Of a DNA stretch of 64,000 nt, positions 1-64,000 are shown piece after piece. Made by a program: the position numbers and the translations under genes. Each line of letters opens with the position of its first letter. Within the stretch, counting starts at the first letter, position 1. Below the pieces are notes generated by a model. The model searched no databases. It was not told where the DNA came from and worked only from the letters and a program-made list of their open reading frames with translations. This stretch comes from Crambe crambe (Eukaryota; Porifera; Demospongiae; Poecilosclerida; Crambeidae): contig OZ004591.1 in the NCBI GenBank assembly GCA_963924555.1, positions 2,294,001 to 2,358,000 on the forward strand, given 5' to 3'.

Positions 1-132
1 AAGGTGGTGTTGTGCTAGTTCCTGAGGTCGATGAAGTTTGGACATTCTTTCTTTCCCTGTTTTGTGATCATTTCTAAGTTTCAATCATTAAGTGGCTAAA
101 AATGATATTTCAATATCTAAATTAGTTTGCAG

Positions 133-240
133 AACAAATGCCGAGTCCATATGGAATGTGAAATGATGTTGAAGAAGGATGCCATGATGATGGAGATTAA
201 TCCCATGGTAGAGACACTGGACACCTCATGGAAGAAAAGA
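133..240 (+). pseudogene. Exon-like unit Y, first copy
   Basis: First of at least eight copies of a unit whose best frame reads AEQMPS..., then MMMEINPMVETLDTSWKKR, ending at AGAGG before a GT. Others start near 1470, 3741, 5905, 42776, 43550, 47242 and 49418. Several copies are followed by an extension reading EEIAVNIAKLVRKE. Frames differ between copies through small indels, so most are probably dead. I do not recognise the protein; the EEIAVNIAK part resembles RRP1 exon 3 of this same window (EELAVNIAKIIHIFK). A purine-rich stretch (about 250-430) follows and is repeated with the unit. Confidence 0.45.
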
Positions 241-1214
241 GGTTAGTAAGAAAAAGTCATGTAGGATGAGAGGATGAGAGAAGAGAAGGAAGAAGGGTAT
301 GAGAGTAGGAAAGAGGCGACTGTGTAACTATGGAGAGGGTGAAGAGGGAGGAGGGTGGGAAAAGAACTGGGATGTGTGTGTGCAGATGAGAGTGAGGGAA
401 AGAGGAGTGTGTGGGATGGATAAGAACATGATGTGAGGTGTGCGGAAAGAAAAGAATTTTGTGACCAAAAAATGTATAGCTGTGGATAGGCTTGATTCTA
501 TTATGCTGGCATAAATGTGGCATAAGAGGTACTTCCTAGCATCAGGCTTAATGAGGTGAATATTAGGACATGACTGGCGAGGTCAAGGAAGCAAGCATGT
601 AATGTATGCCTCCATTAAACACTTACTTCAGGTGTACAAAGAGAAAATCCAAATCTACATAATTATGAACAGCAAAATTTAAAATTTCCCACCCCACCTT
701 AGAAAGTGTTCTAAATGGAGCCCTGAATGGGATTCCCTCTTTTGTTCTTTTTCAACCACTTTTAGTCTGGTGTATGTATAGGGTGATTTGTGGAAGTGCC
801 TGGGGCTGGCTGCGCCAGACTAAGTGGCTCATGAGACTAGGATTAGAAATGGAGTAACAATGGTGGCGTATCTATTCTCCCAGTCATGTACTGATCATGT
901 AACTCATGCCCACTGCTGGACTGGGCCTTATTTGGAAGTCTGATTTTACCTACCTATTTTATGTATCTTGCTGGTACAGTGTACCTATCTATGGTGTAAC
1001 CTTGGTTATCCACACCTCCTTTATCCAGAACCTATATGTGACGATAGTTCCAGGTCTTTTCAATTAGCCATATCTTAAACATGCCGATGAAATGACTTGA
1101 AATTTCTGTCATGTGTTCGATGTATTATTTCACCCTCAAGGTGACTACGTAGTTACGAGTCCTGGAGAGCTGAAGTGGGTACATCTTTCTCTGAGGGATT
1201 GGTCTCAGGAAGAT

Positions 1215-1320
1215 GATCGTGTCAATATTCCAGGGTCACATTACAGTCCCCATGGTGATATTTATATAGAAGAGGACACTCCATCAGAGATGTGCAAGGA
1301 AGGAGTGGACATAGTAAATG
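1215..1320 (+). pseudogene. Exon-like unit X (copy A, first)
   Basis: The frame reads RVNIPGSHYSPHGDIYIEED, then ...EGVDIVNG, ending exactly at a GTGAGT donor. Related plus-strand copies end near 3304, 38291, 41265, 42304, 43397 and 46787. Minus-strand copies lie at 5060-5213 and 48575-48718. The fullest version (minus strand) begins after an acceptor and reads CVDLVVDYIRALDVVIIPGS. I do not recognise the family with confidence. The ending (leader, LSEGVDIVNG) resembles NAD-binding-like segments of DUF1611-type proteins, a weak suggestion only. The copies look like fragments of a repeatedly duplicated gene. Confidence 0.45.
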
Positions 1321-1469
1321 GTGAGTGATTTATCATCCTTGTGGAGATCACTACCATACTTGTAGGCACACAGTGAACATGTCAATGGATAGACACTGAA
1401 GGTCCATTCATACTGTATACCGTATGGCTGGATATTTCCAAGGATTAATTATGATTTGGTTATATTAGG

Positions 1470-1640
1470 TTGCGGAACAAATGCCGAGTCTGTATTGAAT
1501 GTGAAATGATGTTGAAGAAGGATGCCACGATGATGGAGATTAATCCCATGGTAGAGACACTGGACACCTCATGGAAGAAAAGAGGTACATACGAGGAAAT
1601 TGAAATAAGCATTGCTAAACTCATAAGGAGAGAGGTATGT
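1470..1640 (+). pseudogene. Exon-like units Y plus extension (copy A)
   Basis: It follows an AG acceptor (TATTAGGTTGCGG). The readable frame is RNKCRVCIECEMMLKKDATM, then MEINPMVETLDTSWKKRG and TYEEIEISIAKLIRRE. The matching copy B unit is at about 43550-43720. The KKRG join contains an AGAGGTAC donor-like site, so the extension may be retained intron or a separate exon. The product is not recognised. Confidence 0.4.
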
Positions 1641-3175
1641 TTGATGATAGGATGAGAGAGGGGAAGGAAGAAGGGTATGGGAGTAGGAAAGAGGCGACTG
1701 TAACTATGGAGAAGGTGAAGAGGGAGGATGGTTGGAAAAGAAGTAAGATGTGTGTGTGCAGATGAGAATGAGGGAGAGAGGAGTGTGTGGGATGGATAAG
1801 AACAGAGGATGTGAGGTGTGCGGAAAGAAAAGATACCCAATGACTGGAAAAAAAAGTTTGTGACCAAAAAATCACTAAAACATGATTAAGTGTATAGCTG
1901 TAGATATGCTGGCATAAATAGTGGCATAAGAGGTGTAGGAGTGCGGGTCCTCATATAACTGGGCCCCACAGGCCCTTAATCACTGGGGATATATGGGGAT
2001 GAGCATAGTGATTTAGGGACCCTCAGATTTGTCAATTGTTGTTATTATAAATAACAAGAGACAACAATACAGCTTTAATTAGTTATGATCATAGAAGAAT
2101 GATAGTCAATGTCCAAATCAAATGTAGTTGGTATTAGTTCACACCTTTTTGTGATACCATTAATAGGACAAAATGCCGTATCTTCTTGGCCACTCCACTC
2201 TGGCATTTTTATACATTTACAGAAGAGCTTCATCTTCATCGTTGTTGATGCAATGTGTAGCTATGGTATGTCTCTGTACTCTGATCATATCTAGTATGCA
2301 TTGTAGAATAGCTAATGCATTTTCTCAATTAACTTCAGTTGCCCAGCTTCATGCTGCACCATTAGCCTTGGTTTCTTCTTTCCGATTATTATAACGAAGG
2401 TGACCAGCATCAGTACTTTATGGACCCCATGGGGGCTCTATTTCACTAGTGATGTGGGGATGGGGTCCCTAAAAATAGGGGACTCCTTAGCATCAGGCTT
2501 AATGAGGTGAATATTAGGGCATGACTGGCAAGGTCAAGGAAGCAAGCATGTAATGTATGCCTCCATTTAACACTTCAAGTGTATGAAGAGAAAAATTAAC
2601 TTTTTCCAAATCTACATATTTATGAACAGTAAAATAAAAAATTTCCCACTAATCCTCCGCCCCTTTATTGTCTAGAGCACTGATTTTTCCCATCCTTATA
2701 AAGTGTTCTAAATGGAGCCCTGAATGGGATTCCCTCTTTTGTTCTTTTTCAAGTCCACTTTTAGTCTGGTGTATGTATAGGGTGATTGTGGAAGTATCTG
2801 GGGCTGGCTGCGCCAGACTAGGATTAGAGATAGAGTAACAGTGGTGGCAGCAAACCACAATCTATTCTTCCATTCATGTGACTGATCATGTAACTGCTGG
2901 ACTGGGCTTTATTTGGAAGTCTGATTTTACCTATTATGTGTCTTGCTGGTACAGTGTACCATAGATGGTAGAGCACTCTACTATCTATGGTGTAACCTTG
3001 GTGATCCACACCTCCTTTATCCAGAACCTATATGTGACGATAGTTCCAGATCTTTTCAATTAGCCACATCTTAAACATGCTGACGAAATGACTTCAAATT
3101 TCTGTCATGTATTATTTCACCCTCAAGGCAACTAGTTATGAGTCCTGGAGAGCTGAAGTGGGTACATCTTTTCTC

Positions 3176-3304
3176 TGAGGGATTGGTCTCAGGAAGATGA
3201 TCGTGTCAATATTCCAGGGTCACATTACAGTCCCCATGGTGATATTTATATAGAAGAGGATACTCCATCAGAGATGTGCAAGGAAGGAGTGGACATATTA
3301 AATG
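3176..3304 (+). pseudogene. Exon-like unit X (copy A, second)
   Basis: Same unit as at 1215, with the block GGGTCACATTACAGTCCCCA and the same GTGAGT donor after AAATG. A Y unit follows at about 3741-3850, here cut short before TAAATATTGC by loss of the KKRG/TYEEIA part that its copy B partner at 47242 keeps. Confidence 0.4.
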
Positions 3305-4420
3305 GTGAGTGATTTTATCATCCTTGTGGAGATCACTACCATACTTGTCACAGTGTACACTGAAGGTCCATTCATACTGTTTACCATAATGGCTGGATAT
3401 AATTTCCAAGGATTAAAGGTTTTATGATTTGGTTTGATTTCTTATTCACCATCAGTTATGGATGAGTACATTCCTTTAATTATGGTCGTACTTTTTCTAA
3501 GTGTTCCGGCCATTGTTGGTTTGGTATCTCCTACCTACTCTGTTTATCTACTGAGCAATGAGCATGCCCACTGCTGGACTGGGCTTTATTTGGAAGTCTG
3601 ATTTTATGTAAGTATGTGCTTCTGGAGTCATCTTTCGTAAGGTTGTTACTTTCTTTTTCCTGTTTGTGTTTTTGTGATCACAACATCCGTTTCAGTCATG
3701 AAGTGGCAAAAATGATAATTTAATTTCTAAATTAGTGTGCAGAGCAAATGCCAAGTCTGTATGAAATATGAAATGAAATTGAAGAAGGATGCCACGATGA
3801 TGGAGATTAATCCCATGGTAGAGACATTGGACACCTCATGTAAATATTGCTAAACTCGTAAGGAAAGAGTTATGAAGGATGAGAGGGTGAGAGAGGGGAA
3901 GAAAGAAGGGTATGGGAGTGAGAAAGAGGTGACTGTGACTGTAGCTATGAAGAGGGAAGAGGGTTGGAATAGAAGTGGGATGTGGATATGCAGATGAGAT
4001 TGAGGTGTGTGTGATGGATAAGAACAGAGGATGTGAGGTAGAAAAGATCCCCTATGGCTATCTCTAAAAGTGACAATGCATAGACACTTACTCCTATCCC
4101 CTAGGAAATTTTTACTTGGAATATACATAATAATGAATCCTCCTCCACCCCTTTATTGTCTAGAGCCCTGATTTTCCCATCCTTAGAAAGTGTTCTAAAT
4201 GGAGCCTTGAATGGGATTCCCCACTTTTAGTCTGGTGTATGTATCTGTTTCATGTATATGATGTGTTCAGTGCTCTTATTAGAATATCTGAACCCCATTT
4301 CTCTCTTGCTTGACCACTGTGTTTCCATGGAGCTTTGAAGGAATCAACTATTCTTTCACATAGTCTTGTGTGAAATCCCATGGGAACATATCTTCTTATG
4401 AATCCAGTTCTATCATACAG

Positions 4421-4542
4421 GTCTACCAGTACCCTATTGAGAAGCTTTCCAGACATTATCGTGTTTTCATTCATCTCCCTCTCTCAGTCATTGGCACATT
4501 CTTCAGCTTTGTGGTCATGAATCTGTGCCTGGAAGGCCAGCT
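4421..4542 (+). CDS. Membrane-protein exon (copy A), gene unidentified
   Basis: It lies between an acceptor (ATCATACAG) and a GTAAGT donor, 122 nt, ending in phase 2. The translation has YPIEKLSRHYRVFIHLPL, then SVIGTFFSFVVMNLCLEG, the latter a good transmembrane helix. The three differences from the copy B exon (47938-48059) are GAG/GAA, AAG/AAA and TCA/TCG, all synonymous in this frame, which supports real coding history. The pattern Y-P, basic stretch, P, hydrophobic helix, Q faintly recalls the first helices of anoctamins, but I would not name it. An overlapping minus-strand frame is rejected because the same changes give a stop and missense there. Confidence 0.5.
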
Positions 4543-4608
4543 GTAAGTTAGCTGTTTTTGCATCATTCATAGTGTCTCTGTAGGCATCATAATTGAGATG
4601 ACTACATT

Positions 4609-4750
4609 TTAGCCCAAGCAAAATACCTAAAAGAGATGAGCATGCAATTAACCTCAGTAGTTCATGATAAGGAGAAAGCAATAGACTTGCTCAGTAAGCA
4701 AGAGAAAACTTTGACTGCTAAGCAACAGAATGTTGGAAATGTAGTACAAA
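4609..4750 (+). CDS. Coiled-coil-like exon candidate (copy A)
   Basis: After a TTTTAG acceptor the frame reads KYLKEMSMQLTSVVHDKE, then KAIDLLSKQEKTLTAKQQ, rich in K/E/Q with heptad-like leucines. The copy B counterpart (about 48126-48265) differs at two AAG/AAA positions within it, both silent. Its phase does not join directly to the exon at 4421-4542, so it may belong to another transcript. Function unknown. Confidence 0.3.
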
Positions 4751-5059
4751 GTGGCTGCTGGGTTACACTAATGTGGTATCACCATCTTGTGAAACCAGTT
4801 TCTTGGTGCAAGCTCTGCCACTGGAGTACTGTAGTCAAGTGTGCGATGGTGCAAGTGGAAAGACTGTTATCAGGGGGTGTGTAATCTTTTAAGAATGTGT
4901 GTGATAGGGTTACACACTCAACACTCTATTCTAGTCTACTCTCCTGAAATGCAATCTCCTCTGGATCCTTGGAAATATCCAGCCCTACTGCGTACAGTAT
5001 GAATGGACCTTCAGTGCCTGTCCATTGACATGCTCACTGTGTGCCAAACATCTACTCAC

Positions 5060-5213
5060 CATTTACTATGTCAACTCCTTCTGAGAGAGTGTTTCTAACA
5101 TCTTCTTCAATAAAACATCACCATGGGGACTGGCATGTGACCCTGGAATAATGACAACATCAAGTGCACGTATGTAGTCCACTACCAGGTCCACACAATC
5201 ACCCTACAGGAGT
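5060..5213 (-). pseudogene. Exon-like unit X, minus-strand copy (A)
   Basis: The reverse complement has an acceptor (CTCCTGTAG), 154 nt of sequence and a GTGAGT donor. It reads CVDLVVDYIRALDVVIIPGS in one frame and IEEDVRNTLSEGVDIVNG in another, so a one-base indel separates the two halves. It is the most complete X unit in the window and is inverted relative to all plus-strand copies. Confidence 0.45.
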
Positions 5214-6085
5214 AACTTGCTTATTCATGTGCATAGCTTATGGAATGATCTGTACTTCCTGTAAATGACTGTAGTGTTCCTTTGTCACTAATATATTTGG
5301 TATTCTTACTGAGCAATGAGAATGGACTGGGCTTTATTTGGAGGTCTGATTTAACCTATATCTTGCTGCTAGATTCTGGCTGTGCTTTCTGGAATTGTAT
5401 CAGTGTGCTGGGTCTATATTGAAAGTGATACTTGTATGGTAAGGTGTGGCAGTTCATGCAAGTGTATATGCCACTGTACACTGAGTCCACGTTCATGTTT
5501 TCTCGCTGGACATTCACATCCACACAAATAAATCAAGGCATAGTCACTGGATTGTCAGGTTTATTCCAAGGAATTTACGTTTCGATGATGCATCATAAGT
5601 CAATGCTAACACTTATGGACCAGAAAATGTGCCCCAGGGGTGAGGGAGATATTAGGGGAGATGTTTGTACAAGTAGTAAATGGATATTCTACTGATTCAG
5701 TCCCTGATCAATTTTAATCAGCTTAATAAATTAGTCACATCTCCAAATATGTTGATAAAATAATTATTACTTCAAACTCCTTTTCACATGTTGTATGTAT
5801 AATGGTTGGACTATCTCCTCACCAATTTCCAGTCTCAAGGCTACTAGTAATCATGAGTTAAAGTGGTCATATTTGATTCCTGTCATATTTATTGTCTTTC
5901 AGGTTGTAGAACAATCCCGAGTCTGTATGAAATGGAGAAGTATGCCATGATGATGGAGATTAATCCCATGAAAAGAGGTACGCATGTAGCTAACATGACA
6001 TCACATGTACTTGGACAACTGATGGGAACAAGATAAGAGGTGGGGCAGGGGGTGGGGATGATGTCATGTGATAGATACATGTATA

Positions 6086-6229
6086 CAGTGGAATCCAGTT
6101 ACCCTTGGGACTGAACAAAATGGTTGCTCTACAGAGGTGGTCCTTTTACACTGTATGTCTGTCTTTGAGACTATTCATTTGGACATCAAATACTAACTCA
6201 TAAGTGACCTGCTAAGTTGGGTTCCACTG
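6086..6229. mobile_element. TA-flanked MITE
   Basis: A 144-bp element bounded by TA on both sides with inverted ends CAGTGGAATCCAG and CAGTGGAACCCAAC. TA target and CAGTGG ends fit a pogo/Tc1-mariner-type non-autonomous element. Related ends recur at about 27294 and 38733. Confidence 0.65.
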
Positions 6230-6411
6230 TACTGAGGGTTTTTACTACACCCTTACTCCTCTATGAAGTGCAACTTTTGCATTGTCACACTTGATCACAT
6301 GCAAAATACTTCCCACACTCCTCCCCTTCAGTCCTGATTTTGCCCCTCCATAGAAACATCTCCATACAGCCCTGATTATGTTTATCTTCATGATTGCAGT
6401 GGTGTGTATGG

Positions 6412-6504
6412 ATGCCTGAATAGAAGGACATCTTTTCTCTGAGGGACTGGTCTCAGGAAGATTGACACTACCCATGCTGCCATCAGTTACATCATAGGCT
6501 GTCT
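6412..6504 (+). pseudogene. Decayed exon-like unit Z (copy A)
   Basis: Matches the open exon at 38990-39091 (acceptor CATGATTGCAG, donor GTGAGC) but carries an in-frame stop early and a frame change. The product is not recognised. Confidence 0.4.
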
Positions 6505-6540
6505 TGGTGAGCATTTCTTTATTGTACATATAAAATTACA

Positions 6541-6935
6541 TACATACATACATACACACATACATACATACATACATGTGATACATTCTGACATCAAATA
6601 TTGGTATATAGGCCTAATGCTATTGGCTCCATCAGTTTACATTGTACTGGATATCTTTATTTGCAGTCCATGGTCTAACAGTTATAATCCTCACTATTCC
6701 AGTCTAAATACTGAATAGAGCCATGGCTGCACTTAGACTTATTAAAAATGTGTAAAGAGCTATACAGTATTAACCATATTCATACCGAGAATGTTGTTCA
6801 TACATACATGCATACATACATACATACATACATACATACGTACGTACGTACGTACGTACGTACGTACGTACGTACGTACATACATACATACATACATACA
6901 TACATACATACATACATACATACATACATTACATA
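6541..6935. repeat. (CATA)n / (CGTA)n microsatellites
   Basis: Blocks of CATA at about 6541-6575 and 6798-6838, (CGTA)n at about 6838-6878, then CATA again to about 6929. Open frames through here are only period-4 repeat translations. A related CATA block lies at 39125-39178. Confidence 0.9.
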
Positions 6936-7235
6936 CACTGTACAATGGAACCTCTTAATGTGGACTCCCTGAAACACTTGTGTCATCAGGACACTTTTTT
7001 CCTTGTCCCATTACAATACACATCTCTACATACGTAAGTAGCCACTAGGCCCACCAGGCACATGTCCACATGGTTTCAGTGACCCTTTACCATAAGTTTT
7101 TTATGGCATCCCAAGCATATACATGTAGTTCTCACAGGAGTTTGAGTACCTTAATGTATGTATTCCTCAATCCCTTGCTAGACGTGTTCACAGCATACAG
7201 TGTACTTTGCCAGCTGTAATCCTAAGTCATTCCTA

Positions 7236-7350
7236 CCAGATAGGTATGTAGTGTGCTATGATCCTACTCAGAAGAATTCCTGGAAGTATACTTGTCCCCA
7301 TCAGATATGCTGTAATCCTGCCCTCATCTCCTTATGAATCTCCTTACCAG
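7236..7350 (+). repeat. Exon-like repeat unit W
   Basis: A unit containing AGATAGGTATGTA, TGCTATGATCCTACTCAGAA and TGCTGTAATCCTGCCCTCA. Copies start near 8358, 10656, 39519, 50144 and 54998. In the 10656 copy one frame reads YVMCYDPTQKNSWKYTCP. It may be a decayed exon, but no family is recognised. Confidence 0.4.
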
Positions 7351-7599
7351 ATTTCTGCACATTATTTGACAATGCAGTAATTGACTACAAGATTCATTAA
7401 ATCAATATTCCCCATTAATCCAGGCTACTATGCACCATGTGAAAGCAAAATTGGTTAAAGAGGTATCAGGCTTGCCCCACAATGCACCGCATTCGTCTAG
7501 TTATTTTGAGGATTATGCAACATAGCACACACAGTGGTTAAGTCGTTGTGAGACTTTTGTATTACTCTCTTATATACCAGTTATGTATGTATAATCTCT

Positions 7600-8940
7600 C
7601 TATGTACCCATTTTGTGAAACCATCATTGTGGGTTCTTCTATGCTAGTGTTGTATCAGCATCCTCTCTATACCCCTATTGTGAAACCAGCATTGTGCATA
7701 CTAGTAGTCTAGTGTTGTATCATCCTCTTATGAAACCAGTTATAATGCACAAATATTCTTTCTGGACTCCTCTTGTGTGACACCACCATGAGGTACTTTA
7801 CCTTTTTCTTTGATGGGATGAGAGAGACTAGAGGAAGGCCTGGGAACGATACATGTAGTAAAAACATTTAATTTGTGAAATAATAATGGATTTTTCCTTG
7901 AAAATGTTAGGACAGTGTCAATACAGTGTCAAGATTATGTGTACACCAACGAACTGTTCATAAACCTATGTATGTTCATGAGAATTTCAGTCCTCCTGAA
8001 AAAGGTAGCTATGGAAATTGTTATTTAGGAACTGGTCCCTGAGATGTTAACATTTATAACTACTAGTTTTATGGGTCAAGGTATGAATTACCAACGACAA
8101 TACACTATTGATACTAGGCCAATGTGTTTATCATTGTATTACAGAAACGATATCCAGATTCTCCCCAGTGAAACTGATCAGAGCGGTGCTTGAATGCCAC
8201 ATTAAAGGATTTTAATATATACAGATATGTATTGAGTATTTACATGTAATATTTATGCACTGGTGATTTGACTTCATGATCTGTAAATTTTGTGTTCCAA
8301 AAAGTTATACGTATGTAGGCAATGCTAGTACATGCATTCACAAGTGGTCCATCCCTACCAGATTGGTATGTGGAAGTATACTTGTTGTAACCAGATATGT
8401 GCTGTAATCCTGCCCTCCTTACCAGATACGTGCACAGCATGCTATAGTCCTACAACTTATGACAGAACAAAGTTCCCCCCACCAATATTCCCCACTGATC
8501 TGCACTACTATACCATGTACATAACAGCACCTGTAAGATGTGAGTACTGGTGCATGTCATGTATGTTATATGTCCTCTCATATGGAGTCTGAGCACTGTG
8601 AAATCCCAGGTCACCATGGAAGAGCTTTCAAAGAATAGATATTTGCAAAGTGTTCCTCTTGCATATCAGTTATATCATGCATACTCTCTTTCTACCCTCT
8701 CATGAAACCATCGTTGTGGGTTCCGCTACACTAGCGTTGTATCACCATTCTCTCCTTACCCCTATTGTGAAACCATCATTTAGGGTTCTGCTATACTACT
8801 GTCTAGTGTTGTATCACCCTTGTGTGAAACCAGATGCATCATGCTTTCCCTCTATTGTGAAATCAGCATAGTGGTTTCTGTGTCATCAGTGTAATATTCT
8901 ATCACCCTCTTGTGAGACCAGCAGTCCTCTAGTCCTCTTT
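7600..8940. repeat. Degenerate ~60-bp repeat array
   Basis: A loose period of roughly 55-65 bp is built around TGTGAAACCA, TTGTGGGTTCTGCTA and GTGTTGTATCACC followed by TCTCT...CCCC. It is seen repeatedly at 7600-7760 and 8690-8930, again at 11460-11660, 13120-13330 and 39830-39960, and in copy B at 50500-50690, 55790-55990 and 57420-57620. No long open frame is shared by the units. Confidence 0.6.
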
Positions 8941-11900
8941 AGAGACTGACATGACAAAAGATACATGTACGTAAAAGTACCCAGTAAGCACATTTAATAA
9001 GTTATTTAAGGATCTGACAGTATCTGATAGAACTGATCTCCCCCCACGTACAATAAGACTACTTCTCAGTAGTCACCACCCCTCTTTATTGATTAGTTTG
9101 TGAAGCACTGTGTCTGTGTCTGTCACGGTATGCGATATTACTGCTGACCACTGGCCATTTTTCAACCATTTTTTCTCTTTGGTCAGACAATTCCAACTTT
9201 AGTCGGATATCCTGTCAGAACAAATTCAAGAAGTCACATCATATAGATACACTCAAAGAAGATAAATCATCAGCAAATGTCTGACTAAGGTTGATTTGGT
9301 CAGACAAAATGTCCTATCAAACTGAAACTCTTATTTTGCACACTGTTATCATGTTAAACATTGTCATCTACATGAGTTCCCAGGTCACCATAAGATACTT
9401 GAGCTGGACAAAGTCCTAGCTACTGTGAGGGACTTGTATCACCCTCTTGTGAAAAGAGTTATATGTGTATTCTCTTTATCCCCCAGACACTTGTGTATAA
9501 GGGGAGGTGAGGAAGTCGAAGTAGCTGGAATGGGTACTGTTAGGACATGGTGGAGTGGCCTTGATTGTGAGGTAGTCTCATTATAGGGTGACAGGTTTGT
9601 TCCCTATTTCCATCCTGTAGTGAACATCTGTTTAGAACCAAACACTCAGAAATCTTTATAGGATGAATGATGAATGAGGTCTACCATGTATGATGTGAAA
9701 AGCAATGATGTTTCATAATCCCAGAAAATGTGCTCATTAGAATTTATTTCTTAAGATATAATAGCACCCTACATAGAAATTCAATAAAGCCCCGAGGGTT
9801 CCATGATATTTGGAAACGTCATCTTCTTCCCTATAATCTTCCACAGTATAGTTGTCCTAGCAATATTTATCAGTTTTCTACACTTGAGAAGACTGAAGTT
9901 ATCGATCCATGGATAGTGACCCTTCAAAATGATTCAACCCACCTTTATGCACTGGTGATTTGACTTCATGATCTGTAAATTTTGTGTTCCAAAAAGTTAT
10001 ACGTACGTAAGTGCAAGTTTGTCATATTTTTATCACCAGTCTCACTTCTAAATAGAGCATAGGCTTCACAATAGGCTCCATCTTCAGCTGGTGGACAGAC
10101 AAGCCACTCTTTAAGTCAATGTATATGGAATGCTCTATTCCATACTCAGTATGGATAGCTTATGCTTTGTTTATTGGTAGATATGTGGTTGATACATGTG
10201 GTTGTAACTGTTTGTATAACTCTACACTTTTAATTAACTCTAAGTGTAGCCATGGTACAGTTTACTTAGGCTCTATTCAATTTGATGCATCCCCTGGAAG
10301 TCTTATCTGAGCACTGGTATCACCCTCTTCTGAAACCAATTCTCCATGAATTGTGGGTTCTGTGATATGAATTCCTTGATCAACTAACTTGAGTGATTCA
10401 GTTGTGTTGTGTATGTTCCCTCTCAATGTGGACTCCATGGTGATATGAAATAACATGGACACATGTTTCCATGTCCTGATTCATTTCTATAATAGGACAC
10501 TCTTCCAGGACACTCCACTAAGTGTCTACATGAGAGATTCCACACCCTCTTTTTGATGTATTGAGTAAACCTTTATGCAGTAGTAGTATTATGTGTATAC
10601 CTTTACAACCTCTGGACAACCAGCAAGTTCTACAGGAACTCCATGTACCATCCCCACCAGATAGGTATGTAATGTGCTATGATCCTACTCAGAAGAATTC
10701 CTGGAAGTATACTTGTCCCCATCAGATACGTGCTGTAATCCTGCCCTCATCTCCTTATGAATCTTCTCCTTACCAGTTACAGAATCCCTTGACTACACTT
10801 CTCCACATTGTCTGACATTGTAGTAGGTAATATTTGTAGATTCATTGAGATTTCCCCACCAATATTCCCCATAATCCGAGCTACTATGAATACCATATGA
10901 AAGCATTGCACTTTTCCTTTTGATTAGTGCATGCCTTGAACCCTTGTAGGACTCTTACTCTTATCTTGCCATTGTTAATTTTTTTTCCTTGGCTGTCATT
11001 TTTGTTACCTTATTATTTGTGGATACTAAGACTTAGTGGTTTGGTGGGTGCTTATATTTAGTTTTAGAAGATACAGCCACCAATTCTTCATAATAAGAGT
11101 TCTACTGATTTGTATGGCTGTCCTGATTGTGGTTTTTTGTTGTTGGTGTTGCAATAATTCTCCATCTTCTTCGTAACTTTAATTGAATGACTTCATAATT
11201 ACCTTCTTGTAAAATGTTAAATTTAGTACCCCCCCCCCCCCAAGACTGAATCTTCCCCCACCCCCTTATTGTCTAGAACTCATCCTTTGAAGCATTTCTG
11301 AATACAACCCCGAGGGAGATCCCCTCTACAGTATGTATACTTGTTAGTAAAACTCTCAAATCTGATAGAACTGCCAAATCTAATGCAGAATCAGATCAAT
11401 TCTCTATCAGTTATGTCCTGACATGTACATATGTGCATCTTGGTTCTTGTTTTAAATCACCTTCTTGTGAACCAGTTGCATATTCTCTCTACACTCTGTT
11501 TTGATACCAGCATTGTGGTTCACTGACAGTTATCACCTCAGTTCCATCATGCAATCTCTCTATGCCCCCTAGTGAAACCAGCATTAGACTAGTGTTGTAT
11601 CACCCTCTTGTGAAACCAGTTCCAGCAATCATAATCTTCTTTACTCCCCTCTTGTGAACCAGTTTTCCTTGAAAATGTTTTGATGATGGCAATAGATATG
11701 TCATTGTTTGTGTGTCATTGTTTGTGTGCATAAGAGCTGGTCTTAGAGATGTTTGAGGAGACACTGTTTACTGTGACCACCAATGGGACAGGAAGGTGAT
11801 CTAGGCTGGTATAGGTGCTGTTAGGACATGCGGAATGGCCTTAATTGTGAGGTGGTCTCATTATAGGGTGGTCTAATTAGACAGGTTTCACTGTAAAAGT

Positions 11901-13340
11901 TCCCTGTTTTCATCTCGTAGTAGATTCATCTGAAATATGCCACTCAGATATTATCGTCTCATATGCACAAAGATAAAAGAGAAACAGAAAACACTACTAG
12001 TTTGGAACCCATGAAAACTCCATTACATTTTTGCCTCAGCACCGGAGTGCTGAGGCACAGTGCCGAAGGTGACTATTGTACATACGTCTTATTACCATGC
12101 ATGATGATGCACATGCTGCTTTGCACGTGCATTAGTTGCTTTGGCTACACAAGCTCTACTACAGTACTAAGGACAAACGAACAGATTCAGGCTCAGGCTC
12201 ACAGTCACTATGCAGTAACTCTACATTGTGAAGAGAGTCTTGGCCATTGCTGCTTTCCTTAAAACTCAGTGAAGGAGTGACTTGCTTCTCACTAGCCGTC
12301 TCTATAAGCTCTATAATGTCCAAAATTAATGTTCTTCTGCCTCTAAGAAGATCTGTTACTGGACAGCTCAAGACTCAGCCATTATAATTTCTTTTGCGTG
12401 CTCTTTAGCAAGTAATCTGTGGGTGTGGCAAGTCCGTTACTAGACTTTGCATGTGTTGTACCCCATACATTTCATAGCACACAAAAAAAATATAATAATA
12501 ATAATGAAAGGCAATTACTTACCAATGAAAAAATATTTTCATGTAATTGATGTCCTTCTCATGACCACCATTGTATTTTCATGCTATTTTCATGAGAAAG
12601 AATTTCACATGGTTTCACTGCATAAGTCCGTTTCATGTCTTTTTACATATGGTATTTTTATCACTTACCAGCTAATCTCACTTCCAAATAGAGCACAGGC
12701 TTCACAATAAGCTCAATCTTCAGCTGGTGGACAAACAAGCCAGTCAATGTGTAAGAATACTTTTTTCCATACTCAGTATGGATATGTAGACATGTGGTTG
12801 ATACATGTGGTTATAACTGGCTCTTATCAACTCTAAGTCCAGCCATGGTATACTTCAGCTCTATTAATTTTAGTATTTAGATTGGAAGTCTTAGTGAGGA
12901 TTAGAACTCTCTTGAAATATCTGACCATGGCCTTTACATTTTTGAGTGGAATAAAGAATATTTCAATAGAATATCCAGTACAATGTAAACTGTGAAGGAG
13001 TCAATAGCATTAGGGCTAATATACTAATATTTGATGTCAAATTTGACACTTGACCTTTTGACCCGTTTAATAGTCTATGGTAGACTGTTATAATCCTCGC
13101 TGTATCTGCTGTGAGTATTCTTGTGAAACCATTCTATATTTTCCTAAGTACCCCTCTTGGGTTCCTCTTAGGTTGTACTGGAAGTCAATCTCTCTCTAAC
13201 TGACCACCTGACCCTAGTATCAGTTGATTGGGAAACACTGGTATCACCCTCTTGTGAAACCAACAGTGTGGGTTCTGTTGTATCACCCTCAACAGTGTGT
13301 TGTATCACTCTATTATCCATTCTCTGTCTTCTTGGGTATA
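8940..13340. other. Non-coding stretch without recognisable gene (copy A)
   Basis: Apart from repeat units W (10656) and the ~60-bp repeats, I see only short non-conserved frames. A block at 10560-10650 has the RRP1 exon-7-like string ACCTCTGGACAACCAGCAAG, so old RRP1 debris is present. Most frames are shared with copy B simply because the DNA is duplicated. Confidence 0.5.
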
Positions 13341-13379
13341 CCTCTATCCTTTATGCAGTAGTTATGTTATGTGTATACC

Positions 13380-14200
13380 TTTATGCAGTACCAGTGTTAT
13401 CAAGTGCATTGAAGTCAACCTCTGGACAACTAGCAAGTTCTATATACAGAATCTCCATGTACGTAAGTATGTAGGTCCTAAACCATCTTCATTGTGTACC
13501 GTACAGCGGGAAACTTTCGAGGGAGAATACTTTCGCGAATTTCGTTGCTTTGTTGCAATCAGCGAAAGTTTTTTCCGTGAAATACAATATATTTGGTCAA
13601 GCGCAAGCGCTCCATGCATGTGCCATGCTCGATTGGTGTATGCAGCTGTTCGTTCTTTGTTGCCATGTCTCTGCTCAAGTACTTCCAGAAAAATCCAATT
13701 CTTCCAAAGCCTGATGGACCACTGTCATCAGTAGCTCCTTCTTCTAGTATGGCAGCCACTGACAAGGAGGTGAAACAGGTATTAGACTACCCTGACTGAG
13801 AACGGGAAGAAGAACACCAAGTCCAATATCAAAGCCCAGCGTGGAACGTACATAAGGCTGTGATCGATCGATCGATCGATCGTGAAAGATTCCTCCGCGA
13901 ATATTTCTATCCATGCTATTCGCAAAAGTATTCTCCCTCAAAAGTTTCCCGCTATACGGTATATCAAAGAATGAAGCTTTAGAAAGAGTTCTCTCCTCTG
14001 TAAAGGTTGATCGTGATTCACTGTCTGAGAAGCCGAGAAACTATGTAGGCACATTCAGGAAGGATTTTATGAGGTAAAAGTTTAAGTTGAGTATTTGCAG
14101 CATTACATTGAATATCATCCAACTTTCAGGTATGATGAATGAAGATGTAACCTCAACAATTATACTTTCACCAAGAAGCCAACAAGAATGACAGTGACTA
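13380..14200 (+). pseudogene. RRP1 3'-end remnant (exons 7-9-like), copy A
   Basis: ACCTCTGGACAACTAGCAAG at about 13422 matches RRP1 exon 7. At about 13990-14075 an exon reads VDRDSLSEKPRNYV, against VDCDSLSEKLKNLA in RRP1 exon 8, but its second half is lost. At about 14131-14190 a short relic of the basic C-terminal exon follows (GAATGAAGATGTAACC). A TA-flanked transposon sits between exons 7 and 8. This is an older partial RRP1 duplicate, also present in copy B at about 57690-58500. Confidence 0.55.
13499..13959. mobile_element. TA-inserting DNA transposon remnant with ORF piece (copy A)
   Basis: 461 bp flanked by TA. The inverted ends are CCGTACAGCGGGAAACTTTC and CCGTATAGCGGGAAACTTTT, extending about 45 bp. 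An empty site is visible at about 18380 (GTGTATAATATG), so insertion duplicated only TA. Inside, an open frame reads MSLLKYFQKNPILPKPDG, then PLSSVAPSSSMAA, resembling the N-terminus of transposase-derived ZBED/KIAA1586-like proteins. A (GATC)n tract lies at 13862-13882. It is present in both copies, so it predates the duplication. Confidence 0.75.
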
Positions 14201-14239
14201 TTAAAATTTTGTATTAATCCACACAATAATATTATTGTG

Positions 14240-15440
14240 CAGAATTAAAGCAAATATTATATCACCAGTGAAATGAGTCAAGATTGATAACTACATCTAC
14301 ATTAATTTTGGTTTCTTGTCAGTCAGTGACTTCCCTGGCACAACATATCAGCTTGTAATAGGATGAGTTCACTCCACAATTATAACCTGTGGTGGATAGA
14401 GATGTAAAAGGAGAGGGAAGAAAAGATGATCTTGTTCTCCTATGGTAGGTAAAGTGTAACCACTATAAAAAAACCATTATACACCAAGTATCCAACACCA
14501 TGATATTACACTCACATAGTGAGAATGTATTTCATGGTAGGTAAAGGGTTCTCACTATAACACACACAAAGGGCCAACTACACACAATAGCTAGTGAACA
14601 AGTGATCACTTCACAACAGAATCATGTAAGGGAGGGGCGAGTATTGGTGTTCCATTATTCGACTTGTGCCCTATTCGATCCACTTCCAAAACGTACGTCT
14701 GTTTGTAGGCTGGGACTAACTGCAAGGGATTTGGTGCTGGTTTGGGGAAGCAGTGGACCACTAGAAGTAACAGTCCATTCATGTTTGGATGAACTATAAT
14801 GAGACACTAGGATGGATAACTCTCTCATGATGAACCTCATGAAACACTAGGACAACTCACCAAGACAATACACTAAACAGTCCTGAAAGATCTGTTTGCT
14901 GAGGTAGACATTGACATCTTGAGGTACAGCTACACAGTTCACATACAAAGAGAAACACGAAAGTGATCAATCTGGTAAAGGGTCATTACTCTCAAAAACA
15001 ATATGCATGAACTTCCAACATTAGTAGTGGATAACACCCAGTACCCTTCCATGATACTCACTATAACATACACATAGTAGTATTATACTCACACTGGATG
15101 GTACTATAATGGTGTATCTCATGATAGGTAAAGGGTTATCACTATAACATACGACTCGTTACTATCATGGACCTTAAATTTTATGTGACCATGTTAAAGT
15201 GGTCCTTTATAGGGGGCCTGGTATGTGATCTCACGGGAGCATAGAATTGACCCAGAATCAACCCATGAGCATGAAACGTGGGCAGTATGTAAAATTATCA
15301 CAACACTTAGTGAGGATGTAATATTCCGCAACAACTCATACATCACAAAGGATGTCCACTTGAGGTCAATAGGAATATTGATGTGAATAGTTAGTCATGT
15401 GACCATGTACTGTTTATTGGAGCTTCTGGAGGTTAATTAT
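14240..15440. other. Intergenic stretch between RRP1 relic and ITPA (copy A)
   Basis: No supported gene. It holds repeated short phrases (TATGGTAGGTAAAG, CACTATAACATACACA) spaced about 60-100 bp apart. Copy B lacks about 270 bp of it (around 15070-15320). A faint paralogous stretch follows the Death-domain gene at about 36560-36650. Confidence 0.45.
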
Positions 15441-15542
15441 TTATCTCACTCACATCAGTTCATCCAGTGTAGGATCATATGCACTTCTTCTCCTGTTCCT
15501 GCCGAGTATGTTAACAATGCAAGAAGTCTGGATACACAATTC

Positions 15543-16899
15543 CTACAATTCTCCCTTTAGTTTCTTAGTGTCTGGTGGTTTGTGTTCAGTGTTCTCCTTC
15601 AAGTACTCACTCACTGAGAGCGTTCACTGCCTTGAAACGATGGGACATTGTGTTCTTGACTTCAGAGTCCAATTCTGCATAGGTCTTATCAAACCCCTTG
15701 GGTTGGAATATGGGGTCCCAGCCAAAGTCAGGAGGTCCCCGAGCTTGAACTATTTGTCCCTGTATCACAAAAACAAACAAACAAAACAAGCAAATAAAAG
15801 ATAAAACAAAAATCAAACAATCACTTCCATTTTGACATGAATGTGTTCTTTTGGGGTCATAGGCATGTTATACTTAGCAACAGAGTCTCGATACTAGTGG
15901 AGACTAGAATGTTCGTGACAAATGGAGTAGATAGTGTAAGGGGATATCCTTATAAGGACACCATTAGCGAATCTCCAGCACTCACATCAGTTCTTCCAGT
16001 AAATAAGATCACTTCTTCTCCAATTCATGCGGAGTATGCAAAGGTACACTGGGCATATGCAGACTTGTCTGGGTAGGCTGCTAACAGGTTATTCAGACCT
16101 ACCAAGTTCATAATACAAAAAATATTTGCATTCTCACCTTGATGAACCAGTTAAAAAAAACATTTTCTGAATGATAATGATACGGATAATCATTACGAAA
16201 AGATGACTGGGAATAGGACATGATGCTCTACGAAGGACAACCCAAATGTTCACTTCCAATAGCGCTAACACATTTTTAGAGGACAACTTCTTTAAATGGC
16301 TGTCCCCAGTGTGTCTTTATTCAGAGGATCCCACTGTATACAAATGTGGGAGGTTCCACTGTAATCCTTGCACAGAGTTAAAACAGGAGAGGTACGTGGC
16401 CCATTTCAATGGTCCCAGTACATGCATAGATCATACATACATACATACACATACATACATACATACATACATGTATGGACCAGGGAGACCATTTAGAGCG
16501 TTGAAGCACAAACAGGTGTCTTCTGTGATGACAGGACCCTCTATCTGCCATTGTAACACAATGATCAAAATCAATATGCAAATGGCATGATGGAATGATT
16601 AATGACTGAGCAGCTATTTTGCACTTTTCTTTGGCAATGTCCTCTGGCTCACCTTGGAGCTCAGGTACTGCAGTCAAGTTGAGCTCAATGAATATAATAC
16701 AAGCATTAATAGCTACTTACAGTCCACATCTTTACTGATGAGCTGCCAAGGGAACTTCTCACCTAGAATGGCTTCGACCTACAGAGGGATAGTTATATGA
16801 CTTCAAATATCACACACCATATTTACTCACTTCTTCAAGCTTTTTAGGGTTACCTGTGACAAATGTCAACCTCTTTGCTACGCTCATGATTTTTGACAT
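15543..16899 (-). pseudogene. ITPA: ITPA / HAM1 inosine triphosphate pyrophosphatase, copy A (broken)
   Basis: ITPA hydrolyses ITP/dITP/XTP to monophosphates in the cytosol, cleaning the nucleotide pool. Exons read on the minus strand: 16899-16831 (MSKIMSVAKRLTFVTGNPKK, with the VTGNxKKLEE signature), 16778-16721 (VEAILGEKFPWQLISKDVD), 16667-16603 (PELQGEPEDIAKEKCKIAAQ), 16544-16471 ([20 protein letters not shown]), 16098-15986 (AAYPDKSAYAQCTFAYSA) and 15759-15543 ([16 protein letters not shown], then [10 protein letters not shown]). Damage: the donor after 16603 is lost, a TGA follows FAYSA in the fifth exon, and a 4-bp duplication (ACTC) in the last exon truncates it after NALSE. A second, diverged copy of the fifth exon lies at about 15454-15511. 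It is head-to-head with RRP1. Confidence 0.85.
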
Positions 16900-16999
16900 G
16901 AAAAATCCCTTTACCAATATACCGATCAAGGAATATGGAAATGGTCGTCTAGCTAGCAGTGTGATTTTAATTATAGCGACCTTTACCTACGAGTTGGCC
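16900..16999. promoter_or_regulatory. Bidirectional intergenic promoter, ITPA/RRP1 (copy A)
   Basis: Only about 100 bp separate the divergent start codons (16899 minus, 17000 plus). The position implies a shared promoter; no TATA box is evident. The copy B equivalent, 61031-61167, is longer by a GCGCGCGC-containing insert. Confidence 0.5.
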
Positions 17000-18652
17000 A
17001 TGAGTACCGTGGGAGAAAGATTTGCTCAAAGACTTGCTAGTAACGACCTATCAGTCCGAAATTAAGTCTAAAAAGATTAAGCGAATGGATAAAGGCTAGA
17101 TCAGCTCTAGAAGATGGTAAGTCCTTTAAAAAGCACGTGTCAAGTGTCTCTTTGTGCGGAGATGGAACTGCTAAAATTGTGGAAGGGTTTGCACGTTTGT
17201 ATGTGGCACTCAGATAAACCATTAGTTCAGGTATGCACCCCCAGTAGTCATGTGATTACTAGCTATTGCCCCCATTATCTGGTCACATGACTCCAAAAGG
17301 AGGAACTGCAGTGAATATTCATATCTTCGAAATCAAGGAAAGAGGTATGTAGGTCCCTATTTGTATCCTCTGTTTGTTCTTGCTCTGATCCTCTTGTCTT
17401 CCCATGTACTCCCACACCCTCCCTCTCTCACCATTGCCTCCATTATCTGGCTCCCATCCATATTATATCCTCTTCCCTTCCCCCTCGTCACCTTTTCATC
17501 ATGTGGGAAAGGAGGGAGGATGATTTTATAAGTATCATCACAGCTCTCCAGTTTGTGTCGACTTTCTTCACTACAATATCTTGGAATAGATAGTCTCAGA
17601 TTGGACAAGTTTTACATGGTGTGATAACATCAATAATTATTGTTGACCCTGAACCCCTCCCACATGACACCAAACCCCACTGTTTTATCCCTCGTCTCGT
17701 TGTTGCAGTTGATCCATAAAGTGGTTCACCACTGTTTCAAATTCTTACAAGAGGAAAAGTGGAGTGAAGAGTAAGCAAAATGCCGAATAACAATCAGCTT
17801 TATTAGTGATTATCACTTTGTGTGATATTATTTAGACTTGTGAAGAATTTGTCCTCTTGGGTAATTTTTTATTATTATTGAATTATTATTATTAATTTTT
17901 TTTTTTTTTCAGGTTCATGGCATGAGCCAGCTGCATAACTTTTCTAATTAATCCCCAGGCATGTCTTGGAGTTCAGCTGCACGTGTTGGAAGTGTACTTA
18001 TCAGAGCTACTGTCAGCGGTTGCTACTAGCAACTGTCCTGGGACCAATTTACTTGGACCATGTTTCACTCTGTTGGCTAACACCACCAAGTAAGACTTCT
18101 GAGTGTAAGTGAGGGTACAAACCCTCTTGCAACTCCAGTGACCCAGAACCCACAATGCTGGTATCATACATGTTTTCACATGTAGAGTGTGATACAATTA
18201 TGAGTATACATGTACCTTGTGTATACACTTCAATGCAGTAATTATAATAGTGTTTTATACAGTACCAGTATTATTGAATGTATTGAGGTCAACATCATAC
18301 AACCTCTGGACAATCAGCAAGTTCTACAGAAACTCCATGTAAGTACGTAGGTCCTAAACCATCTTCATTGTGTATAATATGTAAAGTAATGATGAAGCTT
18401 TAGAAAGAGTTCTCTCCTCTCTGTAAAGGTTGATTGTGTGAGAAGCTGAGAAATTTAGCCATCAATAGAAACACAGTTGGAAAGAACAGGAAAAGACTCT
18501 ACACACTTTGTAAGAGGTTAATTACATACCAAAATAATGTTGAGTAGCTGGTTAACTATCTCTTCAGATTTTCAGACATGAATGAAGAGGTGATGGAAGA
18601 TCTACCTCCACCAAGAAAGAAAGCAAAAAGGAAGAAACAATCAAGACAGTGA
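17000..18652 (+). pseudogene. RRP1: RRP1/Nop52 rRNA-processing gene, copy A (broken)
   Basis: RRP1 is a nucleolar protein of 60S pre-ribosome/27S rRNA processing. Exon 1 (17000-17116) starts MSTVGERFAQRLASNDLSVR, but a one-base loss then shifts frame before RLSEWIKARSALED. Exon 2 (to 17230) reads EMELLKLWKGLHVCMWHSDK but has lost its acceptor. Further exons lie at 17300-17344, 17544-17618 (REWLG lost by deletion), 17709-17770 (KVVHHCFKFLQEEKWSE), 17959-18089 (VQLHVLELYLSELLSAVATS), 18263-18338, 18429-18516 (a 10-bp deletion) and 18568-18652 (PPPRKKAKRKKQSR, stop moved one codon on). At least four independent lesions show it is a pseudogene; copy B is better preserved. Confidence 0.85.
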
Positions 18653-18734
18653 CTATGAGAACACCTCGCAACTTTCTATTTCATTCTACCATTTGTACTT
18701 GTGATTTCACAATTAGACAAATACATTGGGAGGG

Positions 18735-19141
18735 TCATTTAGTTGAACTCCAGTACCCAGATCCACCCACGTATGTGTAAGTGCAAACATGGACCTGCAA
18801 ATAGGTCCCCACACTATTATAACAATTATGCAGTGAGACTTGTAGGGGTGGTAATGCCATGGTGGTATTGAGACTGGTGGTAAGGGTGGTAATATAATGG
18901 CACATTGGGACTGGCAGACTTTCTAGCACATTGAAAGGTGTCCCTTGGAAGTTCTTTGTCTTGTGTCCGGATCCATAATCACACTAGCCATGAAATGGAA
19001 TGTCTTGGAAACTACATAGTTCTCCATGATCTGTGTCTTGGTCTGTGGGACTGCTTGAGACTGCAAGAATATCTTCACCACACTACGCACTTGAATAGCA
19101 CCTGACACCTGCAATGTACTGATGACACCTGCAATGTACAA
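18735..19141 (-). CDS. Unidentified minus-strand exon(s), copy A
   Basis: After a TTGCAG-type acceptor (reverse complement near 19109) the frame reads VSGAIQVRSVVKIFLQSQAV, then MENYVVSKTFHFMASVIMDP. Downstream the sequence continues open in another frame (NVLESLPVPMCHYITTLTTS). It is conserved with copy B (63084-63480). It looks like a real exon of a gene convergent with RRP1, but I do not recognise the family. Its upstream exons would lie beyond 19.15 kb and were not found. Confidence 0.4.
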
Positions 19142-19724
19142 TATTTGCTTGATGACACATTAAGAATAGCATATGCATGCTAGATTCACCCTTTGTTTTA
19201 TTTTAATTAAATGATTGATTTTTGACCAGTTGTGGTTGGGATGTCCAGGTGATAGTGACACATCAATAAAGATTAGCAGATTATTCTAGTAAAGACACTA
19301 CAGTTAATAGTCTCTCCTTTGATGACATTCTGTTTCAGAGGTAAAAAATAGCCAGTAATTAACAGTCCAGCTACGCTTGAGCACATTCTTATTACTTCAG
19401 CTTTCCAGGATGTCTTCCCATTATGCTCGTGATTATGAATGCACAATATCAAAACTAGTCTGTGTGCTGGTTGAAGCGTTATGCTTCAAAATTATGAAGT
19501 CATAATACTACTGTGCTGGTTATTGAGCACTATATCTCCCCATACACAAAACATAAAACACCACATAACACAAATCATTGTCATGTGTCACAGTAAACAA
19601 CACCAAATAAGGGCATGTGGCATGTAGACACAAGTGTATTCATATACCACATAAGAGGTTTGTGGTATTGTGTGCTGTAAAGTGCAGGACACACACAACA
19701 ATAGAGGAGATATAACAAGACTTC

Positions 19725-20490
19725 AAGATATATTTGAATGGCATAAATATATTTCAAACTAATTAGGTTGCCCAATTCTGTGAGTTGTTCCTGCTCTGCA
19801 TATTATGTCCATGTGTGAAGAGGTTAAACTTCTCACACATGCAAACTATTAGAGGATGGCAGCCACCACATATCTAGTAGCTCTGAAAAGCCAGCAAATA
19901 ACAATGGACAGGCAGTTTGTCAGGATTAATCTGTTAGGACTTTAGAGCTGATGTCTAAAATTTGACAGATTAATTGACACCTCAACCATCCCTTGGACCC
20001 TAAATTTCATTGAGTTGACCATGTACATCTATCATAAATTTATGACCCCTCCCCCAAACAAGGCAAGTCATCTTCCTACACCACTATAAGAGTGTCACTG
20101 CGTACTCTACCTCAGAGCAAGCATTATGTAGAAGTAGAGATGATATACAACAAGAGCGAGACAAGGTCCCTGATTGAGATCCAGTTGTACAAATGGTGTG
20201 TGGTAAATGCTGCACAGCAGACATGTTTTTTCAGTCACCACTTGAATATTCTTGCAGCATGCTTAGCTCAGCTTTATAGGATTTTCTTTTCTCTATTGGT
20301 TGACTGCCACCTCATCAACACTGGAACAGGTAGGACTCTACCTCAAAACAATACAGTAACCACTATTAACTAGGAACACAATTCAACAGCTGATTACATG
20401 AAGTCTACTGGAATCTTAGGTCTAGCAAGACTTTCACTACATTATTTTTTTGAGTTTAAACGCACATTTCATTAGTCTTCCTTGCTGTTC
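19725..20490. other. Single-copy intergenic DNA
   Basis: This starts where the comparable copy B sequence leaves the window. One open stretch (20092-20205: SKHYVEVEMIYNKSETRSLI before a GTGTGT) could be an exon, but nothing else supports it. Otherwise I see nothing. Confidence 0.4.
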
Positions 20491-20566
20491 CATTTAGAAC
20501 GCAGGGGATGGGCGTGGCTCGTTTTTGCGGTGAGGCGCGGCTTGTTTTATTTACCTTTCTACAAGT
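20490..20566 (+). promoter_or_regulatory. GC-richer proximal promoter of the Kelch gene
   Basis: Just upstream of the ATG at 20567 lies a locally GC-rich stretch with GGGCGTGGCT and GAGGCGCGGCTT, GC-box-like motifs that stand out in an AT-rich window. Assignment is by position and composition only. Confidence 0.35.
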
Positions 20567-23500
20567 ATGGCATCTCCTCTATATGAGCCTCCCCCTCGCT
20601 GGGGTCACTCTTCCTCCATCGTAGAAGGAAACCTCTTAATGTATGGAGGAAGAACTAAAGATTTCTTCAACGAAGTAGAGAACACCATCAACTTATTCGA
20701 TCCCTACAAAGAAAAATGGACCACACATAAGACTACAGGTACTCATCCGATTAGAATATGTAATGCTGTAAGTGCACAACTAGGAAACAATTACTACCTC
20801 TATGGAGGATTTGATGGTCATGATTTTATGGGATGCCTGTACCAATTTGATTCGACTTGGACGACACTCAAGGAAAACCACAATAATGCACCAATGAGAA
20901 AGAGTGGCTCTAAGATGATAAGCCACAAAGAAAATCTAATCTGCTTTGGAGGTCGCGGAATCCCCTCCGGACCGCACCAACTTCAATCTCAATTCGTCTT
21001 GAATAACTACTATGATGATGGAAGGGGGTGGACAAATGAGTTACACAGCTTTAACCTCAAAGAAGGTGAGGTAGAATATTAGGGGTGGTTAATGAGGTGT
21101 GTACACACCACTCTACTTCCTTCACTCTTAATTGACCCTATAAATGTGGGAGTGGTTAGCTATGTTGTACTGTGCAAAGCACAAAATAGCAGTCTGTCAT
21201 TATTTTTGGCAATTCAATGATGGTCAAGTTGACTGGACAGAAGCAACTATGTGCATATAAGTGACCTAGTAAACTGATGGATTGCATCCTCTCCAATAAA
21301 TTAAAAAATGGGAGTGACTCTATTTGGACGTAGTACCTATCTCAGAGGTCAACCATTATTAATTTTACACCACCATTTTTTCTTAACTCATTCAGGGAAG
21401 GTGGTCAATGTCCATGTCATCAATTGTCCAGTTTCATAAATGTATTGTTGTTGTGTGCATGTGCATGACCTATAATAATTATTGGACATCATCACGTGCT
21501 TCAGTCCACCATTCTACAACTCAAAATTTATATTAGCTAGCTCATTCTGGATCCACCAGAGTGTCCGTTATCCAGAGTACAGAGGTCATCCACTCATGGA
21601 GATCCACTTGAACTGTTGAAGGTGAAATCAATTATTGGTAACATACAATTTGTCTATTTGGAGGCATCCAGTCTTCAGAGGTCAAAGTAATCATTAAATT
21701 CACACTTTCAAATATTTGGATCTAATACTAGTAAGGTATAATGGAAACTACTTTTGAAATGTACAGTAGCAATAGCTGAGTACTAATTTATTCAACTCAC
21801 TTATAATTGGGTTGATGGATGGTAAGTGAGGTAATATCTATTCATCTCTTTACTCTCACCTTTTATCCTTCTACATTTTAGAATAAGAGCATAATTATTA
21901 ATAGAGCAGGTAATATAAAATGATGTAGTTATTATTGCCATTTAATTCCAGTACAAATTGTGGCAGATAATCAAGGACTAGCTACTTAGACCTACTTATG
22001 TGTAACACCCAACAAAGTTGTTCCTATCCTATGCTTGAGATTAAGCAATGATGTTCCAGGCTCTGGGAAATGATGTCTGTTGAAACACAACTATAAAGGG
22101 TTTATGGTCCTACTGGACCTCATCTCTTATAAATGTCATTCCTGAAAGATTTGACTCTTAACTAACCTCTGAGGATGTCAATAATATTTACTTCCAGATT
22201 TGTTTGTGACTCAGTGTTAAGTGTGACAACTATACAGTATTTGTGTGGGTGTCTATGGTATCAAAATGGACCCCTTTCCCATAAAAACTATAATTACTAT
22301 TAATCAAAACACAGACATAATAAAGATTCATAGAGTCCACTGAAGATGACTAGGGGCATGCAAATTATGCCAGCATAGTTTTTGGCATAATGGGTTGAAC
22401 TTTAATGCCAGCACAATGCTGGCATAATAATTATGGTATTTTTATTTCCAGGGGTTGGCAGATATAGAGGTATTGATGTCGACTCTTGAGTTCCTTTGTA
22501 TAAACTGCTGAATTAGAGTAGTAACAAAAACAACAACAACAACAACAACAACAAAAAACTGTCTTCTGCTGTTTTTGATGATTAAAAGAGGCTACAATTA
22601 TGGCTAGTGGCGGAGTTAGGGAGTTTCTTAGAAGTACCTATCCTAATTCACATCTTAAAATTTAGCACAGCCAGGGCCGGATCCAGGATTTTTAGATAGC
22701 TAGGTAGACCACACACTAGGCCATGGGGAAGGCTGCAAGAAAGAGCAAGTTATTTGGAGGATCCATTTTGGCTTGCAGGCTGCCACTTTTTGAGCATTTA
22801 GCATTTTTGCTTCATAATGCACAAATTGGATCCAAGAAGTCCAAAATTTCCCCCAAATCTCCCTAGCACATATTTGTGTGCATTATATGACAGCATGAGT
22901 ATAGGCAAAGGTGTGAACCATCTCAAAAATTGCTAGCTAGCTATTACACTTAAACTCTGAAGTGACACATACGAGGTCACTGAAGGAAATCACAGTTAGC
23001 AGGGGTGGCTGAGGACCCCAAAAAGGGGGGGGGGCTCAAAATTGCACATTGATGACTACTCCCGATGAGCTGTAATGATATTCATAAAGGTTTTGATTCT
23101 ATACATGTTGTGGCCAAACAACAATGCAGTCACTAATGTGCAACATCATCTGTGACTTGAAACAATGCAGTCACTAATATGCAGTGACTAGACAGTAGAC
23201 TTCACTGCTGCAGTTAGTCAATTATATAATGGGTCAAAAAAGTGGGGGGGGGGGCCCCACCTGCTAAAAAAGTGGGGGGGGGGGGGCTCTAGCCCCTCTC
23301 GCTCTCGCCCCCACCCTCAGCTGCCACTGGTTAGTATGTCTAATGTGTAACCTTGAAAATGAAAGCCAAAGTGTTCCAAAAGATATCTTTAAAGTGACAC
23401 TTGCAAGATCACAGGTGTAATTGTTAAGGAAGTCTCAGTTAGTATGCACTGAGTTATCTAATGTGTGACCTTGAAAGTGCAAGCCAAAATGGATGCATCA

Positions 23501-26500
23501 TGTATACATAGATTCCTGACCATAGCCTTATATGATGATGGCTATATAGTATCTACATTGGTTAAGTTAGCTCATATATTATGTGTTCCTACTTTAGAGC
23601 AGAAACACAAGAAAAATAGATACGGCTAAGCAAATTGCAATATTATCTACAGGCTTAGCTTGGGAACAAAAGAGAGGGGGGGCCCTCAACCCCACCCCTG
23701 GATCCAGCCCTGACAGCATTTGCAATGAAAATATAAAAATGGGAGTGGTAGTGGGACACCCACTAATAAGTACTCTTTTAATAGAAAATCTTGGATCCGC
23801 CACTGTATGCTACACTTTTAAATTTTCTTACCAATTTTTTAAAGCATAATAGGCATTTTTGTTGAGCATAATAGGGCAGGGGTTCTGGCATTGGAGAATA
23901 GCATAATAGGGAAGAAAAAAAAGCATAATTTGCATGTCTCTAAAGATGACACCATGTTTGTATACAGATCTTTGAGACTATACATACTTTATACAGTCAC
24001 ATGTAGCTACACTGACATGCAACACATAATACACATCATTATGTACAGACATTCCCATCATCTTCACAGGATTACCAATCTTTATCTTACTTTCCCCTAA
24101 CTCCCTCAGGGACATGGTCCTCTCCCACTGTCACTGGAACAAGGCCCCCTCCCTGTGCTTACTTCACACTAACGAAGATAAATGCAAACACAGCTGTGAT
24201 GTTTGGAGGACTCCTACCTAGTGATAAGACAACCAATGATGTGTACATCCTTGATCTGACAAAAATGGTGAGATGTAAAGTGTGGTATTAAAATATAGTG
24301 TCTGTTTCCATTGTACATTAATGAAGTAGATATTTCAGTATATGCTCTGACAGATGTGATGTACTGACTGGATGTTATCATTGTAGCTGGTCCATTATGT
24401 CCCCATAGGTAGAGTGCCACCACACTCAGATAAGATATTCATCTATCAAGGTGAATATCCAAGAAATGGGAGGTCAAGTATGATCATGTGACTTGAGGAC
24501 CACCAGGACCAATTATGACCATTGTTTATTTAGTAGTAAAAAATGAAACCATGAAACTTTTAGGTCATTGATTTTATGATCATATTATATTGTGTTCAGC
24601 ATGAAGTGAGTTCCATTAGGGAAATATAATAATTATGACCACTGATGAAAGAAGTTATTTAGAATTGTGAATGTAGCAATCATTTAGGTTGATAGTTCAC
24701 AAACCATGTGTCTTCATTTCTCATTCATATAGTAGCTAGTAGGAAAGTATTAAATGGTCCAAATTTCATATAATTTGTACAGCAGCAGAAATGATAATTT
24801 ATAGTTCGACTTATTAAGCATGTGTGCATAAGCCTAACAGCTGGCTGGCATGCTTGATTGGTAGCAGCTGCAGTATTGATTTTCAGCAAGCAAGCTTCAT
24901 CTCTCCCTGACTGCAAGGTGCTAATAAAGCTGTAACAGAAGTACGGAATTCCCTGAAATGGAACGAGCTACAGCAAGTTCATAACTGAACGACAACTTTT
25001 CTTTTCTTTATAGCAACCATTGTTACATCCCATGGTTTCAATAGATCTGATCTCTCCATTGCTGTGGCAGCAATTAGTCTTTTGAGTTGAGCATAAGAAA
25101 TTTTAACCAACCCGCCATACAGTAAGTACCAACCTAATAATCTTTCTGTTAATTTGTAAATTGTGAAGAAGGGGCTAAGTGATAGTGTTTGTCCATGTGT
25201 ACATGTGTTTATATCATTTGATTGCAATTAATTTTATAACAAATTTATACTTCTTTTTTCCGTCATATCTCTTCCCTTGTTTTAACTACCTTAAAATCTA
25301 ACCCCCGTTATTGAACTCTATAGGTTGCCTAGAAATTCATTTGACAGTATTAGTCATCTGTTCTTCTACTGAGTATTATAGCTCCTTGAATATCAATGAA
25401 TACCTAATTACTGATGGAGACACACTTCACAGCTTGGTAATTGTAATTGTAACCTTTTGTAGCACTGGAGAAAACTGGCTCATCAGGAGGGAGAACCCTG
25501 TCCAGTGGCTAGGTGTTACCATGCTTCTGTCTGTCTGGGTTATGATGGAGATCACCCCCAGATTGTTGTGATTGGGGGGATTGGTGGCAACAAGGTTCTA
25601 AGTGACATGTGGCTACTTGATGTAGTGTCTGGGATTTGGAGGGAGGTGAGTGATAAATTAGAATAAATAATAACAATGGTGGGCACTGAATCATTTAGAA
25701 TTAAAATCTCCCTTGTTGTTCTTCACCTCCTCCCATGTGGTGTTATTGTTACTGTTTGTGTTGAAGACACTCTCTAGTGGCATCATATCAGAGCACTCTA
25801 CCATAGTAGCATATCATCAGTTTAATAAGTGTCATGCAGATATTGACAATGTGTGGGTTTCAGTTGAGATATAATGTTATGTCCTTACTGCATCACACTC
25901 AGTTGGTAGTGTTTCATTATAGGCAATTCTTTCACTTTTGCTGTGTGGAGTTGGAGTAAAAAGTGTGCATTGTTTTAGTTGTAGCTACAAGGAAGTGCTT
26001 TTCTACCAATTATAATGTTTATAGTTAATAGAATTTTTCATTTATCTTGTGAGCATAGCAACACATTAGGAGTTACAAGGCTTTTTGGCAGTAAATTGAG
26101 TCTAGGTATGAAGTAATCTATCAAGTGTTTGGAAAAATGGTTGACATTCCCTAGAATAGTTTAAAAATGACCACTGACCAAGTAGTTGTAGTTATTTTTA
26201 TGATGTGTGAGTAATAACTTAGTAACATTTGTCACATAAATCATTGATATTCACTGCACACATTATCCACAACATGCTGTGTACCTCTCCATCTGCTAAT
26301 GGGCAGGTGCTGTGTTACTTAAAAGTTACTTGTTCATTTCCACTTGGACAGCTATACAAACTTCTATTTCCTCTAATAGTTCAAAACTGTCAAAAGTGTT
26401 TCTTCAGCTCTGGAGTCCTAGTCTTCAGTTAGCTATTTAATTATTCCATTCCTAATTTGCACGTGAATGTGAAATTCATTGCCATGTCCATATACATGCT

Positions 26501-28959
26501 TGGGGTGTGAAATGTGAGGTTACCACATATTAGAGTAATGTGATCCATTTTGCTATTTTAAGTATGTATGTTGCTATGTACTGTGCTATCTTCAAAGTTC
26601 TAATGCAGTGGTACCTGATGACCTTTTTATTAGCCAGTACTAACACCAATTATTGGCACCATGTAGTTTAGTATTAGAGGTCAAAACTAACAGTGCTGGA
26701 ATTAACCATCTAGCACTTATTGGATTATTATTTGTAGTCTAAAGTACAAATTATCATGAAATGACCCCCTTACTCCCTCTAGTTATGTGTGATATTTGCA
26801 TGACATTGTCTTGATGAGGATGTATTTCACAATGGCATAATATGGAGGTTTTTAAGTCTTGTGGTGTGGAGACTAGTGATGATGTGTGTATTGAAATGGA
26901 GGATGATGTCATGGTAATTGTGAGAGGGATGATCCAATGTTATGTGTCCATGTGCAGATCAAAGTTCCAAGTCTCCAGTCAAGATACAGGCACACTGCTG
27001 ATGTATTCCATTTCAATGCAAGACTGGCAGATGTCATTCTATTTGGCGGGATTCCTGAGTGGCCAAAGAATTACAAGTCTGCTGCTGACCTTCCAATGAT
27101 AGCCCAGACCACTGTACTACAATTTGGTGAGTGTGATTTAACTGATGCTAGTCATACTATACTTCATTCCTCCATAATATAAGTACAGTAGAAAGTCACT
27201 GGAGGTCTTTATTTCCATGTATTGTGAATACTTACATTTTAAGTGTGCATATTTTAATGTCTCTATTACCCACTGACTTAACATCTCTGTACAGTGGGAC
27301 CTCTAAATAAGCAGACATGTCTGGAAGAGCATAATAGTCTCTTTATTTGGAGACATAGTGACATTACTGTAAATCTTCTATTTAGTGTGTTACTCTAATA
27401 TAGTGTCACGATCACATTTAGACCCATTCTTATAATCATGGCACTAAATGAAGTTTTAGTATGACATTGCACTAAGCACCACTCTATAATGCAGTCAATG
27501 TAGTCTAATAATAAACTCTCATTCTGTTAATGTGCCAGTCATGATTTTTTTCTGGCATGTTATTTGGAAGATTTATGGTATTGGATGTTCTATAGTAACT
27601 GTTGTTGTTCGCTGCACTTGTTAGGAAGTTGTGTTTGTGGTTTGTGCATGTCTTGTGTTGTTGTGCATGACTTATGTGGTTATACAAGTACAAGCTATTC
27701 ACAAGATTAAAGACAGACAAGTGTGATAGTTTGCTTTAGAATGATTATTTCATTCCAATTCCCTCATTTTTACTCATGCTTTTTAAACACCCTATCATTC
27801 TGGACTTCACTTTCATTGTACCACCACACATCCAAACTCATTTAGACCAACCCCTCTTCCAATGTGCCATAAATTTTAAACTAAATTATGCAGAAACTGA
27901 GTTGCTTCAATCCAGTTTTCAGCATGTAGCTAACTTCTTAATGGGTGATTTCCTTTTCAAATCATTCATTATTTTCCTAACTCCATTAGCTGATGATCTA
28001 AATTGTTCATGTAATAATTAAGGTTTCAATATGCAAGGGTCAGCACCCTCATAATCTTGTATCATTATATTTGGAGGTCAAATTGAGGAGTATTTCAGTG
28101 AGAGTTTCACTGGAGCATGTGAAGCTAGCTTTTTACTTCTTCTGACAGTTTTGCTGCTACAAAAATATTCTGAGTTAAATGTTCTTTAAGTATCATTCGA
28201 CACTTAACATGTTTATATAGATATTGAAATTGAACAGATTGCAGCTGGCAAGCTTGTAGTTCATGGTCTTCTCTTCGCAATCTGCATCAGGAGTGAAAGT
28301 ACACATCCTTGTTTCTTGTCCTTGATTTACTGCTAGATAGTTATAACAGAAGATACTTTACTGTGGATGTGGTTCCATTTCATATGCTGTGTACAGCTAC
28401 TCGATTACTATTTCATCAAGTGACCTCCACTTAACTTACCAACCACTCATTGATAATTGATACTTCAAATAACTACATCCATCATACTTTTCCATTTCTT
28501 CTCCACCATCTTGTGATATGAAGAATATCACTATAACTTAATGGTTAAAAAATGGATATCACTTCTATTTCTCGTCTAGTTTCTAGTTACTAGATAGTTT
28601 CCATGCAGTAACTAGTTACCATATGGTGGAAATTTTTCATTGAGTAAACGTTCATGGATTCAGTTGTTTTACTCCAGCCTATGGTTCACACTTCACAACA
28701 CATTATTACAGTATTTCCCAACCAATTAGCTAAGATTGATTCCTGTCAAAAGCTGGTCTAAACCTCCACCATAAATCTCACTATCATTTAATAACATACA
28801 AAGACACTCTTCAAACCTGAGATCAACCATAACATAATTATTACTAATGCTAATTAGAATGTGTTGATGATGAGTGGAGTCTGATTGATGTGTGCAAGTT
28901 TCCTGACCTCGGGAGTCCAGAGAGAGTGAAGATGAAAGAAGAACTGAAGAAGAATTCCA
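20567..28959 (+). CDS. Kelch-propeller part (5 exons)
   Basis: Exon 1 (20567-21065, start MASPLYEPPPRWGHSSSIVE) holds three blades with the typical GG doublets (LLMYGGR, YYLYGGFDG, LICFGGRG). Exon 2 (24110-24267) has PPPCAYFTLTKINANTAVMF then GG and DVYILDLTKM. Exon 3 (25463-25645) reads HWRKLAHQEGEPCPVARCYH and IVVIGGIGGNKVLSDMWLLD. Exon 4 (26958-27126) reads RYRHTADVFHFNARLADVIL then FGG. Exon 5 (28858-28959) reads DEWSLIDVCKFPDLGSPERV and ends in lysine-rich sequence. Each blade has the R-H...GG...D-W pattern. Introns are 1.2-3.0 kb, much longer than in the 3' half, and carry MITEs. Exon 5 ends in phase 1 at a GTAAGT donor, so the protein must continue. Confidence 0.85.
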
Positions 28960-31900
28960 GTAAGTGTGCATATGTAATTATAGAGTTAGTATCATATCAA
29001 CCCTCAGTGCATGCACGAAGGTTACAGTACTCAGTTGTGTATGTATTAATTAGTGTATCTGTTACATCCACCATGAAGCCAGTAGTGACGACCTCCAAAT
29101 AATACTCTCCAGTCTGTTCAAAGTCTTTATTCCCAGAAAGATGTAGCATAGCTTCGTTACATCTTACTACATATTCTTCAGCCAGCAATAATTCAGCTTC
29201 AATATTGTCTAGACAATACTTTCCAGCATTTCAATAGCTTAATTGCCTTACTCAGAAAACTCAGAAACACGACAAGATTGGTAGTATATGTTTGTCAACC
29301 ATGAAAATGTAGACTGTGTATTTAATACCTCCAACTGATCAACGATCTCCTGCTCAGTATGTAATGCAAACATCTACATTTCAGGTGACATCATGACATG
29401 ATCAAAGTAGAAAAGTAAAATTATAGTACAGAAAACTCAATAATTCATAGAGTAATTGTGGAGCAATTCCACCATAATATTATATATATTTAGAAATATT
29501 CTACGATGATGCCGTATACGAGTTCAATTTGGCGGTGTATTGTTTTGTGGTCTGTGTTGGAACCACCAATAATATATAATGTCTGCCGATATTCTTTGCT
29601 CTTAGAAGGAGGAAAGAGAGTATGCTCAGTTAAAAGAATTCGGAGGCTAGCAGTGTGCGTGAGTGGTAAGTGTGTGATAACACGCACTGCCGCACCAATA
29701 ATAATGTCCTTCCTTGGTACAAATGCCACCAAAATTAACTCGTATACCATAGTTTTTATTTCCATACATGCATGAGTCTACTTACCTTGTGCTGTACAGC
29801 AACGTTTTCTTATGCGATGACCACAAGCAACATGTACTCAGAGCATCATTAACACATCAAAAATAAACATCCACACAGCACATACACCAGCTCAGTTTGC
29901 TAAGCTTAACCAGCACTTGGCCATAGCTGTAGCTAAACTCACTTCACCTGCCATGCGTGTCATTTACATTGCTGTTGCTGTAATGTTTGTCTTATATCAC
30001 TCTTCAATCACCTCCGCATGTAGCTACCTACAAAAGAAAAAGATAAGTCAACGGACATAGAGATGGCCCCACTGCCAATCTCAAACTTACTTTCAACTTC
30101 ATAGTAACTTTTAATAAGCTAAGGCTACATAAAAAGGATGGAAACAAGTGAGCGCAAAAAATTTCATATATAAAAAAATTTCTTCCAAATGAAAAGGTTA
30201 AGTATAGGGATGCCAAAAATCTAACTGAGCTATTGTAGCCTTGTATGAAAGCAATCCCTGCATTTACAACTGCCATTAGCCAGTGGATGTAAATGTAGGA
30301 ATTGTAGGCTCCAGCAGCCCAGCTAGATTTTAGGCAATCCCTACTTAACGGTTTTATTTGAAAGTAATTTTTTGTGCTCACTTGTACAAACAGTTGCTGA
30401 GATTCCCAATGACAGCAAGATCATCTGTAGCTTCTATGAATTGCCTTTTTTATGTTTCCATTTTGCTGTATGTAGTAGTCAATGTGTGCACTGAGGGCTA
30501 GTACTTCAGAGCTTTTAATAGTAGCAGTAATGGATGGGTGATGGAACCCTTCACTTCATGTCTGATCCATTGAATTTAGTGATAGAGCAACACTTGAAGG
30601 AAGGCATCCAACATGGCTTTATTCCATCAGAAGTCGCCAACTTCCTAGCTTATGGAGTTCCGGGATCAGGGAAGACGTCTCTCCATTATTCTCTCTATGA
30701 CCTCCCTCCACCGGAACTTCGCATCAGTACTGCATGCATCGAGCAAGCACAGAGAGCAGTGCTGGTCACAAGAAGCAGTGAAGATTCTTCATCTGAAATC
30801 GTGATATGCAAACCAGTGGAAGAACAGGACCTGAAAGAAATGCTTGCGAAAGAGATGACTGAAGAAAGGATAACCGAAGAAAAGAAAGAAGTATTTTCAC
30901 GAATCGAAAAGACACTGAAGGAAAATTTTCCAGTGGAAGATCACTCGTCTCGACCTGTGTCACCTTCCACTCAAGAGCCGACTCCAGTGGAAGATCATCC
31001 ACCACAACACTTACTTCAGCCTGTTTCAATTCCAAGACCTTCCCCCACACCTGATGAAGAAGCTACTTCGCACTTAGTCATATCACCTCGAGTGAAATTG
31101 CAAGGGATGGATGAAATTCTCTATTTGATGCTCCACCCCACCCCAGCCAACCTACCACGACTGAGAAACCGCTTAGTGCAATTCATCGACAGTGGTGGAC
31201 AGCCCAAGTTATTGGAGATGTTACCTGCATATCTCCGAAATCTCTCCGGTTTGATGCTTGTGAATCGTCTCTTGGAGAGCCTCAGCACCATACCCAAGGC
31301 AGAATACTGCGATAAAGATGGCAAGCTGTTCGAGTTGGGTCACTTCAACCTGACCAATCTGGAAATGTTGGTGAAGTGTGCACAGCTCTCTCGTTACCAC
31401 CAGTCTCATCTGGCACTTCCTCATGTAGAGTACGACGATTCTCCTCCCGACATATTAGTGGTGGGTACCTTCAAAGACCAGGAAGGCAAATGCAAGCAAA
31501 CCAGGGAGGAGAAAAATGCTCAACTGGAAGTGGCATTCAAGCAGTTCGGCAAGAGCATCATCAGGCGATCGAATGGGGAGATCATCTTTGGTGTGGATGC
31601 CACCTCTCGCAGTGATCCCGTAATCTCTGAGCTAAGAGCTGCCTTGAAGCATATGAAATGCCTGCACTACAAGTGCCCAATCCTGTGGTACCTCCTTGAA
31701 GTGGAGCTGAGGAAGCTGGGGAAGAAAGTTATTCCCAAAGAGTACGTCATGTCAATAGCCAAAGAGTTGCATATCGTAATCACAGAATCGATAGAAGCTG
31801 CATTGCTGTTTTGGCATGAAATTAATCTCATCATGTATTTTCCAAGTATTCTTCCTGAAGTTGTCATATTCCAGCCAGATGCCATGATTGGAATGATCAG

Positions 31901-34900
31901 TCAACTCTACGAGCAGCACATCAAGATCAGCGACACTGCTGAATGCGATATTTCCTCCGAAGAAGATTTACGTTTTCGAGACCAAGCTGTCTTTAGTGAT
32001 GATTATGCCTACCACATCAAAAATGAGACCATCCTGTCTGTGGACGAGCTCCTTCTTATCCTTCAGGACAGGAAGACCGTTGCAAAATTGCCTTCCAGTG
32101 ATGACGGCTCCTCCCTGTATTTCATGCCCAGCCTTTTAGAAGAGTTGACCGAAGAAGAGTTTGCTGCTTCTCGTTCTCAACTTGCTTCTCAACTTCCAGT
32201 TGCTTCATCTCTGCTGGTCTCTTTTCCCACTCCTGAGGTTCCTTCAGGTCTCTTTTGCACTTTCATATCTGATATAGTCTCTTCCAGTGAGTGCAAGATC
32301 CCTGACCTTGATAGTTCCACCAAGTTGTATAGGAACTTCATCTCCATCACTCTCAGCATCAGCCCAGGTTCTTTCGGTACTCTCACTCTGTACAACACAG
32401 GAAAGGTTTTCTCCATCACTCCTTACTCCCTCTCCTCTTCTTCTTTCTTGCCAAAAGTGAAAAAGCTTGTTGCTAAAGCTCTTGATGCTTCTTGTAGGGT
32501 GTTGTCTTACAGAAAGCTTCACCAGTTCTCCTTCCAGTGTGAGTGTGGCCAATCTCCACCACCTCATGTTGCTCACCTTTCACCTGACGAGAAAGTGACC
32601 ATTTGCTCCTTGGACTCTGATAAAGATGGATGTAGTCTTACAAAGAAGCAGATTCTTTGGACAGGTAAGTTCAGTAGTAACTATTTTAAATTCAATAATG
32701 TTTCTCATTATTTATTTCAGATCAGTGCAGCGATGTTGCATCTCAGACTGTTTGTAGCATGGAGACTTCAGTGAATGGTATGTGATGTTTACATGATTTA
32801 TACATTTTAATTTCTCCCCATTTAAAATATACTTGCCACAAAATATTCAATGTATGGCATGATATCCACCAGATAGCCAAGAATAATCATTTGTTATGAC
32901 ATAGCAGCTAGTGAGTATAGCCATGGATAAGCTTTTACTATTAATATTGAATTCACAACAGATCATCAGCGTGGGATGAATGTAGTGGGATCTACCTCTT
33001 TCATCTACAGAGGAGAAGCTGTCAGCTTTACTTGGAATAACCATGGAGTCAATCTTCACCTCCCAGAGGATGCATTTACATCTGACATCACTGAATGTCC
33101 TATTCATCTTGAGGCAGCAATATCTGGCCAGTTCCAGTTTCCTGATGGTGCTGAGGTGGTGAGTGGTGTGTACTACATCCACAGCCCTGAGCAGTTCACC
33201 AAAATGATGACCATCAAAGTCGAACACTTCTCCTCTTCTAGTTCCCAGAAAGAAGTTGATGACCTTTGCTTTGTCTCAAGTAACAAAGACCAGCTTCCCT
33301 ACCTTTTCTCCTTTTGTGAAGAAGGCATATTCTCCATTGGTAATCAGTATGGAGCCATTGAAACAAAAAGCTTTGGCAAGTTTGCAGTTGTGAGAAGAAA
33401 GAAGAAAGATCCTTTCTTTCAGAGCAGCACTACTTCTCATAACTTGTATCGAGCACATGTTTTGTATACGAAGAAAGATGACAGCAATTGGGTCATAATA
33501 TATTCCATCATTCAACAGGCAGAACTATATTCCAAGGTAACCACCACAAATAAGAGTACAAGGAATTTTCATTATAACTTACTCTCATCTTCAGATACTG
33601 TTTGAGAAGTTTCCACGAGAGAGCCTATATGATGCAATTGATCAGCAAGTCACTTTCACACAAAGTGAGATCACACTCAATATCCCAGTAACTGGTGTGG
33701 CTGTTAATATGTGGACCATTCAACCTTTGACTGCACCAGTAGTAAGTTTGTCTTCCATGCGTTTTAGATCAAAGTTACAATTATCCTCTTTTTTAGATCA
33801 CAAAAAATGATGTTGATGCATTCAATACTGGCAAGCAGTTATCATTTTGTGAGCTTAATGTGTATAAAAGCCCTGAAGATGTTGGATCTCCTTTAAAGTA
33901 TCATATTGATCTCCTTGGAGCCAAGAAGCCTCATGACTTCCTCATTTTAAACTTTTCAACATCTTGTAAGCTAATCATAATCAATTTTTATTATTAGCTT
34001 AAGATTCAGAGTTGAAATCTTGCTTTGTGTTTCAGATGCTTCAGCTGGTACAATGACTCAGGATACTTTCTCTTTGAAGACTTCTGTGAATGGTGTGTAT
34101 ATTCTCCATCATGATATCAATCAATTATGTTTCCTATTTTATAACAGATTACCTTCGAGGAATGGATGTGATTGGGTCAACCTCGTTCATTTACAGAGGA
34201 GAAGCATTCAGCTTCACATGGAAAGACCATGGCTTCAAACTACATTTACCTGAGAATGCCTTGCCTCCTGATATCTCCGAGTGCTTTATTAAAGTCAGAG
34301 CAGCTCTCTCTGGCCAGTTTCAGTTTCCCGATGGTGCTGAGCTGGTGAGTGGAATCTATTCCATTCACAGCTCTCACTCCTTCACTCGGTCTGTAACTGT
34401 GGAAATCGAGCACTTCAGCACCACTGACACTCCAGAAGAAGCTGAAGAGTTATCCTTTGTCGTCAGCACTGGAGACCAACTGCCCTCTCAATTTCACCCA
34501 CTTAAGGATGGGATTTTCCCTGTTCACAGTCGATATGGAGCCATTGAAGTGCCACATTTTTGCAAGTATGGTGTCACAAGGATAAAAAAATCAGGAAGGT
34601 CAACAAGGCGTGAGCAAATGGATCAGAAGCAGAGTTATAGCCTTGAGTCTCGCAATTTATATAAAGGCTACCTTCTATCCAGTGAGGAAAATCAGGGTTT
34701 AGATTGGGAAGTTATATTCAGTATTACTCCAAACTCAAAACTTCACTCAAAAGTGAGTTGCCCATAATATTCGAATTGATATTTGTGTCTATTGCTGTTC
34801 ATGCCACAGAAATTTCTGGAGAATTATCCCACGAAGAGTCCACTTGAACAACCTGTTATGTTCACGAAGGATAAAATAGAGTTGAGTATTCCCAAAAGTG

Positions 34901-36314
34901 GACTTGATTTGGATGGAGGCTGGACAATCCACCCTTTGACAGTACCTATTGTAAGTGATGATCTTCTTGATTGCAACTTCCTTGGATTCTTTATGCCTCT
35001 ACATGTAGATTCTCAAGTCTCATGTGGACACTTACAGAATTCATAAGCAATTTTCGTTTTGCAAGTTGAAAGTTCTTTACAGAGGTGTGGCTTCCACTCG
35101 ATCTTATCTGAAATACAGCATTGACCTTCTTGGTGCTGAAGAACCTTACACATATTTCATACTGTCCATTTCATCTCATGGTATAGACTAGTCCTTGCCA
35201 CATTTTATAACTTGCCAAGTTGTAATCACTATTATCTGATTGTTTTGCAGTACCTCCTCCAGTTGGAGATGAACCAGGGATTTCCCCAGTAGCATCAGTA
35301 AGCAATGTAAGTCACTTCAAGACCTCATGATCACACCTAACTCATAACTGACAATGATGTCTATTGTAGGTGAGAGCCAGCACTATTCCAACTCCAGAAA
35401 AGACTTATGGTGGTCCATACCAGTTGTCAACTACTCTTGTAAGTGATATCTTTAACCGTTGTATATAATCTTGCTATCTTTATGCATATTTTTTAGGTTG
35501 GAGCCAGCACTGGTCCAGTAACTCCATCTCCTGAAAAAACTCGTGAGTAATGTCAAATACTGAGCTTATAGTGATTTATACTTCTAGCTTCATATCCAAG
35601 CCCTTATGTATTTCTACAAGAGCATGGATACAATACATGCAATACTCCAAGCTATTATAGATATCACTCTTGGCACTTAAAGCTCTCCATTTCATATCAT
35701 GATAGTCAAACCTTAAAACATGCATCTTTCAATGTAATGTTTGAGAAATGGCCAATTTAATTGCTGCATGGAACTGACTGAAAACTGACCCCTTATTTTT
35801 AACAACAAACAAACAAACAAAGCCAAATAATGTTGTTGTTTGGTGCTTAGCTACATAGCTATTTTCATAGACTCTGTGAGTTGAACAGCTAACATACAAC
35901 AAATGCGTGTACTTCACTTTAAAGCATTCCTCTGGGATATCTGCTGATCACAATTATTGTTTCACATTAATAGAGTCTCAAGCTGCAATGATCACACCTC
36001 CTGGAGGGAACACCTTTCAGCCACCATCTCCTTCACCTAAACTGCTCCTGCAAAAACCAACTCTCAAAGACCTCACGAGTGAACTCTACACTACGGTGCC
36101 CAGCGAATGGCGCTTCATTGGCATTCAACTACAGCTGAACTCAGGAGAACTGGACACACTCAAGAGAATGGAAGATAAAGCAGCTCTCATTGAGGTTCTT
36201 GAAATGTGGCTGAAGACAGTGAACCCTCCCCCAACATGGAAAGCCATCATAGATGCTGTGAGACTATTCAATCCAGGTCTAGCTGCTGCACTCACCACAA
36301 AATACTGCACATGA
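20567..36314 (+). CDS. Kelch-Roc/COR-(ZU5-UPA)x2-Death domain signalling protein (18-exon model)
   Basis: Predicted exons: 20567-21065, 24110-24267, 25463-25645, 26958-27126, 28858-28959, 30580-32664, 32721-32777, 32962-33536, 33595-33741, 33797-33965, 34036-34092, 34148-34752, 34810-34950, 35009-35180, 35251-35306, 35370-35438, 35497-35542, 35974-36314. All have GT-AG borders and the phases agree throughout: 5631 nt, about 1876 residues. Order: six Kelch blades (about 1-370), P-loop/Roc-like GTPase and COR-like module, ZU5-UPA twice, Pro/Ser/Thr linker, Death domain. Known families: Kelch propellers bind protein ligands, ZU5-UPA-DD occurs in UNC5/PIDD-type proteins, and Roc-COR NTPases act as switches. 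I infer an intracellular sensor or adaptor in cell-death or immune signalling. The weakest join is 28959 to 30580; the alternative is two genes, the second starting at ATG 30534. Confidence 0.72.
22351..23942. mobile_element. hAT-type non-autonomous element with nested insertions
   Basis: A 1592-bp element flanked by a perfect 8-bp duplication AAGATGAC (22343-22350 and 23943-23950). The inverted ends are TAGGGGCATGCAAATTATGC and TAGAGACATGCAAATTATGC, two mismatches in 20. The 8-bp target duplication and TAG start fit the hAT superfamily. No transposase frame is seen. A (AAC)n tract lies at about 22526-22557. Inside are further inverted-ended elements (see 22672-23712). Confidence 0.8.
22672..23712. 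mobile_element. Inner nested element
   Basis: The ends CAGGGCCGGATCCAGGATTT and (reverse complement) CAGGGCTGGATCCAGGGGTG face each other, flanked by ACAGC on both sides. Outside it, CTAGTGGCGGAGTT (about 22604) and AGTGGCGGATCCAAG (reverse, about 23803) mark an intermediate layer. Inside it, CAGGGGTGGCTGAGGACCCC (about 22999) and CCAGTGGCAGCTGAGGGTGG (reverse, about 23330) mark another, with G-runs at about 23023-23290. No coding sequence. Confidence 0.55.
29514..29750. mobile_element. MITE with GTATACGAGTT inverted ends
   Basis: The ends GTATACGAGTTCAATTTGGC and (reverse complement) GTATACGAGTTAATTTTGGT enclose about 235 bp in intron 5. Open frames of about 90 codons on both strands lie almost wholly inside the element and are not genes. 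Confidence 0.6.
30144..30385. mobile_element. MITE with ACAAGTGAGC inverted ends
   Basis: About 242 bp bounded by ACAAGTGAGCGCAAAAAATT and (reverse complement) ACAAGTGAGCACAAAAAATT, in intron 5 just before the P-loop exon. The 117-codon minus frame here is internal to it. Confidence 0.6.
30580..32664 (+). CDS. P-loop/Roc-like GTPase and COR-like exon
   Basis: One large exon, open from ATG 30534; the acceptor ATTGAATTTAG at 30579 fits the phase of Kelch exon 5. Counting from 30534: P-loop GVPGSGKTS at residues 41-49, then PPPELR and an acidic/proline-rich insert of about 100 residues. The switch II-like motif DSGGQ is at 219-223, followed by LLEMLPAYLRNLSGLMLV. A G4-like VGTFKDQEG lies at 310-318, with TxKD in place of NKxD. 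A COR-like winged-helix region begins at CPILWYLLEVELRKLG (about 381) and continues through LLFWHEINLIMYFPSILPEV. This NTPase type (GSGKT...DSGGQ...GTxxDQEG) is common in sponge, cnidarian and other invertebrate Roc-like proteins. It ends at a GTAAGT donor in phase 1. Confidence 0.85.
32721..33965 (+). CDS. ZU5-UPA cassette 1 (4 exons)
   Basis: Exons are 32721-32777 (57 nt), 32962-33536 (575), 33595-33741 (147) and 33797-33965 (169). The second exon carries a ZU5 domain: GSTSFIYRGEAVSFTW, HLPEDAFTSDITECPIHLEA, ISGQFQFPDGAEVVSGVYYI. The next exons form a UPA-like beta-rich module (NMWTIQPLTAP, KYHIDLLGAKKPHDFLILNF). ZU5-UPA pairs bring Death domains into regulated conformations in UNC5 and PIDD. 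The cassette has a near-duplicate directly downstream. Confidence 0.85.
34036..35180 (+). CDS. ZU5-UPA cassette 2 (4 exons)
   Basis: Exons are 34036-34092 (57 nt), 34148-34752 (605), 34810-34950 (141) and 35009-35180 (172), with the same phases as cassette 1. ZU5: GSTSFIYRGEAFSFTWKD, HLPENALPPDISECFI, LSGQFQFPDGAELVSGIYSI. UPA-like: DGGWTIHPLTVPI, LKYSIDLLGAEEPYTYFILS. Ends of both first exons read ETSVN or KTSVN. This is an internal tandem duplication of a four-exon block. Confidence 0.85.
35251..35542 (+). CDS. Pro/Ser/Thr linker micro-exons
   Basis: Three short exons, 35251-35306, 35370-35438 and 35497-35542, read VPPPVGDEPGISPVASVSN, VRASTIPTPEKTYGGPYQL and VGASTGPVTPSPEKT. The last two look like copies of each other (V-x-A-S-T...P-EKT). 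They form a flexible linker before the Death domain. The first has two possible donors, GTAAGC and GTAAGT, nine bases apart. Confidence 0.65.
35974..36314 (+). CDS. Death-domain terminal exon
   Basis: After a proline-rich lead (PPGGNTFQPPSPSPKLLLQ) comes a Death domain: LKDLTSELYTTVPSEWRFIG, IQLQLNSGELDTLKRMED, LIEVLEMWLKTVNPPPTWKA, IIDAVRLFNPGLAAAL. The conserved tryptophans of helix 2 (SEWRFIG) and helix 5 (TWKAII) are present. Death domains self-assemble into apoptotic or inflammatory signalling platforms. The protein ends TKYCT-stop at 36314. A possible poly(A) signal ATTAAA lies at about 36415. Confidence 0.92.
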
Positions 36315-36940
36315 ATTGAACCATTTTGCAGTTCTTTTCTATTTTGTCACAACTTTCTTATAGTCGTATATACACACAACACTTACATCACACTTTACAC
36401 TTTATATTTGAACCATTAAATTTTGTGATTTCTTTTATTCTTAGCAATTTTAAACTTTGGTAAAACCTTTTGATGCAATAATAATAACTAGTGACACAGA
36501 GTAGCTGTAGTTAAGTTGAGTCTCTCTACTTCTTCCATTCTTTGATCTCCTCACAGTCACAGTGACTTCTTACACATCAGCTGGTCTTGGGATCCCATGA
36601 GTTCGCTCCATGGCTACATGACCTGTGGTGGACATGGATTAGGATTGTATTATGCTAATAGTATTATGCTAATAGACTTGCTTCACACTGGGTTTTTCAC
36701 TGGTGAGTGAATGGAGTAATGAAGGCTTGACACTCCATAATTGAGGGGCTCTAAGTCTAACACACATGTTACTATATCCTACATGGTCTTGGGACCCTTG
36801 ATATAGTGACCAATACTGCCAGACTGACAGTACATGGAGAATAGCACATGCTTTATAGGGACTGGGTCACACATTCACTGGGAGTGATGAAAGCTCCAGG
36901 GTCACTATCTCTCTGAAGCTACGAACAAAAAGGTTGGGGG
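36315..36940. other. 3' flank of the Death-domain gene
   Basis: No gene seen. From about 36560 (CATCAGCTGG...ACCTGTGGTGGA) it faintly matches 14340-14400 downstream of the RRP1 relic, hinting that an older duplicate of the RRP1/ITPA block starts here. Confidence 0.4.
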
Positions 36941-36974
36941 AGGAAGTTACTAGATATGTCTCAGTATGTGTACA

Positions 36975-37430
36975 TCCTCACCTTGACGACCTAACTGAAC
37001 CAAGATGAACACAACATAGATGCTTATTGTCAACCTGATGAGCTGCTGTAGTAAGTTCTTACTTATGATGGTTATGGTAAAGATCGTCAAACCTATAAAT
37101 ACGATCTCTAGGTAATGCGACCTTTTACCTAAGCTATAAGGCATCCTTTGATCCTAGGGCTGGGGAGAGCCTACCTTGCGGTTTACTGTCAGTCGGAAAC
37201 GTAACCCTAAAACAGGTGGATACTTAGAAGTCAGATCAGTTCTAGAATATGATCTACCTGTGTCCACGTGTCATGTTAGTTTACGGAGTTGGAGCTGCTT
37301 ATCTGTGGAAGATTTGGAGTTTGTGTGTGTATGTGCTGACAATCCCCGAGTTCAGGTATGCACCTCCAGTCATGTGATTCCTATGATGCCATTATTGTAG
37401 AAGTAAACATTGCTAAACTCAAGAGAGTAT
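36975..37430 (+). pseudogene. Third RRP1 (and ITPA) remnant
   Basis: TCAGTCGGAAACGTAACCCT and GGTGGATACTTAGAAG follow the RRP1 exon 1 text of copy B. TTTACGGAGTTGGAGCTGCT...GAGTTCAG then GTATGC follows exon 2 and its donor, and GTAGAAGTAAACATTGCTAA follows exon 3. All are diverged and out of frame. CTCACCTTGACGACC at about 36980 matches the ITPA minus-strand mini-exon donor region near 60265. It is much older than the A/B duplication. Confidence 0.55.
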
Positions 37431-38149
37431 GTAGGATCAGAGGGTGAGAGAGGGGAAGAAGAAGGGTATGGGAGTACGAAAGAGGTGACTGTGCAACTAT
37501 GGAAAGGGTGAAGAAAGAGGAGGGTTGAAATGGAAAAGAAGTGGGATGTGGGTGTGGAGATGAGAGTGAGATGAATAAGTAGTAAGAACAGGATGACTGT
37601 GAGGAAGAGAAAAGATACCCTACGGTTGGAAATTTAGTACGAAAGAGGCATAACCATAGAGATGGTGGGGGAACTGGGAAGTGTAATGTTGGGAATTTAA
37701 GTGCAGACAAGGGTGTGAAAGTACATGGGAGGAGAGGTGTGAAACGACTCTCATCATGCATATTCTCCTTATGTCCCCAGGGTTCTCCTCAGGATTTTTT
37801 AAAGGCATAGGTGCAAGACCATAATTATCATGAAGGAGAGTTGCCCAATGATTATGTGTGTTCTGAGATGGCTCCTGGTGTAGAAGCCAGCCACCAGTGA
37901 ATAAAAAGGCATAGGGGGAAGAACTGAAGGCATAATGGCCTGCTATGTCTTAAGATGCCTGGGGAGAACCCTGTATCCCTCTTGTGAAATCAACATTGCA
38001 TACAATGAGGATTCTAGTGTTGCACACCTTTTTTTTTGTCTAATCTATGTCAATGGAGTACTATAGACAAGTGTATTATGGTGCCAGTGGATGGACTGTT
38101 ATATAGTCTTTTGCACACTCAACACTGTTCTAGTCTCGTCTCCTGAAAA

Positions 38150-38291
38150 TGCAATCTCCTCTGAATTCCTGTGTGGACAGAACCTGAACCTGGTGGTGGA
38201 CTACAATCGTGTCTGTATTCCAGAGTCAGTCTCCATGGTGATGTCAATAGAAGAGGACACTCCCTCAGTGATGTACAAGGAAGGAGTGGAT
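38150..38291 (+). pseudogene. Exon-like unit X, central copy
   Basis: Reads ENAISSEFLCGQNLNLVVDY, then SIEEDTPSVMYKEGVDG, ending at a GTGAGT donor. Frame-disturbed relative to the fuller minus-strand copy. Further degenerate copies end at about 41265 and 42304. Confidence 0.4.
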
Positions 38292-38736
38292 GGTGAGTGA
38301 TTTTTATCATCCTGGTGGAGAATTGGAGATCACTGCCATGCTTGTTGGCGTGTCAATGGACTGGCACTGAAGGTCCATATACCTTATGGCTGGATATGTC
38401 CAATTTCTTGCTTCTTCTCCTACATATAGCTTCACAAATCCATCAGTTATGAATGAGCATATTCATTTCATCATGGCCATAATTACTGCAAATGGTTGTA
38501 GTGTTCCTTTGTTTGTTGTTTTGGTGTCCTCCTGTCTACTTATTATACTGAGCAATGAGCATGCATACCACATTACGATATTTCCAGTTCATGATTTCTT
38601 ACTCATTCAGGTAATATATATTGTTGATTTGGTGTAAGTTTCAATCATGAAGTGGCTAAAAAATGATATTTGATTTCTGTCATGCATAAATGCTGTGATG
38701 GATCATAATAATATGTTTTATGTATCTGTATACAGT

Positions 38737-38868
38737 GGAATACTGACAGTGACTCCTAATAAGGTAATTGGAATACTGACAGTGACTCCTAATAAGGTAA
38801 TTGGAATACTGACAGTGACTCCTAATAAGGTAATTGGAATACTGACAGTGACTCCTAATAAGGTAATT
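38737..38868. repeat. Perfect 33-bp tandem repeat, four units
   Basis: Four identical units starting GGAATACTGACAGTGACTCC at 38737, 38770, 38803 and 38836. They keep an open frame (GILTVTPNKVI per unit) only because 33 is a multiple of 3. Perfect identity suggests recent expansion. It begins inside a TACAGTGGAA MITE-like end. Confidence 0.92.
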
Positions 38869-38989
38869 GGAGACTTGTTCATTTTGAGCTCCCCACACTC
38901 CTCCTCTTCATTGTTCAGAGTCCTTATTTTTCCCCTCGATGGAAACATCTCTCCATACAGCCCTGATTATGTTTGTCTTCATGATTACA

Positions 38990-39091
38990 GTGGAGTGTAT
39001 GGATGCCTGAACAGAAGTCTTTACTCCGAGGGACTGGTCTCATGAAGATTCACACTACCCATGCTGCCATCAGTTACATCATAGGCTGTCT
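38990..39091 (+). CDS. Exon-like unit Z, open copy
   Basis: After an acceptor (CATGATTACAG) the frame is open: WSVWMPEQKSLLRGTGLMKI, then HTTHAAISYIIGCL, ending at a GTGAGC donor. The copy at 6412 is broken. No family recognised. Confidence 0.4.
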
Positions 39092-39279
39092 TGGTGAGCA
39101 TTTCTTTATTGTACATATAAAATTGCATACATACATACATACATACATACACACATACATACATACATACATACACTGTACAATGGAACCTCTCAATGTG
39201 GACTCCCTGAAACACTTGTGTCATCAGGACACTTTTCTCCTTGTCCCATTACAATACACATCTCTACATACGTAAGTAG

Positions 39280-40330
39280 CCACTAGGCCCACCAGGCACA
39301 TGTCCACATGGTTTCAGTGACCCTTTACCATAAGTTTTTTATGGCATCCCAAGCATATACATGTAGTTCTCACAGGAGTTTGAGTACCTTAATGTATGTA
39401 TTCCTCAATCCCTTGCTAGACGTGTTCACAGCATACAGTGTACTTTGCCAGCTGTAATCCTGGTCTCTTGATCCAACTGAACCCCTTGACTTTTATTTGT
39501 CCCCACCAAGGCAGTCATCCCCACCAGATAGGTATGTAATGTGCTATGATCCTACTCAGAAGAATTCCTGGAAGTATACTTGTCCCCATCAGATACGTTA
39601 TCTCCTTATGAATCTTTTCTTTACCAGATACAAAATCCCTTCTCCACAGTATTTGACAATGTAATTTTGTAGACTACAAAATTCATCAAATCCAGGCTAC
39701 TATGCACCATGTGAAAGCAGAGTTAGCTGAATAAGGCATCAGGCTCACCCCACAATGCATGAGGATTGTGCAACATAACGCACACAGTGGTTAAGTCCTT
39801 CTTATCTGTTGTGAGACTTTTATATTACTCTCTTGTATACCAGTTATGTATGTATAATCTCTCTATGTACCCCTCTTGTGAAACCATCAGTGTTATCCTC
39901 TCTATACTAGTGTTGTATCAGCATCCTCTGTATACCCCTTGAAACCAGCATTGTGAATTCCGCGTGCGCCACCTATAGACTAATACAAAAGTAAAATTCT
40001 AGTCCCCCCACTTAGACCTAACAAAAGCTACTGTGAATGATTATCCAGCCTACTAGAGCCTACTACAATGTGCAGACCAAGTTTCAGGACCAGGGAGCTT
40101 ACCGTTTCAGAAATACGGCAAGCAGGTAAATCGCTGGATTCTTCTTCTTCTCTATTGTTGTTATTCTTCTTCTTCTTCTTAGACAACTATATCTCTCGAA
40201 CCACTCAAGCTACAGCTATGATTTCTTGATAAATCCACTCCAAATTCTACCATAGCTCAACAATAACACAACACCTTGACTTGTTGATAATGATTGGGGC
40301 TGGTATGCTATTCTTCTTTCATCTGTCCCT
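39280..40330. other. Non-coding stretch with repeats
   Basis: 39280-39960 parallels 7030-7760 of copy A (repeat unit W at 39519, ~60-bp repeats). From about 39957 a different GCGTGCGCCACC-led sequence with (TTC)n tracts at about 40140-40180 has the look of an inserted element, but I found no ends. No gene. Confidence 0.4.
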
Positions 40331-40398
40331 GCATACACATAGAAGAATGAACTCTATACATAGCTAAAACCATAAAAGAAAGGAAAAAAGACCAGGAA

Positions 40399-40690
40399 CA
40401 AGTAAGGGAAATAACATTTCTTGAAATGAAAAAAGATGTAGGGATGACCACTGCTCAAAAAAGTAAAGAAACAAGAAGGATGGAAGTGGGATCAATCTTT
40501 GTTCTGTACATCCAGCCAACAATCCCTACATATACGTCGGGTAGCTTCAGATTATAGTGTAGTAATGTACATATATGTAGGGATTGTTGGCTGGATGTAC
40601 AGAACAAAGATTGATCCCACTTCCATCCTTCTTGTTTCTTAGCAGTGGTCATCCCTACATCTTTTTTAATTTCAAGAAATGCTTTTTCTC
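40399..40690. mobile_element. Foldback element, unit 1
   Basis: Inverted arms of about 120 bp (left from about 40415, right to about 40681) around a loop of about 25 bp. The arms contain GATGTAGGGATGACC and AAGAAACAAGAAGGATGGAA. It starts with CAAGTAAG, as does the foldback at 44128. No coding. Confidence 0.8.
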
Positions 40691-41454
40691 CTATTAAATA
40701 TCAATTGATCTCTATATCCTCTTGTGTTATGACACTAACATTGTATCACCCTCTAGTATCACCCTCCAGTTATATGAATTCTTTCTATGCTCCTTTTGTT
40801 AGACTAACGTTGTGGGTTACATTCTGTGACGTTACCCTCTTGTGGGTCCAGTTTCATTAAGCATCATTTATTCTATACCCCTCTTATGAAAACACCAATG
40901 TTATTTACATACATACACTATTTCATAATGTTATTTGGTTAGCATCAGCATTCACTCTATATGAACCAGCAGTGTGAGTTTAATAAACCATACAAGCTCG
41001 GCCAATGCAGTACTGTAGACAAATGTAGAATGGTTCTAGTGGAAAGACTGTTATCTGGGGGTGTGTAATCTTTTGAAGTGTGCGTGTGATAGGGTTACAC
41101 ACTCAACACTCTCGTCTCCTTAAAATGCAATATCCTCTGAATTCCTGTAGGATGATTGTGTGGACAGAACTTGAACCTGGTGGTGGACTACATTCATTTA
41201 ATTGCGTCATTATTTCAGAGACACTCTCTCAGAGATGTACAAGGAAGGAGTGGACACAGTAATTGGTGAGTGATTTTCATCATCTCACTGCCATGCTTGT
41301 TGGCACACAGTGAGCATGTCAATGGACAGACACTGAAGGTCCATTCATACTGTATACCATATAGTCAATGTCTTACTTATTCATGTGCATACACATAGAA
41401 GAATGAACTCTATACATAGCTAAAACCATAAAAGAAAGGAAAAAAGACCGGGAA

Positions 41455-41747
41455 CAAGTAAGGGAAATAACATTTCTTGAAATGAAAAAAGATGTAGGGA
41501 TGACCACTGCTCAAAAAAGTAAAGAAACAAGAAGGATGGAAGTGGGATCAATCTTTGTTCTGTACATCCAGCCAACAATCCCTACATATACGTCAGGTAG
41601 CTTCAGATTATAGTGTAGTAATGTACATAATATGTAGGGATTGTTGGCTGGATGTACAGAACAAAGATTGATCCCACTTCCATCCTTCTTGTTTCTTAGC
41701 AGTGGTCATCCCTACATCTTTTTTAATTTCAAGAAATGCTTTTTCCC
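41455..41747. mobile_element. Foldback element, unit 2
   Basis: Copy of the foldback at 40399 carried by the tandem duplication, with only a few differences. Confidence 0.8.
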
Positions 41748-42775
41748 CTATTAAATATCAATTGATCTCTATATCCTCTTGTGTTATGACACTAACATTG
41801 TATCACCCTCTAGTATCACCCTCCAGTTATATGAATTCTTACTATGCTCCTTTTGTTAGACTAACGTTGTGGGTTACATTCTGTGACATTACCCTCTTGT
41901 GGGTCCAGTTTCATTAAGCATCATTTATTCTATACCCCTCTTGTGAAACCACCAGTGTTATTTGGTTAGCATTGTAATGAAATCAGCATTCACTCTATAT
42001 GAACCAGCAGTGTGAGTTTAATAAACCATACAAGCTCTGCCAATGCAGTACTGTAGGCAAGTGTAGAATGGTTCTAGTGGAAAGACTGTTATCAGGGGGT
42101 GTGTAATCTTTTGAAGTGTGCGTGTGATAGGGTTACACACTCAACACTCTCGTCTCCTTAAAATGCAATCTCCTCTGAATTCCTGTAGGATGATTGTGTG
42201 GACAGAACCTGAACCTGGTGGTGGACTACATTCACTTAATTGTGTCATTATTTCAGAGACACTCTCTCAGAGATGAACAAGGAAGGAGTAGACACAGTAA
42301 TTGGTGAGTGATTTTCATCATCAGTTGGCACACAGTGAACATGTCAATGGACAGTCCATTCATACTGTATACCATATAGTCAATGTCTTACTTATTCATG
42401 TGCATAGCTTTCAAAATGTTATGGAATGAGCATATTGGCCGTACTTCCTATAAATGACTGCAATGTTCCTTTGTCATCACTAATAATATTACTTTTGGTT
42501 TGATATCCCTTTATTTTTACTGAGCATGCCCACTGCTGGACTGGGCTTTATTTAGAAGTCTGCTTGTGACACTTGTATGGTAAGGTGTGGTAGTTCATGC
42601 AAGTGTATAATGTACAACAAGTTCCACTGTACACTGACTCACTTCATCACTGTATTCTCCAGTTTGGTGATCATGTTCAGTGCTTGCTTGCTGGACATTC
42701 ACATCCACACAAACAACATAGTCACTAGATTGTCAATGCTGTCACCAAATTTCAGCCAAGTATTTGATTTCTAGG

Positions 42776-42880
42776 GTGCAGAACAAATGCTGGGTCTGTA
42801 TGAAATGGAGAAGGATGCTACGTACAATGATAGAGATTAATCCCATGGTGGAGACACTGGACTCCTCAGGGAAGAAAAGA
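42776..42880 (+). pseudogene. Exon-like unit Y, diverged copy
   Basis: Reads AEQMLGLYEMEKDATY, then frame-shifts before IEINPMVETLDSSGKKR. This version shows the shorter form (YEMEKDA), probably nearer the ancestral exon. 42560-42740 repeats the 5432-5560 block. Confidence 0.35.
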
Positions 42881-43259
42881 GGTATGCATGTAGCTAGCAT
42901 GACATCACATGTACTTGGACAACTGATGAGAAAGAGATAAGAGATGGGGCAGGGGGTAGGGAAGATAAAAATATTTTTGTGATAAAAGTCACCCTTGGGG
43001 CTGAACAAAGTGGCTGCTATACAGAGGTGGCCCCTTTGCACAGTAACTTCCAATATATCAGGTTTTGTCTTGGAGACTTCATTTGACTTGACTCACAGTC
43101 AGGGGTTGTATAATTATGTAGTACAATTACTATAGGGGGAAAGGATTTTCCCAACCCCCTTACTTCTCCGTCTGAATTGACATGCAAAATGCTCCCTATT
43201 ATGTATTATTTCACCCTCAAGGTGACTAGTTACGAGTCCTGGAGAGCTGAAGTGGGTAC

Positions 43260-43397
43260 ATCTTTCTCTGAGGGATTGGTCTCAGGAAGATGATCGTGTC
43301 GATATTCCAGGGTCACATTACAGTCCCCATGGTGATATTTATATAGAAGAGGACACTCCATCAGAGATGTGCAAGGAAGGAGTGGACATAGTAAATG
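43260..43397 (+). pseudogene. Exon-like unit X (copy B, first)
   Basis: Partner of 1215-1320 with an intact GTGAGT donor. A Y unit follows at about 43550-43660. Confidence 0.4.
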
Positions 43398-44127
43398 GTG
43401 AGTGATTTTATCATCATTGTGGAGATCACTACCATACTTGTAGGCACACAGTGAACATGTCAATGGATAGACACTGAAGGTCCATTCATACTGTATACCG
43501 TATGGCTGGATATTTCCAAGGATTAATTATGATTTGGTTATATTAGGTTGCGGAACAAATGCTGAGTCTGTATTGAATGTGAAATGATGTTGAAGAAGGA
43601 TGCCACGATGATGGAGATTAATCCCATGGTAGAGACACTGGACACCTCATGGAAGAAAAGAGGTACATACGAGGAAATTGCAATAAGCATTGCTAAACTC
43701 ATAAGGAGAGAGGTATGTTTGATGATAGGATGAGAGAGGGGAAGGAAGAAGGGTATGGGAGTAGGAAAGAGGCGACTGTGTAACTATGGAGAAGGTGAAG
43801 AGGGAGGATGGTTGGAAAAGAAGTAAGATGTGTGTGTGCAGATGAGAATGAGGGAGAGAGGAGTGTGTGGGATGGATAAGAACAGAGGATGTGAGGTGTG
43901 CGGAAAGAAAAGATACCCAATGACTGGAAAAAAAATTTTGTGACCAAAAAATCACTAAAACATGATTAAGTGTATAGCTGTAGATATGCTGGCATAAATA
44001 GTGGCATAAGAGGTGTGGGAGTGCGGGTCCTCATATAACTGGGCCCCACAGGCCCTTAATCACTGGGGATATATGGGGATGAGCATAGTGATTTAGGGAC
44101 CCTCAGATTTGTCAATTGTTGTTATTA

Positions 44128-44407
44128 CAAGTAAAGAAAAAACATTTATTCGAATAAATGAAGGTGATGTAGGGATGACTATAGTTAACTGGTCAAAAAA
44201 GAGATGAAACAAGATCTGAATAGATGAGATTATGCAAGGATGAAGTCGAATGTGGGCACGTCACACCTAGTGACTGCACCTTTATTCGACTTCATCCTTG
44301 CATAATCTCATCTATTCAGATCTTGTTTCATCACTTTTTTGACCAGTTAACTATAGTCATCCCTACATCACCTTCATTTATTCGAATAAATGTTTTTTCT
44401 TTACTTG
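44128..44407. mobile_element. Foldback element at the left end of the insertion
   Basis: Arms of about 120 bp with ACATTTATTCGAATAAATG and GATGTAGGGATGAC, loop about 40 bp. It shares the 14-mer GATGTAGGGATGAC and the start CAAGTAA with the foldbacks at 40399 and 41455, so they are one family. Confidence 0.8.
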
Positions 44408-45344
44408 TTTCTTTCATTTTTTCTTTACTTGTTTCTTTCATTTTTTATTTATTAATTTTATGCAGGTCATTATATCCATCTCATAGCTAGCTAGCTGCTT
44501 GTTATGCCAGGCCCATTATTTTTGTGATTTCTTTTTCAGGAGGTGATCAGTGCTGTACATTTATAGCTTCTTTTTTCTACACATACCAGTTATAAGTAAA
44601 GTCAGGCCTGGGATGAGGTTAATATGAGTGGTAGTGGGAGAGCTGCAGTTCATAAAGTCTTGTGTTGCAATGCACAATCAAGCCTGGTGAACAATTGAGT
44701 GAGACTAAAGCCTTCAGTTCTAAATAGATACAGCTGAGCAGCCTGCCAGGTTTCGTTTCTAAATAATGCACACCTCACGGGAACTCGAGCGTTACTTACC
44801 ATTCAAAGTTTAAACCTGTCCTTAGTACAGATAGCCTTATCTTAGAACTAGTTTTTTTGTTATGACCTCAGAAGAAATGGCTTTTAAGTTTTGTTTGAGA
44901 AGAGTCATGGCAACTTTGTTGTTTACGCATGCGCGTTATGTTTAATGGCTTCTTCGTATAGTGTACTGTAGTAAGATAGCGGCTTTTTTCTGAGTGAACT
45001 AGAGGCTAAACCGATGGGACGTGGACCTGGTCCGAGTAAAATGGAGCGGATTCATATATAGAACATGGCCCAAGCGTGGCCCATTTTTTCTCCAGATCGT
45101 GCCATTATGATTATGAACAAGAAAATAAGAAATCATGCAAAAAGTGCGCTTTTATTATTCTTCCGTGTTGAGTCTTTCAGCTTCCAAAATTCTCCTGCAT
45201 GATAAGAATGTGCATAAAAGACAGGGTGAGCAGTCATAGCAGCTACAACTTACTGTTTTCTGAGAAAATCCAACTTCATTTTGTATTAGTCCTATGGAGG
45301 GTCATAGGTCATCCCTACATAGAGAGCGCTACCACGCTCTCTGA
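44128..45344. mobile_element. 1217-bp insertion private to copy B
   Basis: Copy A has GTTATTATAAATAAC at about 2041-2055. Copy B has the same bases split as GTTATTA and TAAATAAC with 1217 bp between and no target duplication. The left end is the foldback 44128-44407. The right end carries GGTCATCCCTACAT followed by a hairpin (AGAGAGCG-loop-CGCTCTCT) two bases from the junction. The inner part has no gene. No target duplication plus a terminal hairpin recalls rolling-circle (Helitron/Helentron-like) insertion, but TC and CTRR ends are absent. Confidence 0.75.
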
Positions 45345-46255
45345 TAAATAACAAGAGACAACAATACAGCTTTAATTAGTTATAATCATAGAAGAATGAG
45401 AGTCAATGTCCAAATCAAATGTAGTTGGTATTAGTTCACAACTTTTTGTGATACCATTAATAGGACAAAATACCGTATCTTCTTGGCCACTCCACTCTGG
45501 CATTTTTATACATTTACAGAAGAGCTTCATCTTCATCGTTGTTGATGCAATGTGTAGCTATGGTATGTCTCTGTACTCTGATCATATCTAGTATGCATTG
45601 TAGAATAGCTAATGCATTTTCTCAATTGACTTCAGTTGCCCAGCTTCATGCTGCACCATTAGCCTTGGTTTCTTCTTTCCGATCATTATAACGAAGGTGA
45701 CCAGCATCAGTACTTTATGGACCCCACGGGGGCTCTATTTCACTAGTGATGTGGGGATGGGGTCCCTAAAAATAGGGGACTCCTTAGCATCAGGCTTAAT
45801 GAGGTGAATATTAGGACATGACTGGCAAGGTCAAGGAAGCAAGCATGTAATGTATGCCTCCATTTAACACTTCAAGTGTATGAAGAGAAAAATTAACTTT
45901 TTCCAAATCTACATAATTATGAACAGTAAAATAAAAAATTTCCCACTAATCCTCCGCCCCTTTATTGTCTAGAGCACTGATTTTTCCCATCCTTATAAAG
46001 TGTTCTAAATGGAGCCCTGAATGGGATTCCCTCTTTTGTTCTTTTTCAAGTCCACTTTTAGTCTGGTTTATGTATCCTGTATGAGTGGATCAATTCCATG
46101 TGTATGATTTGTGACAAATTTAATGATGATCTGTGTATAATATCTGAACTCTATGCTCCTCTTATGAGACCAGCTTTGTGGCTTCTATGACACGTGCATT
46201 ATATTACCCTCTATCTATTCTCCCAGTCATGTGACTGATCATGTAACTCATGCCC

Positions 46256-46357
46256 CAGAGGAGGTCCGACATCCGGGTGTCAATATGCATATCAGCAAAT
46301 TAGCATCATGTGGTGAGTATTGAATTGAATTGACACCCGGGTGTCGGACCTCCTCTG
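46256..46357. mobile_element. Mutator-like MITE, 9-bp target duplication
   Basis: A 102-bp element with 29-bp inverted ends (CAGAGGAGGTCCGACATCCG / CAGAGGAGGTCCGACACCCG, one mismatch). It is flanked by CTCATGCCC at 46247-46255 and 46358-46366. Copy A lacks the element at the related sites (about 890-910 and 2890). Nine-base duplication with long ends fits the MULE class. Confidence 0.85.
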
Positions 46358-46663
46358 CTCATGCCCACTGCTGGACTGGGCTTTATTTGGAAGTCTGATT
46401 TTACCTATTATGTGTCTTGCTGGTACAGTGTACCATAGATGGTAGAGCACTCTACTATCTATGGTGTAACCTTGGTGATCCACACCTCCTTTATCCAGAA
46501 CCTATATGTGACGATAGTTCCAGGTCTTTTCAATTAGCCATGTCTTAAACATGCTGATGAAATGACTTCAAATTTCTGTCATGTGATCTATATATTATTT
46601 CACCCTCAAGGCAACTAGTTATGAGTCCTGGAGAGCTGAAGTGGGTACATCTTTTCTCTGAGG

Positions 46664-46787
46664 GATTGGTCTCAGGAAGATGATCGTGTCAGTATTCCAG
46701 GGTCACATTACAGTCCCCATGGTGATATTTATATAGAAGAGGATACTCCATCAGAGATGTGCAAGGAAGGAGTGGGCATAGTAAATG
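46664..46787 (+). pseudogene. Exon-like unit X (copy B, second)
   Basis: Partner of 3176-3304. The Y unit at 47242-47470 that follows is the longest open version: EINPMVETLDTSWKKRG, TYEEIAVNIAKLVRKEYERV, GKKEGYGSEKEVTV, stop. Confidence 0.4.
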
Positions 46788-47937
46788 GTGAGTGATTTTA
46801 TCACCCTTGTGGAGATCACTACCATACTTGTCACAGTGTACACTGAAGGTCCATTCATACTGTTTACCATAATGGCTGGATATAATTTCCAAGGATTAAA
46901 GGTTTTATGATTTGGTTTGATTTCTTATTCACCATCAGTTATGGATGAGTACATTCCTTTAATTATGGTCGTACTTTTTCTAAGTGTTCCGGCCATTGTT
47001 GGTTTGGTATCTCCTACCTACTCTGTTTATCTACTGAGCAATGAGCATGCCCACTGCTGGACTGGGCTTTATTTGGAAGTCTGATTTTATGTAAGTATGT
47101 GCTTCTGGAGTCATCTTTCGTAAGGTTGTGTTGTGTTAGTTCCTGATGTTACTTTCTTTTTCCTGTTTGTGTTTTTGTGATCACAACATCCGTTTCAGTC
47201 ATGAAGTGGCAAAAAATGATAATTTAATTTCTAAATTAGTGTGCAGAGCAAATGCCAAGTCTGTATGAAATATGAAATGATACTGAAGAAGGATGCCACG
47301 ATGATGGAGATTAATCCCATGGTAGAGACATTGGACACCTCATGGAAGAAAAGAGGTACATACGAGGAAATTGCAGTAAATATTGCTAAACTCGTAAGGA
47401 AAGAGTATGAGAGGGTGAGAGAGGGGAAGAAAGAAGGGTATGGGAGTGAGAAAGAGGTGACTGTGTAGCTATGAAGAAGGAAGAGGGTTGGAATAGAAGT
47501 GGGATGTGGATATGCAGATGAGATTGAGGTGTGTGGGATGGATAAGAACAGAGGATGTGAGGTAGAAAAGATCCCCTATGGCTATCTCTAAAAGTGACAA
47601 TGCATAGACACTTACTCCTATCCCCTGCAGGAAATTATTACTTGGAATGTACATAATAATGAATCCTCCTCCACCCCTTTATTGTCTAGAGCCCTGATTT
47701 TCCCATCCTTAGAAAGTGTTCTAAATGGAGCCCTGAATGGGATTCCCCACTTTTAGTCTGGTGTATGTATCTGTTTCATGTATATGATGTGTTCAGTGCT
47801 CTTATTAGAATATCTGAACCCCATTTCTCTCTTGCTTGACCACTGTGTTTCCATGGAGCTTTGAAGGAATCAACTATTCTTTCACATAGAAATCCCATGG
47901 TAACATATCTTCTTATGAATCCAGTTCTATCATACAG

Positions 47938-48059
47938 GTCTACCAGTACCCTATTGAAAAACTTTCCAGACATTATCGTGTTTTCATTCATCTCCCTCTC
48001 TCGGTCATTGGCACATTCTTCAGCTTTGTGGTCATGAATCTGTGCCTGGAAGGCCAGCT
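47938..48059 (+). CDS. Membrane-protein exon (copy B)
   Basis: Partner of 4421-4542 with identical protein and silent differences only; acceptor and GTAAGT donor intact. Confidence 0.5.
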
Positions 48060-48574
48060 GTAAGTTAGCTGTTTTTGCATCATTCATAGTGTCTCTGTAG
48101 GCATCATAATTGAGATGACTACATTTCAGCCCAAGCAAAATACCTAAAAGAGATGAGCATGCAATTAACCTCAGTAGTTCATGATAAAGAGAAAGCAATA
48201 GACTTGCTCAGTAAACAAGAGAAAACTTTGACTGCTAAGCAACAGAATGTTGGAAATGTAGTACAAAGTGGCTGCTGGGTTACACTAATGTGGTATCACC
48301 ATCTTGTGAAACCAGTTTCTTGGTGCAAGCTCTGCCACTGGAGTACTGTAGTCAAGTGCAATGGTGCAAGTGGAAAGACTGTTATCAGGGGGTGTGTAAT
48401 CTTTTAAGAATGTGTGTGATAGGGTTACACACTCAACACTCTATTCTAGTCTACTCTCCTGAAATGCAATCTCCTCTGAATCCTTGGAAATATCCAGCCC
48501 TACTGCGTACAGTATGAATGGACCTTCAGTGCCTGTCCATTGACATGCTCACTGTGTGCCAAACATCTACTCAC

Positions 48575-48718
48575 CATTTACTATGTCAACTCCTTCTGAG
48601 AGAGTGTTTCTAACATCTTCTTCTATAAAACATCACCATGGGGACTGGCATGTGACCCTGGAATAATGACAACATCAAGTGCACGTATGTAGTCCACTAC
48701 CAGGTCCACACAATCACC
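48575..48718 (-). pseudogene. Exon-like unit X, minus-strand copy (B)
   Basis: Partner of 5060-5213. A single T/A difference (TTTTATAG versus TTTTATTG) makes a stop in one frame, but the other frame reads FIEEDVRNTLSEGVDIVN. Confidence 0.4.
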
Positions 48719-50691
48719 CTACAGGAGTAACTTGCTTATTCATGTGCATAGCTTATGGAATGATCTGTACTTCCTGTAAATGACTGTAGTGTTCCTTTGT
48801 CACTAATATATTTGGTATTCTTACTGAGCAATGAGCATGGACTGGGCTTTATTTGGAGGTCTGATTTAACCTATATCTTGCTGCTAGATTCTGGCTGTGC
48901 TTTCTGGAATCGTATCAGTGTGCTGGGTCTATATTGAAAGTGATACTTGTATGGTAAGGTGTGACAGTTCATGCAAGTGTATATGCCACTGTACACTGAG
49001 TCCACGTTCATGTTTGCTCGCTGGACATTCACATCCACACAAATAAATCAAGGCATAGTCACTGGATTGTCAGGTTTATTCCAAGGAATTTACGTTTCGA
49101 TGATGCATCATAAGTCAATGCTAACACTTACGGACCAGAAAATGTGCCCCAGGGGTGAGGGAGATATTAGGGGAGATATTTGTACAAGTAGTAAATGGAT
49201 ATTCTACTGATTCAGTCCCTGATCAATTTTAATCAGCTTAATAAATTAGTCACATCTCCAAATATGTTGATAAAATAATTATTACTTCAAACTCCTTTCA
49301 CATGTTGTATGTATAATGGTTGGACTATCTCCTCACCAATTTCCAGTCTCAAGGCTACTAGTAATCATGAGTTAAAGTGGTCATATTTGATTCCTGTCAT
49401 ATTTATTGTCTTTCAGGTTGTAGAACAATCCCGAGTCTGTATGAAATGGAGAAGTATGCCATGATGATGGAGATTAATCCCATGAAAAGAGGTACGCATG
49501 TAGCTAACATGACATCACATGTACTTGGACAAGTCATGGGAAAGAGATAAGAGGTGGGGCAGGGGGTAGGGATGATTATTTTTCATGGTAAAAGTCACCC
49601 TTGGGGCTGACCAAAGTGGCTGCTATACAGAGGTGGCCCCTTTGCACAGTAACTTTCAATATATCGGGTTTTGTCTTGGAGACTTTTCATTTGACTTGAC
49701 CTACGTAATTGCTGACTCACAGTCAGGGGTTGTATTATTATGTAGTGGGAAAGGGTTTTCCCAACCCCCTCACTTTTCTGTCTGAATTGACATGCAATAT
49801 GCTCCCTACATTCCCCCCTCATTGTTCTGTGCTTTGATTTTGAAATATCTCTCCACACAAACCCCAGGACTGATAGTGTGTATTGATGCCACAGACAGAA
49901 GGACATCTTGTCTCTGAGGGACTGGTCTCAGGATGTCTTCAGTAATGACCATGATGTGAGTGATGCAAGTGTGTTATGTAACAGCTACTATCATGTCACA
50001 TGTGATTTCAATGACCCTTTACCTTATAACCTTTTGTTGTTGCATGTATGCATTCAGTGTACTTTGCCAGCTGTAATCCTGGTCTCTTGATCCAACTGAA
50101 CCCCTTGTATCCCCGCCAAGATTTCACAAATGGTCCATCCTCACCAGATAGGTATGTGGAAGTATACTTGTCCTAACTAGATATGTGCTGTAATCCTGCC
50201 CTCACCTCCTTATGAATCTTCTCCTTACCAGATACGTACACAGCATGCTATAGTCCTACAACTTATGACAGAACAAAGTTCCCCCCACCAATATTCCCCA
50301 CTGATCTGCACTACTATACCATGTACATAACAGCACCTGTAAGATGTGAGTACTGGTGCATGTCATGTATGTTATATGTCCTCTCACATGGAGTCTGAGC
50401 ACTGTGAAATCCCAGGTCACCATGGAAGAGCTTTCAAAGAATAGATATTTGCAAAGTGTTCCTCTTGCATATCAGTTATATCATGCATACTCTCTTTCTA
50501 CCCTCTCATGAAACCATTATTGTGGGTTCTGCTACACTAATATTGTATCACCATTCTCTCCTTACCCCTATTGTGAAATCAGCATTGTGGGTTCTGCTAT
50601 ACTAGCATATCTCCATTCTCTCTTTACCCCTATTGTGAAACCATCATTTTGGGTTCTGCTATACTAGCATATCTCCATTCTCTCTATACCC

Positions 50692-50942
50692 AAGGATCTG
50701 ACAATAAAGTACGGTATATATGCAAATCTGATAGAACTGATTCCCCCCCTTTACAAGACTACTTTCAGTAGTCACCACCCCTCTTTATTGATTAGTTTGT
50801 GAAGCACTGTGTCTGTGTCTGTCACAGTATGCAATATTACTGCTGACCACCGGACATTTTTCGACCATTTTTTCTCTTTGGTCAGGCCATTCCAACTTTA
50901 GTCGGATATCCTGTCAGAACAAATTCAAGAAGTCACATGATA
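50692..50942. repeat. Local duplicate left of the hAT element
   Basis: The segment from AAGGATCTGACA to AAGTCACATGATATAG is repeated after the hAT element at about 53353-53590, and once in copy A (about 9008-9245). A tandem duplication therefore accompanies the hAT. Confidence 0.8.
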
Positions 50943-50945
50943 TAG

Positions 50946-53270
50946 CAGAGGATAGGATAAGAATTTTCTTTTGCCCAACCAATTTGTCAGATTAAATTTC
51001 ATTTGACCTGTCACACTCCCATTTGCCCCACCAGTATAAAAGCCTTTTAATATTATTTAATGAATATTATGTTTATGGATATAGCAAAGAGAGTGTATTA
51101 ATTGTCAGAAAAAAGTTCATCCCATTGATCGAGAGAAGAGAACTCTGAATCTGGAGTTTCTTGTTCCTCAGTTTGTCTTGGTCTTAATGTCTCACTCTGG
51201 TTAGGTCTTCTCATACGTTCTCCCCACCAAAGGTCCACTGCAGTGGATGATGAAAAGTTTTCAGGAGTAGGACCCTCTATATTTATTTCTAGTAAGTCAT
51301 CAAGGGTAGAGATGTGAAGGCTACTCCGGCGATCAGTCTTGATCACTTTCAGCTTTGAAAATGCCCTTTCAACACCGCTAGTAGTAAAAGGTAAACTGAA
51401 GAGTAGTTCACTTAATAAAAGAACTGTAGGCCAATTTTTTGACTCAGAGGTTACGTGAAGTTTGTACCAAATTTTCTTGTAGTCTTCAAGCTGAATATTC
51501 AGATACTTCCTACCAAAAGCCACAATTTCTTCCAATTCATCATTAAAGGATGAAAGGCTAGCTCCTTTAGCTTCTAGTGGAACCCGAAATAATGAAATTA
51601 TGTAGTCAGTGGCTGTGATGATCTGTTCTATTCCATCATCCGGTTCAGAATGTGGTGTTGTTCCATGGGAGACCCAGCTACGAGTGTCCAAAAACACCAA
51701 GATAGATCTGAGTAGTTTCATATCGGACCACTGAAGCCTTTCTCGTATCTTGGTGTCCAACCTAGCAAGATCTGCTTTAGCATGAGCTGAACACTGATCC
51801 AGCGACTTACTGCTGTATTGATTCAAAGCACAACCCTGGTAGACACCCTCATCATTGACTTTAGTAAGCAGTAATTTAACCTGTGGCCACTGTAAAGGAT
51901 CCTGTTCTGACAGAGACATCAAAGTATCGACTGATTTTACTATGGGATTGATGCCTTCAATTATGTCAAGGTTATCACACTATAGAGTTAAACTAAGCAT
52001 AGAAGGAGCCTTTAATATTTCGATATACATAGCTGATCCAATAAGCATTTTTGTCCTTGACCATTGCTTAAGATAGCCTTGTATACGAGCTCTATCAACG
52101 GCTTTTACAGAGGAATCCTGAGATAATGTGGTTAAAATATAAGCTCCAAAACGATCAATCACTCTTTGGAGTGCCTTACGTTTGTGAGTAATCCACCTGG
52201 TACCTTGGCATCTGACAGGTAAGGCTCCCCCTTTAGGCAGGCTAAACACTTCCTTCAAATCACTGACAATACTGGCAAGTTTCTGAGATTTTTTGGGGGA
52301 ATTTTGATAGAGATAATATAACCTAAGAAGCATTTCATTGATATCCAATTCTAGCCTATGTGCAAAACACCAGGACCAAAATAGCCAAGGTAAGTCTGAC
52401 TGTAACTTGCCTTTCATCCCACCATGGGCACCCACATTCACAGATGCATCATCTGTACCAGCACCAATCAATACAGGCATCTTATCTACACCAAAAATGC
52501 TGTTAGGTGAGTGGATGTCCTCAATGCCAATGCGAGACAAAGCTTCGCCCAAACCAAGCAGTAAACCGTCAGCATCACCACGGGTGGGTTTAACTACTGC
52601 CAAATACCTAGTACGAGCCTGTTTTTCACATGAACTGTCATCTTTAACACAAAAAACAACTAAAACCAGCTCAACCTCTAAATTTCCACTATCTGTCGAA
52701 CCATCCATAAGGAAGCTAAAAAATTTACTATTACCAGACTCTGAAAGAAAGTGGAAGAAATCTTGCCGCTGGCTGTCATCAATAGTAAGCAAAGATCTAA
52801 CTACAGGGGCATAAGACTGAACAGGCTCATTACGAGCTTTAGCTAAAGCAGTATGCATGAAATTCATAGCAGCCTTGTGCTGGTCACTCTTTGCATGGTC
52901 CAAAATGTTACTGGTCCTGTGATTCCAAGAGCCATTTATCCAAGCACTGGAGAAGTTTCTCATGCCAATTATTTTATTTTCATACTCTCTGCATACCTTA
53001 CAGTAGACTGTAGATACCAGTAACCGATCATCCTTGTCTCGATCACACCTTAGCCACACTAGGCTACTATGCTCCTTGTCCAGCTCTCTCTGCCATTTTT
53101 AAAGGTAGACACTTGGACTTGCTGCTTACTTCGCTTAGCTGGAGCTTCGTCCATGGAGCTTGAGTTAGATGTGCAGCTGCTGGTGCTGGAAGCCATGACT
53201 GATCAATTAACTAACTGTACACGTGTGCAAATTTAATTAAAGTTAGTGAATGCATGCATGACCGGTCATG
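50946..53270 (-). mobile_element. hAT superfamily transposon (private to copy B)
   Basis: Absent from copy A. The left end is about CAGAGGATAGGATAAGAATT at 50946. The right junction lies near 53270, where copy A homology resumes at TAGTCCTCTTTAGAGACTGA. I see no matching inverted right end, so the 5' side may be truncated. Subterminal repeats TTTTGCCCAACC and TTTGCCCCACC occur near 50970-51030. Confidence 0.75.
51098..53196 (-). pseudogene. hAT transposase (ZNF862/ZMYM-like), near-intact
   Basis: Reading from 53196: MASSTSSCTSNSSSMDEAPA, a basic stretch, then a frame change near a T/A run at about 53100 into WQRELDKEHSSLVWLRCD. A zinc-finger-like C-x2-C...H-x5-H follows (CKVC, then HAKSDQH). 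The DDE-type core includes FLMDGSTDSG, GAGTDDASVNVG and the CFAHRLELD motif. A single in-frame TAG after SMLSLTL (51980-51982) interrupts the frame, which continues CDNLDIIEGINPIVK. The C-terminal dimerisation domain is complete: LLLSELLFSLPFTTSGVERA, then FSKLKVIKTDRRSSL. Two lesions in about 690 codons indicate a recently active element. Confidence 0.88.
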
Positions 53271-53279
53271 TTTTAGTCC

Positions 53280-56200
53280 TCTTTAGAGACTGACATGATA
53301 AAGATACATGTACGTAAAAGTACCCAGTAAGCACATTTAATAAGTTATTTAAGGATCTGACAGTATCTGATAGAACTGATCTCCCCCCACGTACAATAAG
53401 ACTACTTTCAGTAGTCACCACCCCTCTTTATTGATTAGTTTGTGAAGCACTGTGTCTGTGTCTGTCACGGTATGCGATATTACTGCTGACCACTGGCCAT
53501 TTTTCAACCATTTTTTCTCTTTGGTCAGACAATTCCAACTTTAGTCGGATATCCTGTCAGAACAAATTCAAGAAGTCACATCATATAGATACACTCAAAG
53601 AAGATAAATCACCAGCAAATGTCTGACTAAGGTTGATTTGGTCGGACAAAATGTCCTATCAAACCGAAACTCTTATTTTGCACACTGTTATCATGTTAAA
53701 CATTGTCATCTACATGAGTTCCCAGGTCACCATAAGATACTTGAGCTGGACAAAGTCCTAGCTACTGTGAGGGACTTGTATCACCCTCTTGTGAAAAGAG
53801 TTATATGTGTATTCTCTTTATCCCCCAGACACTTATGTATAAGGGGAGGTGAGGAAGTCGAAGTAGCTGGAATGGGTACTGTTAGGACATGGTGGAGTGG
53901 CCTTGATTGTGAGGTAGTCTCATTATAGGGTGACAGGTCTGTTCCCTATTTCCATCCTGTAGTGAACATCTGTTTAGAACCAAACACTCAGAAATCTTTA
54001 TAGGATGAATGATGAATGAGGTCTACCATGTATGATGTGAAAAGTAATGATGTTTCATAATCCCAGAAAATGTGCTCATTAGAATTTATTTCTTAAGATA
54101 TAATAGCACCCTACATAGAAATTCAATAAAGCCCCGAGGGTTCCAGGATATTTGGAAACGTCATCTTCTTCCCTATAATCTTCCACAGTATAGTTGTCCT
54201 AGCAATATTTATCAGTTTCCTACACTTGAGAAGACTGAAGTTATCGATCCATGGATAGTGACCCTTGAAAATGATTCAACCCACCTTTATGCACTGGTGA
54301 TTTGACTTCGTGATCTGTAAATTTTGTGTTCCAAAAAGTTATACGTACGTAGGTGCAAGTTTGTCATATTTTTATCACCAGTCTCACTTGTAAATAGAGC
54401 ATAGGCTTCACAATAGGCTCCATCTTCAGCTGGTGGACAGACAAGCCACTCTTTAAGTCAATGTATATGGAATGCTCTATTCCATACTCAGTATGGATAG
54501 CTTATGCTTTGTTTATTGGTAGATATGTGGTTGATACATGTGGTTGTAACTGTTTGTATAACTCTACACTTTTAATTAACTCTAAGTGTAGCCATGGTAC
54601 AGTTTACTTAGGCTCTATTCAATTTGATGCATCCCCTGGAAGTCTTATCTGAGCACTGGTATCACCCTCTTCTGAAACCAATTCTCCATGAATTGTGGGT
54701 TCTGTGATATGAATTCCTTGATCAACTAACTTGAGTGATTCAGTTCTGTTGTGTATGTTCCCTCTCAATGTGGACTCCATGGTGATATGAAATAACATGG
54801 ACACATGTTTCCATGTCCTGATTCATTTCTATAATAGGACACTCTTCCAGGACACTCCACTAAGTGTCTACGTGAGAGATTCCACACCCTCTTTTTGATG
54901 TATTGAGTAAACCTTTATGCAGTAGTAGTATTATGTGTATACCTTTACAACCTCTGGACAACCAGCAAGTTCTACAGGAACTCCATGTACCATCCCCACC
55001 AGATAGGTATGTAATGTGCTATGATCCTACTCAGAAGAATTCCTGGAAGTATACTTGTCCCCATCAGATACGTGCTGTAATCCTGCCCTCATCTCCTTAT
55101 GAATCTTCTCCTTACCAGATACAGAATCCCTTGACTACACTTCTCCACATTGTCTGACATTGTAGTAGGTAATATTTGTAGATTCATTGAGACTTCCCCA
55201 CCAATATTCCCCATAATCTGAGCTACTATGAATACCATGTGAAAGCATTGCATTTTCCTTTTGATTAGTGCATGCCTTGAACCATTGTAGGACTCTTACT
55301 CTTATCTTGCCATTGTTAATTTTTTTCCCTTGGCTGTCATTTTTGTTACCTTATTATTTGTGGATACTAAGACTTAGTGGTTTGGTGGGTGCTTATATTT
55401 AGTTTTAGAAGATACAGCCACCAATTCTTCATAATGAGAGTTCTACTGATTTGTATGGCTGTCCTGATTGTGGTTTTTTGTTGTCGTTGGTGTTGCAATA
55501 ATTCTCCATCTTCTTTGTAACTTTAATCGAATGACTTCATAATTACCTTCTTGTAAAATGTTAAATTTAGTACCCCCACCCCCTTATTGTCTAGAACTCA
55601 TCCTTTGAAGCATTTCTGAATACAACCCCGAGGGAGATCCCCTCTACAGTATGTATACTTGTTAGTAAAACTCTCAAATCTGATAGAACTGCCAAATCTA
55701 ATGCAGAATCACATCAATTCTCTATCAGTTATGTCCTGACATGTACATATGTGCATCTTGGTTCTTGTTTTAAATCACCTTCTTGTGAACCAGTTGCATA
55801 TTCTCTCTACACTCTGTTTTGATACCAGCATTGTGGTTCACTGACAGTTATCACCTCAGTTCCATCATGCAATCTCTCTATGCCCCCTAGTGAAACCAGC
55901 ATTAGACTAGTGTTGTATCACCCTCTTGTGAAACCAGTTCCAGCAATCATAATCTTCTTTACTCCCCTCTTGTGAACCAGTTTTCCTTGAAAATGTTTTG
56001 ATGATGGCAATAGATATGTCATTGTTTGTGTGTCATTGTTTGTGTGCATAAGAGCTGGTCTTAGAGATGTTTGAGGAGACACTGTTTACTGTGACCACCC
56101 ATGGGACAGGAAGGTGATCTAGGCTGGTATAGGTGCTGTTAGGACATGCGGAATGGCCTTAATTGTGAGGTGGTCTCATTATAGGGTGGTCTAATTAGAC

Positions 56201-57560
56201 AGGTTTCACTGTAAAAGTTCCCTGTTTTCATCTCGTAGTAGATTAATCTGAAATATGCCACTCAGATATTATCGTCTCGTATGCACAAAGATAAAAGAGA
56301 AACAGAAAACACTACTAGTTTGGAACCCATGAAAACTCCATTACATTTTTGCCTCAGCACCGGAGTGCTGAGGCACAGTGCCGAAGGTGACTATTGTACA
56401 TACGTCTTATTACCATGCATGATGATGCACATGCTGCTTTGCACGTGCATTAGTTGCTTTGGCTACACAAGCTCTACTACAGTACTAAGGACAAACGAAC
56501 AGATTCAGGCTCAGGCTCACAGTCACTATGCAGTAACTCTACATTGTGAAGAGAGTCTTGGCCATTGCTGCTTTCCTTAAAACTCAGTGAAGGAGTGACT
56601 TGCTTCTCACTAGCTGTCTCTATAAGCTCTATAATGTCCAAATGTTCTTCTGCCTCTAAGAAGATCTGTTACTGGACAGCTCAAGACTCAGCCATTATAA
56701 TAATAATTTCTTTTGCGTGCTCTTTAGCAAGTAATCTGTGGGTGTGGCAAGTCCGTTACTAGACTTTGCATGTGTTGTACCCCATACATTTCATAGCACA
56801 AAAAAAAAATAATAATAATGAAAGGCAATTACTTACCAATGAAAAAATATTTTCATGTAATTGATGTCCTTCTCATGACCACCATTGTATTTTCATGCTA
56901 TTTTCATGAGAAAAAATTTCACATGGTTTCACTGCATAAGTCCGTTTCATGTCTTTTTACATATGGTATTTTATCACTTACCAGCTAATCTCACTTCCAA
57001 ATAGAGCACAGGCTTCACAATAAGCTCAATCTTCAGCTGGTGGACAAACAAGCCAGTCAATGTGTAAGAATACTTTTTCCATACTCAGTATGGATATGTA
57101 GACATGTGGTTGATACATGTGGTTATAACTGGCTCTTATCAACTCTAAGTCCAGCCATGGTATACTTCAGCTCTGTTAATTTTAGTATTTAGATTGGAAG
57201 TCTTAGTGAGGATTAGAACTCTCTTGAAATATCTGACCATGGCCTTTACATTTTTGAGTGGAATAAAGAATATTTCAATAGAATATCCAGTACAATGTAA
57301 ACTGTGAAGGAGTCAATAGCATTAGGGCTAATATACTAATATTTGATGTCAAATTTGACACTTGACCTTTTGACCCGTTTAATAGTCTATGGTAGACTGT
57401 TATAATCCTGCTGTGAGTATTCTTGTGAAACCATTCTATATTTTCCTAAGTACCCCTCTTGGGTTCCTCTTAGGTTGTACTGGAAGTCAATCTCTCTCTA
57501 ACTGACCACCTGACCCTAGTATCACTTGATTGGGAAACACTGGTATCACCCTCTTGTGAA
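53280..57560. other. Non-coding stretch of copy B (partner of 8.94-13.2 kb)
   Basis: Same content as copy A: W repeat at 54998, ~60-bp repeats at 55790-55990, RRP1 exon-7-like debris at about 54900-54990. No gene supported. Confidence 0.5.
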
Positions 57561-57689
57561 ACCAACAGTGTGGGTTCTGTTGTATCACCCTCAACAGTGT
57601 GTTGTATCACTCTATTATCCATTCTCTGTCTTCTTGGGTATACCTCTATCCTTTATGCAGTAGTTATGTTCTGTGTATACCTTTATGCA

Positions 57690-58500
57690 GTACCAGTGTT
57701 ATCAAGTGCATTGAAGTCAACCTCTGGACAACTAGCAAGTTCTATATACAGAATCTCCATGTACGTAAGTATGTAGGTCCTAAACCATCTTCATTGTGTA
57801 CCGTACAGCGGGAAACTTTCGAGGGAGAATACTTTCGCGAATTTCGTTGCTTTGTTGCAATCAGCGAAAGTTTTTTCCGTGAAATACAATATATTTGGTC
57901 AAGCGCAAGCGCTCCATGCATGTGCCATGCTCGATTGGTGTATGCAGCTGTTCGTTCTTTGTTGCCATGTCTCTGCTCAAGTACTTCCAGAAAAATCCAA
58001 TTCTTCCAAAGCCTGATGGACCACTGTCATCAGTAGCTCCTTCTTCTAGTATGGCAGCCACTAACAAGGAGGTGAAACAGGTATTAGACTACCCTGACTG
58101 AGAACGGGAAGAAGAACACCAAGTCCAATATCAAAGCCCAGCGTGGAACGTACATAAGGCTGTGATCGATCGATCGATCGTGAAAGATTTCTCCGCGAAT
58201 ATTTCTATCCATGCTATTCGCGAAAGTATTCTCCCTCAAAAGTTTCCCGCTATACGGTATATCAAAGAATGAAGCTTTAGAAAGAGTTCTCTCCTCTCTG
58301 TAAAGGTTGATCGTGATTCACTGTCTGACAAGCCGAGAAACTATGTAGGCACATTCAGGAAGGATTTTATGAGGTAAAAGTTTAAGTTGAGTATTTGCAG
58401 CATTACATTGAATATCATCCAACTTTCAGGTATGATGAATGAAGATGTAACCTCAACGATATACTTTCACCAAGAAGCCAACAAGAATGACAGTGACTAT
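57690..58500 (+). pseudogene. RRP1 3'-end remnant, copy B
   Basis: Partner of 13380-14200: exon-7-like text at about 57722, VDRDSLSDKPRNYV at about 58308, and the C-terminal relic at about 58432. Confidence 0.5.
57801..58257. mobile_element. TA-inserting DNA transposon remnant (copy B)
   Basis: Partner of 13499-13959, same TA borders and ends, 457 bp; the (GATC)n tract is shorter by one unit. Confidence 0.75.
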
Positions 58501-59637
58501 TAAAATTTTGTATTAATCCACACAATAATATTATTGTGCAGAATTAAAGCAAACATTATATCACCAGTGAAATGAGTCAAGATTGACTACATTAATTTTG
58601 GTTTCTTGTCAGTCAGTGACTTCCCTGGCACAACATATCAGCTTGTAATAGGACGAGTTCACTCCACAATTATAACCTGTGGTGGATAGAGATGTAAAAG
58701 GAGAGGGAAGAAAAGATGATCTTGTTCTCCTATGGTAGGTAAAGTGTAACCACTATAAAAAAACCATTATACACCAAGTATCCAACACCATGATATTAAT
58801 AGTGAGACTGTATTTCATGGTAGGTAAAGGGTTCTCACTATAACACACACACAAAGGGCCAACTACACACAATAGCTAGTGAACAAGTGATCACTTCACA
58901 ACAGAATCATGTAAGGGAGGGGCGAGTATTGGTGTTCCATTATTCCACTTGTGCCCTATTCGATCCACTTCCAAAACGTACATCTGTTTGTAGGCTGGGA
59001 CTAACTGCAAGGGATTTGGTGCTGGTTTGGGGAAGCAGTGGACCACTAGAAGTAACAGTCCATTCATGTTTGGATGAACTATAATGAGACACACTAGGAT
59101 GGATAACTCTCTCATGATGAACCTCATGAAACACTAGGACAACTCACCAAGACAATACACTAAACAGTCCTGAAAGATCTGTTTGCTGAGGTAGACATTG
59201 ACATCTTGAGGTACAGCTACACAGTTCACATACAAAGAGAAACACGAAAGTGATCAATCTGGTAAAGGGTCATTACTCTCAAAAATAATATGCATGAACT
59301 TCCAACATTAGCAGTGGATAACACCCAGTACCCTTCCATGATACTCACTATAACATACACATAGTAGTACAACACTTAGTGAGGATGTAATATTCTGCAA
59401 CAACTCATACATCACAAAGGATATCCACTTGAGGTCAATAGGAATATTGATGTGAATAGTTAGTCATGTGACCATGTACTGTTTATTGGAGCTTCTGGAG
59501 GTTAATTATTTATCTCACTCATATCAGTTCATCCAGTGTAGGATCATATGCACTTCTTCTCCTGTTCCTGCCGAGTATGCAAAGGTACACTGGGCATGTT
59601 GTATGCTAACAATGCAAGAAGTCTGGATACACAATTC

Positions 59638-61030
59638 CTACAATTCTCCCTTTAGTTTCTTAGTGTCTGGTGGTTTGTGTTCAGTGTTCTCCTTCAAGTA
59701 CTCACTGAGAGCGTTCACTGCCTTGAAACGATGGGATATTGTGTTCTTGACTTCAGAGTCCAATTCTGCATAGGTCTTATCAAACCCCTTGGGTTGGAAT
59801 ATGAGGTCCCAGCCAAAGTCAGGAGGTCCCCGAGCTTGAACTATTTGTCCCTGTATCACAAAAACAAACAAACAAAACAAGCAAATAAAAGATAAAACAA
59901 AAATCAAACAATCACTTCCATTTTGACATGAATGTGTTCTTTTGGGGTCATAGGCATGTTATACTTAGCAACAGAGTCTCGATACTAGTGGAGACTAGAA
60001 TGTTCGTGACAAATGGAGTAGATAGTGTAAGGTGATATCCTTATAAGGACACCATTAGCGAATCTCCAGCACTCACATCAGTTCTTCCAGTAAATAAGAT
60101 CACTTCTTCTCCAATTCATGCGGAGTATGCAAAGGTACACTGGGCATATGCAGACTTGTCTGGGTAGGCTGCTAACAGGTTATTCAGACCTACCAATTAA
60201 CAATACAAAAATATTTGGTAAAGGGTTAACAATGTCGAGTTTTTAAGTCACTCTTTGAGTACTCACCTTGATGACCCAGTTAAAAAAAAAAAAAAAAAAA
60301 ATTAAGAAAAGATTCTGAATGATAATGATATGGATAATCATTACGAAAAAGATGACCTGGAATAGGACATGATGCTCTACAAAGGGCAACCCAAATGTTC
60401 ACTTCCAATAGTGCTAACACATTTTTAGAGGACAACTTCTTTAAAATGGCTGTCCCCAGTGAGTGTGTCTTTATTCAGAGGATCCCACTGTATACAAATG
60501 TGGGAGGTTCCACTGTAATCCTTGCATAGAGTTACGTCATAGAGTTAGAGGTACGTGGCCCCATTTCAGTGGTCTCAGTACATACAATACATACATACAT
60601 ATATACACACATGTATGGACCAGGGAGACCATTCAGAGCATTGAAACACAAACAGGTGTCTTCTGTGATGACAGGACCCTCTATCTGCCATTGTAACACA
60701 ATAATCAAAATCAATATGCAAATGACATGATGGAATGATTACCGACTGAGCAGCTATTTTGCACTTTTCTTTGGCAATGTCCTCTGGCTCACCTTGGAGC
60801 TCAGGTACTGCAATCAAGTTGAGCTCAATGAACATAGCACAGGCTACTTACAGTCTACATCTTTACTGATGAGTTGCCAAGGGAACTTCTCACCTAGAAT
60901 GGCTTTGACCTACAGAGGGATAGTTGCATGACTTCAAATATTACACACCATATTTACTCACTTCTTCAAGCTTTTTAGGGTTACCTGTGACAAATGTCAA
61001 CCTCTTTGCTACACACATGATTTTTGACAT
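59638..61030 (-). pseudogene. ITPA: ITPA / HAM1, copy B (probably non-functional)
   Basis: Exons: 61030-60962 (MSKIMCVAKRLTFVTGNPKK), 60909-60852, 60807-60743 (donor GTAATC intact), 60684-60611 ([17 protein letters not shown]), a likely mini-exon near 60268 whose 5' side is replaced by a poly(A) tract, 60189-60077, and 59850-59638. The last ends [20 protein letters not shown]...LKGEL. Phases 0-1-0-2 agree for the first four exons. It differs from copy A in keeping the full C-terminus and donor 3. It shares the TGA after FAYSA, and the active-region FGWDP has become FGWDL. A second fifth exon at about 59535-59600 reads QCTFAYSAGTGEEV but then loses frame. Unless that TGA is skipped, this copy is inactive. 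Confidence 0.82.
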
Positions 61031-61167
61031 GAGTAACCCCTTTACCAATGCAGATCAAGGAATATGAAAAAGGTCCTCTAGCTAGCCAATTGCAGCATGC
61101 AGCGCGCGCGCAGAGCATGTAATTGTGATGTGGTTTTAATTATAGCGACCTTTACCTAAGAGTTGCC
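61031..61167. promoter_or_regulatory. Bidirectional intergenic promoter, ITPA/RRP1 (copy B)
   Basis: 137 bp between divergent starts, with a GCATGCAGCGCGCGCGCAGA stretch absent from copy A. Confidence 0.45.
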
Positions 61168-62133
61168 ATGAGTACCCTGTACCCTAGAGGAAAGATTTGC
61201 TCAAAAACTTGCTAGTAACGACCTATCAGTCCGGAACAGAGCCCTAAAAAGATTAAGCAAGTGGATAAAGGCTAGATCAGCTCTAGAAGATGGTAAATCC
61301 TTATAACTTCTTTAAAAAGCACGTGTCAAGTGTCTCTTTGTGCACGTAGGATTTACGGAGATGGAACTGCTAAAATTGTGGAAGGGTTTGCACGTTTGTA
61401 TGTGGCACTCAGACAAACCATTAGTTCAGGTATGCACCCCCAGTAGTCATGTGATTACTATTGACCCCATTATCTGGTCATATGACTCCAAAAGGAGGAA
61501 CTTGCAGTGAATATTGCGAAAATCATTCATATCTTCAAAATCAAGGAAAGAGGTATGTAAGTCCCCTCCTACACTATATTTGTATCTTCTGTTTGTTCTT
61601 TCTTGTCTTCCCATGTACTCCCACACCCTCCCTCTCTCACCATTGCCTCCATTATCTGGCTCCCATCTTCCCTTCCCCCTCTCACCTTTTCATCATGTGG
61701 GAAAGGAGGGAGGATGATTTTATAATTATTATCACTATCACAGCTCTCCAGTTTGTGTCGACTTTCTTCACTACAATATCTCGGGAGTGGCTTGGAATAG
61801 ATCGTCTCAGATTGGACAAGTTCTACATGGTGTGATAAAAAATGCTATTGTTGACCCCAAACCCCTCTGTTTTATCCCACGTGATCCTGAACCCCTCTGT
61901 TTTATCCTACATGACACCAAACCCCTCTGTTTTATCCCTTCACAGTTGATCCGTAAAGTGGTGCACCACTGCTTCAAATTCTTACAAGAAGAAAAGTGGA
62001 GTGAAGAGTAAGCAAAAGCCTAATAACAATTCTAATAAGCTTTATTAGTGATTATCACTTTGTGTGATATTATTTAGACTTGTGAAGAATTTCTTAAGAT
62101 TGATGTCAGAAAGTCCTCTTGGGCAGGAGGTGA

Positions 62134-62199
<66 letters not shown>

Positions 62200-62998
62200 T
62201 ATTATTATTAATTTTTTTTTTTGGGGGGGGGGGGTGGAGGGGAAGCAGGTTCATGCTGCATAATTAACTTTTCTAATTAATGCCCAGGCATGTCTTGGAG
62301 TTCAGCTGCATGTGTTGGAACTGTACTTATCAGAGCTACTGTCAGCGGTTGCTACTAGCAACTGTCCTGGGACCGATTTACTTGGACCATGTTTCACTCT
62401 GTTGGCTAACACCACCAAGTAAGACTTCTGAGTGTTGCATGTGTAAGTGAGGGTACAAACCCTCTTGCAACTCCAGTGACCCAGAACCCACAATGCTGGT
62501 ATCATACATGTTTTCACATGTAGAGTGTGATACAATTATGAGTATACATGTACCTTGTGTATACACTTCAATGCAGTAATTATAATAGTGTTTTATACAG
62601 TACCAGTATTATTGAATGTATTGAGGTCAACATCATACAACCTCTAGACAACCAGCAAGTTCTACAGAAACTCCATGTACGTAAGTACGTAGGTCCTAAA
62701 CCATCTTCATTGTGTATAATATGTAAAGTAATGAAGCTTTAGAAAGAGTTCTCTCCTCTCTGTAAAGGTTGATTGTGACTCACTGTCTGAGAAGCTGAAA
62801 AATTTAGCCATCAATAGAAACACAGTTGGAAAGAACAGGAAAAGACTCTACACACTTTGCAAGAGGTTAATTACATACCAAAAAAATGTTGAGTAGTTGG
62901 TTAACTATCTCTTCAGATTTTCAGACATGAATGAAGAGGTGATGGAAGATCTACCTCCACCAAGAAAGAAAGCAAAAAGGAAGAAACAATCAAGATAG
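61168..62998 (+). CDS. RRP1: RRP1/Nop52 rRNA-processing gene, copy B (start damaged)
   Basis: Exons: 61168-61292 (FAQKLASNDLSVRNRALKRL, SKWIKARSALED), 61350-61429 (FTEMELLKLWKGLHVCMWHS), 61495-61552 (EELAVNIAKIIHIFKIKER), 61744-61829 (FVSTFFTTISREWLGIDRLR, LDKFYM), 61946-62007 (LIRKVVHHCFKFLQEEKWSE), 62288-62418 (VQLHVLELYLSELLSAVATS), 62601-62676 (IIECIEVNIIQPLDNQQVLQ), 62768-62865 (SEKLKNLAINRNTVGKNRKR) and 62917-62998 (basic tail PPPRKKAKRKKQSR, stop). Phases agree except between 62007 and 62288, where one short exon (possibly near 62110) is missing. The GIDRLRLDKFY and LLKLWKGL motifs are diagnostic. Copy A's ATG is shifted out of frame by 7 extra bases here, so no in-frame start is visible. 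It is either a recent pseudogene or uses an unseen upstream exon. Confidence 0.83.
62134..62214. repeat. (TTA)n microsatellite and T/G runs
   Basis: About 27 ATT units followed by T-run and G-run to about 62233, in the RRP1 intron of copy B; copy A has a short version at about 17870-17910. Frames of poly-N and poly-L here are artefacts. Confidence 0.95.
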
Positions 62999-63083
62999 TG
63001 ACTATGAGAACACCTCGCAACTTTCTATTTCACTCTACCATTTGTACTTGTGATTTCACAATTAGACAAATACATTGGGAGGG

Positions 63084-63480
63084 TCATTTAGTTGAACTCC
63101 AGTACCCAGATCCACCCACGTATGTGTAAGTGCAAACATGGACCTGCAAATAGGTCCCCACACTATTATAACAATTATGCAGTGAGACCTGTAGGGGTGG
63201 TAATGCCATGGTGGTATTGAGACTGGTGGTAAGGGTGGTAATATAATGGCACATTGGCACTGGCAGACTTTCTAGCACATTGAAAGGTGTCCCTTGGAAG
63301 TTCTTTGTCTTGTGTCCGGATCCATAATCACACTAGCCATGAAATAGAATGTCTTGGAAACTACATAGTTCTCCATGATCTGTGTCTTGGTCTGTGGGAC
63401 TGCTTAAGACCGCAAGAATATCTTCACCACACCACGCACCTGAATAGCACCTGACACCTGCAATGTACTGATGACACTAT
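63084..63480 (-). CDS. Unidentified minus-strand exon(s), copy B
   Basis: Partner of 18735-19141. Same open text (VLESLPVPMCHYITTLTTSL) with few substitutions. Family not recognised. Confidence 0.35.
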
Positions 63481-64000
63481 ATTTGAGAAACAGCTATTTT
63501 TGGACAGTTGTGATTGGAACGTCGTCCAGGTGACAGTGATACATCAATAAAGATTAGCAGATTATCCTAGTAAAGACACTACAGTTAATAGTCTCTCTGT
63601 TTCAGAGTTTTAAGGTAAAAAATAGCCAGTGATTAACAGTCCAGCTACGCTTGAGCACATTCTTATTACTTCAGCTTTCCAGGATGTCTTCCCATTATGC
63701 TCGTGATTATGAGTGCACAATATCAAAACTAGTCTGTGTGCTGGTTGAAGTATTATGCTTCAAAATTATGAAGTCATAATACTACTGTGCTGGTTATTGA
63801 GCACTATATCTCCCCATACACAAAACATAAAACACCACATAACACAAATCATTGTCATGTGTCACAGTAAACAACACCAAATAAGGGCATGTGGCATGTA
63901 GACACAAGTGTATTCATATACTACATAAGAGGTTTGTGGTATTGTGTGCTGTAAAGTGCAGGACACACACACAACAATAGAGGAGATATAACAAGACTTC
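63481..64000. other. 3' part of copy B
   Basis: Matches copy A about 19150-19724 with small indels (about 80 bp missing after 19141). No gene seen. Confidence 0.4.

Follow-up and report, generated by a model that had tools for sequence, protein, structure and literature searches.

How early animals distinguish foreign or non-self cells is largely an open question. A 64-kb stretch of the Crambe crambe genome (C14:2294001-2358000 of the 143-Mb assembly; hereafter the window) raises it in a concrete form: does the gene at 20567..36314 of the window encode a single protein running from a Kelch propeller to a Death domain, and might such a protein be a recognition receptor? By joining and translating the exons of this plus-strand gene, we obtained 18 coding exons and 1876 residues, with a spliced frame that is open from the ATG at 20567 to the TGA at 36314 and exon borders of AG and GT. 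This agrees with the earlier note, which had read 18 GT-AG exons in consistent phases from 20567 to a stop at 36314; we recovered them as one open frame, with splice sites that are kept in paralogues. The model has 18 exons and 1876 residues because a 72-base exon at 28221-28292, part of a 19-exon, 1900-residue version, was dropped; nothing matching it turned up in the single second-array copy used for comparison. The features are as follows.

20567..36314, plus strand: whole gene, 18 coding exons (open spliced frame; Kelch/NTPase order in 24/24 paralogues)
20567..21065, plus strand: exon 1, Kelch blades 1-3 (Pfam Kelch; 15/15 array-1 copies)
24110..24267, plus strand: exon 2, Kelch (Pfam Kelch; read in 14/15 copies)
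25463..25645, plus strand: exon 3, Kelch (Pfam Kelch; 15/15 copies)
26958..27126, plus strand: exon 4, Kelch (Pfam Kelch; 15/15 copies)
28858..28959, plus strand: linker exon behind the propeller (14/15 array-1 copies; 86% in a second-array copy)
30580..32664, plus strand: Roc/COR-like NTPase exon (invariant motifs in 18 aligned sequences; COR-A below cut-off)
32721..32777, plus strand: short linker exon (spliced frame)
32962..33536, plus strand: first ZU5 module, HFS at 33225-33233 (alignment with second module and paralogues, profile match, HFS)
33595..33741, plus strand: exon behind first ZU5, UPA not detected (spliced frame)
33797..33965, plus strand: exon behind first ZU5, UPA not detected (spliced frame)
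34036..34092, plus strand: short linker exon (spliced frame)
34148..34752, plus strand: second ZU5 module, HFS at 34411-34419 (ZU5 just under cut-off, profile match, HFS)
34810..34950, plus strand: exon behind second ZU5, UPA not detected (spliced frame)
35009..35180, plus strand: exon behind second ZU5, UPA not detected (spliced frame)
35251..35306, plus strand: linker exon (spliced frame)
35370..35438, plus strand: linker exon (spliced frame)
35497..35542, plus strand: linker exon (spliced frame)
35974..36314, plus strand: last exon, Death domain and stop, of the type common to copies c02 and c06 (homology to Pfam-Death places; paralogue alignment)

The domain search of the 1876-residue model that the earlier note had called for was run, placing Kelch over the Pfam cut-off and COR-A and ZU5 under theirs, with no match to Roc, Death or UPA. 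The order claimed in that note (Kelch, Roc/COR-like NTPase, two ZU5-UPA modules and Death in one gene) was upheld, except that the UPA parts found no Pfam match in the full protein.

The gene is a member of a tandem family. Among the best 64 of 481 candidates, from which NTPase-exon counts were taken, at least 15 copies including the 20567..36314 gene lie on the plus strand at C14:2.03-2.61 Mb (array 1; NTPase exons 93-98% identical to 30580..32664), and at least nine, 82-83% identical and all on the plus strand, lie at C14:5.38-5.71 Mb (the second array). At least 35 further NTPase matches, at 27-30%, were located on other contigs, and broken NTPase copies at C14:6.35 Mb and C6:0.86 Mb. In all 24 copies of the two arrays a Kelch part stands upstream and ZU5 downstream, with Kelch exon 1 preceding the NTPase exon by 8.4-12.8 kb in 15/15 array-1 copies and by 6.6-8.6 kb in 9/9 second-array copies. 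Self-comparison of the window revealed stretches repeated at 42-44 kb that are 83-99% alike; array 1 therefore appears to have grown through duplication of large units. Copy c01 (L021, C14:2029916-2031988) has an in-frame stop at residue 395 of its NTPase exon and is likely a broken copy.

Several further observations concern the arrays and the window. The segments 8930-15082 and 53274-59369 are repeats about 44 kb apart, with longest pieces 98% alike, that have in common a 158-residue open frame without a Pfam family. Two adjoining minus-strand open frames at 51098-53098 encode a hAT-type transposase: its hAT dimerisation domain scored 24.5 bits and its C17orf113-type zinc finger 30.3 bits, each above the respective cut-off. 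Nothing useful came from scanning the window for Rfam families, tRNAs, or bacterial promoters and terminators. In the second array, L134 (C14:5370690) and L135 (C14:5701220) have identical translated Kelch exons 1 despite lying 330 kb apart, in contrast to the other pairs compared. A Kelch exon 1 at C14:5506860 and a Death exon at C14:5513037 are 6 kb apart with no NTPase between them among the matches listed; copy L136 has Kelch and a downstream Death exon and no NTPase match.

The identity of the Kelch propeller is unmistakable: the Pfam scan of the spliced protein gave 155.2 bits against a cut-off of 50 (E 2e-45), and KLHDC2 was among the best-scoring solved propellers in the PDB search (E 5e-16). 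Mean identity among array-1 copies was 87.3% for Kelch (14 copies) and 94.7% for the NTPase (15 copies), copy c11 being excluded from the Kelch identity and from the site-pair counts given below. Variation peaks at the residues that immediately follow GG or the R in the RxxH motif, and up to eight different amino acids occur at a single Kelch position in array 1. We defined face classes, which we take to follow KEAP1 contact positions and which were written after array 1 had been seen; with these classes, pN/pS in array 1 was 1.78 at 54 face codons (bootstrap 1.06-3.37), 0.51 at the other 290 Kelch codons (0.34-0.75) and 0.21 across 695 NTPase codons (0.16-0.26). By loop, the RxxH codons gave 3.27 (1.72-12.0) and the GG codons 1.46 (0.76-2.93), the latter alone not confidently above 1. 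Positions with at least four residues made up 18 of the 54 face codons versus 7 of the 290 others (p 5e-11).

Two tests were independent of the array-1-derived choice of face classes. In ten second-array copies, with the identical L134 and L135 both retained, the same classes gave exon-1 pN/pS of 1.59 and 1.54 versus 0.41. Furthermore, PMC11377542 names seven KLHDC2 pocket residues; carried over by alignment, all seven fell on variable positions, with a mean of 4.0 states versus 1.63 (p 1.1e-4), and sliding this set by one to four positions gave means of 1.3-2.9 states. Comparison of paralogous sequences has thus shown that variation is concentrated on what is predicted to be the ligand face of the propeller, and we infer that this face binds ligands. 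The recognition role that had been proposed for the Kelch part is strengthened because the variation among paralogues is focused there.

Could the propeller vary through relaxed constraint or the decay of copies, and not through diversifying selection? Most of the Kelch part does exceed the NTPase in pN/pS (0.51 against 0.21), and the stop in the NTPase exon of c01 would fit decay; however, the variation is focal, lies on one face and is repeated in the second array, the Kelch exons read without stops or splice-site losses, and the RxxH-loop codons reach 3.27 with a lower bound of 1.72. We regard this explanation as unlikely. Exchange between copies may also have contributed: in 14 copies, 467 of 1653 site pairs within exon 1 and 660 of 986 between exons 1 and 4 were incompatible, which points to exchange between copies or to repeated change at the same sites. 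Pairs of array-1 copies differ by 0-3.8% in the sequence read alongside exons 2-4.

Mutagenesis of the diversity-generating retroelement (DGR) type was considered, prompted by the NNT/NNC appearance of a number of the most variable codons, and rejected on third positions and base content. Third positions vary in 5/18 and 15/36 face codons, when a DGR needs them fixed, and A was found at 82% and 59% of variable sites, when the template-adenine rule of a DGR needs it at all of them.

The propeller and the NTPase are predicted to be joined across the junction 28959/30580, where the acceptor AG is present in 24/24 copies, the donor GTAAGT in 14/14 located linker-exon copies of array 1, and the phases agree. 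Exons 1-4 showed canonical splice sites and open frames in 15, 14, 15 and 15 of the 15 array-1 copies, and linker exon 28858..28959 in 14 of 15; exon 2 of c11 and the linker-exon counterpart of c09 were those not located. The linker exon was 86% identical in one second-array copy, and a linker-like stretch, 41% similar, was found in two genes in which Kelch is followed by a kinase (L131, L132).

Alternatively, the same interval could separate two adjacent genes, a Kelch gene with another end exon and an NTPase-ZU5-Death gene starting from ATG 30534 or ATG 30558. The first of these ATGs opens into the NTPase frame in 23/24 copies and the second was found in 20/24, with an in-frame stop upstream; the 50 bases preceding 30580 are alike between the two arrays; and an AATAAA lies at 29862 inside the intron, as one does in four other introns looked at. 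Such a split is nevertheless quite improbable: the acceptor and the linker-exon donor are kept in every copy where they were located, Kelch and NTPase occur together and in this order on the same strand in 24/24 paralogues, and a similar linker stretch stands between propeller and output in the two Kelch-kinase genes too. Moreover, comparison of the window with one second-array copy revealed no long conserved stretch between the linker and NTPase exons, with matches of at most 46 bases in that region. An extra Kelch-less start could coexist beside the spliced transcript. At the level of sequence comparison, the Kelch-to-Death order is confirmed as that of one real gene with predicted splicing.

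Behind the linker exon, the P-loop, DSGGQP and VGTxxD motifs are invariant in 18/18 aligned NTPase sequences, a set that may correspond to the Roc P-loop, DxxG and THxD-type motifs; a long insert separates the P-loop from DSGGQP. COR-A scored 20.9 bits in its expected place in the window protein against a Pfam cut-off of 35.3. Pfam Roc had no match in the window exon 30580..32664 and reached 20.5 bits (cut-off 27) in one distant paralogue only. The PDB search gave a weak small-GTPase match (E 0.039), and the NTPase exon alone had no match there. In the window protein, neither NACHT nor NB-ARC was matched in Pfam at E up to 1, and Pfam found Kelch instead of LRR, WD40, ANK or TPR sensor repeats. 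The core being Roc/COR-like without a NACHT or NB-ARC match, the protein therefore at most works like an NLR. By analogy with ROCO and NLR biology, the NTPase may gate the Death domain. Upstream of a distant NTPase copy (L130, C15:5438500-5445400), the 6.8 kb read gave no match to Kelch; fibronectin III was matched weakly there, at 19 of 25 bits, and unassigned open frames resemble Death-fold domains by eye without a Pfam Death match.

In the Pfam scan of the full protein, ZU5 was matched at the second module with 20.1 bits against a cut-off of 21, and the first module had no Pfam match of its own. Six of 11 family modules matched Pfam ZU5 (best E 0.0046), and the family ZU5 profile matched ZU5s of the same genome in a profile-profile comparison (E 2.1e-7); the 20567..36314 gene itself is absent from the genome's 64 ZU5 places. 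Its ZU5 score alone is just under the Pfam cut-off, and together with the profile-profile match it places the modules in the ZU5 family. Against the PDB, this profile recovered no ZU5 structure and three chance-like matches. The Roc, COR and ZU5 assignments, which fall below Pfam cut-offs, gain support from the paralogues.

In both modules of the window gene, the ZU5 match ends in HFS. HFS was also present in 25/25 first modules of the family copies examined, one of them a broken copy; among 11 aligned modules it was found in ten, with HYS in one from another gene copy. HF/S occurred in none of six other in-frame ZU5s of the genome, four of which are near copies of each other; L002 and L004 were left out of this comparison as not in frame. 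As described in PMC3210808, PIDD cuts itself at HF/S. The shared motif makes the ZU5 modules probable self-cutting domains and hints that the receptor may be split at HF/S, its two parts staying associated until activation. In copies c01, c03, c04, c12 and c14, the first ZU5 behind the NTPase corresponds to the second type in the window, and the number or make-up of ZU5 modules therefore differs among copies. Elsewhere in the genome, a single 340-kb region (C3:7485116-7825440) accounts for 24 of the 64 ZU5 matches, and the match at C6:5032483 is inside an open frame of 4537 codons.

The last exon (35974..36314) had no Pfam Death match of its own. At E 1.9e-5 or better, it is similar to at least five places in the genome over the Pfam Death cut-off, and two paralogous last exons scored 24.9 and 25.1 for Death against a cut-off of 22.6; the window exon was aligned with the paralogous Death exons. 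By homology to domains over the cut-off, it is a C-terminal Death domain. A search of the PDB with the Death profile yielded FADD and Pelle (E 0.02-0.18).

A Death exon follows the NTPase in 15/15 array-1 copies, one as a partial match, and comes in two types: the window type in three (c02, c06 and the 20567..36314 gene) and a second type in the other twelve. In the second array, eight of nine copies have a Death exon and the ninth has a coiled coil and a kinase with no Death among the matches listed, giving Death behind 23/24 copies of both arrays and a kinase behind one. This kinase exon (L127, C14:5614459-5615463, plus strand) lies downstream of a Kelch-NTPase-ZU5 copy whose neighbours have Death. 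From their position, the Death and kinase exons are probably spliced to the paralogue genes. At C14:4.11-4.45 Mb on the minus strand, at least 22 kinase matches (72-91%) and 24 Kelch exon-1 matches occur together, and both L131 (4.636 Mb, plus strand) and L132 comprise Kelch, a similar linker stretch, a coiled coil and a protein kinase. In these predicted genes, kinases too are coupled to this Kelch module.

Collectively, we consider it somewhat more likely than not that the gene encodes a germline-diversified, PIDD/ROCO-like recognition receptor, acting from ligand face to switch to self-cut ZU5 to Death. From copy to copy, the ligand face of the Kelch propeller presents a different surface, and ligand binding would be passed via the linker exon to the Roc/COR-type GTPase, whose motifs are present and which may act as a switch. 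Each of the two ZU5 modules, with its terminal HF/S, would undergo PIDD-like self-cleavage, and the cut parts would stay together until activation loosens the ZU5 region and frees or exposes the C-terminal Death part. A Death-fold complex nucleated by the Death domain may follow, with cell death or NF-kB-like signalling as the outcome; in paralogues this position is taken by a kinase or a second Death type. The receptor's likely task is to recognise microbes or non-self cells, using a germline repertoire that would have arisen through tandem duplication, exchange among copies and selection for diversity. A housekeeping degron or peptide receptor like KLHDC2, without a recognition repertoire, is very unlikely, for although KLHDC2 ranks with the top-scoring solved propellers and the variable face aligns to its pocket, the pocket positions vary among copies and the Pfam scan found no F-box, BTB or other ligase domain.

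For the family as a whole, the balance tips slightly towards hypervariable Kelch receptors that form a germline repertoire in an animal and have interchangeable outputs, built on one chromosome by tandem duplication and exchange: a Kelch counterpart of LRR and WD40 repertoires and a candidate self/non-self locus. The interchangeable outputs would be Roc/COR with PIDD-like self-cutting ZU5 and either Death type, or a kinase. The parts were already known separately; our search of published papers found no report of their combination or of a hypervariable Kelch receptor. Such a candidate receptor would have a readable specificity surface, with few varying codons per blade, located where KLHDC2 holds its ligand. 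This makes recognition testable: which ligands are bound, by which alleles, and whether HF/S cleaves.

Among known systems, the sponge NLR repertoires of Dysidea avara and Amphimedon are likewise expanded families of presumed sensors, as given in PMC12909245 and PMC6208332; they are NACHT based, and the word Kelch is absent from PMC12909245. KLHDC2, among the closest solved propellers and with a pocket that coincides with the variable positions, differs in being a ubiquitin ligase receptor for C-degrons without Death or NTPase, according to PMC11377542. PIDD1 (LRR, two ZU5, UPA, Death) and the FIIND proteins NLRP1 and CARD8 also have two ZU5 ending in HF/S and then Death, going by PMC3210808, whereas here a Kelch propeller and a Roc/COR-like NTPase stand in front in place of LRRs, UPA was not detected, and the genes form a tandem family. 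ROCO proteins, above all DAPK1 (kinase, ankyrin, Roc-COR, Death), likewise join a Roc-COR-like core to Death or a kinase, and Kelch motifs beside Roc-COR have already been recorded among them (PMC6320773); by contrast, the sponge gene has a ZU5 pair, a diversified Kelch propeller, Roc and COR scores under cut-offs and a long insert between P-loop and DSGGQP. The receptor proposed here would combine the ROCO switch, PIDD self-cleavage and Death-fold signalling, each known separately. The HNWD, HET-E and HET-R non-self recognition paralogues of Podospora anserina similarly have a propeller and interchangeable death outputs, with top-face codons under positive selection and exchange between copies, as PMC2873952 and PMC4986451 describe them. 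Theirs are a fungal NACHT and nearly identical WD40 repeats, whereas the sponge genes use Kelch blades that are not near-identical and a Roc/COR-like core, in an animal parallel to the fungal use of WD40 propellers.
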